DNA of 64,000 bases from Panopea generosa (Eukaryota; Mollusca; Bivalvia; Adapedonta; Hiatellidae): NCBI GenBank assembly GCA_029582155.1, contig CM055896.1, forward strand, positions 3,991,616 to 4,055,615, given 5' to 3'. Numbering within the stretch: the stretch's first letter is position 1; every line of letters begins with the position of its first letter. The translations under genes and the position numbers were made by a program. Below the pieces are notes generated by a model. It ran no database searches and was not told the DNA's origin. It saw only the letters and a program-made list of their open reading frames with translations. Positions 1 through 64,000 of this stretch are shown here, piece by piece.

Positions 1-151
1 TCTAGTTTGATATTTAATATAAAATGATGCTCAATTTTTAATTTGCATCATTTGATGAAAAACCGTAGGCTTGTGTTATGTCCGTGGATTTGTTTTTAAA
101 CTCTGCCAAGCTGCAAATGCTTTTGATCGGAAAATTCAGAATGCAGTTGTC

Positions 152-407
152 CTATATCACGTAGGGTCCTCCGTTGCTGAGTGGTCTAAGACGCCGTCTC
201 AAGATCACTTACCTCTCACCCATAAAGTCGTAGGTTCGAGTTCCGCTCTCTCCAAAACCTTAATGTAAGAAACGTTGCCAGTTACTTGCAGAAGGACGGT
301 GTTTCTACTCAGTCTGAGGTCTTCCTTCACCAATAAAACTTGATATACCATATATAACCTGAAATGTTTTGAAAATGGCGTTAAGCCCATCTATCTATAT
401 CACGTAG
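152..407 (+). mobile_element. tRNA-Leu-like SINE with 13-bp target site duplication
   Basis: The body, about 165-394, has a tRNA-like head with A box (gctgagtggtcta) and B box (ggttcgagttcc), then a conserved non-tRNA body ending near gcgttaagccc. Both sides carry the same 13 bases, ctatatcacgtag (152-164 and 395-407), a perfect target-site duplication. It is one of at least four copies of this family here and is probably recent. It lies left of the first visible adhesion-GPCR exon. Confidence 0.9.
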
Positions 408-429
408 TTCATTATTTTTTACTAATATA

Positions 430-515
430 TTTTTAATAAGCCCGGGACCGAACCTGCAACCTCTGGCGTGAGCGGCCACCAATCATTTTATTACCGACCA
501 CGCTCATTTAGACCG
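430..515 (-). mobile_element. tRNA-like SINE head fragment
   Basis: On the minus strand there is a tRNA-like B box (ggttcggtccc) preceded by gccgctcacgccagaggttg. The same head occurs at 62705-62835 on the plus strand. Only the head is recognisable. Confidence 0.5.
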
Positions 516-710
516 ATTGCAGTAAGCGTGTAAACATTAGTTGCATAACACTGACCATTTTCATCAGTCTTATAGTAAGCATAACTAAGGTTATGTCCAA
601 AAACAAGCTAAATTTTTATCAAACAATATTTATTTCCAGGCATGTTTTTGATACTGTTTCTTGTTTTCGGTGTAACACAGCTTTGCGAAGATTGCTAATT
701 TCTTTTTCAG

Positions 711-769
711 AATCCAGAATTATCTGATATTCTTGAACAGAATTGCGTATTCATGAACATGTCCTCAAC
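711..769 (+). CDS. Adhesion GPCR exon: distal GAIN domain
   Basis: The acceptor is tctttttcag and the donor gtaagt. Nineteen codons plus two bases read [19 protein letters not shown]. The Cys-Val-Phe run is the first conserved cysteine strand before the GPS. The exon ends in phase 2 and joins 2169 in frame. It is the leftmost exon recognised; upstream exons are outside the window. Confidence 0.85.
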
Positions 770-3700
770 GTAAGTATGCGGATTTTGAGTAATGCCACAT
801 TATGATTGCTTTACATTAACCTGCTTTCTGAATAAGATATTTCTTTCAATTACCAGGTCTACATAAAACGGAAGCATGATGTCCGCTTAAACATTCACGG
901 ACTTTTTATATTAGCACCAAGTATATATTTTACACAAACAACTTCAATGTGGGTGGCAAGTTTAAACACATAAAGGCGTACATGTAGGTCTTACAGCTAC
1001 ACTGAAGGTCAATAAGGTCAGCGTATCTATCGGTTTTACCACAAACAGACTTTAAAACAATATATCAGAAAAAAAACCAACGCTATAAGTGTCTTACAAA
1101 ATAGAATTATTTTTAAAATGCATAAAAAAGCATCTCATTGTCATTATCAAATAAAATCCGAATGGTTTGGTATGTCAAATCAACAAAATAACATGACAAA
1201 ATCGTTGTTTTAATAAGTGTTTAACTTGAAGCAAAATTCCCATTCTAAGAAAACGTCATGCAATGTGTTGTAATTTTAAGCAGGAAATCTAATTCAGTCT
1301 TACCTAGGCGCGTAGCCAAAGTTAGGAAATCCCTTTTCATTATATTATTTTGGCAATATGGAATGAATGAGTATATTATGCGCATAATTTATAAAAAAAA
1401 CAACATGATTTTAACCAATTTTAAAATTTTAGAAAATCACGATATATTCCTGTAAAATACACGACATACATTAACAGCATTTTTAAATCCCATTAAATCT
1501 CAAATAAAGTACTAAAGTTTTCAAATACATGCAATCAAATATCGATAAAATCGGTTATCTGACCAACTTTAAAATTACGTTGAGTGATATGACATTGATC
1601 ATCGCTGCTTTAAATACAACATTATGTGCTTAAACTTGTCTATAATTCTGAAGTTTTCAGTGTAAACTATATTCTTATTGCTCCAATACACTGCTAGTGA
1701 GTAGAACTCGAATACGATATATTGATATTTATTATTTAGATAGCGTGTTTTTTCTAAAGCAGAACTCCTGCTTCTGTTTTTATGTTAACTATAACCACGT
1801 CCCCTTCCCCATAAATTTGATTTACAAATGCAATTGATAAGTACGATAAAGCTATCTGATAAAAAACAAGACTTAGTGCAACCATATATCAGGTTTAAAC
1901 TCAACATTGACAGTTTTGCTACTGTTCGTTTCAAGGCGGTGACCTCTATTGTCTCTTTTATATGTATTTTCTTTATAATTGTTACATTAATGCTTCTTGC
2001 CAAAAGCCAGAAGGGAGATATATCACGGTAAGTTGCCTGCTTTCCGTTTTCCGTCGTCTGTTTGTTAACCTTCTTCCTGTAGACGCGATAGTATAACCTT
2101 ACAGAAAGCACAATACCCGTACTTTCATCTATAAACTGTATAGTCGTACTTTTCTTCACATGTAACAGTTCGAGCGAACATCGATGGTCCAGCCAAGGGT
2201 GTTTAAGAAGTGCCAATGAAAGCAATGCCACTCATACAGTGTGCTATTGTAACCATTTAACCAATTTCGCTGTCCTTATGGACGTATATGACATTAGGGT
2301 AAGCAATTAATCATAAATTTATATAATTTTATATACAAACTATGTTAGGTTCATTTATGTTGCTTGTTCAATGTTGTTCGAAAACGGAACAAAACACGGG
2401 GGAGAGATGTGAGCAATGGAAAAAGCAGTTATAATACGCTAGATTTGTTTTATTAACAATAGTAATAACCATTGTTTAACTTCAATTATAAATTCCCAAT
2501 GCACAGACAGTTTGTCTTTATATTTAGCGATCTTATACTGCAATGCATCATAAACATGACACTTTACATTAATAACCCAGCTTTTATTAGCGCAATGTCC
2601 ATGGCATCATGTCTAAAGAACGCATTATCCTAGTTTATCCTGATGGTTGATCACATTTTACAACTTTCTTCAGGATGTATTGACTTAACGATCAACCCAA
2701 ATGAATTGCATTATTTAACGTTACAAACTGTCGTTCCAGGACACTATTGATGAGTTAAATTCCAAAATATTAACCTATCTGTCATTCGGTGGCGGCGGCC
2801 TGTCTATCCTTGGATGCGTCGTGTCGATTATTGTTTTCGAGTTTTTTAGGTATGGAATTATTCACTGTTTAATATAGATAAATGTATATGAGTAATATTA
2901 TTATTTTAACATATGGCTATTACTTTTTCATATATTAAAGAAATATGGAGTTTATTTTATTTTTATTAAAATTTACTTCGATTGTGAAATAAAGGTTTAA
3001 CAACTTATACAAATCACGCTTAAACCAGAACCAGTACTTAGAATATGCGGACAGTGTCCTGCTCAAGGATACCACACATGCCAGTAACGGAGGATCGGAT
3101 CCACGACCCTCCAATCATGGGTCCTATGCTCTACTGCTTGACCATGAATACTATTGTTTAAATAATAAATCATACGTTAAAGTTAACTATTGGGATACAT
3201 AAGATGATTGTTGTTATCTCGCTATATTGTGTCATTGTTCTATTCATTGTCATTATCATTTAAATTTGACTTTATAAACGCATCACGTTTTATACACAAC
3301 GCCTTGTAGTCGCCGCATTTTGAACTGCATACTAATGGCCACCAATGAAAAACGTAGATAATATTAAATACAAACCTTTTAGTTGTATATGGGACAGATT
3401 ATGCAAATGTAGTAGTAACTATTTTGGAGAATAATTTAGTCATAATATGCCATCGAAATGATGACACTTTAAGATTATGATATACCTAATTAGATATTAA
3501 TATTTGTGTACTCCAGATATTATTATATTGTCTTATTTCAGATTAAAAAACGAACGTATACGGATTCATGAACAACTTGCGCTAACCATCATATTGGTAC
3601 AGTTGTTCTTTTTAGTTGGAATAGACAGAACGCAAAACCTGGTCAGTATCGTCACAGTAACAACGCATCTATTGAAACTACATATATTTTTTTAACAACG

Positions 3701-6700
3701 TACCCGTATACGCAATAACTACACCAACATAACCATTGAAACTTAAGGTCAATGAGCCAGTAAATATCGTAATTCCTTTCTAAAGTATAACATTAAGCTT
3801 GAAATTATATACAGCAGCTACTTACTGTTTGAAACTTTACTTTATAAGTAGGAGATAAAATGATATGTTATTCAAAATGTGCATAAAGGTGATAAACATA
3901 TAAATTTTACTAACTCAGAAAGGACACTTTGTATGATTTATCTGATGTTCCTGCCGGTAAAACACCTGATCCAATATATCTATTCAATGTTACAATTCAT
4001 GTTTAGTGTTAAACCTTTACTACGAAGGTTTTTATTACGAAACAAATTGTGTATTCATTGAAATACTCGATAGTTATAACACATTATCTTATTTGCACGA
4101 GCTATATATAGTTGTTGTTTTGAGTTAGTATATATTTATTAAATATATCTCTACTACTTTCACTTTCATTTTCTATATTTTTTTCCCATCCAGATGATAT
4201 ATATATTTTTTTACATAAATTATGAAACAAGATGAAATAACTATTAGTCATCACGCTCGAAAAAATAAATATTCTGGGAAGGACCAGTACTAAACATATG
4301 AGAATAAAATGTATTGCTCGAGGACAACAGGCTTGGCTTTGGTGGATACCCGAACTCTTGACCCCTACCCCCGCCGAAACTTGGTTCGATGCTCTAATTC
4401 TGGACTACGCACTCCATTGATCTAGAAGATATTTGAGAAGTGGTTTCTTTTTCAATTTAAAAAAATAGACACGATATATTGAATTGACAATGACTATTCA
4501 TTTATGAACAGTTCACATAATTGTTATCGTGTCATTGTTACATAGTTTATAATATAATGCAACAAATTATTCTATTTTAAACATTTTGCAATTAATGTAT
4601 GTTTAATACATTTGTATTACTGCATCGGATGTTAACAACAAAACTCGGTATGTAATAGATGTATATATATTATTGATATATTACATGATGTACGAAATAA
4701 AAAGATAAATTGGTCCTTCAATTATAAATTTATATTCTGTACAGCTACTGTCACAACGAGTTCAATAATGGAGCATATACCTCACTCGTTATATAAGACT
4801 TAGTGTCTTATCCCTCAGACCTGCAGGGCCAGTTCTAAATATCTTGATTCTATGATTTAACACTTTCAGTGGTATATTTTTTCAAAACATGTAGCATATG
4901 TGTCACACGTAAACACCAACATCAATTGAGTAAGAAGCGTTACAATGTATATTTGCTAGCACGATGCTATTGTTCTGATTAACGCTGTTGATGCGCTCAT
5001 AAACTGTGACAAATTGTTTCGCATTTCACTTGTGAAACAGGATTGTTAACAACTGTTCTTTGTTTTTTCAATCTCCATTTTCTAGAGAGAAGGTCAGTAT
5101 TATTTCCCTGTTTATGGATGGAATGTGTAAATTGTATATTGAATTTTCAAGAGTATAAAACCCATAAATGGTTCAAATATCAAACGGACTATTTTATTAA
5201 TTTTCACTTTCGGTTGTTCTGCAAATGATGTTAATATGCCTCAAGTATGTATGAATACCATAAATATCATTTCTATTTTGCAAAAGTGTTAACCTCTGAT
5301 CAATGTTTGAACTGTACCCCATTACGCTAAGTCGTGGTCCTCTTTCATAAAACTCTTAGGGAAAGATCTTATTTAAATATTTCCATTTGTCTATATGTTT
5401 TTAGATGTAAAGATTGCTTTGATTCGTGAACCTCGGGTATCAATATAGTCATTTGTTTCATTAAAGGCGCATTAAACTTACCTTAATGGCCGTTTTTTGT
5501 TTATAATTTCACTACATTTTACTATTCCAGTCAATAGATTACATGTTTATCTGACTTCTGTGAAAGTATGTAAACAAAGATATATAATAAAATATATATT
5601 ATTTTAAATAACTGCGAACATGTGTTAATGGTCGTCTCTTTTCGATAAACACATTCGGCATAAAACGGCCGCAAACTACGTCACTCCATTCGGAATGGCG
5701 ACGACTGGGAATTTATACGCACAACGGTTTATTTATTCCCGAACATTGGCGGATGAGCTGTCGGTAAACAACCGTGCCTTTACGAAATGTCAAACATGTA
5801 AACAATAGTTCAGAGCTCAGTCTGCACTTTTAAAAATACACATTTTTATAGCTATTTGTTTACTCGCTTTTCTAAAACAGTCACTAAAGGGTCTTTAGGA
5901 ATTGTTTTAACAATACTATAAACACATTTGATTACAATTATTTTTGTTATTATAATTAGTTTATTGGGCCGTTAAACACCATTTTTTTCATTTACCCACT
6001 ATTTTTTGCAAATGTTAACGTGGCATTAATTTTTAATTATTTCAGTATGTGTGCAAAGCTATTGCTATTTGTTTACACTATTTCCTGGTGGCTATGTTTT
6101 GTTGGATGTTGGTAGAAGGGACGCATTTGTATCTGCTTCTTGTGAAAGTTTTTAGGACGTCAAGTTCCCACATGAAGAAATATGTAGCCATCGGTTGGGG
6201 TGAGAATATTTTCCATTTTACACTTTTCCTTTAAAGTGAATGTTTCATTGTGTGCACATCGGCACCAAATTGTCATTTCAAAATCTTCAACTAAAATATC
6301 ATGGCACGTGTGTGTTCATGTTTTCGCGAAGTGTTAAGACTATTAAAACCATGGACAAGCATTATTGTCGTCAAATGTTGTGTTTGAATTGATATAATTG
6401 TCGCTGTAGGATAAAAGCAGTGCAGAGAACTATATGAATTTGCATTATTCGCTTATTTCAAAAGTTTTTATCTAAAACAAATTTTTGTAAGTGTTCATGT
6501 TTTATGGAAATGTAACTAATTTACTTCCCAGGTGTCCCTCTTGTCATAGTTGGTATATCGGTTGGAATTTTCCACGATCAATATGGAACAGGACCTATGT
6601 ACGTACATTAACATATCTTACAGCAGTTAGACATTTGTTTAACATTGTCATTTTCGTTCGTCTTTATGCATTTCTTCAAAAATGTTACATTTTGCAGGCG

Positions 6701-9700
6701 TTAGGGTATGATTTAATTGACATGTTAACTTAACATGAATAACGGAAACGAACATATCTAAAAAAACTACCTTACAGTCTGCCAAGGGAAATAAACAAAA
6801 CAATGCAGATTGTTAAGAGTGATGGAATATACAGTCTGGTTTGCATATGCATGTAATAGTTATAAATCTCTACTTTATATTTAGATGACGGTTTTAAAAT
6901 TGATATGAATACTTCAAAGGATAACATAAACATACTTGTTACAACACACTTTAATCTAATTTTATACGTGTGGTAAGAAAGAGAAACTTAACTATACATT
7001 GAACACAATGATGTTTTGGTAAGCGTAAACCAAATGTTTTGTTTTATCGTTGACTTGTATCAAATTCATAAAGATGATATAATATTCTTTTCTTTATCTT
7101 AATTTTTTATTGTTATTGATAGTCACGTATTATTCTTTTTCGTAGATGCTGGATAACACGAAATGTTTTATTAGTAGCCTTCGTCCCAGCTGTCTGTCTC
7201 GTAATAGTGGTAAGAGCATTTCCGTATTAGTGTTTTTAAATTAGAAACAAACAAACATTAATATCAAAGTTTTAAACTGACATTTTATAAACATCGGATT
7301 GCCCACTACTTTAACTTTTCACTTATATTTGGTTTCGTGAATCATTGTGCTTTATTGTTTTTGCTGGAAAATAGATTAATACAAATGTTCAGCCAGTGAG
7401 TTCAATCAGTGTTGGATGAGCGGAATGCATGCTGCGTATTTTCTTGTTCCTCATATACATACTCGTATCATTAATCGAAACAGAACAAAACAGTTGAACT
7501 ACCTTTTTTATTCGTAGTTTCTATATGCATCCAAAATAATCTTCTTTTCATGTATTATGTTATCGTCGTGTTGAGCATAATGAAACTTAAAAGTGTCTGC
7601 AGTAATTGTTACATCTTAAAAAAAAATGTATAAAATATTCTAAAAAAACTATTAGAAAAAAAAAACATTCAAATGATCTTTGTCTCATACAAATATATAT
7701 ATCGACAGGTTTAAGAAATACTTGGTCAATCATTGATCCACATTATCAATGCAATCTATTGTCAGTGATATTTAAAATTTTAAAATATGTTTATAATTGT
7801 ATTTTTTCTTTGATGATTTTGTTAATATGATTATAATTATTGACAAGATCATTAATGAAATATAGCTACATACATATTTTAAAACTGTAAATATAATTTG
7901 GTTCTGATATTGACTAGTCGTGTCTTTACCAGTGCATGTACAGTGGTATATCGTACCGTCTATAAAGTAGATGCAAACACATGTCGTTATTGATGCAATT
8001 GTATTTATAATTTTTTATAATATTTCATCATATATTACACATTGACTCCATGCTACCAAGTGTAGGCACAGTTTAACTGATGTACCAAATAAATTTACTA
8101 TTTTTGCACTCTCGCCTCATATTGTATCAACGAAAGACAGTGTCATAAACTTTTATTTTATATACAATACGACTATTACTCAGGGGTTATATGAATCGAT
8201 CGCGAGTCAGTTTCCTAGACAGAATCAGTCACTAATTGATGTTTTAAGGAGACAGAATGCCTGGTGGGGTCGAACGTAGAATCAGATCAAACGTAGGATC
8301 GAACACGCAACATCTGGTTTAATCGGTCAACGCTCTATTGTCTGCACCTCGCTTTATTTGCTTTAAAATCACTTGTATCATAATGTGTACTCGTTAGTAT
8401 TATATTTTACTCTATAACGGAAATATGTTACTTATTACATGTTGATAACCGACATCAAGACAGAAGAGTGAGTTTGACTATGTGTACATTTACACACAAT
8501 GTACATGGATAGTACATGTAAATAACGGATGTTATATATTTCAACGTCTATCAATAATAGTCTCTACTCTGATAACGGCTTTGATATCTTAAACGTAACG
8601 TCTGAACCATTTTAATTCTCCTGATTCTAGATAAACACAGTTGTTCTGATGGTGGTGATGAGAATCATGCTCAAATCCATGTCAAAAGGATCAAAATCAA
8701 CAGTGGAGGATAGGTCTTCAATCAAGTAAGTTAATTGGAAGCGGTTATCCCAATATGATACAGATCCGACTTAAGATAATCGTAGTATATCAGAAGATGG
8801 CAATTTTCTCCGGTCACGGTTCTAGGCGATTAGCCAGCGCATGGTAGTATTATGTTCTCTCATAAGTCAGAAACAGGGGCGATGTTGTATGTTTTGCATA
8901 ATACCTAATTTACGGTTTAATTAACCGATATTACACACATTATTAAAGCATAATACACAATATAATACACAAACAATTCGTTTCATTTATTCAAAGTACG
9001 ACAATGGCGATGAATGTCGGTTTATTCTCCCACTTGCTGCCATCCAACTGAGCTGATGCCAATCATGTTCGCCCACCTACAATAAATTACGTATTTTGAT
9101 AATTCGTATATTATCATCAAAGCCGAGTTATCAAAGGAAAATCTTTAAAATAATTGTTTATTTCATAGTCTAAAGACGGTAATTACATACTCTCTGCGGG
9201 AACATAGGCGTTCTTCTATGTTTTAATCTAAACGTTTGAACAAGGAGACCCGTCTCTAAAATGAAAAATTCATTGAAACTACTAAAATATCGTTTATTTA
9301 TAAATGATGCCGACCAACTTATACTTAACGTATATATTGACAGTTGAACACCGGATCTATATGAATAATACCTATGGCATACACGAATCATACCTATGAC
9401 ATGTATGATTAATATCTGCGACATATAGTAATAATACAGGTGACACATGATTAGTATATATGACATATATGATTGATATGTATATGACACATATGATTTA
9501 TACGTGTGCAATATATCATTCGTACACTTGACATGTATGATTAAAACACGTGTCATAAATATTAAATACATGTAACATATATTAATTGTACATGTGACAT
9601 ATGTGATTTATACCTGTGATATATATAATAAATACCTGCGACATGTATGATTAATACATGTGGCATATATGATAATACATGTAAGATATGTATTTAATAC

Positions 9701-12700
9701 ATGTGAACTATATGATAATTACATGTAAGATATGTGATTAATATACATGTATGTAAAATATATGATTAAAACTTGTGAGATACTTGATTAATACGTGTAA
9801 CATATATGATAATACATGTGAGATATGTGATCAATACCTGTGAAATATATGATAATACTTGTGACATATATGATTAAAACATGTGATATATATGATAATA
9901 CATGTGAGATATATGATAATACACTTGATATATGTGATTAATACATGTGAGATATGTTATTAATACAAGTGAAATATATGATAATACATGTGAGATATAT
10001 GATTAATGCATGTGACATATATGATTATAATGTGAGAAATGTTATTAATACATGTGAGATATGTGATTAATACATGTGGAATATACGATAATAATATGAT
10101 ATATATGATTAATACATGTGACATATATGATAATATATGTGAGATATGTGATTGATACATGTGGCATATATGATAATACATGTGAGATATATGATCATAC
10201 AAGTGAGATATGTGAGTAATAAATGTGCATATATGAAACATACATATGATATACACAATTAATCCCTGTGATATATATTATAAATACCTGTGACATATAA
10301 CTATGATAAATGTCTATGATTTATATGAATAATACTTCTACCATATATGAATAACGCATATAATTTATATAATTAATACCTGTGATATATATGACTTATA
10401 TCTGTGACATATAACTATGATTCATACCTGTGTTTTATATTATTAATAATGCAATCGTATATCATTGATGCATGTAACACATATGCTTAGTACATGTGCA
10501 CTCTATTATTAATACATGTGACATAAATTATATGATTAAAACATGTGACATATATGATTATTACATGCCACTTATATCTTTAATAAATGAAATATATATG
10601 ATTAATATCTGTGACATATATGGTAATTATATGTGACAGATATAATTCATACGTGTGACATATATGGTAAATACCTGTGACATATACGATTAACACTTAT
10701 GATTAACACATGTGACATATGATTAACATCTATGATATATATGATTAACACAAATGCAATATAGTAGCATTTATGTCATTTAAAATTACTGTTTATGAAC
10801 TAATTATGAGATATGTATATATGACATGTATGGTTAATGTATGGTTTATACATGTGACATATATGCTTAATATACTAAACATTTATTTAGCTTACTTGTA
10901 AGAACTTGTTAATAACTCAAAGTTAGGTGTCTACTTCAACAGTTACTGTTTAAATAAATTAAACATGTTCATTGTTACATTATTACTGATTAAACCCGAC
11001 CCAGTTGCTTAACCCTTTTAAAATTTATAAACGACAACTCTTGTACGTCTTCGTACTAAAAGATATATCATTTGTTTCCCATATGTAAAACACAATGAAT
11101 ATGTATTCTGAGTATCCTATCGTTGATTAGCATTTTATATTTATATAGAAGACGGTTTCGTTAGTTTTTGGTCATTTTTTTCACATAGATCTATACAAAA
11201 TTTGACGAAACTTCCCAGTATTTAAGATTGATGTATGCAGTATGGAGAAAATGATCCATTTATAACTTCGGGGATGTAGCCATCCATGATCGAGCGTTTG
11301 TCGCAAATATGAACAAAATACCTCATGAACATTTATTTACATATATTTAATTTTAATTTTGATAAGGTTTCATTATATTAAATGTAATATTTGCCAAGTT
11401 ATTCACAGTGTTAGGGCTATTTAACAAAGCTATACAGTCACAATTTAATTTCAGGTACCTGATGATTATTGAGCTCAATTAATTATAAGTCTGTATTTAC
11501 TAAGACAATGTTTAAGTATTGTTTGTGTCTTTCCTGTAAAACCGACATTTTTAGACATAATTTAAAGACGGAAATATTGTTGATAAGGTAAAAAAAAACA
11601 CTTGACGGTAACCTATTATTTTTATTTTAGAATCTAATTAATACACGTTTGCATTACTTGAAATGTTATATTTGCAAAATTATTAGACACTCTTTATAGA
11701 AAAAATGGAATGACGATTATATTCACGTTGTTTTTTTGCAGAATTGGACTGAAAGCAGCATCAGTGTTACTTCCACTCCTGGGTCTAACATGGACATTTG
11801 GATTCTTGTCAGTCACCAGTAAAGAAACTCTTATTTTCACATATTTGTTTACATTCTTCAATTCAATGCAGGTAGCTGTTTTATTCACTACATAAACTAT
11901 AAACCATAAAACAAGGTTAAGTCATTGACAAGCCAACATAGTTTGGCAAGTTCTGTTAATACAAATTAACAGTATTAGATAGACTATCAATTATAAATTT
12001 AAAATAGATATTGCCTACGCGCATCTTGACGATCATTAACTAGTCATTCAAATTATATCTAAGATGTAACTGATACACATGGCGGATTAAATCAAAGTTA
12101 AATTGCAGTCACTGTTCATGACACACTCCCTATATCAATCAAACAATGGCGCGTATGCCAAGTTATGACATCGCTAATGATAACGTATATATTCTTATTA
12201 TTCTTATGACAATACGGAACCAGTGACTATAGCTTATCATGATAAATTAGAGGAAAAAAAGTGATTAGCCAGTCTTAAAATTGCAAACAAAAACTTGAAA
12301 TAGCATTAGTATTTTATCAATGAACTATATGGTTTCGAATCGGTAATTTTATTGATACATCTAAAAATGCGATTATCTAAGCAATCCTGGCTCATCTAGA
12401 ATAAATCTAAACATGGTTTTATGTTCGAGAGAGAAAACTGACAGGCACCCTTTAATGCATGTATTTTATAGTAATGGTGAGAATATATCTTACCATTTTA
12501 TGTTGGATAGAGAGAGAAAACTGACACACACCCATTAAAACATGTATTATAAAAGTAATAGTGAGAATATGTCTTACCATTTTTTGTTGGAGAGAGAAAA
12601 AAGTGACACACACCCTTCTATACATGTATTATAACAGTATATTAAACAAAGTTAAAAACTATTACTGACAGTTAATAAAGTTCAAGATATGATTGTCTTT

Positions 12701-14269
12701 ACAAGTAGTATCCACATACTGGAATAATTATTGACCAATGTGCTTTGTGGTTTATATTTATATTAAGTCCATAATTGTGACATATAAGTTACAACGGTTA
12801 CAATACTTAGTACAGTTGATTTTATATTTCAGGGTGTGTTCTTCTTTGTTTTCCATTGTCTGCTGAGTGTCGACGTAAGTGCTTATATTCATACCATTAT
12901 CAGGGTTCCTCCGTGGCCGAGTGGTCTAATGTCCAGTTTCGATATCACTTACCTGTCACCGCTAATGTCGTAGCTTTGAGTCCCGATCGCTCCAAAAACT
13001 TTATGTGAGGAATTTTGCCAGTTACTTGCGATAGGAAGGTGGTCCTACCCAGTCTGACTAAATCCGAGGTCTACCTTCACCAATTAAACTGGATTTGCCA
13101 TAATTAACCTGAAATTGTGTAGAAAAAGGCGTTTAACCCCATTTAAAAAATATACTAATAACAAACAAAAGTTCAGTTAAAAAAATGATTATCTATCTTA
13201 TCTGTGTCTTTTTTCCTGTAATCCGATAAAACATTAACATCAAATGTCGCCAAGCATACAGTTACGCCTGAGTGGTGCGTTATAAATCTCTTTGCGATAT
13301 CGATTTGTATTATAGGTTCAGAACGCGTTTGAACGACGCAGTAGACGTCAGAGCCATCTCAGAATGACAGAATCTTCGATGTCCAAACGTGACAGAAAAG
13401 ATTCAGATTTCGATTCTTCAGTATATTCCTTCAGTAAAACATCGGTAAGATAATGCAAATAGTAATGAAAAATAATAGTTTATCAAACATCAGATTAAAT
13501 AGAATAATGTACTAAGTTCAATACATGTCAATTCTTAAATACCTATTTTAGCGTTTGAACAACCATGAATGCATATTTCAAAGACTTTATTTTTATGTGT
13601 AATAAAACGTTTTGCATGTATGTATTCGTTACAATGTATCCTTCAGAATTCTAGAACATGATTACTTGTTGTGTGGCAGTTTTTTTAAAGTCTCTCTGGA
13701 CGTTATCCTCGGTTTTGTTATCATTTCTGGTTCCTTGGAAGAGAGCTCATTAGATGTGGCTCGGAACAACAATACCAGAAAACTCCTCGAGTCGGTACTA
13801 GGGAGCTCATGAAAAACTCATAACATAGTGAAATCATTTTCTTATTCAGATCAAAACGGCAACTACGGATGCACATTCAACATTAGACAGAAAACGACCC
13901 TACCATAGCAGCGATTTCACGAATGTGACGCGGCCACAATCTGTGACGTTTGACGATGACGTGTTCTATTCTCCGACACAGTCACAACATGGCAGCGTTT
14001 CCAGTCAAGTCAGCGGAACACATCCGAACAATATCGCTATGAGTCAATTGCCTCTAAAACATACACCAACCGACGGCCGCCGTCTTGAAAATATATCGTA
14101 CCATCGTGAGCCTGTACTGAATAATGCGAATCGTAGAACAAGTCGCAATGGACCCGAATCTTCGAATGGTTATGTATTTTACTATGGCAAAGACAATAAA
14201 ACTCCGAATGATCTTGAAGCATATATGGATTTTGAAAAGAACCAACTGTATGCAGTCGTTCAAAAATAA
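711..14269 (+). CDS. Adhesion G protein-coupled receptor, 3' part (12 exons)
   Basis: Twelve exons (711-769, 2169-2298, 2740-2849, 3542-3641, 6046-6199, 6532-6598, 7146-7209, 8631-8725, 11742-11871, 12833-12874, 13316-13444, 13850-14269) have AG/GT borders and join in one frame to 499 codons plus stop (1500 nt). The order is the end of a GAIN domain, a GPS site (WSSQGC ... CYCNHLTNF), seven membrane helices, and a serine-rich tail of about 180 residues ending VVQK. Family hallmarks visible are the HLT autoproteolysis site with the following tethered-agonist segment, [10 protein letters not shown] in TM3, CW in extracellular loop 2 and LLGLTWTFG in TM6. The product is a plasma-membrane receptor; the ligand is unknown. 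The N-terminal ectodomain is encoded left of the window, so the subgroup cannot be assigned. All visible exons are intact. Confidence 0.93.
2169..2298 (+). CDS. Adhesion GPCR exon: GPS cleavage site
   Basis: The exon encodes the GPCR proteolysis site: HRWSSQGC, then [14 protein letters not shown]. All four GPS cysteines are accounted for with the previous exon, and the cleavage triad His-Leu-Thr is intact, so self-cleavage before Thr is predicted. The segment after HL would be the tethered agonist. Acceptor cag at 2166-2168, donor gtaagc, ends in phase 0. Confidence 0.93.
2740..2849 (+). CDS. Adhesion GPCR exon: TM1
   Basis: The frame continues as [16 protein letters not shown] followed by a hydrophobic helix with GGGG and [10 protein letters not shown], which is transmembrane segment 1. 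Acceptor ttccag, donor gtatgg, ends in phase 2. Confidence 0.9.
3025..3152 (-). mobile_element. tRNA-derived SINE (same family as 46660)
   Basis: Read on the minus strand it has a tRNA-like head (ggtcgtggatccgatcctcc) followed by cttgagcaggacactgtcc and a tail near gtactggttctgg. The order matches the copy at 46660-46800 on the other strand. It lies in the adhesion-GPCR intron after the TM1 exon. Confidence 0.6.
3542..3641 (+). CDS. Adhesion GPCR exon: TM2
   Basis: The exon encodes [17 protein letters not shown] and a hydrophobic stretch ending [11 protein letters not shown]. The motif R-x-x-I-H-x-x-L before TM2 and G-I-D/N-x-T after it are typical of adhesion receptors. The donor is the less common gtcagt. 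Ends in phase 0. Confidence 0.9.
4325..4420 (-). mobile_element. Degenerate tRNA-like SINE head
   Basis: The minus strand shows a weak B-box-like run (tcaagagttcgggtatcc) within a locally GC-richer patch in the TM2-TM3 intron. No partner copy was found in the window. Confidence 0.3.
6046..6199 (+). CDS. Adhesion GPCR exon: TM3 to TM4 start
   Basis: The exon starts [13 protein letters not shown], with the TM3 cysteine that normally pairs with extracellular loop 2, and continues through [18 protein letters not shown] (the family TM3 signature) to KKYVAIGW at the start of TM4. Acceptor ttcag, donor gtgaga, ends in phase 1. It follows a 2.4 kb intron without recognised genes. Confidence 0.93.
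6532..6598 (+). CDS. Adhesion GPCR exon: TM4 and loop
   Basis: Read in phase 1 it gives [19 protein letters not shown], the TM4 helix and the start of extracellular loop 2. The nearby open frame starting at 6491 is in another phase and is not the protein. Donor gtacgt, ends in phase 2. Confidence 0.9.
7146..7209 (+). CDS. Adhesion GPCR exon: loop 2 cysteine and TM5 start
   Basis: The junction codon restores ICWITRN, the Cys-Trp pair of extracellular loop 2, followed by [15 protein letters not shown], the start of TM5. Acceptor cgtag, donor gtaaga, 64 nt, ends in phase 0. Confidence 0.88.
8190..8350 (-). mobile_element. Probable tRNA-derived SINE remnant
   Basis: The minus strand carries a B-box-like segment (gttcgatcc) preceded by a tRNA-like head, with a tail near gactgattctgtct that resembles the tails at 59690 and 62820. 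Strongly diverged. It lies in an adhesion-GPCR intron. Confidence 0.4.
8631..8725 (+). CDS. Adhesion GPCR exon: TM5 end, intracellular loop 3
   Basis: The frame continues [20 protein letters not shown], the end of TM5 and the third intracellular loop, with Ser/Lys-rich sequence that may contact G proteins. Acceptor ttctag, donor gtaagt, ends in phase 2. It precedes a 3 kb intron with an AT-rich minisatellite. Confidence 0.9.
9365..10870. repeat. AT-rich minisatellite, about 21-23 bp unit
   Basis: About 1.5 kb of imperfect tandem units with consensus close to gtgacatatatgattaatac, about 65 copies. Variants swap gacatatat for gagatatgt. It fills the middle of the intron between the adhesion-GPCR exons at 8631 and 11742. 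Open frames on its minus strand (9170-9571, 9960-10256) only reflect the repeat. Confidence 0.92.
11742..11871 (+). CDS. Adhesion GPCR exon: TM6 and TM7 start
   Basis: Reads [20 protein letters not shown], the highly conserved TM6 signature, then [12 protein letters not shown] at the start of TM7. Acceptor ttttttgcag, donor gtagct, ends in phase 0. Confidence 0.94.
12424..12640. repeat. Three tandem copies of an ~83-bp repeat
   Basis: The marker gagagagaaaa, then ctgacac and acccttt, recurs at about 12426, 12510 and 12592, and each copy contains gagaatat-tcttaccatttt. Three diverged tandem units lie in the TM6/7-TM7 intron. Confidence 0.8.
12833..12874 (+). CDS. Adhesion GPCR mini-exon: TM7 end
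   Basis: A 42-nt exon encodes [14 protein letters not shown], the second half of TM7 (family pattern Q-G-x-F-x-F-x-F-H-C). Acceptor atttcag, donor gtaagt. A SINE insertion begins only 28 bases downstream. Confidence 0.92.
12903..13144 (+). mobile_element. tRNA-Leu-like SINE, full-length
   Basis: Second copy of the family at 152-407: head with ccgtggccgagtggtcta, body with gccagttacttgcgatagga, end at aaaggcgtttaacccc. It starts 28 bases after the 42-nt TM7 exon. No clear target-site duplication seen. Confidence 0.85.
13316..13444 (+). CDS. Adhesion GPCR exon: proximal cytoplasmic tail
   Basis: Forty-three codons begin [16 protein letters not shown] and continue into a Ser/Asp/Lys-rich stretch ([13 protein letters not shown]). 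The basic start fits the juxtamembrane helix 8 region. Acceptor tatag, donor gtaaga, phase 0. Confidence 0.88.
13850..14269 (+). CDS. Adhesion GPCR terminal exon: tail and stop
   Basis: One hundred thirty-nine codons and a TAA (14267-14269). The tail is Ser/Thr/His-rich with possible phosphorylation sites and no domain I recognise; it ends [12 protein letters not shown]. Acceptor ttcag. A possible polyadenylation signal AATAAA lies at 14638-14643, which would give a 3' UTR of about 0.4 kb. Confidence 0.88.
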   Translation: MKTATTDAHSTLDRKRPYHSSDFTNVTRPQSVTFDDDVFYSPTQSQHGSVSSQVSGTHPNNIAMSQLPLKHTPTDGRRLENISYHREPVLNNANRRTSRNGPESSNGYVFYYGKDNKTPNDLEAYMDFEKNQLYAVVQK

Positions 14270-16050
14270 AATAAGTGTAAATCATAACTGTTGCAAACTG
14301 AAATCGAAAACTATTCATATATAAAAAGTACATCGAATATTCTTCCAGGCTGTATTTAGTGACAGCAAACATTTGAGGTATTATCTAAATCTAACTTTGG
14401 TTGAAATAACATCTTGATAGCAACGAACGTTAGCTTGTGTACAACTGACATTAAATACATGTGTTATGACGGCAACCAAGTGATTCAACGTTAAGGAAGT
14501 GAAGCGCCGAAGATTATGTAAATCGATACAGTTTTAATTCTCGTACAGATGTTGATTATAGACGTTTTTAAATGCTATAATGTACTACAAATGTAGCCCC
14601 ACACCGAAAACAATTCAGTGAAATATTTATCAATCCTAATAAAAACGATATATACTATAACAATATATTGCATTGTATGTATACAATAATAACACGTGTT
14701 GATATAATTACGTACAAGGAACTTGTCCTTTCGATAGATTCATATACATTGGTATTTATAATATAATTTGTTACATTTCCTCTTATCTTTTTGCATTAAT
14801 ATTCATTAAAAATCAAGGTAATAAGCTAAGTTTATTTCATAAATTTCATCCGCTAATCTATTCCTATGAGTGTATGGGTCAACTTCATAGTGTAATTAAA
14901 GTTCTTACATATACTATGTTTTTTTTATTTAATGTATCCCAATTAGATAAACTTTGTTTCTATATGTTATGACTGTTAAATGACAAAAAATAATTTAATC
15001 GAAAGTAGTCCAAGTATTAAGTTTATTTTTATTGAAGGTCATCATTTGACTCGTGGTAACATGCAATTATTAAAGAAATTGTTGAATACATTTTGATCCC
15101 TATCACAAATAAATCAACCTTAAAAGTTTTAAATAAGTTAATGTACAAAAGCAGACATCAGCTTATAGTGGCTAACTTGTTTTCAAACGTTTAGTAAATA
15201 TATACGAACATATCAAGTTGTCTGTCTTTCCTTTATAGCATCCATGCCTAGTTGATGTGTGTTAATATCACGTCATCATGTACAGTCACAGTCTTATGTA
15301 ACTTATGTATACTGTAACTGATCCACGTGTTTGTCCTAGAAACTGGCCAAGGTCAGTCTGTGCGATATAGATCGTAACTAAACTATAAACTCGATATGTT
15401 GCTGAAAGAACACCTTGATTCTTACACTTCCTGTGTACCTTTTGAAAGTTTATGGGTTTCGCCGATACAATTAACATTGGAGTTGCCGATTAGAACAAAG
15501 TCATCATTAAAGGAGCCAAACGGATGAAACATGGAAGGGCGAACATGGTCTTATTTCCGGTAGATTGAAACCTTGATGGCAACGTTTACTAGGGGAGGGT
15601 CCGTTAAAATCACTATTAAATATTGTTGTTTTTAGAAGGGTGCCTATATAAACTAGAGAAGGCAGTCTCTTACGTAGTGGACACACTGATCTGTCGCTTA
15701 GCCACTTGTTATTTGTTGCTAAGAATTAAAGTACTGTTTGTAAAACCACGTGTTTGTCTTAAGTAATACCATAGTAGTACAGATGTACAGGTACTTACAT
15801 TTTGGCACACACATTTATGTTGAAAAAAAGACTCTTGGTTAGAGTTTAGCTCGGTCCTAAAACTAAATGTAATAAAGGTAGTCAGTTACTTGAAGACAGA
15901 ATATGGTTCTACTCCGCTGATCTAACATGATTTGCAATTCAGGCTTTACAGGTAACTTTGAATGTGATAAGTTTATCTTCATATCCACTAGATATATAGA
16001 TGTAGTTTTGAGTGTTACATGTATTAGCCCATATGGAATATTCGCGAGAG
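14270..16050. other. 3' flank of the adhesion GPCR gene, no gene seen
   Basis: AT-rich sequence holding the probable 3' UTR, with AATAAA at 14638-14643. I see no conserved coding signal. Short open frames here lack codon or protein character. Confidence 0.6.
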
Positions 16051-16059
16051 GTGTCACAG

Positions 16060-17260
16060 GTAACTTTAAATGAGATTAGCTTAGCTACATTTTAACTAAA
16101 TAGATTACAGGTAGCGTGGAGTGTGATTAGTTTATCTTCATATTAACTAAGTATATTACAGGTAACGTTGAGTGTGATTAGTTTATCTTCATAGTAACTA
16201 AGTATATTACAGGTAACGTGGAGTGTGATTAGTTTATCTTCAAGTAACGTTGAGTATAATACGTTTATTTTCATATTAACTAGATATATTACAGGTAACG
16301 TTGAATATGATTAGTTTATCTTCATATTAACTAAATATATTTCAGGTAACTTTGAGTATGATAAGTTTATCTTCATATTTACTAGATATATTACAGGTAA
16401 CGTTGAGTGCGATTAGTTTATTTTCATATTAACTAGAATATATTACAGGTAGCTTTGAGTATGATTAGTCTATCTTCATATTAACAAAGTATATTACAGA
16501 TAACGTGGAGTGTGATTAGTTTATCTTCATATTAACTAGATATGTTACAGGTAACGTTGAGTATAATACGCTTATTTTCATATTAACTAGATATATTACA
16601 GATAACGTTCAGTATGATTAGTTTATCTTCATATTAACTAAATATATTTCAGGTAACTTTGAGTATGATAAGTTTATCTTCATATTTACTAGATATATTA
16701 CAGGTAACGTTGAGTGCGATTAGTTTATTTTCATATTAACTAGAATATATTACAGGTAACTTTGAGTATGATTAGTCTATCTTCATATTAACAAAGTATA
16801 TTACAGATAACGTGGAGTGTGATTAGTTTATCTTCATATTAACTAGATATGTTACAGGTAACGTTGAGTATAATACGCTTATTTTCATATTAACTAGATA
16901 TATTACAGATAACGTTGAGTATGATTTGTTTATCTTCATATTAACTAAATATATTTCAGGTAACTTTGAGTATGATAAGTTTATCTTCATATTTACTAGA
17001 TATATTACAGGTAACGTTGAGTGCGATTAGTTTATTTTCATATTAACTAGAATATATTACAGGTAACTTTGAGTATGATAAGTTTATCTTCATATTAACT
17101 AGATATTTTACAGGTAACGTTGAGTGTGAATAGTTTATCTTCATATTAACTAGATATATTACAGGTATCTTTTAGTAGGATAAAATGATCTGATATATAA
17201 AAAAAGGTGTTACAGATAACGTTTAGTGGGATTTATGTCATAACATATTCGCTAGATTTA
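16060..17260. repeat. 51-bp minisatellite with 307-bp higher-order repeat
   Basis: About 22 units of about 51 bp, consensus running through ggtaacgttgag, gattagtttatcttcat and attaactagatatattaca. From 16242 six distinguishable units recur as a block: the marker gagtataatacg repeats with its gtataat at 16254, 16561 and 16868, exactly 307 bp apart. The block is seen twice complete and once partial. Units at both edges are more diverged. Confidence 0.95.
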
Positions 17261-17860
17261 TTAAAGGTAAATTTAAGTAAATGGTACATGTGTTAGGCCA
17301 TCTGACATATTTACGAGTGGTGTTACGGGTAATTTTAGGCTGATTAATTGATCTGTAATATAAACGAGAGATGTTACATGTAACTTTGAGTGTGATTAGC
17401 TGATCTAACATTTTCACGATAGATTTTGAAAGTTATTTCGACTTTGATCAGCCGATTTTTCAAGGAATCGAGTTTTTTTTGGTGTATAGTTATAGTATAT
17501 AAAGTGAAGAAAAACTTACTCATATCCAAGGTCATATGTATTGTATCTGTATTATCATCTATATATTTTATAAGCCAATTCGTTCAATTTGTTTAACTGC
17601 TTAAACACATGTTCTTATACAGTCAATAGCTGTATCCAAGCTGTCAACACTCGTAGATTTCAAAAGATAAAACTAGAAACACAGTTTAATTTTAAGAGAT
17701 AAAGCATCTCCGAACTAAATTCTGCGTCAGCCTTCTGCCATTACAATCTTCGTGTTATCTCATTATGATATATACCGAACAATATATCATTAAAATAAAA
17801 GCAAATAAATATGCCAACCGGTACTTTATGTTGGTTAATGCTAACATTCTGTCTATTATC
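17260..17860. other. Spacer between minisatellite and transposon end
   Basis: AT-rich. The first part still shows decayed minisatellite units (gttacaggtaa-like runs to about 17430). No coding signal seen. Confidence 0.5.
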
Positions 17861-17940
17861 CCAGACAATATTCTCCAATTCGAAAAGGTGAAATCTCGCT
17901 CTCGTTAGTGACGAGATCTTGAGCTCAGGGGAATCGGTCA
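17861..17940 (+). repeat. Candidate left terminal inverted repeat
   Basis: Contains ttcgaaa, aatctcgctctcgt and the 14-mer gagctcaggggaat, all found inverted near 34330-34420. A start codon and a donor-like gtaagt follow within about 120 bases (18054), so this end may also be the promoter and first exon of the + strand gene. Confidence 0.55.
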
Positions 17941-18564
17941 CAATATAAACAAACGGTAGTGATGTTTCTGGCAGCGGTTTATACAACAAAAGTCTACACT
18001 TAACAGCCATGAAAAGAAAAAAAAACAACACAAGATACGAAAGAAAATGAAAAAGTAAGTTTCTCATGATAAAATAAAATTACTTTTTATTGTTTAGTGC
18101 GTGTCTGTAATAATTTAATACTTGTTTTTCTGATGATGGGTGGGGTAATTTGTAAATTTCAGAAGTTCAGTATCCTATTGAATTTTGATCACTTACCTTA
18201 CTGTCATTCACAAATAAAGAATGGGTATACCTTAATTGTTAAATAGTTTAAGTGACATGACGGAATTTATTAATTATTCTGTCTTTAAAGAGATGTATTG
18301 TCTTATGAAATTTCTAACCCTAACTGGCAACATACTTGTTGCACTGTCAGTTATTCAGAAACAGTGATTTTATATCATAGTTATTACATTTCTTAGACAT
18401 TTTAATAAGTATTGTAATTTTCAGACACATTGACATTGTTGTTTTGAAAAGTGGTAATATAATTCTCGGACACAGTGGTAATTTAATTTTGAGACTTTGT
18501 GAAGATATTTATATGCTTTGTATTTGCATACACTTCAAAAATTTGTGTACCAAATAATACAGAG

Positions 18565-18705
18565 AAACCCTGCAGGAATTGTCTTATGAAGCTGTGACCC
18601 AATAATATAATAACAGTCACTACTGTCATGAACCAGAGATCAAACCTGAAACCCATGAATCACGGGTCTGACATCTTATCATGTAGTCTGACATTGCAAA
18701 AACAA
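18565..18705 (-). mobile_element. tRNA-like SINE remnant
   Basis: The minus strand shows cagacccgtgattcatgg followed by a B-box-like ggtttgatctctggttc. It lies within the left part of the compound transposon. Confidence 0.4.
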
Positions 18706-19201
18706 GCATGATTGAATTTTAAATAGTAATATTACCCTTAGCTTGATGAAGAAAAGCTATATTCTTCTTTTAGTTGATTTTTGCACTACGTGTTGATGTA
18801 GACCCAGGCTAGCCTGCACATCTATGTCGTAATATCAGGGTCTATGCTGTTTAATCAATAAATTATCAAAAAACACTATAAAAAAAGGAATGGAATTTAA
18901 GGTAACATGGTCTGTTATTTTTAATTGTCTAAGAAGGAATAATAAATTATTGATTTAAATAAAATCTTATTTAGCTGAAATGTTAAAATTGACAGCATTA
19001 ATATTTTTTTATATCTTTTTTCTTATCATATTAAGCTGCTGCATCCATTGCTGCATAGCAGGAAATTGTTATAAGATTTTAATTTCATACCCTTTTTAAA
19101 TAAATGTAGATCAAGCATAGTTGTTGGGGGTATGGGGAAGGGTGTGGTTGTTGTTTTACATAACCGGCACTGTTTTTTTATAAATCACATTGTGCATTTT
19201 A

Positions 19202-19726
19202 CCAGTAAGTGAAGAAGCAGATAGGGCGGCTAAGGAGGGCCTAGGAATACAAAACTATTTCCAATTCAGTCCCCCTTGCACCAACCGAGGTCTATTCCTT
19301 AACAAGGAAAATAATCATTAAGAAATGGTCCACTTTTATTTCTAAAAAAACATTTAAACAAACATTTCGCAGGACCTCGGTTAATTTCAGACGACCAACA
19401 AATTACTCTAATAATAAGAGAATTGATGAATGCATTACTCGTCTGAGATTGGGTGTAAATCTCCTCCCAGGAAATAGAGGATAATATATAATTAATAAAG
19501 GGAGATATTGCACCCAGTGCAAGGAAAAAATTACCACTGAACATCTTCTGCTACACTTGCCCGATTCACAGGGTTCCCCCGGTCAAATTTAAGGACTGCG
19601 CTTGCTGGAAATAAGGTAGATTTCGACATTAATAATATTTTGAACCCCAGCAAGGCAGTCCGGGCCTCAGTCTATAAAGCTTTGGAATGTTATATTCTAG
19701 ACTGTCAGATGTCTGACAAAATATAG
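19202..19726 (+). pseudogene. Non-LTR retrotransposon ORF2 fragment (RNase H end)
   Basis: Three pieces in shifting frames resemble the C-terminus of a LINE ORF2. EEADRAAKEGLGIQ (from 19211) fits the end of an RNase H domain. RIDECITRLRLGVNLLPGNR (about 19421-19480) and CTQCKEKITTEHLLLHLP (about 19515-19565) fit the usual R-x-R-L-x-G and C-x-x-C ... T-x-E-H-L-L ... P tail. A final piece ends CQMSDKI with TAG at 19724-19726. Several stops and frameshifts make it non-functional. It is a fossil inside the compound transposon. Confidence 0.7.
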
Positions 19727-19729
19727 ACT

Positions 19730-20580
19730 TAAAAATTCAGGCCCTAATTTCATCAGTTATCCCTGAAACTACCACCCAGGGTCAGCAAAAATGTTTTATA
19801 GTACTTTGATTGGGGTTTCCAGTATGGTTTGATTTACTTGTTGTAGTGCTTGGTCCTTCTAAGTACAAAAAGTATCAGTTTCTAGTGGGAGGTGGGGTGA
19901 GACCACAATGCAGTCCACAAAAATGTTGTGTGGCCTGGGGTGTGGACTCATGCCACCTCCCACAGCTGAGCCATGCTTACCCAGAGAGAATTGTCATGTT
20001 AAAATATCAGATATGTAGTAAAATATTTTTGTCAGGCTTACATTCAGTCTGATTGAATTATAAATTGATTGGCATGAGAGTGATTTTTTTTTATGCCACC
20101 TTAAAATAACCTCCATTAAAAAGGAGATTGTATATGGGATTTATAACATTCACAACAAATATATGCTGACCCTGGGGAATGATAATATTCATTATATTAT
20201 CAAGGGACCTGGCCCGGTACCCCAGCACGGGTGATAAAAAATTTTTTACAGGGCCCCAAAATTCAGTGGAATACTATTATTAGCAATATTAATTAGGCCT
20301 GGACCTGTTAGGCCCAAGCGGCTAATTAGCTCTATCCTAAATGCAACAATATATTATTTTTACTATCAATGTTATATATAATGTACAAAACTTTTAATAA
20401 TATGTTGTTTATTTTATAACCCTAAACTGGGCCGTTTTGTACGTAGGAGACAGGATTATAACCATTATTTTTAAGTAACTTATTTTAAATATGTACTATT
20501 ATTTTAATAAAATATTGTTGCACTTAGAAAACAGCTTTTTATCCTACACCACATGAACATCATATAGCCTGTGTAATTCC
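19730..20580. other. LINE 3' flank and unassigned sequence
   Basis: Locally GC-richer than its surroundings (gggaggtggggtgagacc, ggcccggtaccccagcacgg). Possibly the 3' UTR of the fossil LINE. An 80-codon open frame at 19810-20052 has no recognisable features. Confidence 0.35.
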
Positions 20581-20584
20581 AACC

Positions 20585-21800
20585 AAGATTCACTGGTGTG
20601 TGTATAAGTTTTTATTTATCCTCGCGCTTTGAACAAGTCATTTTGGCGAGCAGGATAGGATGATTATTAAAAATTAAAAGATGATTACACATTTCTGTGA
20701 TGATTAATGTGTGATGAATGGAGATGATTCACATAATAAGTCGTGTCTATATTCAACTTTGAAGTTTGTTATTAACTGAGTTGTTTAATACAACAACATT
20801 TTTATATTTTTGCATTCGGTGCTTACTAATTCTAACATTGTTTATACTCATGATATTTTTAAATTTGTAGATTGACGACCAAAGTGTAGATTAATCGACT
20901 AAGAATATTATTATTTCTTTTTGTATTTACCGATTGCAGCCATATATTACTTATTAGTGCATGTAATTGATTAATTTAAATAAGGTGCACATATGGTTGT
21001 TCACCAATATTTTAAGTTAAACAACGCTGCTCATAGCGCAAATTGCTTTGCTTATAACGTCAGCGATATTCAACCTAACTATAAACCTTAGATAAAAATT
21101 TAATTCCATCCAAGGTGTTATCTGAACACATTAATTGTGTGTGGTTACAATGGTAAAATATAAGTACTTATCTTATGTAACCATGTATCCAGCGTACCAC
21201 CAATAATTGTCAATAGTAAACCATCAACAAATTATGGTGTGCCGTAAAACCCCAATCATAGTGTTTGATGGTATAAATGAACTGACCTAAATGGTTTGGC
21301 TGCAATGGAATTTATGGGATGTGTATTATTTTTGTACATTGTCACAGCTACTTATCATGCTATTTGTATATATTTGTAGTATCAGCTGAAGAGGGTATTA
21401 TCCATCAGCATATCGCACTTTATTTAAAAAATGACCAGTCACTGTTAATCGTACCATTCTGCATCAATAATGGTAAAGAATGGTTTAAGAGTGTGTTAAA
21501 ATAAAGTGACGTTAAACTGTGAAATATGTATAATAGGGCACCCGGCAGCTCGCGCGTACCTTAAAAGTGCCAATAATAAAAAATATTTTAAGAAATCAGA
21601 TATCATCTCAGATCAGATCTGAAATGAACTGATTAACAGTAACTGGTCCCAAATATTTAGAATAAAAAATAGTCTTGTGTAACTCTATACTGAATATCAG
21701 GGTGGTAGTAACCATAATATTCCCTACAACCGCACTCATTAGTGTATATTGAGTGCGATGAGACATATAATCCCGTACCAACAGGTACGTTATTATTTTT
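20585..21800 (+). repeat. Palindrome module, direct third copy (U1)
   Basis: The order of landmarks matches the left arm at 21803: agattcactggt, ctttgaac-aagtcattttggcgag, gatgattatt-aaaa, a run near gcgcaaattgctttgcttat, acacattaattgtg, cacccggcag-t-g-cgtacc, then tcagatcagatctg and cccgtacca-ca-gtacgttat. It is diverged relative to the two arms, so it is probably an older copy in the same orientation as the left arm. Confidence 0.8.
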
Positions 21801-21802
21801 AT

Positions 21803-24800
21803 GCGATAGATTCACTGGTCATCAAGTGCAATCTTTTGTATGTATAAGTGTTTCTTTACCCTCGCACTTTGAACTAAGTCATTTTGGCGAGCCGGATAAG
21901 ATGATTATTTAAAAAACAGGATGATTGCTTAAAAAGCAAGGTGATTATATTAAAAGATAAGATGATCATTTAAAATTAATGATAATGATGATGATGAAGA
22001 TGACGGCGATAATCGGTGATTACCCACTATGGAGTTTAAACACTTATTGTTTTATAAATATGGACATTCCTATTTTTACTTAATCAGTTGTTTAATTAGT
22101 TATTTTTAATTGCTTATATTGATGCAGACTTTATACGATTTACTTCAATATTCAAATACTAATGTTTAATTATTGAGACTCCAGGCATTCTACTCTACCT
22201 TGTGCAGCCAAAATATGATTTAAAAATATTAGTACCGATTGTACTAGCATTACTATGGTATGTGTAAAACCTATATATTAGGCCAGACGCTTTTGCTTAT
22301 AGCGCAAATAAATTTGCTTGAGATATCATAAGCGTCCGACCCAACTTGAACCCTCAACAGGAATGATTCCCGCTGATTGTTTATCTGTGCACACTAATTG
22401 TGCTCAGTTGCTATGGTAATATTTTATTTGTATGACAGTACCGTTAGCAACCGTATATACCACATACAGAGAGTAATTGTCAATATATAAATATCAACAA
22501 ACTAAAGTATGCCGTAAAACCAGCAACAATATTATTTTGTTGCTGGTATGGTACTTGACTTAAAAGAATATGGCTACACAGGTATTAATGTTTAAGTAAA
22601 TGAGGTTTCATATATTAGTATATTTTCAGTCGATCGTCTTGCATAGCTCTATATTGAATGCCTATGATACTAATAACATCATTTGACATTCTCTAAAACC
22701 ATTATACAGTAGTATTTACTGTTAATGGTGAACCATATAACCCTGTACACACGTACATTGTTATTTATATACTTTAAATTGTATATTTGTATTTGTATGG
22801 TAAACTAGAAAGTTGTAATAACTTCTAAAAGTGTTCAACCATTTTTTTTTAATAATATAGCGGCAGGTACCGCTATATCATAGTTTGAGCTACGCAAGTT
22901 TATGAATAATTAATTTATTGAAAAATGTTCGTCAGCCTTGCAATATTTTGCTAGTATACCACACTATTAAAATGTGACCAACCACCGCTAATCTCCCATG
23001 ATGTATCAGATATTGGTACACAATGGACTAAAAGTATGTTAAAAATTGTTATTAAATTAAATTGTGATGTTTGTAAAGAAGCACCCGGCAGATTGCTCGT
23101 ACCTAAAAAGCGCCATAATTAAAAAATATCTTAAAAAATCCGATATCCCCTCAGGTAGTGAATACGGAGTTACTATATAGTCCCGTAATCAACATGATAT
23201 ACGTTATCGCAATCTTTTGTTTACATCTTCTCCGGGTCAACATTCCATTGAAGGTCAAACGCTGCCGATTGGCTGGATTTCAATCACGGACCTAATAGTG
23301 AACAGTTCTATTTTTACTTCACAGTTTTATGTCCTGAGCTTAAAGCCGAAAACGGATTGAAATCTAGCCAATCGGAATGAGCGTTTCATTCCCGATCGAA
23401 CCACTCAGCGACCGGCTTTTATTGGGGCCTTTGGCCCTACTGATGTTGATCTGGGGAAGAGATGTATTATTAAATATGAACATGAACGCTTTATATCTAG
23501 TAATGGATGTGTATTATACACATTTTAGCGTTTTTTGCATGTTTATATTAATTTATAATGATTATAATTTTAATAATTATTTAAATAGTAACGTATATCA
23601 TGTTGATTACGGGACTATATGGCAACTCCGTATTCACTACACAGCATTGAGTACGGTTCTAGGGAATATCATGGTTAGGAAATGCCATGATACTCATTAT
23701 TGAATTACACAAGACTACTTTATAAATATATAGTGACCAACTTCTACTAATCAGTTCTCAGCAGATCTGATCTGAGGGGATATCGGGTTTTTTAAGATAT
23801 TTTTTAATTATAGCGCTTTTTAGGTACGAGCAATCTGCCGGGTGCTTCTTTACAAACATCACAATTTAATAACAATTTTTATCATATTTTTAGTCCATTG
23901 TGTACCACTATGTGATACATCATGGGAGATTAGCGGTGGTTGGTCACTTTTTAATAATGTGGTGTACTGATAAAATATTGCAAGGCTGACGAACACATTT
24001 TAATAACTTAATTATTCATAAACTTGCGTAGCTCAATCTATGATATAACGGTACCTGCTGATATATTAATAAAAAAAATGGTTGAACACTTTTAGAAGTT
24101 CTTACAACTCTTTAGTGTACCCTACAAATATACAATTTAAAGTATATAAATAACAATGTACGTGTGTACAGGGTTATATGGTTCACCACTAACAGTAAAT
24201 ACTACTGTATAATGGTTTTAGGGAATGTCAATCGATGTTATTAGTATCATAGGCATTCAATATAGAGCTATGCAAGACGATCAACTGAAAATAGACTAAT
24301 ATATGAAACATCATTTACTTAAATATTAATACCTGTGCAGCCATATTCTTTTAAGTCACGTACCATACCAGCAACAAAATAATATTGTTGCTGGTTTTAC
24401 GGCATACTCTAGTTTGTTGATATTTTTGTATTGGCAATTACTGTCTGTATGTGGTATATACGGTTGCTAACGGTACTGTCATACAAATAAAAATATTACC
24501 ATAGCAACTGAGCACAATTAGTGTGCACAGATATACAGTCAGCGGGAATCATTCCTGTTGAGGGTTCAAGTTGGGTCGGACACTTATGATATCTCAAACA
24601 AATTTATTTGCGCTATAAGCAAAAGTATCTGGCCTAACATATAGGTTTTACATATAGTAAAGAACCATAATAACGCTCGTACACTTGGTACTAATATTTT
24701 AACTCATATTTTGGCTGCACAAGGTAGAGTAGAATGCCTGGAGTCTTAATAATTAAACGTTAGCATTTGGTTGTTGAAGAAGGTCATATAAAGTCTGCAT

Positions 24801-25090
24801 CAATATAAGCAAATAAAAACATTCAATAAAACAACCGGTTAAATAAAAATAGGAGTATCTATATTTATTAAACAATAAGTGTTTAAACTCCATAGTGGGT
24901 AATCATCGTTTATCGTCGTCATCTTCATCATCATCATTAGTTTTAAATAATCATCTTATCTTTTAAATAATCACCTTATTTTTTAAGTAATCATCTTGTT
25001 TTTTAAATAATCATCTTATCCGGCTCGCCAAAATGACTTAGTTCAAAGTGCGAGGGTAAATAAATACTTATACATACATACCAGTAAGTA
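21803..25090. repeat. 3.3-kb imperfect palindrome (two ~1.5-1.7 kb arms)
   Basis: Left arm about 21803-23300, right arm about 23345-25090, centre near 23320. Paired landmarks: ctttgaactaagtcatttt (about 21867) with its complement near 25030-25050; acccaacttgaaccctcaac (about 22340) with 24560; gcaacaatattattttgttg (about 22522) with 24371; cacccggcagattgctcgta (about 23082) with 23828-23847; gattggctggatttcaatc with gattgaaatctagccaatc at the centre. The right arm has two extra blocks (about 23390-23590 and 23640-23760); the second matches module U1, so the left arm has a deletion. No coding frame is conserved between arms. Confidence 0.9.
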
Positions 25091-25099
25091 GCCAATTTA

Positions 25100-26620
25100 A
25101 TATATGATTAGCTTTTCAAACAGTTCACTGGACAAATAGGGACAGTGTCATATAGAATATTATACCTACAGGCATACTGCACAAAGTCCAGCTGCTGGCA
25201 CCCTGTAGAGCTTTCATAATTCACCAACACCACATTCACACCATGTGGTAATGGGAAATACCATGCCACAGTGTGCATATTGTACCCTAATTAGCATAAA
25301 TCACTCTAGGGTTTATGACCAGGATGTATGTAATATCACATAGTGTTATGACTTTATACATATTTAAACATTTTTTCGAAGTGACATTAAACAATCAATT
25401 TAAATACAAAATCTTTTATTTTTCTTGTTGCCTAAACTAAAATGTGCATCAGAAATTTAAAAAGAAAAAATCCTACACAACTTTGTATGATGTATTTGTA
25501 TTTAATTACAAAATATATGCAACTTTCTTAGTAAGTTCACAAAAAGGTTGAAAATGGTCAATTAGTATTTTTTTATCTCCATTTTTTAGAAATTATTCAT
25601 ATCTTAGTGGCACTCTGCTAACACATATTTTATACAAATAAAGAAGTTGATGATATAAACTAGAAGAAATAGAATTTATATGTAACGTCCGTCCCAACTA
25701 CATATACATGTATATGTAGTTGGGATGTATATGTAGTTGAGACGGACGTAAGATATACATTTTACACTTCAGTGAATATCTTTCTTAAGCACACATGGGT
25801 CAATTTTTAGATTTTTTTTATAGTACATTAATATGTATGACAGCTGGTGAATGAATCATTCTTATTATCTTCTTGGAAGAATATATGCCAGTTTGTTTTT
25901 TTGTCACAAATTGAAATTATTTGATTTTATGTATTTTTTCTCAAATACACTATTTTAACAGTAAAAACAAAACTCTGCTGTTGAATAACATACAATAGCA
26001 AAGCGTTAGAAGGAAAATAACTTTGATTTAGTACATTTTCACATATATTTATGGATAAATAAAGGAACAAAGGTTTTAATTTTTATTTTCCATAACGAAG
26101 TACAGGACTGTATCAAATGTCTATTTAAGAATAAATGACCTACCTGACCGTGAAAAGCCACATATCAACATAAAAGTAATTAAATTATCTATCGATCAAA
26201 ATGAATAAAATGAGTTTGTGAACAATTAAATGACGTATTTGTATTTGAATAAAGGGTAAATTTTAGATGCCAACACATTATGCTCCCAAACATATGTTTT
26301 TAGGCCATTCTAAGCTCTAAAATAAAAATCATAGCTTTTTTGTGATAAATTAAAAAAACACAGTTAAGTAGTATTGATATGTTTTAATAGTAATGGTTAA
26401 AATTAGAAATTAACTTATATTTTGTTTTCTAAAATAATTTTCCTATTATTTTTTTTAAAAAATGGCCTATTTACTGTACAACAGGCACCATTAACTGTTA
26501 AACAGGCAAGCACAAGTTATATTTTTAAATACCACAATAAAAAATGTTTCTCTTATGAAATTCAAGCTGTTTTCATGTATGTGAGTTGTAAATTCTTCTA
26601 AAATATTTGTTTTGCTTATT
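25100..26620. other. AT-rich spacer before the YqaJ gene
   Basis: No gene seen, apart from a small hairpin at 25685-25749 annotated separately. If the first exon of the YqaJ gene is at the left end of the element, this is intron. Confidence 0.5.
25685..25749. repeat. Nested hairpin with perfect 32-bp palindrome
   Basis: Bases 25693-25724 are a perfect palindrome (arm cccaactacatataca). A 24-base outer arm, 25685-25708, also pairs with 25726-25749 with one mismatch. The right half of the palindrome thus exists twice, giving two alternative hairpins. Confidence 0.95.
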
Positions 26621-26625
26621 TTTAG

Positions 26626-27059
26626 GTTTCTGATGTGCATTTACCAGACAGCCTTCGAGAACTCCACCAGTTAACGAACCCACAGCTTTCAACACTATTA
26701 AGACAACTACATATACCTTCTAAAGGAAAAGCGCAACCATAGAATCACGTTATTAGCCAAAAAACTGAACAAATGATCCTTTCATCAGCACTTTGAAGGA
26801 TGTGTCTAATATAGTTGAAGGCTGGGAAACTGATATACGTCTGGTGCCAGAGGTAAAACTTGATTATATAGTTCAATACCTTCTGGCATCACATGACATC
26901 ACTCCAAAGAAGAATGGTGACTATGAAGTCTATGATGAGAAGAGCCTTCGTTGCTACAAAGCCCTGCGTTCGTATAATTTGTGGGAGTCGGGCCATATCC
27001 ATGGCATTGAATACAATGAACTTGTAAGTCTCAGTAACCTTTTGTGCACTGAAATGTAA
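26626..27059 (+). pseudogene. 5' coding part of the YqaJ-family protein, broken
   Basis: After an acceptor (tttttag at 26625) the frame reads ELHQLTNPQLSTLLRQLHIP and SKGKAQ, resembling a SAP-type helix-turn (L-x-x-L-x-I/L-P-x-x-G-K), but meets TAG at about 26740. Another frame, 26793-27059, gives VKLDYIVQYLLASHD and YKALRSYNLWESGHIHGIEY, the conserved N-terminal segment of SWIM/YqaJ transposon proteins. That frame must shift by one base near 27028-27050 to join the SWIM segment downstream. A strong donor-like gtaagt at 27024 exists, but coding similarity continues directly after it, so I read this as a frameshift and not an intron. Confidence 0.65.
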
Positions 27060-28701
27060 AGCCAACCCATCCTTCGACACTTCTGGAACACAATATGAAG
27101 TCATAGTTATACTGAAAGAATCTGGTGAACCAGTCGGGGCATGTTGTTCATGTGTTGCTGGGCTTGGTGAGGCATGTACTCATGTCGCTGGTTTACTTTT
27201 TGCAATTGAAGATTTCATTTCAAGAGGATATAAAGATCTACCGGACTGCCAAACCACAACAGAAAAACTATGTAAATGGGTTGCTCCTAAAGGTCCAAAG
27301 GTAACGCCCAAGCCATTAAAACAAATTCCTGTACAAAAACCATCAAAGTACAAAAAGGTTAAACTGTATAGTGCTAGTGAATTTAAACCAGTTCCAGAAA
27401 ACCTCAGACCAGTGGATATGAATGATTTGCAAACATTACATAATTCCCTATGCCTTATTAATCCAAATTTACCCTGGGTTAGAGGAGTGGCCCCTCAAGT
27501 GTTAGAGAAGATTCATCCCAGAGATGTTCTTGATCCAGTTCCAGTTTTAAGTTTACAGGACAATGTAGAATATTTGAACGAATCAATAGCACCTTCAAGA
27601 GAAGAAGAAGTATCTACTAATGAACAACCCCTGACATTAAAGGAAAGATTAACATATATTTTGCACGGTGACCAATTCGCAGAAGTTGTGAAAAAGATAG
27701 CAATGACGCCAGATGAAAGAACAATAGTGGAACATTTGACATTTGATCAATCTGCTTCTGTTGAATGGTTCCTTTACCGCCAGGGTATGATAACTGCATC
27801 AACTTTTCATCATGTTTCTGTCCATGTCGACAAACTCATCAGTTCAGGTATAAAAGAAAATACAGCAACAGATAAATTAGTGGATATGCTCGTCAACGGC
27901 AGTAAATTTAAAGGTAATGCTGCTACACGCTATGGGAGCAGTAGTGAGTCTGTAGCGGCAAAATTGTATGAACAGCAGTTCAAGAAGTCTCATCAGAATG
28001 TGGAAGTTTGTAAAAGAGGCCTTGTGATTGATAGTGAACATTGTTACATAGGCGTTTTTCATGATAGAATTGTTCAGTGTGACTGCCATGGAAGAAGACT
28101 GATGGAAATCAAATGTCCTTATACTTTCCAAACCAAAGATATTACGTTTGAGAGCCTTGATTATCTTTTTCAAATTAAAGGAAAATATCACCTGAAGCAG
28201 AAAGGCAATCCATACTATTCCCAAATCCAAGTACAAATGATGGTTACTGGTATCCGAGTCTCTGATCTTGTCATTTTTTATGGCAGTAGTATATGTGTTA
28301 TTCCTGTGGAGTATGACAGTGCCCATTGTGGTTTATTAATGAAGAACCTGAATTTCTTTTTCATTGAACATGTGCTGCCAACTCTTCTATGTCAAACCAA
28401 CAGCCCTTCTCTCAAAAGTGAGCAGGAAAGTTTAAATTGTGGTATTTTACAGGAAAGGAGAATTGTTCAAAACAGTGTAAGTGTCGATAGTGATAGATAC
28501 TACTGTGGTAAATGTGGAGAGTTGTTATCAGAAAACATTTCAGATAATAAACAGGCCAGTATTAAGTGTGAATGCCAATGTCAGTGCAATCAATGGTTTC
28601 ACTGGAAGTGTGTAGGCTATATTCCAGATCCAGACAACTTTGATGTTGAACCTCCATGGTTCTGCAGAAACTGTGTGAAATCTTGTGACATTGTCATGTG
28701 A
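27028..28701 (+). CDS. SWIM zinc finger - YqaJ nuclease - PHD finger protein
   Basis: One open frame runs from a stop at 27025-27027 to TGA at 28699-28701; the first in-frame ATG is at 27418, downstream of the SWIM finger, so the real start was probably further upstream. Order: SWIM motif CCSCVAGLGEACTHVAGLLF (27145-27204); a spacer; a YqaJ-type nuclease fold about 27760-28280 with WFLYRQGMITAS, GSSSE, HDRIV and MEIKCPY (candidate catalytic D and E-x-K); then a C4HC3 PHD finger, 28498-28680 (CGKC ... WFHWKC ... WFCRNC). YqaJ proteins are phage-type recombination exonucleases; in ISL2EU-type transposons a YqaJ protein accompanies the transposase, role unproven. The usual SPDG catalytic motif reads FHDR here, retaining the Asp. 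Convergent with the transposase gene. Confidence 0.85.
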   Translation, partial: VSVTFCALKCKANPSFDTSGTQYEVIVILKESGEPVGACCSCVAGLGEACTHVAGLLFAIEDFISRGYKDLPDCQTTTEKLCKWVAPKGPKVTPKPLKQIPVQKPSKYKKVKLYSASEFKPVPENLRPVDMNDLQTLHNSLCLINPNLPWVRGVAPQVLEKIHPRDVLDPVPVLSLQDNVEYLNESIAPSREEEVSTNEQPLTLKERLTYILHGDQFAEVVKKIAMTPDERTIVEHLTFDQSASVEWFLYRQGMITASTFHHVSVHVDKLISSGIKENTATDKLVDMLVNGSKFKGNAATRYGSSSESVAAKLYEQQFKKSHQNVEVCKRGLVIDSEHCYIGVFHDRIVQCDCHGRRLMEIKCPYTFQTKDITFESLDYLFQIKGKYHLKQKGNPYYSQIQVQMMVTGIRVSDLVIFYGSSICVIPVEYDSAHCGLLMKNLNFFFIEHVLPTLLCQTNSPSLKSEQESLNCGILQERRIVQNSVSVDSDRYYCGKCGELLSENISDNKQASIKCECQCQCNQWFHWKCVGYIPDPDNFDVEPPWFCRNCVKSCDIVM

Positions 28702-28720
28702 GAATTAACAAATATTAGTT

Positions 28721-28945
28721 GGTGGGCCTGCATGGATCAGTAGGTAACATGTTTGACTCAATGAAGGTATCTCGAGATAGAATCCCAGCCTGGCTTCAGT
28801 CTCTGTAATTGTTCATGAACTTTGTCATGAGTCTACCCCTCTAAATATGTGGGGAAGTAGTGACTTGAGGAGATCAGGCAAATCTTGTACTAGGCTAATT
28901 ATAGCATAGTGCATCCCAGGAATGATAAGTGTACTACCATTGTTA
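28721..28945 (+). mobile_element. tRNA-derived SINE, copy 1 of a pair
   Basis: The head (gggcctgcatggatcagtag, B-box-like agatagaatcccagcctgg) is followed by a body with gtaattgttcatgaacttt and an end at gcatcccaggaatgataag. It starts 20 bases after the YqaJ stop codon. A related copy follows at 29040. Confidence 0.6.
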
Positions 28946-29039
28946 ATAACTAATATACTGTTGAAAAAAAATCGGCTTTAAATCCTTATGTTTACATTAT
29001 GTTTTCCATCTACTTAAGTTAAAACTTAAGTTATTTTAA

Positions 29040-29270
29040 GAACGGCCCTGGACTGCTCAGTTGATTATGAATTTGACTCTCAATCAAATAATTGTTTGTT
29101 TGAATCCGCGGGCCAGACTGACTCAGTCTTTTTTATGATTGTTCATGATCTTGTTCTGCAACCATCATGAATCGTCTGTTTAGGAAAGAAGTCAGTGATT
29201 TACAGAGATATGGTCAGTCTAGTATTTGTGTATCCCAGGAACAAGCAAAAGGTGTGGTAGCTGCCATTAA
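29040..29270 (+). mobile_element. tRNA-derived SINE, copy 2 of a pair
   Basis: The head has ggactgctcagttgattatg and a B-box-like ttgtttgaatccgcgggcc. The body has gattgttcatgatcttgtt and ends at gtatcccaggaacaagc, the same plan as 28721-28945. Confidence 0.6.
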
Positions 29271-29895
29271 ATAACTGAAAAACTTTTACAGGCAGGATTT
29301 TAGACAAAATCACAGCAATATGTGTACCCAATGCAACATTTTAATATTATCGTTTTTAAAATATGTTGAAAGTTTTAAAGACTCTTAATAATAGTCTGGA
29401 ATGTCTTGTTTGCAGCTTAAGTTATGTTTGTCTTGTAAACTGTATCACCAGACAAATAGCACAAGGCCAAATGTAATAATAGCTGTGATAACTATTTCCC
29501 ATCTGTCCCTTGAGATTTCACCATTTCATGTATTACATTGCTTGAAAAAAAAAAACATACGAATTTGAATGACAGGTGCTCACATAATTATTAAATGTGA
29601 TTTGATGATTTATTTTGCTTTCATTATTGTCTTTCAGTTATATGTACATGTATCATTTATATGTAAATATATATATATATATATTTAAATCCTATCAAGT
29701 CCTTCTTGGAGGGAAACAATTAACATGGCTATCATTTTATTTAACCTATTAATACATCCCTGCAAGGAGCTGCCATTAGTTGTTGAGAATACTTTCAAAA
29801 CTTGAATTTAAACTTGAGATATATGTGTATTTTGTTGAGTTGTCATAAAATAGTCTTAAGAAATTGAATTTGCTGTTGCACTTGATATACATATA
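29270..29895. other. AT-rich spacer, no gene seen
   Basis: Probable 3' flank of the YqaJ gene. It holds a (TA)n run near 29667-29686. Confidence 0.5.
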
Positions 29896-30121
29896 TATTG
29901 AACAGAACAGCTAACGAGCCACCTGACATTTTATGTATTAATATCGAAAAACTATTGAAGCTATTTCCTCAAAATTTAAGTGAAAATTGATATTTTAAAC
30001 ATTTAGGACTATCATTCAAAGTAAAAAAACAATACTGTTGATGAATTTTAAAAACCCTACTAAATATATTGACACAGATATTGGAAATAAAAAAGTGGCA
30101 GGTTAGCTGTTCTGTTCAGTA
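29896..30121. mobile_element. 226-bp MITE with ~25-bp TIRs and TA duplication
   Basis: The left end, tattgaacagaacagctaac, and the reverse complement of the right end, tactgaacagaacagctaac, differ by one base over 20 and stay similar further in (gccac, tttt). TA flanks both sides (29894-29895 and 30122-30123). No coding capacity. It sits between the YqaJ and transposase genes. Confidence 0.85.
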
Positions 30122-30868
30122 TACATTCATAATTAAAAAATATGAAGAACAATGATTTTTCAAGTAATTGTTTTTATTTACTCTCCCTCTCAGCTGTAAT
30201 CCACCATAAATGTAAATGCGGTTCAAGCAAATTTTACTTTAAAAGTATATGACTGGATTTTTTGCTACTATATGTTAACATGTGGTTCATATATATTGAC
30301 TTGCATACAAATATATAAATACAAGTTTAAAATAAATTCACTCAAATTTCTTTATGTCTCAAGTCGATTTGTTAATATCAAACATGCAAGTAACTTTTGT
30401 AAGCTTTCTATGAATCGCACATTTGTTTTCTCTTAATGGATAATAAAAATATACACGATATATACAGTGTCATTTAAAAAGAAGCCTTTCTTAATATTTT
30501 CTCAACTAAAACACTTTTGCTTGAACTTCAGAGACAATGAATTTGCTTTTCTTTCATATTTAGATGGTCATTAATGTGTAATGTTTCTCTTATCTAGACA
30601 ATATGATTATAGATATTCAATATTAATTGATCTCACCCAAACTCATGCATCCACAAACACGCTTTGAACATTAGACTAGAACTACACAAGATATTAACAT
30701 GGATAAAGAACAAATAAAAGTTAATCTGGTGTGCTATCAAGTTAACCTTTTCCTTGAAAAGCTTTTTGTTCATTACATATCAAGACTTCCCTTCTTGACT
30801 GTTAACTGTTAGCACATTTAACTCAACTACAACTATTTCAAGTTCATACAATCTTCACTTAATCAATT

Positions 30869-31992
30869 TCAAACTTTCAAGAATGGATCCTGAAAGTTGA
30901 TGAGATAACCACATGCTTTAAAAATGTTTTCATAAGCATCTATTTGACACAGTTTCATCTCTTTGGCCAAGAAAGCAAACTGTTTTATTCTTCTGATGGC
31001 TCTTTCAATATGAACTCTTGCCTCTGAAATCTTCTTGTTTTTCTTCAATTCTTCTTTGCTGAACTGTGATTTGTCTTTATGTTTTAATGATGGCATTACT
31101 AAATGAACTCCAGGAGGCAAGTCTTCGCTGATAATAAAGCCTCGGTCAACTTTTTCTCCGGGATAAAGGGCACCAAGTAAATCACAACTCTCATTCGTAA
31201 TTAATTTATCCGAGGCTCTTCCTCCGTACATTTGGGAAATGTATGTTATTGCACCTCCTGCATTTATTCCAACAAGAAATTTGATAGTACTGTGGTGCTT
31301 ATAGTAGGAAAACAATTGCTTGTGTGCAGACAATGATGATGGTGTTTCTGCAAAAAGTTCTGTGCAGTCTAGAATGATTCTTAGGTTACTGAACTCGGAG
31401 AAACAGTCAGCTGTCGGTACTTGCTCATTTCCAGTGTCGGATAGCTTTCAAATTTTCTCAAGTTCAATTGATAACAGACAAACCCAGGCATTGAATATGC
31501 TGGAAAATGTTGATTCGGCAATGCCAAATCTCACCGCCATGTCACCTGAGGGAATGCCCAACCGCAAACGTACTAGTGTAACAAAGAATTCATCTCTTAG
31601 ATCTAAAGTACGGATTCGTCCAGGTCGTTTCTTAAATTTCTCAGAATAATGGGAATGTGCCACTGTTCTTTCACCATATGGATATTTCATGTGAATTGCT
31701 TTTGGTTCTAAATAGTTAAACAATGCCTCAAACACATCATAGGAGGGAAATCCAGTATAGTATTTAAACATTTTTGGGTTCTGTTTAACATTGTAAAGTG
31801 TTAGGATTTGGCACTTGTCATTCATAGATTCCAATGTTTCCAACTATTCCTTGGCTTTCTCGCCTTTTTCAATGTATTCCTTAAGGGAAGGATCAACAGT
31901 TACCATGTGAATGAGGTTTGGTCAACTTCTGTTTTTAAATAGTCATGTCCATGTGGCTGAAAATCTGATGTATCCTCAACATAGCCTTCCCT
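30869..31992 (-). pseudogene. DDE transposase catalytic exon(s), broken
   Basis: Read from 31992 down: linker REGYVEDTSDFQPHGHDYL, a frameshift near 31905, TAG at 31844-31846, then an open frame to a TGA at 31448-31450 where the frame simply continues to the natural stop at 30869-30871. The domain is a DDE_Tnp_4-type RNase H-fold transposase: helix-turn region (LRLGIPSGDMAVRFGIAEST), first catalytic Asp in RIILDCTE, second in GGRASDK or VDRGF, and Glu in ARVHIERAIRRIK. All catalytic residues survive. The TGA falls where relatives usually have Trp, so a TGG to TGA change is likely. It would cut and paste the element; this copy is inactive unless the stops are bypassed. Confidence 0.85.
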
Positions 31993-32243
31993 CTCTGGTA
32001 TAATTGTAAGATTTTGGATATAAAAAGCAAAAAAGCTTTAAAAAAACACATAACAATATATATGCAATCATTTCACTGAGCACCAGGCCACTCACTTTTG
32101 TACTTTTCACGTATACCGCAATAAAAGGAAGTACTCAGCCACTATCAATTGGTTAAAATATTTTTGAACCGACAAAATGTCAACTATGGTCATTAAGTAT
32201 GTGGTAATATATGTGAAGTTGCATTATATTTCTTGATCCCTTA

Positions 32244-32460
32244 CTGGCAGGTCCTCATTAGCTCAATCAGTAGCGCGTCTGACTATCAATCCAGAGGTCA
32301 TGAATTTGAATCCCAATCCTGCCAGTCTCCTAGATGATTGATATATATATTATGCTATTGCACGTCATTATCATTCATTTCTCACCGAAGATTCAAGTGT
32401 GAAAGTTATATATAAGCCGTCAATGGCATAAATATGATGCCTAACATACAATCAAACAAT
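32244..32460 (+). mobile_element. tRNA-derived SINE (family C)
   Basis: The head has attagctcaatcagtagcg, tctgactatcaatccagagg and a B-box-like gaatttgaatccc, then a short body (gatgattgata, cattatcattcatttctcac). It shares the plan of 32549 and 47196. It lies in the transposase gene region, upstream of the DDE exon. Confidence 0.7.
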
Positions 32461-32548
32461 AAAAATCCTTACTGATTAAATTGGTGTTGCGGTCTATTAA
32501 TAATTATAATTAATATCAATACTATTTATTCTTTTACAATTCGTTCAA

Positions 32549-32845
32549 GCTGGGCCTGATAAGCTCAGTTAGTAGCATCTGACTATCAATCCAGGGGCCG
32601 TTAGTTTGAATCCCCGCCTGGCAAGTCTCCGTGATGATTGATATATAATACGTCTCATTATTATTTGTGTCTCACCTCTGATTTATTTGGGAAATTTATC
32701 AGTTACTTGTATAGATGGAAAATGCCCGAGAACTGGTTAACCTTTCAGGATTCCAGGAAACAATGGTTAGATTAACTGATCGTCTTTTAACCTTCGATGG
32801 CATAAACATGATACTTAAATTCAATCAACCAATTAAATTCATTAA
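32549..32845 (+). mobile_element. tRNA-derived SINE (family C)
   Basis: The head is gataagctcagttagtagc with tctgactatcaatccagggg and gtttgaatccccg. The longer body contains gaaacaatggttagattaac and tgatcgtcttttaacc, as in the copy at 47196. Confidence 0.75.
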
Positions 32846-32886
32846 TGAATTAAAACTAAATGGAGAGAGCAGTCGTAGATTCTTAC

Positions 32887-32949
32887 CAAAGGGAGCGTCA
32901 TGTCATCACAGTTGTTAATATTACTATGACTTACATCCATAGGAGTAGC
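32887..32949 (-). CDS. Probable short linker exon of the THAP-DDE transposase
   Basis: A 63-nt open segment (ATPMDVSHSNINNCDDMTLP) has a good acceptor (ttttgcag) and donor (gtaaga) on the minus strand, phase 0 on both sides, between the THAP and DDE exons. It rests on splice signals and frame only, so it is tentative. Confidence 0.4.
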
Positions 32950-33422
32950 CTGCAAAATGAATTAATAAAAATTAAAAGAAACAAAACAACCTGAGCTAAA
33001 TGACAATTTGGCAATGAATCATAAATGGCATTTATGGGCTTGAATTTTTTATTTTTTTTGCAAAAGCTTACTTTCCTGTAAATCATTATTTTCGTTGAAT
33101 ATCTTTTCGTCTTTTAATGTCTAAAACATACTAAATATAATGACTGATTCATACAAGTTTTACTAATAAAATATATTTTAATGAGTGCCTTACACAGCAA
33201 ATGTGCTGGAAGGTGTTTACGTGCTCTTTACCCAGTGCTTGCACTCCTTCCTCAGGAGAACCCTGGTGTGTGTGCGTGCTATGTTGCTTACAGACGTTTT
33301 TATACTACCGGTTCAGTTAAATGTTTGTTCCATGTTCTCTAACATCAATACAAAACTAAATATAACTTCATTTTTATTGGAAAATTTAATACTAGAAAAG
33401 ATAAATTTAACATACATAATAC

Positions 33423-33809
33423 AGTTTCCTTGGTTTTCTGTGGTTCTCTGTGGCAAAACTGCTGATTTGTGGATTTGATGGTTGACCTTGGTTTTTTAGT
33501 CGATGAGTTCCGTCTGTTTGGAAATATGGAGGGCAGTACATATTTCCTTCCAGGTCGTCGGCATTTGGGATGCAAAATAGTTGTCTTCTCCTCGTCAGTG
33601 AAATGGCAGTCACATATACGGTGGTTGTCTGTTGGTATCCATTCCCTAAGTTTGCCATCTCCATCCTTGTAGCTCCGTTTTATTCTAGACTGCCACTGTT
33701 CATACAATCTTTTTGGCTTTTTTGGAATTGTATAAAATGTTGCACAGGGTGGATTTTTACTTCTCTTGTGGTTACACATAGGTACATAACAGTAGTCGTC
33801 TGATGGCAT
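33423..33809 (-). CDS. THAP-domain exon of the transposase
   Basis: ATG at 33807-33809, 11 bases after an acceptor (tttcag). The THAP zinc-dependent DNA-binding domain (C2CH) fills the first ~90 residues: CYVPMCNH, W at QWQSRIKR, CDCHF, and YVLPSIF in place of the usual AVPTIF. A basic Ser/Thr/Lys linker follows. The 3' border is uncertain: a phase-0 donor after 33423 fits the next exon, while a stronger consensus donor (gtatgt) at 33415 does not keep the frame. In these elements the THAP domain binds the terminal repeats. No break seen in this exon. Confidence 0.8.
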
Positions 33810-34329
33810 TTTTATTGAACTGAAATAAAATTTATATAACAATAAACTTAAGTCACTAATAAATAGTTGTTGAGTAAAAATATTTATCAAAATTAAATGA
33901 ATAATGAAAAATGTACAGTACACTTACATGGGAATGTTGGTTTATGTATGTTGAAACTAGGCCACTCAGACACGAAGTTTTAAACTTCTTATTCATCTTT
34001 ATGTTCTCTTTATATATCTTGAATGCATTATGTATTTGAAACAAATTGATTAATTTCTTCTGCTATAATAACTTGTAATAATTTACATTTATTATGCCAG
34101 ACACACACATAATTTTAGTTTATGCTAACTTCACCTGCCCACACACTTGCAACAGTAATAAAGTCGCAATAAATAGATAATCATGGTCAAAAACCGCATA
34201 ATTTCTTATGTTCGTCCGTGTTACTAGCATACTCGCTAAAACTAAACTGCTTAAATAAATATTTGTATTACTAATGTATTAAAATTCAATTTACTTACGT
34301 GAAATCTACATTGCTTTAGCAGTGGACAC

Positions 34330-34420
34330 AGTGAAATGAATTCCCCTGAGCTCACATCTCGCGCATAATCTCGCTCTCGTACGCGACGAGAGTTCGGGAT
34401 TTCGAAGAGGTCAATACTGG
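34330..34420 (-). repeat. Candidate right terminal inverted repeat
   Basis: The reverse complement reads cccagtattgacc, ttcgaaatcccg, a palindrome-like ctctcgtcgcgtacgagag, then gagctcaggggaat, the same order as 17861-17940. Going inwards a donor-like gtaagt follows, upstream of the THAP exon, which fits a promoter-bearing end for the transposase gene. Confidence 0.55.
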
Positions 34421-34879
34421 GTAATTAACTCTAATGAAGCAAATATAACAAAATAAAATAAGTGTATGTCTTGTAAAATTACTGCTAAAACATAACGTGC
34501 GTCAAACATTTCAACTTTAAACTATATTTATTATAAACATTTGCATGATGCAAATATGATCCGATAGTAATACTTTGAGATAAATGCCGTGATACGTTCA
34601 TGTTCGTATATATTGATTTGATGCATGAAACAATTTGTAGTTATTCCCTTTTATATGTTTTTTTTTGTTTTTCCGTTACTTCCCTTTGATGCATTTTCGA
34701 GGTCGAGAAATATGCTTTTCTCTGCACACGGAACCGATTATTACGTAAATTGAACGTGGTCGGTCTTTGAGCAAGCATGCTAACCATAATAGCATACTGT
34801 AAACTAGTAGGTACTAAATTTATAGCAATTGTGATAATAATTTTATTTTTTATCGTCGCCACCGGTTTCCCGCCTCCAG

Positions 34880-35103
34880 AAGAGTATAAGTAGTGTGTAT
34901 AGTGCCGAGATACAGAAGACCCTTTTGTAGCCTCTCTGGTTCTTTTACATGCCTGGTGTAAAGCACTGACATGGGACCTCGATTTTTGTTTAAGTTACAT
35001 CCGAGAGAATGATAGATATTTTAGTTGGAGGAGTGAGGGATCGAACCTGCGATCCCTGGGTTCGCAGTCCGAGGCCTTAACCACTGGACCACTAATCTGC
35101 TCT
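34880..35103 (-). mobile_element. tRNA-derived SINE
   Basis: The minus strand starts with a tRNA-like head (gtggtccagtggttaaggcc, B box ggttcgatccctcac) and a body through gaggtcccatgtcagtgctt to about 34880. It lies just outside the right end of the compound transposon. Confidence 0.75.
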
Positions 35104-36420
35104 TTTTTATAACGATTAAATGTTTATTCTGACAAATCGAGTATTTCATGCAAAACTGCTCTTATTCATTATAAACTGAGAAGGCAGACAATCTCGTTTT
35201 GTGATATGCTATATATTACTAAATATTTATTGTGTAATGCAAAGATGCATCCAAATGTATTTTTAATTGAAGTATTTTAAACTAAATCGATATACTAAAC
35301 GCAGGAGTCTAATGACATTTTAATGTAAAATACTTGTGCGCGGTTATGACCAGCGATGCAAGGTGTGCATGACAGATTGACTATCAATGAGATCTTTGCG
35401 CTACATTACTGCGTAACATTCCAGTAATCTGTAATAGCGATAGTGTTTGTAAATGTGTGTTACTGAAAGCTGTATAATAACGGTGCATAGTATACATAGA
35501 TGTGCAGTTTTGTATTCTTAACGCATTTAAAACGCAAACTTATTGTATTATTAATTTCATCTGCGTACAACGAAATACTAATAACATCAATATCATACAC
35601 TATATGTACATAGCCATTCAAATATGTATATAACAAGAGACTATCACACAATGCAAAAGACACAATTAACTTTCACGTAATAAACTATGTGTTATAGTAT
35701 GTAATAGTGTGTAATAGTGTGTAATAATGTGTATCATGCTCAGATAAACAAGATACTAAAAACTCTGACAAGAAAAATGAGAGCACTATTGCGCAATATA
35801 AAATATCGAGTATCTCCTTAATATGAATGATGAACCAATACAAATATTTTTTACTATGCTTTTAAATATATCATTCCTTCAACTTCAACACTTTACTTAA
35901 AACACAAAATAATATGTCAACGGATAGCAGATCTTGGATAAAAGATTTTTCAACAGTCAAATACTGGCGGTTTTACAAGCGTTAAATATATATTATCATG
36001 CTTTTTATTGCTGGTCTGTTTACGTAGTGAATCTGGCGTAATGCACGTAATTTGAATTAATTGATGCTGTTTTCATGTTATCCAAGTCTTGATGGATTAT
36101 GAGGTTGTAGATGAATGGTACGTGATGTCACATGTAGATATTCACGACATATGACAAGGATGCTGATCGCGTGATTCTAACTTATTCGAAAATAATCGAC
36201 CATCTGATTAAATAGATGAATTCGGTTGTCGAATTTCGAATTATTGACCACAATGGTGTGAGGGACTATTTTTATTTGAACTTATAAAATACACATTTTT
36301 CTTTCTTGATGTGGTTGGGATTTGGGTTTACAATTTTTAACCGTTTTTACAGTTGGTAGATACACCGTTCTCGGGGTCTTCTTGGTGGTTAAGCAGTATA
36401 GATACACCTTATATGATCGG
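35104..36420. other. AT-rich non-coding stretch
   Basis: No gene seen. A short tandem repeat of gtgtaatagt-like units (about 4 copies) lies at 35690-35745. Confidence 0.5.
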
Positions 36421-36499
36421 TAAGTCATCGATTACCTTCCCGACTATTCATACGTGGACAACTCGTAGCTGTAGAACAAAATTAAGGCTAATCATCACA

Positions 36500-36575
36500 T
36501 AAACAATGGCCCGGCGCGTATTCGAACTCGTGATCCCTGGATTGACACCCTAGGCTGAACTAGGCAGATACTGCC
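36500..36575 (-). mobile_element. tRNA-like SINE head fragment
   Basis: The minus strand reads a tRNA-like sequence with ggtgtcaatccagggatcac and gagttcgaatacgcgccggg. The anticodon arm is similar to that of family C; the body is not recognisable. Confidence 0.45.
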
Positions 36576-36759
36576 CTTCTTCAAGTAGCTGGCACATTTT
36601 TTTCCACCTATAGCCGGACTAAGAATTTCAGGTTTGCGACGTAGTTGATCTTGAGACAATGCCTTTGGTCACTTAGTCGTGCAGAACCTTTGAACACTCT
36701 GTCATACATCTCGTGTAAAACGCGCTCTGGACTGCTGCAGTATCATGCATTATATTATA

Positions 36760-37102
36760 TACATTGACTAAGACCGCAACGTGGTCTAGTGGTATAGCGT
36801 TCGCCTCGCATGTGGAAGGTCGTGGGTTCGATCCCCAACCGAGTCATACCAAAGACTTTAGAAATGGGACTAAAATCTTCCTCGCTTAGCGCTCAGCATT
36901 TAGAGGAAAGTTCTAGGTCTGGTCCACCCGGTGTCAGTGTATTGTGACTGATGTTGGTATTATACCATGTGTCTGCGGCATTATACTCCAGTGTGACAGC
37001 GCTTAGAATACTGTCTCAAGTAGACACCGTCGCGATATGACTGAAAAAGTGTTGAAAGCGACGCTAAAACACCATAGAACAACAACACCATTACATTGAC
37101 TA
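36760..37102 (+). mobile_element. tRNA-Ala/Val-like SINE with 11-bp target site duplication
   Basis: Body 36771-37091: head with gtggtctagtggtatagcgt and B box gtgggttcgatcccc, then a conserved body (agcgctcagcatttagagg, gtagacaccgtcgcgatatg) ending aacaacaacaccat. The flanks repeat tacattgacta at 36760-36770 and 37092-37102. Related copies lie at 38090 (minus) and 40858. Confidence 0.9.
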
Positions 37103-37316
37103 GTCTATAGAACCATTAATATCCTAACGTTCATATACCACATAGAATATAGTAGTAGTAGTATATTACAAAACGTATACTACTGTATAGATTTAAAGCA
37201 TGATATCAAACGGTGGAGATCACAATTATAGTTATTTCATTTTACTACACATTTCTTATTATAGTTTAAATCAATGGTGTGTAGATAGTTTCGCCCATTC
37301 TTCATAGTATTTTTTA

Positions 37317-37475
37317 TACTGAACGGACCAGATAACCCGCCAGCTGACATTTTGTGTACCTGAACTTTTATGTATTTTCTCAGAAAATAATTTCCTTTAA
37401 AGTTTGACTTCAATTAGAAAAATTGATGCTATGATAATTGTCAGTTAAATGGCGATAAACCTCTTCAAAAAAGAA
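37317..37475. mobile_element. Half of a MITE related to 29896-30121
   Basis: The start tactgaacggaccagataac, then gccagctgacattttgtg, matches the left end of the 226-bp MITE. The opposite end is not clear, so it is diverged or truncated. Confidence 0.5.
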
Positions 37476-38089
37476 CTGCTCTCCCTCATTCAATATCTAA
37501 TATTTGAAATGATATTTGATCCACAATATAGCGTTGACAAGTTTACCATTTTTAAAATATTAGTAATGCCCACATGATCATGTTTACGTATTAATTAAAA
37601 AAGAATAATGCGTTTATATATAAATGTACATTTTAATTATCCATGCCTGAATGGGATTGGGAATTTAATATAAGACTGTGTGTAGAGTAGTATTATTTTG
37701 ATGAATTAAGTTTCGAATTGCTAATTTCACTGTTCATGGTGTGTCGCTAACAATATGTTAATTATTGTGAAAAACATCTTAGTCATATATCAATATCTAA
37801 ATTATATAAATTTAGACCTATTATGCTAACTAAGAAAAATAAGAAGTTAAACATTTTAAAATGTATTTAAGAAAATCCTTCTATAAGAAATAATACCCCT
37901 TGAAAACCAGATTGTTTCGTAAATATGTATATCGAATATACGAAATTTGTTGTTTGTTCAGTTGTATATATATATATGTACAAAATCGTGTCTTTGTCAT
38001 GTTTTATGTATATCTTTGTTATGTATAAGAGGTTATCGATTGCACATGATCTTGAATATAAGTTTATTGTTGATGTAGTTCATGTATAG

Positions 38090-38390
38090 TCTTTAGCGTC
38101 GCTTTCAACAAATTGTCAGCCATATCGCGACGGTGTCTACTTGAGAGAGTTTTCTATGTGCTACCACACTTGAGTATCATGCTGCAGGCAGTATGATATC
38201 CCGTCAAATAACTTAATACTGAAACTGGGCCAATCACACGTAGAACTATCCTCGAAATGCTGAGCGCCAAGCAAGGTAGCTTCTAAAACAATATCTCAAG
38301 TAGTTTGTAGACCCGATTGGAGGTTGAACCCACGGCATTCTGAAGCGTGGCATGCGCTCTACCAATATACCATCGCGTTGCGGTTTAATT
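38090..38390 (-). mobile_element. tRNA-Ala/Val-like SINE
   Basis: Reverse-complement copy of the family at 36771: catatcgcgacggtgtctac, gctgagcgccaagcaaggta and a diverged head with ggttgaacccacggcattc near 38310-38380. Confidence 0.8.
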
Positions 38391-40857
38391 GAAATTTAAT
38401 TGTTTAAATAAAATATAATAGTGAGTCATTAACTTATATAAAAATTGTATGTCTTGCTTTTAAACACAATATGAACGATTATAGTTTTAAATGTCAAAAC
38501 GTCCTTTAAAATATAAAAGTTTGTCACAACAATTAAATTTTTTGAAATAGTACTTTAAAACGCAAAAATATGTAACTAAGGATTTAATAAAACTGCGAAC
38601 GAAAACTGCGAAAGCTGATCCATACAATATAATTTCGTTTCAATTTATGTCAATAAAAATAATTGCCCTGTGACGTTCATGCATTCAAATTGTTATTACA
38701 TCGTGAAAACAATCTAGTAAATATATATAATATTTGCCCTGATCAATACATGATAATACTCCCTAAGCACCGTTTGAAAGAATTAAACTTGATGCACAAT
38801 GCATTGATATATTAATGGATTAATACTTGTGTTTTCAAACATTTAAATGAAAAATAAAGTGAATACAAATAGTCCCCTACGTTTTTAATGAAATAAGAAC
38901 GACATTTGTTTAAATTGTATGCTTAATACTTGACATTTATTTTAATTCTATGTTAAAAAAGCATATTTTAATATAATAGATAATCAGTACTGTTATTATG
39001 AATTCGAATCGCACTACAATTCAATTTAAAGTAAACTTTCTATAAGAGGTAAACAAATATAAAGTTTAACGGCGTAACGCCTATCTATTTTAGTTTAATA
39101 ATACTTAATATAAAGATTAAAAATAAATATATTCAATGGACCAGCCACTAACATATTTATCATAATACTAATCCTGTACACATTTTTGGTAAGTAAGTGT
39201 CAAACTGTTTATATACAAATAATCTAACTCAATAACAAATAAACAATTTTATAAAATATATAATATTTTAATTCCCTTTTTCACAATTTCTAAGTATACT
39301 GTACTATATATTTTGCAAGTGTTACGGCCCTTTGGAACATATGTGTTGACGTTTTTGTATACTTCTTCGTTGTTAAGTATTTTCATTGTCCTATCAACAT
39401 GTTTTTGTAAAAAAGCATTATTTCAGTTTACATAACTATCATTATTAATATTAATAATATCAGTATTATCATTATAAATATAACAATTATAATTATGCTT
39501 ATATAATTATACTAATAATGCTTATTATAATTATTATTACTATAATCACGACCATCATCATCATCATCAGAAGTAGCAGCAGCAATACTAGTGAGTTTGT
39601 ATGTAAGTTCACATGACTATTCAGTCAGCTCGACCATTCCCGCCTCTGATACGTTTCATCTAGGCCTTTTCCGCCTACGTTGCGGGGTATCTCGATCATT
39701 TCCGCCATTGTCCGATATACTGCTATTGTTTGTTGAAGATATCAGGTTTAAACAGATCTTATAAAATATTCAAACACAACGTCAGAAGAATTACACATGG
39801 GACTGAATATAACAAATGAGCAATGGTTAGATACATAACTGGAATGTCAGTAAGAAAGACATTAATTTAATTCACAAATCTTGAGAAAGGTAAAATAAAT
39901 ACAGCACTTGTAACTGTATATAAGAGATAGAAAAACATGAATAGTGTGTACGAAAGAAAGGGTCAGATTAGAAATGCAGAAACGTTTGCAGAAATATCAC
40001 ATTAAAGATTGAATCGGCAAGTATAAATGGAAATGAACAGTAGAAGGTAAGTACTTATATGCCCTTGAACGATGGGATTAAAGCATGTTAGATACCGAAG
40101 GAAAGTGAGAGGTAAAGAGAGAGAACGGTGCTTAAGCCTTCGAGACCGGTGCTTAAGCTTTTGTAAGAACAGTCTATCAATGTGAGATGGACAGACCTCA
40201 TTTGATGAAGATTTCAAAATCAGGGTAATACTATTTGTTTTACTAGCAAACGGCCAATCTAAATGTAGGCATGCAATGGGTTTATTTCTAGTCATTTTAT
40301 ATATCTCAGTAAAGACTAACCACTGGTTGCGCACATTTCTATGACGAAATGTAAACGTTTGAATTAATTGTATTTCCGGTCAGTAAGAATGATGCCCCTT
40401 TCCAGATTTTATCAAATTTTAAGGTGGTCTAAGCGTTTGGTTGTCAAACAAGATGTCGAGTGTTCAAACAGCAGTCAGTACCATAATAATGTTTTTTATT
40501 TATTCCATAAAACTGTTTTATTTATCATTGAACTAATTGTAGTATATCATTTTTAAATTAAACTGTTTATATTATTTATTTTACATCGATTGTAAAAGCT
40601 CTTACAATAAAGACAAAGAACTTCTTGGTAGAAACAGTTCTAAGCACAGGTAGATGAAGTATCTCTCTCTCTAGGACACTCATCAAACTAAAAAAACAAT
40701 CAATATATTTAACACTTTGATACTTACTTTATCGTTGTATGTATAAGTGTCCATTTTAAAAAGATAGACATAGAAATGTGCTTTACTCAATGCTGGTTTC
40801 GCAACTTGATTCTAGTACGCAACAAAATAAGTCCATGCTTCAACAGTTTGTATCAAA
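38391..40857. other. AT-rich non-coding stretch
   Basis: No gene seen. It contains an ATT/ATA-rich microsatellite at about 39440-39540 followed by (atc)n near 39552-39570, and a locally GC-richer patch at 39625-39710. Confidence 0.5.
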
Positions 40858-41105
40858 ACCGCAGCATTGGTCTAGGGGTAGACCGTCCGTCTCACAAGCC
40901 GTTGGTTCGATTCCTGGCCGGGTCATACCAAAAACAAACTTAAAATATGGTACTTGGAGCTAATTCGCTTGGCGCTCAGTATTCAAAAGATAGTTCAAGA
41001 TCTGGTCGGTCCAATAAGTGCCATGTGACTTGTTGGAGTATCATATTACGTATCTGAGGAATGGTACTTAAGCATGGCAGCGTTTCTCGAAACACATCCA
41101 CGTGA
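40858..41105 (+). mobile_element. tRNA-Ala/Val-like SINE, 3'-diverged
   Basis: The head gcattggtctaggggtagac with B box gttggttcgattcctgg, then cttggcgctcagtattcaa and a body as in 36771. The 3' part fades near 41105. Confidence 0.8.
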
Positions 41106-41750
41106 CACATTCATTGCATAACTGGACATTATAAATATGTACGAAAAGTAAGGGATTGTTTGTCCAAGTGGCATACAATATTAAAGTGTTTTTTTTACAA
41201 GATTTAAAAGCTTTTTTTAATTTCTACCATATTTTCACCATAAAAAAACAGCAATGTTGACATTTAATAGAATAATTCCAGTTGGTCCTTGACATAATTG
41301 TTTACAAATAAATAACCAGTATACTACAAAATAAAGACCGCATTGTTACTATTAATATGATGTCAACGGTAAGGAAGAAACATGAATTTACCTCATACAA
41401 TATTTACCGTAAAATATCACTCATACACAAATTATCACAATATGAAATGCATTAGGCATTCTCTTTGTACAAGCTAACAATATTGAAATGGTGAAATAAA
41501 TGAGATGATGATGATATAAAAAGGAGGGACTTTTAAAAACAACTACTCAACGTTAAAAACTATTTTGAAACAAGAAAATACTGGGGGAAAATAATTTTTA
41601 GAACTAAAACATGTCTGTCCGCGAACATTATAATTACATATTTACCAGTAAAATAGTTCTCATCAAATAATTAGACATTCTTCTCGATTGCCATGAATAT
41701 TCGCACATTTAACATTCCCTAATAATGTTCGAGATTACTAATAAATCAGT

Positions 41751-43785
<2,035 letters not shown>

Positions 43786-45100
43786 CTTGATTGTGTGTGT
43801 ATTTTCTAAGTTGGTACTAGTAATTTAAAACTTTCCTTTCTCGTTCTGGTTGTTTGTCCTTTTTCAGTCCACGCCGTCGTCTTTCTCAAATTATTAAAGT
43901 TAATAATTTAAAAGAATGATCGCTAGATATATGCAATATATTAGTGCATGTATGGATAATATTTTTTTAAACAATTTGTTGAAACCATTTTTATATTATG
44001 AGAACCCAGTTATAGAATACGGGAGGAAAATAGTGTTGCTGGTGACAAAAACAAACACTGTTTTACACAGGGTTCAAACATGGATCTCCCGCGCAATAAT
44101 CTACAGCTCTAACCGATTCACTGGTCAGGAACATAAATGCTTTCTAACTGATATTCTAATCTATGATGCCCTGCAATTTCCGAACATTTACAATAGTCGA
44201 GATCATATAAGCTTTAACTTTGACTTCATTCCATGGGTCAGGTCACAATACACAGCGGTAATTTGCATCAGGTATGGTTCAGATAGTTAAATTATAGTAA
44301 ATATTATAAATTATACCTGATATTTTATTGTGTTCTAATAATATAAAACTTACTGGTTAAGTTGAGAAATTACATTATATAGAGAGATTTTATCACCGGC
44401 CGCGATTTAATAAGAAGTTATACATAACAATTATATACATTCATCTCTTCGAGTTCTCTACATTATGATTATTCATTACAACTCTAAGACTTATACAATA
44501 TCAATTTTATATAAATATTCTTTTATATTTTTTATATCAATAAATTTTAATATAAGTCGTGAAACTATAATTACATTTGTTCCGTGTCATGCAATTGCTC
44601 CTAACTTTTTAATTTTACTGTTTTTATTTGCTTGTCAAATTGCTTGACACCATCAAACCCCCGCGAGATCCCGATAATGGCATTTCGTTTAAATGAGATT
44701 TAAAATTAAATGATGTGTAAACTTCTTAACATGTGATCCATAATACGATACGCTGTTTTAATTGGGTGATTATTTATAGGTTTAATACACGGGCTCAATA
44801 TCGTATCAAAATGATATTAACGTGTATCCTTTTGACAGTACCTTTGATTGACATGCGATAGACACAATCGTTAGATTATTATCACCTGTTAGTATCGACG
44901 ACCTGTCTATTTTGATTGGATCACGCGAGCAATTATATGTTGACTTTATGCCATGATTAAGTCAAGATCACGGTTACAGTACACATTATTGTAACCACGA
45001 CAATTTCAATTGATAATGAAATTGTAGTACCACCGAAGAGGGCAATACTGAACTAAAATTTGTTGGATTATTTTTTTTTAAATAAATCGGTAAGTACTAA
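43786..45100. other. Non-coding stretch with a SINE-like head
   Basis: Mostly AT-rich. At about 44060-44135 the minus strand has a tRNA-like head (ccagtgaatcggttagagct and gtttgaaccctg). The 124-codon open frame at 43916-44290 runs across it and is not supported as a gene. Confidence 0.45.
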
Positions 45101-45104
45101 ACTA

Positions 45105-46160
45105 ACGATTTCTTACACCGACGTTAGTGTTTTCTGCTATGGTTTGTTGACACCGACGTAAGTGTTGTCTGTTATCGATTGTTTACACGGTCGTTAGTGT
45201 TATCTGTTATCGGTTGATTAAACCGACGCTATTGTAACAGGTTATTGGTTGTTTACACCGACGTTAGTGTTATCTGTTAACGGTTGTTTACGCCAACGTT
45301 AGTTTTATCTGTTATCGGTTGTTTACACCGACGATAGTGTTATCTGTTATCGGTTGTTTAAACCGACGTAAGTGTTATCTGTTATCGGTTGTTTATTACT
45401 CCAACGCTTTTGTAACAATTTATTGGTTGTTTACACCGTCGTTGGTGTTATCTGTTTTCGGTTGTTCAATCCGACGCTATTGTAACAAGTTATCGGTTGT
45501 TTACACCGACGTTAGTGTTATCTGTCATCGGTTGTTTACGCCGACGTTATTGTATTAAGTTATCGGTTGTTTACACCGACGTTAGTATTATCTATTATCG
45601 ATGTTTTAAGCCGACGCTATTGTAATAAGTTATTGGTTGTTTACACCGTCGTTAGTGTTATCTGTTATCGATTGTTTAAGCCGACGCTATTGTAACACGT
45701 TATCGGTTGTTTACACCGACGTTAGTGGTATCTGTTATCGGTCGTTTACGCCGACGCTATTGTAACAAGTTATCGGTTGTTTACATCGACGTTAGTGTTA
45801 TCTGTTATCGGTCGTTTACGCCGACGCTATTGTAACAAGTTATCGGTTGTTTACATCGACGTAAGTGTTATCTGTTGTTTACACCAACGTTAGTGTTATC
45901 TGTTATCGGTTGTTTACACCGACGTTAGTGTTATCTGTTATCGTTTATTTACACCAACGTTAGTGTTATCAATAACCGTTTGTTGACACCGACGTGTTAT
46001 CAGATATCGATTATTTACACCGACATTAGTGTTGTCCGTTATAGATTCTTTAAACCGACAAGTAGTGTTGCATCGACGTTAGTTTTATTATTCATAACTG
46101 TTTATTAACATCGACGTTAGTGTTATAAGTTATCGATTGTTTACACCGAAGCCAGTTTTA
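45105..46160. repeat. 35-bp minisatellite with alternating variants
   Basis: About 30 units of 35 bp share cggttgtttac-ccgacg. Variant A continues ttagtgttatctgttat, variant B ctattgtaacaagttat. From about 45410 to 45870 A and B alternate, giving a 70-bp higher-order unit; both edges are mainly A and more diverged. GC content is above the surroundings. Confidence 0.95.
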
Positions 46161-46655
46161 TTCTGTGTTCATAGGTGGAGCATTTGGATTTAAATAGTTT
46201 AAGGTGAGTATTGTTTAATTGAAGTGTATATTATTTAAAAATATATGTATGGTATTGTTTTTGTTTTGATATCGCTGCTGCGTTTTTTGTTGTGTTAAGT
46301 CATAAACAGGAGTATTGAGTAGATAGATATTGATAAATCTCGAATTTATTGTCGAGAGGCGATATTCTGGTGGAGCATGGACCATTGTCAATTTTTATTG
46401 TATTGATTTGAGTAGAACTTTAGCAAATGTAACTATTTTTGTATTATATTATTAGTTGGTTTGTTGTAAATAAATGATCTTGGTGTTTATAATAGTATTC
46501 TGTCGTTTTTCTTTTATTTTGAAGAAGAGACATACTACTAAATGAATGCTACTTGCCTGTCAGATCATAAGCAAAACGTACAGTACTGTGCTGATGTGGT
46601 ATTTGGTTGGTGGACCTCAAGAAAATTGTGATTTGAAGCGCGATATTTTAGAATA
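46161..46655. other. AT-rich spacer, nothing recognised
   Basis: No gene, repeat or SINE recognised. Confidence 0.5.
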
Positions 46656-46810
46656 AGAAAATAGTAATTTTTTGGTAGGCATCGGACCCAGATCGATTGA
46701 CCGTGGGTTCGATCCTCCGCCGAGGTGTTGTTTGATGTGCTTGAGCAAGACACTTTATCCGCATATGCTTAGTACTAGTGATACCCGGGAATACCTTGAA
46801 CCTGAAGTTG
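46655..46810 (+). mobile_element. tRNA-derived SINE (partner of 3025)
   Basis: The head includes gatcgattgaccgtgggttc and gatcctccgccgagg, followed by cttgagcaagacactttatcc and an end near cctgaagttg. It shares head and body order with the minus-strand copy at 3025-3152. Confidence 0.6.
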
Positions 46811-47195
46811 TGTTAACTTGTTTCACAATTTAGGTCAAATAATTAAGTTAAAAAAAATAAAATGTGTATTGTCTTTAATAAGTTTATAAATTAAATATTA
46901 TATCATGTTTCTTTTGATGCAAATTTTAGCTATCGATATTGCATCAGCGTTTGGTTTACTATTGTGTCTAGGTGTCTTGTCGTTATGTGGATTGATCAAT
47001 ATATCGGAATTTCCCGTCAGCTCAAAAATAATCTTCATTTGTTTAATAAATTTACATTGTTATACATTTCGCTGTAGCATAATCAAATATGAGAGTAATG
47101 ATGATGTTCGCTTTTGCATAAAGGGAGTATATCAGGGGGAAAATGCTATACATGTCTTGAAAGTACGATTTATTTTTAAAATGAGCAATTTTAAT

Positions 47196-47465
47196 GCCGA
47201 TCCCGATTAACTCAGTCGTTAGCGCGTCTGTCTGTCACTCCAGGGGTCGTGAGTTCAAATCCCTGCTCGGCACAATCTCCGTGATGTTTGATACTTGACT
47301 TTGCGTCTCATTATCATTCGTCTCTTACCGCTGATTCAAGTGGAAAAGTTATCAGTTACTTCAGGTGATTTGGTGTGCCTTAATACTGGTTAACCTACTA
47401 GGATCCGTGGAAACAATGGTTGGGCTAACTGATCGTCTGTTAGCTCACGATGACGCTGAATATAC
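47196..47465 (+). mobile_element. tRNA-derived SINE (family C), best copy
   Basis: The first 75 bases still look like a whole tRNA (gccgatcccgattaactcag, ending gagttcaaatccctgctcgg). The body has cgtctcattatcattcgtc and gaaacaatggttgggctaac, then tgatcgtctgttagctcacg. Because the tRNA-like part runs straight into the SINE body shared with 32549, I do not call it a tRNA gene. Confidence 0.8.
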
Positions 47466-50400
47466 AATAGTCAACAATTTCAAATGAGCATCTTGCTATC
47501 ATTATTAAATAAAATCTAAATTGTTTGGCATGCCAAATCCATAAAATGTTTAAATTAGAATAGTAAACTTGAAACGAAAACCCTTTTTCTAAATATAAAC
47601 ATCACTTCAATACAACTTGACATAATTTGTATCACCGTAAACATTCTTTCCAAGATGAAACAGTGTTTACTACGTGTAAACCTGTAAAACAGACCAAAAT
47701 GAAATCAAAATGAAATCACGTTCACTGACAGTTTTTCATTTAATACGTAAAAAACTATATTGTAATTTAAAGCAGGATATCTATATAAGTATAACCTAAA
47801 AATACGAAAGAAATATGAAGTCAATTATTTCTGACGTTATCATGTTTTGAACCTAACACACTTTAACACAACTTGAATTACACGGTAAAATTGCCATGTT
47901 TTATTTACTTATTTTCTCAGTTTGTGTCGTTTAATCCATAGTTATAAGTGTGACTTGTATGGTTATATCGTATATTTGGCATTTACGTCCGTTTGCGGTA
48001 AATGATATATCATGATGCTAGGATATTGGTTTTATCTGTTCATTTTGTTACTTAACTATGTCGTCTGTATGTATAAAGGTTCCAATTTTTTAACCCATTT
48101 AACTCGACATTATATTTTGATCAAGCTATCAGGGCAGAATGATAGTAGTAGTGTGTGATATTTGTGAGCAAACAATACATAAAGCATACAGTCCTTATTT
48201 AAGTGCTACCTTTCATTGAACTTGCGATTCAAATAAATCCAAGTTTGTTCTAATACTCAACTAGATTATGACCAGATGATTAGCTTAACTACACGACATG
48301 CTTCATGTTCCAGTTCGCAAAATATCAATGTTTAGTTTAACTTAAGTAAAATGTGTATCCTATGTGTTTCTCGTCAGACAATACACTCTTATTATTTGTG
48401 CACAACAACGATGATTTTCGGAAATAAGTACAATATAAAGATTTAGATGTATGTACACGACAATCGATTAGTTATTTATCTTTAACGAGGTACTGTCCTG
48501 AAGCAGAGACAAATAGGTAAGGGGAGATGAAGCTGCTTCTATTAAATATATCAAATACCATATAATTATGAAAAGTAAATCAAAACGTATACTTCATATG
48601 TATTGTATCTTAATAGAAATTCTGAACATCACCATTATCATGCAATAACAACTAATTAGACAGGTACTTAGAGACGACCCCATAACAATATGATGAAGAT
48701 ACTCTCTAAGATGTTTCAACAAATGATGCAATTTTGACCAATGTGAAAATTAAAACTAAGAGCCCACACGCTACTTGCAATGTCCTATGTCTTTTGTAAG
48801 CTTATGACCGATTCGTCCTTTTTTGTCCTGCACATGAATTTTATTCTTAAGTAGACACGTCCTTTAGTCAAGAATGCAAAACATATGCTGACGGAAATAA
48901 ATATGTTTATAATTACGCAAGTACACTACTTTATTTAAAACACAAAACGTTTGGAAACAATAGACTCTCGTTGCATCTGCTGTTCAGCTTGGTTGCAGCC
49001 TTTCAGTGCATTGGAATGATGTTGTGGCAGTTCTTAAAGACACAAATGCTATGTCTTTTTTGTTATTTTCTTCCTTTATTTCTGTTTTTTTTCTTTTCTT
49101 TCCTTTGTTACTTTATGTCTTTACTTTTTTTATTATTTTATTTCACTATTTTCTTTCTTTCCTCTTATATTGTGATTTTGGTATTTTCATTTTAATAATT
49201 CAATTCCTTTAATGTAGGTTTATGATAACATGCCATACTTATGTCATCTTGATTCTATGTTAATTGTCAAAAGGTGATTTCTTGATAATTTGGTTAAAGG
49301 TGTGTTCCAACCTGTTTTTTTGTTACTGATATGTTTGAACCGAGTTATACAAACAGAATGGTTGTTATTAAATCAACGACCTAACTACTAACTCGTATAT
49401 CGTTTCACTATTCAATTAATTTCATCATGGCTGTAAAAGTAATGTGATAACTAACGCAAAAAATAATTAAATTGACATATTTCGACATTGATATGCTTTC
49501 AGTGCTCAAAGTTAGACATATACACTTTTCAATACTGTTATATATAATAAATGTGTCAATATATTATACACACCAACTAAATAATATGCTTATATCTCAT
49601 CAATTACTTGTATCTACATAGTGCATTGATGCCGTCTATCCAAAATATAGGGATTAGTTTAACTTTGCTACAACAGACTGGTTTTCAGTGAAAGGTTATT
49701 TCTGACGGTATAGAAAATGAGAGTTTTTATTCTTTATAATAAAACATGCAAACAGTCGTGTGTGTTTACATTAGGATAGGTCCGTTAAATCAAATAAAGA
49801 TTGTGTTACATAAAAGAGACTAGCAGTAGTTCGATGACAGACTAATCATATACAAAATGTATATGCTATATAATTTAAGCTGTTAATATTAGCATTTCAT
49901 ATTAATTAAAAGGCGTTGTGTGTAACAGTCGGGTGGGTGTATTGAATTCAATTGAAAAATCGATAAACGGTAACAGTCATGTAGATGTTAAGTTTATGGA
50001 TATATTAGGTGAACTAAGTGATACATGTAAGCGCTATTTTGTTACGATATTTGGTAAGTGATTATAGTTTGTTAGGTAAAGTCTATTTCATATATAACCA
50101 TATAAATCAATGGCATCAGGCGGAGCTTGTTATTTGAACAGTGACAATCATTTTCTGTCTATCTACATATTACAAGTAGTATGTTCACTAACGGTATATC
50201 AATAGGCTACATAAACCAAGTCGCTAAAACAAATGCATTTCTGTTGTTATCCGAATTAACTATTATATGTGTCAACGTTTTTTTTATTCATACAAAAAAA
50301 AAGAACATGTTGGCATTCTGAGACGTAGTTTTTTTTAAGAACCAGCAAGGCATGCTAATACGTCTTACTATTTATTATTTTTTTTGTAAACGAAAACAAA

Positions 50401-51600
50401 TACATTTTAATTGATGGTTAACTTCTCCTTCATGAATGTTTCACATGTTAGTACATGGCACGTGAAAGTTTAAGATATTTATTGTTTTTATTGGATTGCA
50501 CGTATCGGTCGATTTATATTTTATTGTATATACAAGTTACGTCGATTACCATCGTTTGTTTGTGTTTATGTTTTCTGAGATTGGTTTTAGTCAAGGAAGT
50601 GATAAAATACCTAATACGTAGAATATTGTAATATCTTACTCTTAATAGTTTTGTCATTATCTTTGAAATTTATTTGATATGCAGTGTACGGTATACCATT
50701 CTACAGCATAGTATATGTACTACTAAACATGCTGGTGGTTACTAACATATTCCAATAGCAATTAAACAGGCATCAAGTAACAATTCATTTGTGTAGTACT
50801 CATAAATACCACTTAGTCGCGAGTTAGTCATTCTTCATAATATGACTGGGAATGAGAACATTATGCTTTGTCAGAGATTTATTCACAGGTATTTAAATCA
50901 CAAAACCAAATAAAGTTTGTCGTACGATGGGCAAGCTATTGGAGCTAAATAAATATTAATTATTTAAGCTTATTCCATATACATGTATCAATGGCCAGTT
51001 AATGAACAAAAACTTGTGACACACCAGTTCATGTCATGTTCACCTCATTTGTTTAAGAATGTTTTATCAAGGCTAGTTTCTTCAATGCTGTCTCGATTTG
51101 TGATTGGATAGGAAAATATTCTCCTGTGTCTTATTTAATTTTCAAAAAATGACACTCTGATAATTCATGTTTACGTTGTCCTTTTTATGTGTAAAAGACC
51201 TGGTGACAGACTGGAGTCATTTTTAAAATAAATGACTGGGGTAATGTATCGCGTAGCGATGACTTGTTTAAGAATTCAGCATGTTAATATTTCAGCATTC
51301 TTGAAATCACGGAGTTTATGCCAGCACAGAGTATTGGTCAAACCATTAGTGGCCGTAAGGGATATTGTGTATTTCATTATTTCTAATACAACAATTCCGA
51401 TTAATCTATTGTGTTTACTTCATCCAATGTGTCATTATATCATATAATATTGATAAAAGCTAACATACCTTTATAAAACGAACACAGTGATTCGTCAAAA
51501 TAAACACAGTCGTTTGTTTAACTGTGCTTTAAAAACTAGATTTTGAGATATAACTATTAAAATGGGCCCATTAACATATTTTATATTAACAATATAAATA
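47466..51600. other. Non-coding, AT-rich
   Basis: No gene seen on either strand. A T/C-rich tract at 49050-49190 gives spurious hydrophobic open frames. Confidence 0.5.
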
Positions 51601-51808
51601 TACAGTAGAATTTCGATGGCTCGAATCATATGGAACTGGACAGAATAGTTCGAGTAAAGGTTATTCGAGCGTAGTTTTCTTCAACACTACACTATACATG
51701 TTCTTGTGTATACATCAAAGTAGGAATTCGGCCGGGATCAGATAAGAAGTTTTAAGATATGTGTGATGTTCGAGTTATCCTTGTTCGAGCCAACGAAACT
51801 CTGCTATA
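51601..51808. mobile_element. 204-bp pogo/Tigger-like MITE
   Basis: Terminal inverted repeats: left cagtagaatttcgatggctc, right (reverse complement) tagcagagtttcgttggctc, followed on both sides by gaa and by ttcgag-type repeats further in. Element 51603-51806, flanked by TA at 51601-51602 and 51807-51808. TA duplication and the termini fit Tc1/mariner-pogo elements. No transposase remains. Confidence 0.85.
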
Positions 51809-54624
51809 ATCATAGTTATATAGAACACATTGTTAAAGCATTAGAACATTATAATGTCTTATTAGTTACAATCCATATAGAACACATGTTTACTATACTT
51901 GAACGAAAACGCTGTTATACTCAATCAATAAAAGTTATCATGAGTATTCGACTCTTTTTCTAAAACTGAATAATACTTTATAGTCTCCGAGTCGATATTG
52001 TACATTCAAGACCCAACATAAATCAGAGCATGGTCATAGACTTTCATATTAAAAAGTGGACCAGTGTACGATAATTTACAAAAGACATTATTATGCTCTG
52101 TTGTTATAATTAATGTCGCAGCATGATATTTTCATACATTATCAACTGAAAACAATGATTTTGTAAATTGTATATAGTCGCCGGACAAATGTCAATTTTG
52201 AGCCTTGGGAAGTTTCGTTCTTTCTTCTCGTGTATAATGCCTTGCATGTACCAACTCAAGATTTTTGAAAGACGACACATTCAAATTACACTACACTGGT
52301 ATCACAAAAAATAATAATACGCCTCGATAAGTATATTAAACCTAAATGAAAAATCAAAAGTTATTGAAAAGTATTAAACATTGTTCGAAACAGCATGAAC
52401 ACGTCCGACTGATTATATCCGTATCATTACATAATCATCAATTGAATAACAAACGGCTTGATTTTTTTTATCTGACGAAAGGAGCACAACAAAAAACAAA
52501 AACATTATGTTTATATAACAACTTCTGTTATGTGGAATACTGTAGAACTATGGTAGGACTGAACTAACAGTCCAGAAATGTTGACATTATATGATATAAT
52601 TGTCGCATATGTTATACTTGTCAAACTGATATTCGTTTTCAATTTCAGTACTAGCAAAGATCTGACAAACATTTTTTTTTCGCAGTGATCGTGTAAAGTA
52701 TTCAAGCTGTATTGAAGATATTCTATACTAGATGCTAATAAGACAATGTCATTGTCGAATAATAACAGGACATGTGTTTATAATTAATTAAGATACCACC
52801 TCCAATAACGCTTTGCAAATAAGTGTGAAGCCAATGCATATACTTGATAAAATTCACATTTACGTTTTACGCAGCACGGTATATATCATAGTCTAGACAC
52901 GTACAAAACGATTAAGTCAGAATATTTAATTATTTAATGAAAAAAATCACTTCAAAACAAGTATTTGGATGATATATAAAGAGATAAACATGTTAAACGA
53001 TTAAACATGTGTCGCAATGCGTGTTATGCATATTGATTATCATAGAATACTTAATTGACATGAAAGGGAGAGGGAAAATTTATTAACTAGAAATTAACGT
53101 AATTTTGTACACTTCAACAAGACCATTTTACAGGTATTTATATCGATTTACTGTTATTGATTTTGTAATCTAACATAATATATATTATGATAATGTAGGG
53201 CACTTTGTGTGTTATTTTATTACTACATTTATTGAAATAGCATTGATAAATATGCAAATTGGACATTACTTTAAACTACTTTTTATTATTTATCGATTTA
53301 TAAACAAATGTCTTCAATCTTGAAAGCACGGCGAATTAACCAAATTGAATGCAAGCTTCTCATGTCGCTTTACTCAAGTTATCATGCCTAGTTTTAATTG
53401 CATTATTTTTGTGCGTTGTATAGCGCCGTGCGTTCTTTTATCTGTTGACATGTAATTACCCTTATTGTGGGCCTTCTCCACAGGTGTACTATAATTGCGT
53501 TGTCTAATTACCATTGCAAATATCCAATAGTTGTGGATCTATATACATACATAAATAGTAACAGCGTATGTATAATGATTGCTGTTAAACGAAGAACGGA
53601 ATAATTGTGTAATATTAATGGATCAAAGACGTTAAGTGGTTTATACGTAAATGTAAGTAAAACATATCCGTTTAAACATTATGATTTTTGTATTATTTTT
53701 AAAAGGCATAGCTGACAAGATATTGATTTTTAATGCCAATCAATAAAAACTTGATCCGTCTAATCACATCGTACAGGTTTGTGAGGGTCGCGGTTGGCCA
53801 TCCCTCAAGAAAGCGTACATATGTATGTAAAAATCAAGTTAGCAATATATTAATCTTAAAGGAGCATGACGCAACAAATTTAACACTAGTTTGTGCACAT
53901 TACTATTTTGACAAATCTTGAAAAAATAAATAAATAAATAGTTACAAATGAAAGTGCATATTGTCTGGTCACTTCAGGAGATTTTACTCCCATATGGCTG
54001 AAATTAACTTTGATATCAATTGTTTATAAACCTAAATGTCCGATAGTTTAAAGATTGACTAGATTATAATGTATATGTCATGATATTACAATATGGCATA
54101 TACACATATCATAAACTAACGTTCTTAAACAGTATATGACTAGAGTTATTGTTGTGAATGAAAATACCTGCCACATAACTGCTCACCCAACAGATACTGT
54201 AAACTTCTTAATAAATGATACTAGCTTTTTTCTCCCTCTGTAATAAGAATTTCACGACCAGAAGGTGACGTGTTGTTATATGGTTTGTCATCCTGTATGG
54301 AAGTCTTTTATCATTAAGTGAGCGAAATGCGTTCGAGTTTGTTACACAAAATACAACAAAGTATATGGTCACATGTTACGTCAATATATTGACGATATGA
54401 ACGCATACTGTATAGCGTACGAACTGAATAAATGCGAGTCTGTGATATTTGATGATAAAGGCCTTTATACATTGAAGTTCATATTTGCAAACCCATGGCT
54501 CCATGCCTAGAATACCGTAGCGTAAATACAAATTGTCCTATAAATTAATCTTGAAAGGTAGTTGACCTTAATTGTCTTTACTTTTCTTTTCTTTTCGAAA
54601 TTATTATTTTTAATTTCCTTTCAG
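51809..54624. other. Upstream region of the ion-channel gene, no gene seen
   Basis: AT-rich. It probably holds 5' non-coding exons or promoter sequence for the downstream channel gene, but I cannot place them. Confidence 0.4.
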
Positions 54625-54739
54625 ATATATTTGTCAGAGAAACACGAAAGAGAGAAATGTCAAACAGAAAATTAGCACCACATGCATGTCTAATCCTATG
54701 TGCCTTTGTCACGTGTGGAAGAGCAATCAACGTAACAAT
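54625..54739 (+). CDS. Channel gene exon with start codon and signal peptide
   Basis: The acceptor tttcctttcag at 54624 opens an exon whose first 32 bases are 5' UTR; ATG at 54657. It encodes a 20+ residue hydrophobic signal peptide. The donor is gtgagc at 54740 and the coding part ends in phase 2. An acceptor before the ATG implies an upstream non-coding exon. Confidence 0.85.
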
Positions 54740-57700
54740 GTGAGCTTTGTATTTTTCGTTTTGTTTATTTCAAACAAAAGTTGCACTTCTTGATTAAGTT
54801 ACATCAGTCCAACGGACACATTGCATTGTGTAAAACATGATCATCTAGGTTACGATAGAAATGACAATTCGTTTCAACTGATACCATACTAATTACTTAA
54901 AGTAGATAATAGCAAATTGTAATATAGAGCTGTATAAACGGATTGCGATGCAACACAGCCTCGTAAAAATTAAAAGCGCCTCGTGCTATTTACACCATTC
55001 CGCTTATCATGCAAGTCCTCTAAAGCAATGTTCGAGCAAATAATGTCACGTTTAATCAGCCAGAATAACACATCAAAACCAATTGAGCAAAGTGACGCAT
55101 TAACTTTTAAGTGAGGTAAAGAACAACGTGTGGTTTCCAGATTTTAAAAAGACAAAACTTCTGAATACGAAATGGAACTAATGATAATTAAAACTAGAAA
55201 CGATATTATTGGGTACGTATAAAAAATATTACTTTGTAATGTGTTGCTTTTAACAATGTTTCAGTAAAACTATAGACGTTTTACAATACAAACAAACAGA
55301 GAAAGTGGCAATGACCAGTAGCAAACTTGGGAGAATACATATGTTATGTGTTTAGACACAATCTTGTTTTCCCATTGTACTTTTCTAACAATTGCCACAA
55401 AATACGTATGTAAGACGTACAATAACAGGAGTTTATCTTTGATAACATTAAATAGTTGAGGATTTTTTTATCTTTTTTTCATATTTAGAAGTTGGTTTAA
55501 AGTTATATTCAACAATTTTCAGTTTATATATGGCATATCCAGTTTTATTGGTCGAGGAAGACCTCATACTGAGTAGAACCACCGTCCTTCCGCAAGTTAC
55601 TGGAAACTTTCTCACATAGTGTTTTTGGAGCGAGCGGGACTCGCACCTACGACCTTAGCTGTGATAGGTAAGTGTTCATGAAACGGCGCCTTAGACCACT
55701 CGGCCTAGGAGGACCGTTTCCGGAATAAAGGATCACATATTGACCTACACATGCTATGATATTACATAAAGTAGCGACATCGAACCGATCGTTATATAGT
55801 TATATAGAAATCTCACAAATGCTGAAATATCTATTTGATACAATTTTTTGTCATATTTTAATGTGTTGATTTGAAATTGTTCAACGATGTACTAATTTAT
55901 TGTCTCACGAATGTTCAATAATATAATTTGATTTCTTATATTTATATCATCAATAATTCCAGTCTATATGACAATGTCCTTCTTTTATTAGTTATATGTC
56001 ACATCATGGCGGCAAAAAGTGTTACATCAATATGATTTCTGATATTAACATTACGAATGTGAGCGAAAATGTTAAAATATATTTGATTTTATTTACTTCA
56101 TATATGTTAGAACCATTTTCCATTGGTTTATCCTAATATGAAAAGGTAATATAATTCAACTGAATAACAATGTATAACATGTCTTTTGACATACGAGTGT
56201 TATAAACTGATGAAATATGTTAGCATAGTGTAATATCACTATTAATTCGTCACTCGCTGATTTCCGTAGTATCCCACTCGCGTACGTAATTTGCCGGGCT
56301 ATTTTTCGACTTTCCTGATCATCTTACTGAAACTGATATGTCATATTTCGTATAAAAACGTTACGTGATAGCATGAACTAATATGGGTACACAAATTTTT
56401 ATATAGTTCTTGGAAAACCGACTTTTCTTGTTTCTGAAATAACGCAAACCTGAACACAACAATGCGGGTTATGTTTTACTTATTTATTAAACTGATTGTT
56501 AAACGTGGTATGATGCTCGACAAAGCCTTGCAAATATATTCTATCAGATTAGTTAAAAGATTACTAAACAAGCACACTGATATGTCATATTTCGTATAAA
56601 AACGTTACGTGATACTATGAACTAATATGGGTACACAATTTTTTATATAGTTCTTGGAAAACCGACTTTTCTTGTTTCTGAAATAACGCAAACCTGAACA
56701 CAACAATGCGGGTTATGTTTTACTTATTTATTAAACTGATTGTTAGACGTGGTATGATGCTCGACAAAGCCTTGCAAATATATTCTATCAGATTAGTTAA
56801 AAGATTACTAAACAAGCACTTGTGTACTCATGTACTCATGTACTCATATAATCATGTAGTCGTGTACAATCTTACGATGTAAAATTCATTTATCGATATG
56901 TATACCAATCTTAAACTTCTGTCTTTCAGGTCCGGATTGCTAGACGATATATTTAAGGGCTATGACAAAAGGCTTCCACCAAAATACTACGCAAGTGAGT
57001 TAAATACGAGTAGTGTATGTAGATTGTAGGAATGATTGAACAAATATTCATCGTCTTTATAACCATAATTAATGACTTCATTTAGGTATTTCGTGATTCA
57101 AGGTGTTAGACTAAGATCACGTTACTTTCTTCGCCGGCACCGTGGCCTCAGCAAAAGCTTAGCCAACATATATGCAGTAGTCACAACGTGCGTACAGGTG
57201 TACATTCTCTCTATCGTAGTTGAATACAAATATGAATTTAAATGTGTGCTGTTACATACATTTTACATTGAATATATATTGACTGTTCAACTGATAGTAT
57301 AAATCTAATGCCATTTGTGTTTACCGAGACAAAGACACCATACTTTCAAAGGCTGACAATATCACCATCACTTTCAAAAGACTTAATATAATATCTTGAA
57401 CACAAGATATTTGCTGCTATGATATAGGGTAATGATCTACACATATTGTACTTATTGTTTAATAGTGCATCTTTATTAAAAAAAAACATCTAAATTTATA
57501 AACACAAGACAGTAAACGTCATTTTATAAAGACCGTTACCCGCAGATGATATAGTTTATACTAGAAATTATAGCTATTATCTGCTGGTTTATGGGAATTT
57601 AACAGTACCGTAAAGAACGAATATTTGAAGGTACTAAGTTCAGACAAATATTCCGCGGTATCACTGTTGTTATCGATTCAAAACACTGATATCCAGGGTT

Positions 57701-60700
57701 TGACTGTTAATATTTTAATCGTACACTCCCGACTGATTTTTTTTGCGAACCAATAAGATCTTGTATATTTGTTCTAAGGTGTTCACGTGACATTCACTTT
57801 CATCTCGACCATATGGTGTGATATAAACGTTTCACGTCGGTAAATGGCAGATATATTTATGCAGCATGCTATTCTCTTATTTTTGTGTTAAGATCATAGG
57901 CATTTTACATTTTTTAAAATGGTTTTCAAGTTTTGAATTAAACTATATTTATTTAATTATGCTATTGTAACATGGTTCAACGGTATAAAACTAAATTAAA
58001 CATACGTCATGTAAATGTCGGTGTTAGTGAATGTGATATGCCAACGTGTACGAAATGTTTCTTCGTAAACAAAATATTAACTATTTTGCCATAGTATTAA
58101 GCCGTGTATTTATTTAAATCGTTATACAGATATAATGGACATGGAATGTAACAATTGCTACGTTATAACCGAGTTTAACTGGAAATCCATTAAAATGAGT
58201 TAATTCATGAATACAGTTATGAACCCTATATAATGGTTAGTTAAGTAAAAAGTAACAATTAAGCAACCCAAATGAAGCGACCGCAGGCTTAGTGTCAAAA
58301 GTCATTTGTCTGGCAGTTTGGCGTCATTTGACAGACTCTGGTTGGAGCTACGTTGAAATCTGAGATGATTGACCTTTAACAGTTGATGTTTGTTAAGGCC
58401 GTTTCTAAGCATAGATCGCATGGCTTTGTAGTTTGTAAATGACTTGATCAGAATTTAATTAAGGGTTGATGCCATTCACTAGTGCGCAAGGATGACGAAT
58501 TTCTTAATAATTAAGAACGAACTTAATAATTAAATTATTTTGTAGGCAGTTTTAACAAATAAGTGCGACTCAGTTTTGAAAATTAAAGCGATTCCATTGG
58601 TTGTCAAATGAGTTGAACAATATGTAGCAATAACACGACAATGCGATACAATGACCTCATTGATTGAGTATGTTAATGTGGGGTAATGACATTTGCAACA
58701 CCTCACACCAGCTTAACCGCTGTTACATTTGTTGATCGGTAAAATAGAATAAACTCCATTATTTGAATGGACCAGATATAAAGTCATTACTGAGTCAATG
58801 TAAGGGGCGACTGCTTAGAATCAACATTTACTTATAACCGGCATTGTGAAAGTCAAGCAATTTAAGAAAATATAATAAACCTTCAAAAATTATGCTGATA
58901 ATGGCAAAATTATAACTTAAGTAAACTTTGGTTAAATCGTATAATTGGAAATTTAAAATTAAAGGCAAAGAACTTGGTTCGCGGGAGTTTTCCATGACCA
59001 AGCGATCTTCGCTGTCGTTTAATGACCGTTTATTAATCATCGTTGAGGCAAGGGTTCAAGTCAAACTCGCTCCAAAACCTTAATGTGAAAAAGTTTGTCG
59101 TTTACTTGTAGAAGGACGGAAGTTCTTTTCGATTTCATTCCGATATCTGCCTCCATCAGTTAAATGTTTAAGCCATAATATCGTTTAATGTAAAACATTA
59201 ATGTATTGCCAATAAGTATAGATGTATACAGCAAATGTGTTGAACCACACGAGTTCTCGCAACTTCGGTCCTTTCTCTCATCATATCATACATTTACACT
59301 CATGGCTTATTTATAGACACAAGTATTAGCAAAACAAGCAATTATTTGTGATGTGAAAAGAATAGATGTAATGCAAAAGAAAATAAATTGAAAAGACGTG
59401 TAGAGAGAGAAGAAGAATAATAAAAAGGAAAACAAAGAACCTATAGAAGAAAGAAAGAAAGAATAAAATGGCATATATAGCCTATCATGTGTTGAAAAGG
59501 CATGATTAAATCCTTTTCATTGGTGATTATAAGTATCTGCTATTATAGTAGTACATGTAGTATTGTAGTATTCGACTTAAGATAGTTTACAAAGTGACAG
59601 TCGTTCTTAAAATGTATGGTTAGTTTATACTTATATATTTTAGCTCGCTTATAGCTGATATGAACGCTCTCGGGTCTGCTTCTTGGATAGAACCAGTACT
59701 GAGTGAGTGTTGTTTTATGAGAGGCATCGGGTCGATCAAACCCGCAATCTCTGACATGAGCTACAAACACGTTGCCCACGATATTACCGCCCCTGCTTTA
59801 AATTTTAGGGTTGAAATAACATAAAGCTGCAAAATGCTATCAGATTTTAGAAAACATTATATTAACATTTAGAAATAACATGTTTTTGGAATGAGTATAG
59901 TATCAGATAAAGCAACAATTCATTAGAATTCATTTTCTATTTTCCATTTGGTCAGAGAATGCCCAAAGTCCAGGTATGAGTATTGCTTATTTCTTCTTTT
60001 CAGAAATAGAGGTTCTGTTCATCTGTTTTTTCCACTCTATCCTTCTTACGTTCTATTTGACTAAAATTAATATTATCTCTTTATTCAATCTGTTAAACAC
60101 ATAGTTTTAGTCAATGGATATGAAACCATCATAAATACTTACTTGTACTAGGTGTGCTACTAAATTAACACTTTTGGTGATAGAAAACCCGTAGTTGGTA
60201 CCTGTCACTATCACGAATTCACCAACCATTCTTAAGAATTTCTTAGACTTGAACTCAGCAATGAGTTTTGATAAACATTTGCAAACATGCAGGTTTGATA
60301 TTAATATCGTGTAATGTGTAACGATGTTGTGTTTACACGCTTTGATCTCTTTGTTTTTGTAAAGTTTAAAAAATATGTCAGTATATGCTATAACTTTTTG
60401 TTTTAGTAAACAAACTATTTATAGAAACAAACATTCTTAGATTATTATAAGATAATCATGTTTGCTCTACAACGTGGTTTACTTCAATTTATAGATTTCT
60501 CTATAATATTCCATGATTGAGCTATAGTTTATTACGGGATATATATTGGATAGGTAAACACTTTATTGTATTAGGACATTTTAATTTTATTTAGTTTCGC
60601 ACTTGGGATATATTTTGAACATTTGGACAAAACAACATTTTATAAATGTGAAATAGAGCGGATATCGTCAGAACAAACATCACAAATTGCTTAATCTATT

Positions 60701-63629
60701 CATAAATTTCGATCTATAACATATTTTAGTAAAAAAAGTTTCTATTTCATAATAATGTTATACAAGCTGCTATCACTTTTTTTTCTATTTGTAACCTTTA
60801 TTTTGTAAATGTACCAATCTGTAAATATATATAAATGTGTAAATAGCATATTTAGTACTCACACATCTAAGTACACTTCTAGATGTATCTTTAGATTCAC
60901 ATTGTTCACTTACAATACCAACTGTGGAAAAGGAACACTGCTTTTTAGAGTTTTACAAAGATAATGAAAGATAAATATTTGCAAACTTGGTATAGCGTAT
61001 CAAAGTCACCACATAAACTGATGGTGTATAAGCATATTACACTATATATGAGTAAGAAGCTTATGGTTCTATGGTTAATGTAAGGAAATATAGAGATTGT
61101 TCTACACAATTTACAACTGACGTACATAGCTTAGGAACGGAAAGAGGAAGGTACAATACTATCCCTAGGAATGAACATATTTGTATAGTTTCCAGTAGAC
61201 GAGTTTATTCCAGTCTGTCCTGTTTACGCAGATTTGCGTTCATTTTATATATATCATATAAATACAGTACCGGTAGAAATATTTTTAAATTTCTTGATTG
61301 GTAAAGTAGATCGAGTATGAATTAACCACATGATCAGGTCCTGTGATAGACTATTATAGTAAATAAAACAATCATGATAACTTCACCTGTTCTCTGTGGA
61401 TAACTACATGTAGTAAATAATCCATACAAATAACACAGTAATAATGAACATAATAAAACACATACATCACAATTATATAGAATGATTGTACATAATGAAA
61501 AACAGGCAATAGAACCATGTGACCGTTAACAATAGTTTGATAATTATTCAATTTGTATTTATGATGTAAGCATGCTATTATTTCGTGTAGTACACCGCTT
61601 TGATGTTATTTCTTGCATGTATATTGTGTAACATTTTAATATTGTTTATGTTACCAGCATGATGCAAGTCAATGTTTATTGCACTTCATATGTGTAACTG
61701 ACATTTCCCATTGTTTTAGACACGAGTGTATTTCTTACCAATTATCTACATCAAGAGTGTATCAGTTTTTGCAATGATTGTTCATCTTTTTTTATTTATA
61801 ATTTTCCCATTATATTTTACAATTACATTTTATGTCAGTACTCGATTAAAAGAGTGAATGTTATTTGTCAAACGTTCATGGGATATCAACTTAAATGTAA
61901 CACATGCGAAGTAAGTGAACCCGGAAGTTACGTCATCAATGTAAACATTTGCGACTCAGTGCATAGTATCTGGAATCATTTGTAACACACATGTTATCCT
62001 TCTTATTGAACATTCGATACTGAGTGAAATTATATTTGTCAACATTTTTCCAAGTATCAGGATTAAATTTCAGATGACATTTGATATTATCTTAATATGT
62101 CAGTGTTTTGGCTAGAAATGTAATTACCGCAAAACAGCATTATGATTTATGAATAACACGAGCAGTGTATATTTCACATTGTATTAACATATTTTGTTGC
62201 TTTCTTAAATATTGTAATATACATGTAATTATATGTTATTATAACGTTCGACCTAGTAATTTATCATTCGTGTTTAGAATAATGCAGTTAGAATTTGCAC
62301 TTCATTTGCCGCTGTTTAATCAGTTATCAATAATAGTTTCGATATGCAAGTATATTGTCAATCACATAGGCTTGTGCATCAACTACAAGATTTAGTGTAC
62401 TTAACATAATGCTATAAATCAAACCAAACTATGTACGTATTGTACTTGTTTGAGGTATCGCACGTGTAACATAATTAACTTCTAATTTTACAGTAATGCA
62501 TCGTTTATATTAAATCGCCAAATTTATTGTTTACGTTAAGCATACTAAAACAAAAGTAATGGACGTTTGATTGATCTAGAAGTGTCTAAATATGATAGAT
62601 TAATATTTGTTTGTATTTTTTTAATGTTTGCAATAATAATGTTATAAACTTTTATATTAATGAGAAGACTTTTGCAGTTTGTTAATTTAGTAAATGCAAC
62701 TTAGCTGATTGGTAGTGTAGTGGATAGTGGATAAAGTGTTTGCCGCTCACGCCAGAGATTGCCGGTTACATCTGCAGCTCAACCCGATGCCTCAGAAAAA
62801 CAACACTTAGTACTGATTCTTCTCAGAAGACGGTTCATAATTATGTCCTTTAAACTTTATTCAAAATCAAGTTTAAGTGAAGTTATATAACTTAAAATTA
62901 ATAAACACAAAAATCTATTACCTGGTAACGTTTTTACAAAATATCTCATAGACAATGTGATTAAGCACTCAAGCACTTATGCTGTGAATTTTAATCTGCT
63001 TTATTTGAAAGCCTTAGCATAACTTTTGCATTTATAATGGACTATAGCCACAGATTACGCATATCAATGCAATCAGTGACATTAACAGATATTAAAACCA
63101 ACCAGACTTACAGAATTTATTGACAATGAAATTCGAGCTTCACTGCATATAATTGTTGAGATGTATTGTGCGTATGGGACTTTTGGATAAAATAAACTGT
63201 ATTTTTACCAAATACGGACTAACTGCGATTAATTTAATATTAGTTATTATCTTATATGACATCCAATTAATTATGACTGTGTTTAGATATCTTATCAATG
63301 AAACATGCATATTCTACTATATATTACCAATAAATGATGATGTAAAAAAATAAAGTGATATATTCCATAGCGGTGTTTCTTTCAGGGAAAATTATATTTA
63401 ACTGTTGAATGTTAGTTAAATGAACGTACGAAATGTACAAAACCAAATGAGCTGTTTTGAGGTTTTCGGCAAAAGTATTTTTCCTTTTGAGGGCAAAAGA
63501 AGAAACATATATATGTTTGATGATAATTGTTATTTCACATATTCTATTTCAGCGGGGTTTGACCAGCAAGTCGAGGTCATGGTCAACATGTACATAGTGT
63601 CTATGTTTTCGATAAGTGAGGCAAACATG
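54657..63629 (+). CDS. Cys-loop ligand-gated ion channel, first three coding exons
   Basis: Exons 54657-54739, 56930-56994 and 63553-63629 join in one frame (225 nt, 75 residues). The product starts with a signal peptide (MSNRKLAPHACLILCAFVTC, cleavage probably near GRA), then LLDDIFKGYDKRLPPKYY, the helix and loop at the start of the extracellular ligand-binding domain, then VEVMVNMYIVSMFSISE and ANM, the first beta strand. The pattern Y-D-x-R-x-x-P ... V-x-V-x-x-x-x-x-x-x-S-I-S-E fits anion channels of the GABA-A/glycine type better than nicotinic receptors. The protein would be a pentameric plasma-membrane channel. The Cys-loop and membrane helices are encoded right of the window, so subtype and ligand are open. 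Confidence 0.88.
55505..55715 (-). mobile_element. tRNA-Leu-like SINE in channel intron 1
   Basis: Reverse-complement copy of the family at 152-407: head gtcctcctaggccgagtggt, B box gtgcgagtcccgctcgctcc, body with ccagtaacttgcggaagga. Near full length. Confidence 0.85.
56333..56820. repeat. Recent 244-bp tandem duplication
   Basis: 56333-56576 and 56577-56820 are nearly identical; only about four differences seen (tagcatg/tactatg, aaatttt/aattttt, gttaaac/gttagac). A short run of tgtactca-type units follows at 56821-56850. It lies in channel intron 1, about 110 bases before exon 2. Confidence 0.97.
56930..56994 (+). CDS. Channel gene exon: start of ligand-binding domain
   Basis: 65 nt, acceptor ctttcag, donor gtgagt. 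Reads SGLLDDIFKGYDKRLPPKYY in the frame set by the first exon, ending in phase 1. The motif YDKRLPP corresponds to the conserved YD-x-R-x-x-P. Confidence 0.9.
59044..59180 (+). mobile_element. 5'-truncated tRNA-Leu-like SINE
   Basis: It starts at the B box (gggttcaagtc) and continues with gctccaaaaccttaatgtga and cgtttacttgtagaaggacg, as in 152-407. The A box is missing. Confidence 0.7.
59690..59805 (-). mobile_element. tRNA-derived SINE fragment
   Basis: The minus strand shares the run tgtcagagattgcgggtttg, gacccgatgcctc, aaaacaacact with the plus-strand copy at 62705-62835. Confidence 0.65.
62705..62840 (+). mobile_element. tRNA-derived SINE fragment
   Basis: Head with gattggtagtgtagtggata and gccgctcacgccagagattg, then cccgatgcctcagaaaaaca and tactgattcttc. 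Partner of 59690 (minus) and of the head at 430-515 (minus). Confidence 0.65.
63553..63629 (+). CDS. Channel gene exon: first beta strand
   Basis: 77 nt, acceptor ctatttcag, donor gtaagt. Reads GFDQQVEVMVNMYIVSMFSI then SEANM; the split codon with the previous exon gives Thr. Ends in phase 0. The next exon is outside the window. Confidence 0.92.
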
Positions 63630-63649
63630 GTAAGTTGTATACTGGAGGT

Positions 63650-63985
63650 GCTATTTCCATTGACACTGTCCTGTTTTATGATGTTATGACGGGGGAAGAG
63701 CGAGATTATGTTCATCTGTTCAACAAGTTTTAGCTCCCTGTGGGCGTTTTTGCTATTGAACGTTCTTAAAGGTTGTCTGTTACTCTGTATTTATAACTTG
63801 TATTTATTGACACTGTCCTGTTTTATGAAGTGATGACGGGGGAAGAGCGAGATATGGTTCACCTGTTAATCATGTTTAAGATCACTATTGGCGTTCTAGC
63901 TATTGATCATTTCCAAGGCGATACCCTTGGTTGTCAAATACTCAGTATTTATAACTTGTATTTATTACGACTGTTCTGTATCCTG
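63650..63985. repeat. Tandem repeat of ~147-160 bp after channel exon 3
   Basis: cactgtcctgttttatga and gacgggggaagagcgagat occur at 63664 and 63811 (147 apart); ttataacttgtatttatt occurs near 63791 and 63951. At least two full units and part of a third; the array may continue beyond the window. Confidence 0.85.
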
Positions 63986-64000
63986 TTGTTACTGTATCTC

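Follow-up and report, generated by a model that had tools for sequence, protein, structure and literature searches.

The segment at positions 17872-34413 of the window, by which we mean the whole 64,000-nucleotide stretch of Panopea generosa DNA analysed here (C3:3991616-4055615), is very probably a defective copy of an autonomous-type ISL2EU transposon that later received nested retrotransposons, including the source of a long internal palindrome; judging from the sequence, both of its genes are broken. In the window, two convergent genes lie between inverted ends with AT duplications outside them. Searches of the genome to which the window belongs (1.47 Gb in 39 contigs) revealed the same ends in other surroundings, in gene-bearing as well as gene-less relatives. 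An earlier note on this DNA had proposed an ISL2EU-like identity, and the proposal holds up: the YqaJ gene, the DDE/HTH/THAP gene and the AT duplication match published ISL2EU, and the other genomic copies agree.

The boundaries of the element were read from these copies. A search with the left 500 bp gave 419 candidates, of which 40 were scored matches, the window included. Among the 39 others, the start falls at 17865-17871 in 37, at 17862 in one and at 17947 in one, so that copies with the same ends do exist. We fetched 18 copies from the left-end matches and read them at their ends. Copies start after the AT at 17870-17871 and stop before the AT at 34414-34415, which defines the element as 17872-34413. 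The shared inverted ends described earlier are therefore real according to the genomic copies, but their positions shift inwards by 7-11 bp from 17861 and 34420. The left AT is present in all 17 left ends of other copies listed and the right AT in 15 of 17 right ends, the two exceptions reading GT (L017) and TT (L028). Of the 16 other copies that were read at both ends, 14 have AT on each side, as the window does; C16 has no left end but carries AT on the right, and only the left end of L013 falls within its 10 kb. The base preceding the left AT is A in 4 and T in 12 of 17 copies, T follows the right AT in 4 of 15, and the termini of the element begin TC/TG. A CCCAG...CTGGG pair was also considered as the element ends and was rejected as host flank matching by chance, the genomic copies beginning and ending further in, at the AT.

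The C11 copy sits in a satellite, with flanks reading ...GAAGT-AT-element-AT-GGG..., and the uninterrupted unit (A/T)GAAGTATGGGCAT occurs 23 times in 1503 bp on the left and three times in 265 bp on the right (26 times in 1768 bp). This satellite repeat provides a paralogous empty site, from which a 2-bp AT duplication is evident. The empty site suggested as a check on the duplication has thus been obtained in paralogous form, for the C11 copy.

The terminal inverted repeats measure 63 bp on the left (17872-17934, + strand) and 74 bp on the right (34340-34413, - strand). The left repeat ends in the 14-mer GAGCTCAGGGGAAT, whose only two occurrences in the window are at 17921 (+) and, inverted, at 34340. 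Alignment of the two ends gives 49 identities, 13 mismatches and 13 gaps, for a score of 44. Dinucleotide shuffling never produced this score in 2000 trials, the highest being 25, and of 19,871 random inverted pairs taken from the window a single one reached it, scoring above the end repeats. When some host flank is included the score rises to 53, reached in none of 2000 shuffles and none of 19,878 random inverted pairs. A looser alignment of 500-bp ends was not above shuffles (74 versus a mean of 60 and a maximum of 95, n=300), indicating that the similarity is confined to the termini. Allowing one mismatch at most, 17 of the 18 fetched copies have the 14-mer on their left end and 15 have it on their right end, so the claim that similar inverted ends share this 14-mer is borne out both within the window and at both ends of most copies. 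The right end of the C11 copy, with its 14-mer, was read in L043.

Among the candidates scored (78 of 321 for the nuclease and 150 of 347 for the transposase), the only close gene-bearing copies besides the window are C7, C11 and C16, with 81-95% identity to the window in the nuclease when scored by piece (87-95% in a second comparison) and 76-94% in the transposase; the next-best relatives stand near 30% and near 45%, respectively. The three copies are collinear with the window at 89-98% in their main blocks, and the element measures 9893 bp in C11 and 15,411 bp in C7. Fourteen of the 18 fetched copies, with both ends present, are shorter (2137-7185 bp). In these 14 we found no match to YqaJ, HTH or DDE at E 1e-5; a diverged THAP match is kept in six (L014, L016, L019, L020, L024 and L028). 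The genome-wide set numbers 72 YqaJ loci, of which 52 are accompanied within 12 kb by a DDE match in convergent orientation and one by a DDE match in another orientation, with none listed for the other 19. From the 89 YqaJ match rows, 17 were dropped because they were further pieces of loci already counted, and second DDE pieces were likewise dropped at C7 and C11.

That close gene-bearing loci number only four among the candidates scored might suggest segmental duplications or host genes instead of transposed copies. We regard this as very improbable, since C7 ceases to resemble the window at the two ATs even though the search extended into flank, both ends of C11 abut AT within its satellite, C16, without a left end, has AT on the right, and gene-less derivatives carry the same ends as the gene-bearing loci.

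The first gene (26626-28701, + strand) encodes a predicted protein with a SAP-like start, a SWIM-like CxCx7CxH motif (27145-27183), a YqaJ domain and a PHD-like finger. Its open reading frame runs for 557 codons from 27028, with the frame broken upstream. A possible first exon lies at 18009-18054 (+), where it would be followed by GTAAGT at 18055, and similar sequence is present in other left-end copies. The earlier description of a SWIM/YqaJ/PHD gene stands firmest for YqaJ (PF09588, E 4e-16, + strand), which passes the Pfam cut-off, but less so for its other parts: PHD (E 4e-4) and SAP (0.04) fall below their cut-offs, and SWIM has no Pfam match in the nuclease protein, the CxCx7CxH motif being a reading by eye. 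A PDB sequence search with the nuclease reading frame returned 16 weak matches (best E 0.033), all at residues 491-554, the C-terminal finger. The chains matched, pygopus, KDM5B, ING2, SHPRH, TAF3 and PHF2, we take to be PHD fingers.

The second gene lies on the opposite strand, as the convergent arrangement noted at the outset implied, and Pfam identifies DDE_Tnp_4 (8e-36), HTH_Tnp_4 (8e-14) and THAP (1e-8) on the - strand, all passing their cut-offs. The catalytic domain (30869-31447, -) contains DCTE, ASDK and HIER, presumably at the expected places of the DDE triad. HTH_Tnp_4 and its upstream part (31448-32010, -) appear to share this exon, the outer bound being an estimate, and the THAP-domain exon, taken from its first ATG, spans 33348-33809 (-). 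These pieces are split by stops and a shifted frame. Exon and intron bounds of both genes were inferred from GT/AG signals only. The presumed transposase intron holds two short repeats that look tRNA-derived by eye (32247-32789, +); the repeats, at 32247 and 32549, are older than the nested block described below because both are present in C7 and C11. In the whole window no tRNA genes were detected, and Rfam gave nothing at gathering score. A PDB sequence search with the DDE piece returned nothing, and protein searches of viral and genome contig collections found no relatives of the encoded proteins.

With its 557 open codons, the nuclease might be taken for part of a gene pair recruited by the host, the transposon being a relic around it. 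This, too, seems highly unlikely, as both window genes contain stops or frame breaks and the other three copies, C7, C11 and C16, likewise show stops or missing gene pieces.

The length of the element in the window is explained in part by a nested block at 19211-25078 (+), a 5'-truncated non-LTR retrotransposon that begins inside an RNase H domain and finishes in an ACAT-rich 3' end. All three gene-bearing relatives run across this point with a single copy of the 11-bp sequence TACCAGTAAGT, and the window has two copies (19200-19210 and 25079-25089) around the 5.87-kb block. The block plus one duplication amounts to 5879 bp, so the copy was 10,663 bp (~10.66 kb) long before the insertion. The assignment to non-LTR retrotransposons comes from another copy, L044, in which the block sequence continues upstream into RNase_H (E 7e-16) and RVT_1 (E 2.5e-9) and which shows that the window's copy is cut at 19211; reverse transcriptase in L044, 5' truncation at 19211 and an 11-bp target duplication are together the features expected of such an element. 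No Pfam retrotransposon domain was found in the window's own decayed fragments. The suggestion that the element had been swollen by nested insertions was therefore correct. It had also been called compound, a term that in its bacterial sense does not apply.

Within the block, three retrotransposon 3' ends can be distinguished. A1 (20598-21807, -) is antisense and flanked by the 12-bp duplication AGATTCACTGGT at 20586-20597 and 21808-21819. A2 (21840-23208, -), also antisense, forms the left palindrome arm and is flanked by the 12-bp duplication GCAATCTTTTGT at 21828-21839 and 23209-23220. A3 (23209-25078, +), the 3' UTR of the interrupted retrotransposon, forms the right arm and is joined elsewhere to the 20597 side without A1 or A2: in six of the 11 loci L030-L040 (L030, L031, L032, L035, L036 and L040), 20597 joins 23209 directly via GATTCACTGGTCATCAAGTGCAATCTTTTGT. 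The palindrome arms (21837-23154 and 23772-25078) are 91% identical; A2 and A3 are 90.6% identical overall, with A1 at 61-64% to either. Stretch 22900-23154 of A2 reaches 98-100% identity with one set of loci and 91-92% with another, the latter being the loci closest to A3. A2 and A3 thus match different loci, and the palindrome is formed by two oppositely oriented members of a single retrotransposon family. Since the antisense 3' ends lie in the 3' UTR of the nested element, the palindrome pairs a 3' UTR with its antisense copy and is not a part of ISL2EU. The multi-kilobase palindrome reported by the earlier note is real, but it is not an unusual component of ISL2EU.

An integral foldback part of ISL2EU, or a foldback DNA transposon in its own right, could be imagined from the long arms and the 20-bp tandem repeats near their ends, which resemble foldback elements such as Tetris as described in the available part of PMC4079207. 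Such an origin is most improbable. The palindrome is absent from all three gene-bearing relatives, other loci contain the forward arm but no A2 arm, each insert is bounded by a duplication of its own (11 or 12 bp), and the element of the forward arm extends into RNase H and RT sequence in L044. Among the loci read, no whole palindrome with common outer ends was found; instead of arms moving as one unit within one TSD, the arms are separate insertions. The likeness to Tetris, in long inverted arms with tandem repeats, is therefore limited, as each arm here is a retrotransposon 3' end of its own with its own duplication, unlike the arms in the Tetris account available (PMC4079207).

Four antisense insertion sites, with duplications AGATTCACTGGT, GCAATCTTTTGT, CATATAGCCTG and CTGGTCATCA, fall within a ~60-bp stretch of the retrotransposon 3' UTR. 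The latter two belong to a ~640-bp antisense repeat, found with CATATAGCCTG in L037 and L042 and with CTGGTCATCA in L038 and L041; each of these pairs may be one event that was copied later. The same stretch is clean in 16 loci (six read and ten judged by match spacing, one of these 47 bp short), interrupted in six (the window, L033, L037, L038, L041 and L042) and ambiguous in L034 and L039, in counts that omit unread loci found in only one of two locus searches and that form a biased sample because L041 and L042 were fetched for a spacing showing interruption. We would only tentatively entertain the idea that a ~60-bp hot spot at the start of the 3' UTR draws antisense retrotransposon 3' ends, so that the family would repeatedly convert copies of itself into long palindromes, a potential source for double-stranded-RNA silencing.

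In the available part of PMC4482050, ISL2EU elements are described as duplicating AT at the target and as encoding a YqaJ protein besides a DDE/HTH/THAP transposase; their TIRs measure 6-259 bp and usually start GG, their targets are A|AT|T, autonomous elements average 4.84 kb, and groups are defined by TSD composition. The present element resembles this description in its DDE+HTH+THAP transposase, its YqaJ second protein, its AT duplication and its TIRs of 63 and 74 bp, which lie within the 6-259 bp range. It differs in having TC/TG ends instead of GG and in the absence of an A|AT|T preference, both of which are reported tendencies and not part of the definition, and in its length of ~10.7 kb before the nested insertion, more than twice the mean of 4.84 kb. 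Its SAP-like, SWIM-like and PHD-like parts go beyond what that portion of PMC4482050 describes. Teleost ISL2EU elements, according to the portion of PMC9179366 available, have two genes, one for a YqaJ nuclease and one for a DDE transposase that carries HTH or THAP; the element shares this two-gene make-up, a likeness of description and not of sequence. Placed by its domains, TIRs and TSD, without a match to a named family, the element is on these sequence characters a decayed copy of a long ISL2EU family that is new within a known group.

The events can be arranged in a plausible order. The THAP part of the transposase would have bound the ends, where the 14-mer, retained on either side in most copies, is a candidate site, and the DDE domain would have excised the element and joined it at an AT, the YqaJ nuclease protein perhaps aiding some step of transposition. 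Gene-less copies would have been mobilized in trans. After the ISL2EU insertion, the 5'-truncated non-LTR retrotransposon entered the apparent first intron of the YqaJ gene, creating the 11-bp duplication, and two further retrotransposon 3' ends inserted antisense into its 3' UTR. One of these, A2, ~91% identical to that 3' UTR, gave rise to the palindrome.

The order of nested insertion, as shown by the duplications and the uninterrupted relatives, removes the puzzle of an ISL2EU element with a palindrome. Repeat annotation of the genome can draw on a long ISL2EU family with abundant gene-less derivatives, and a possible antisense hot spot is relevant to the way in which long palindromes originate.

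The 3′ untranslated region of the truncated non-LTR retrotransposon nested in the ISL2EU element has been hit repeatedly, with four distinct antisense insertion sites falling within ~60 bp at its start when the window is read together with other loci of the same genome that carry this region (L033, L037, L038, L041 and L042). In the window such sites lie at 20586-20597 and 21808-21839, and two of the four sites are occupied by a ~640-bp repeat whose 3′ end is retrotransposon-like.

To the left of the ISL2EU element are tandem arrays of a ~22-bp unit (9358-10690) and of a 51-bp unit (15946-17435), the latter organized as a 307-bp higher-order repeat with 97% matches and stopping ~0.4 kb short of the element. 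To its right lie three copies of a ~240-300-bp dispersed repeat (36770-37004, 38092-38384 and 40855-41085), followed on the minus strand by a Helicase_C domain with a glycine-rich tail (41955-42961), which we take to resemble a DDX5/DDX17-type RNA helicase. Further on are an array of a ~35-bp unit (45113-46166) and a tandem duplication of a 244-bp unit (56332-56819), probably recent because its copies are 98% identical.

Six shorter copies of the ISL2EU element elsewhere in the genome (L014, L016, L019, L020, L024 and L028) match neither the nuclease nor the DDE domain but retain a diverged THAP match (~37-72% identity over the larger pieces), a hint of a second autonomous source that has itself diverged. 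Among the matches listed for this genome, a DDE transposase match lies in convergent orientation at most 12 kb from 52 of the 72 YqaJ loci, and many of the YqaJ/DDE loci contain long open frames. These loci represent numerous, divergent ISL2EU-like families in the Panopea generosa genome.
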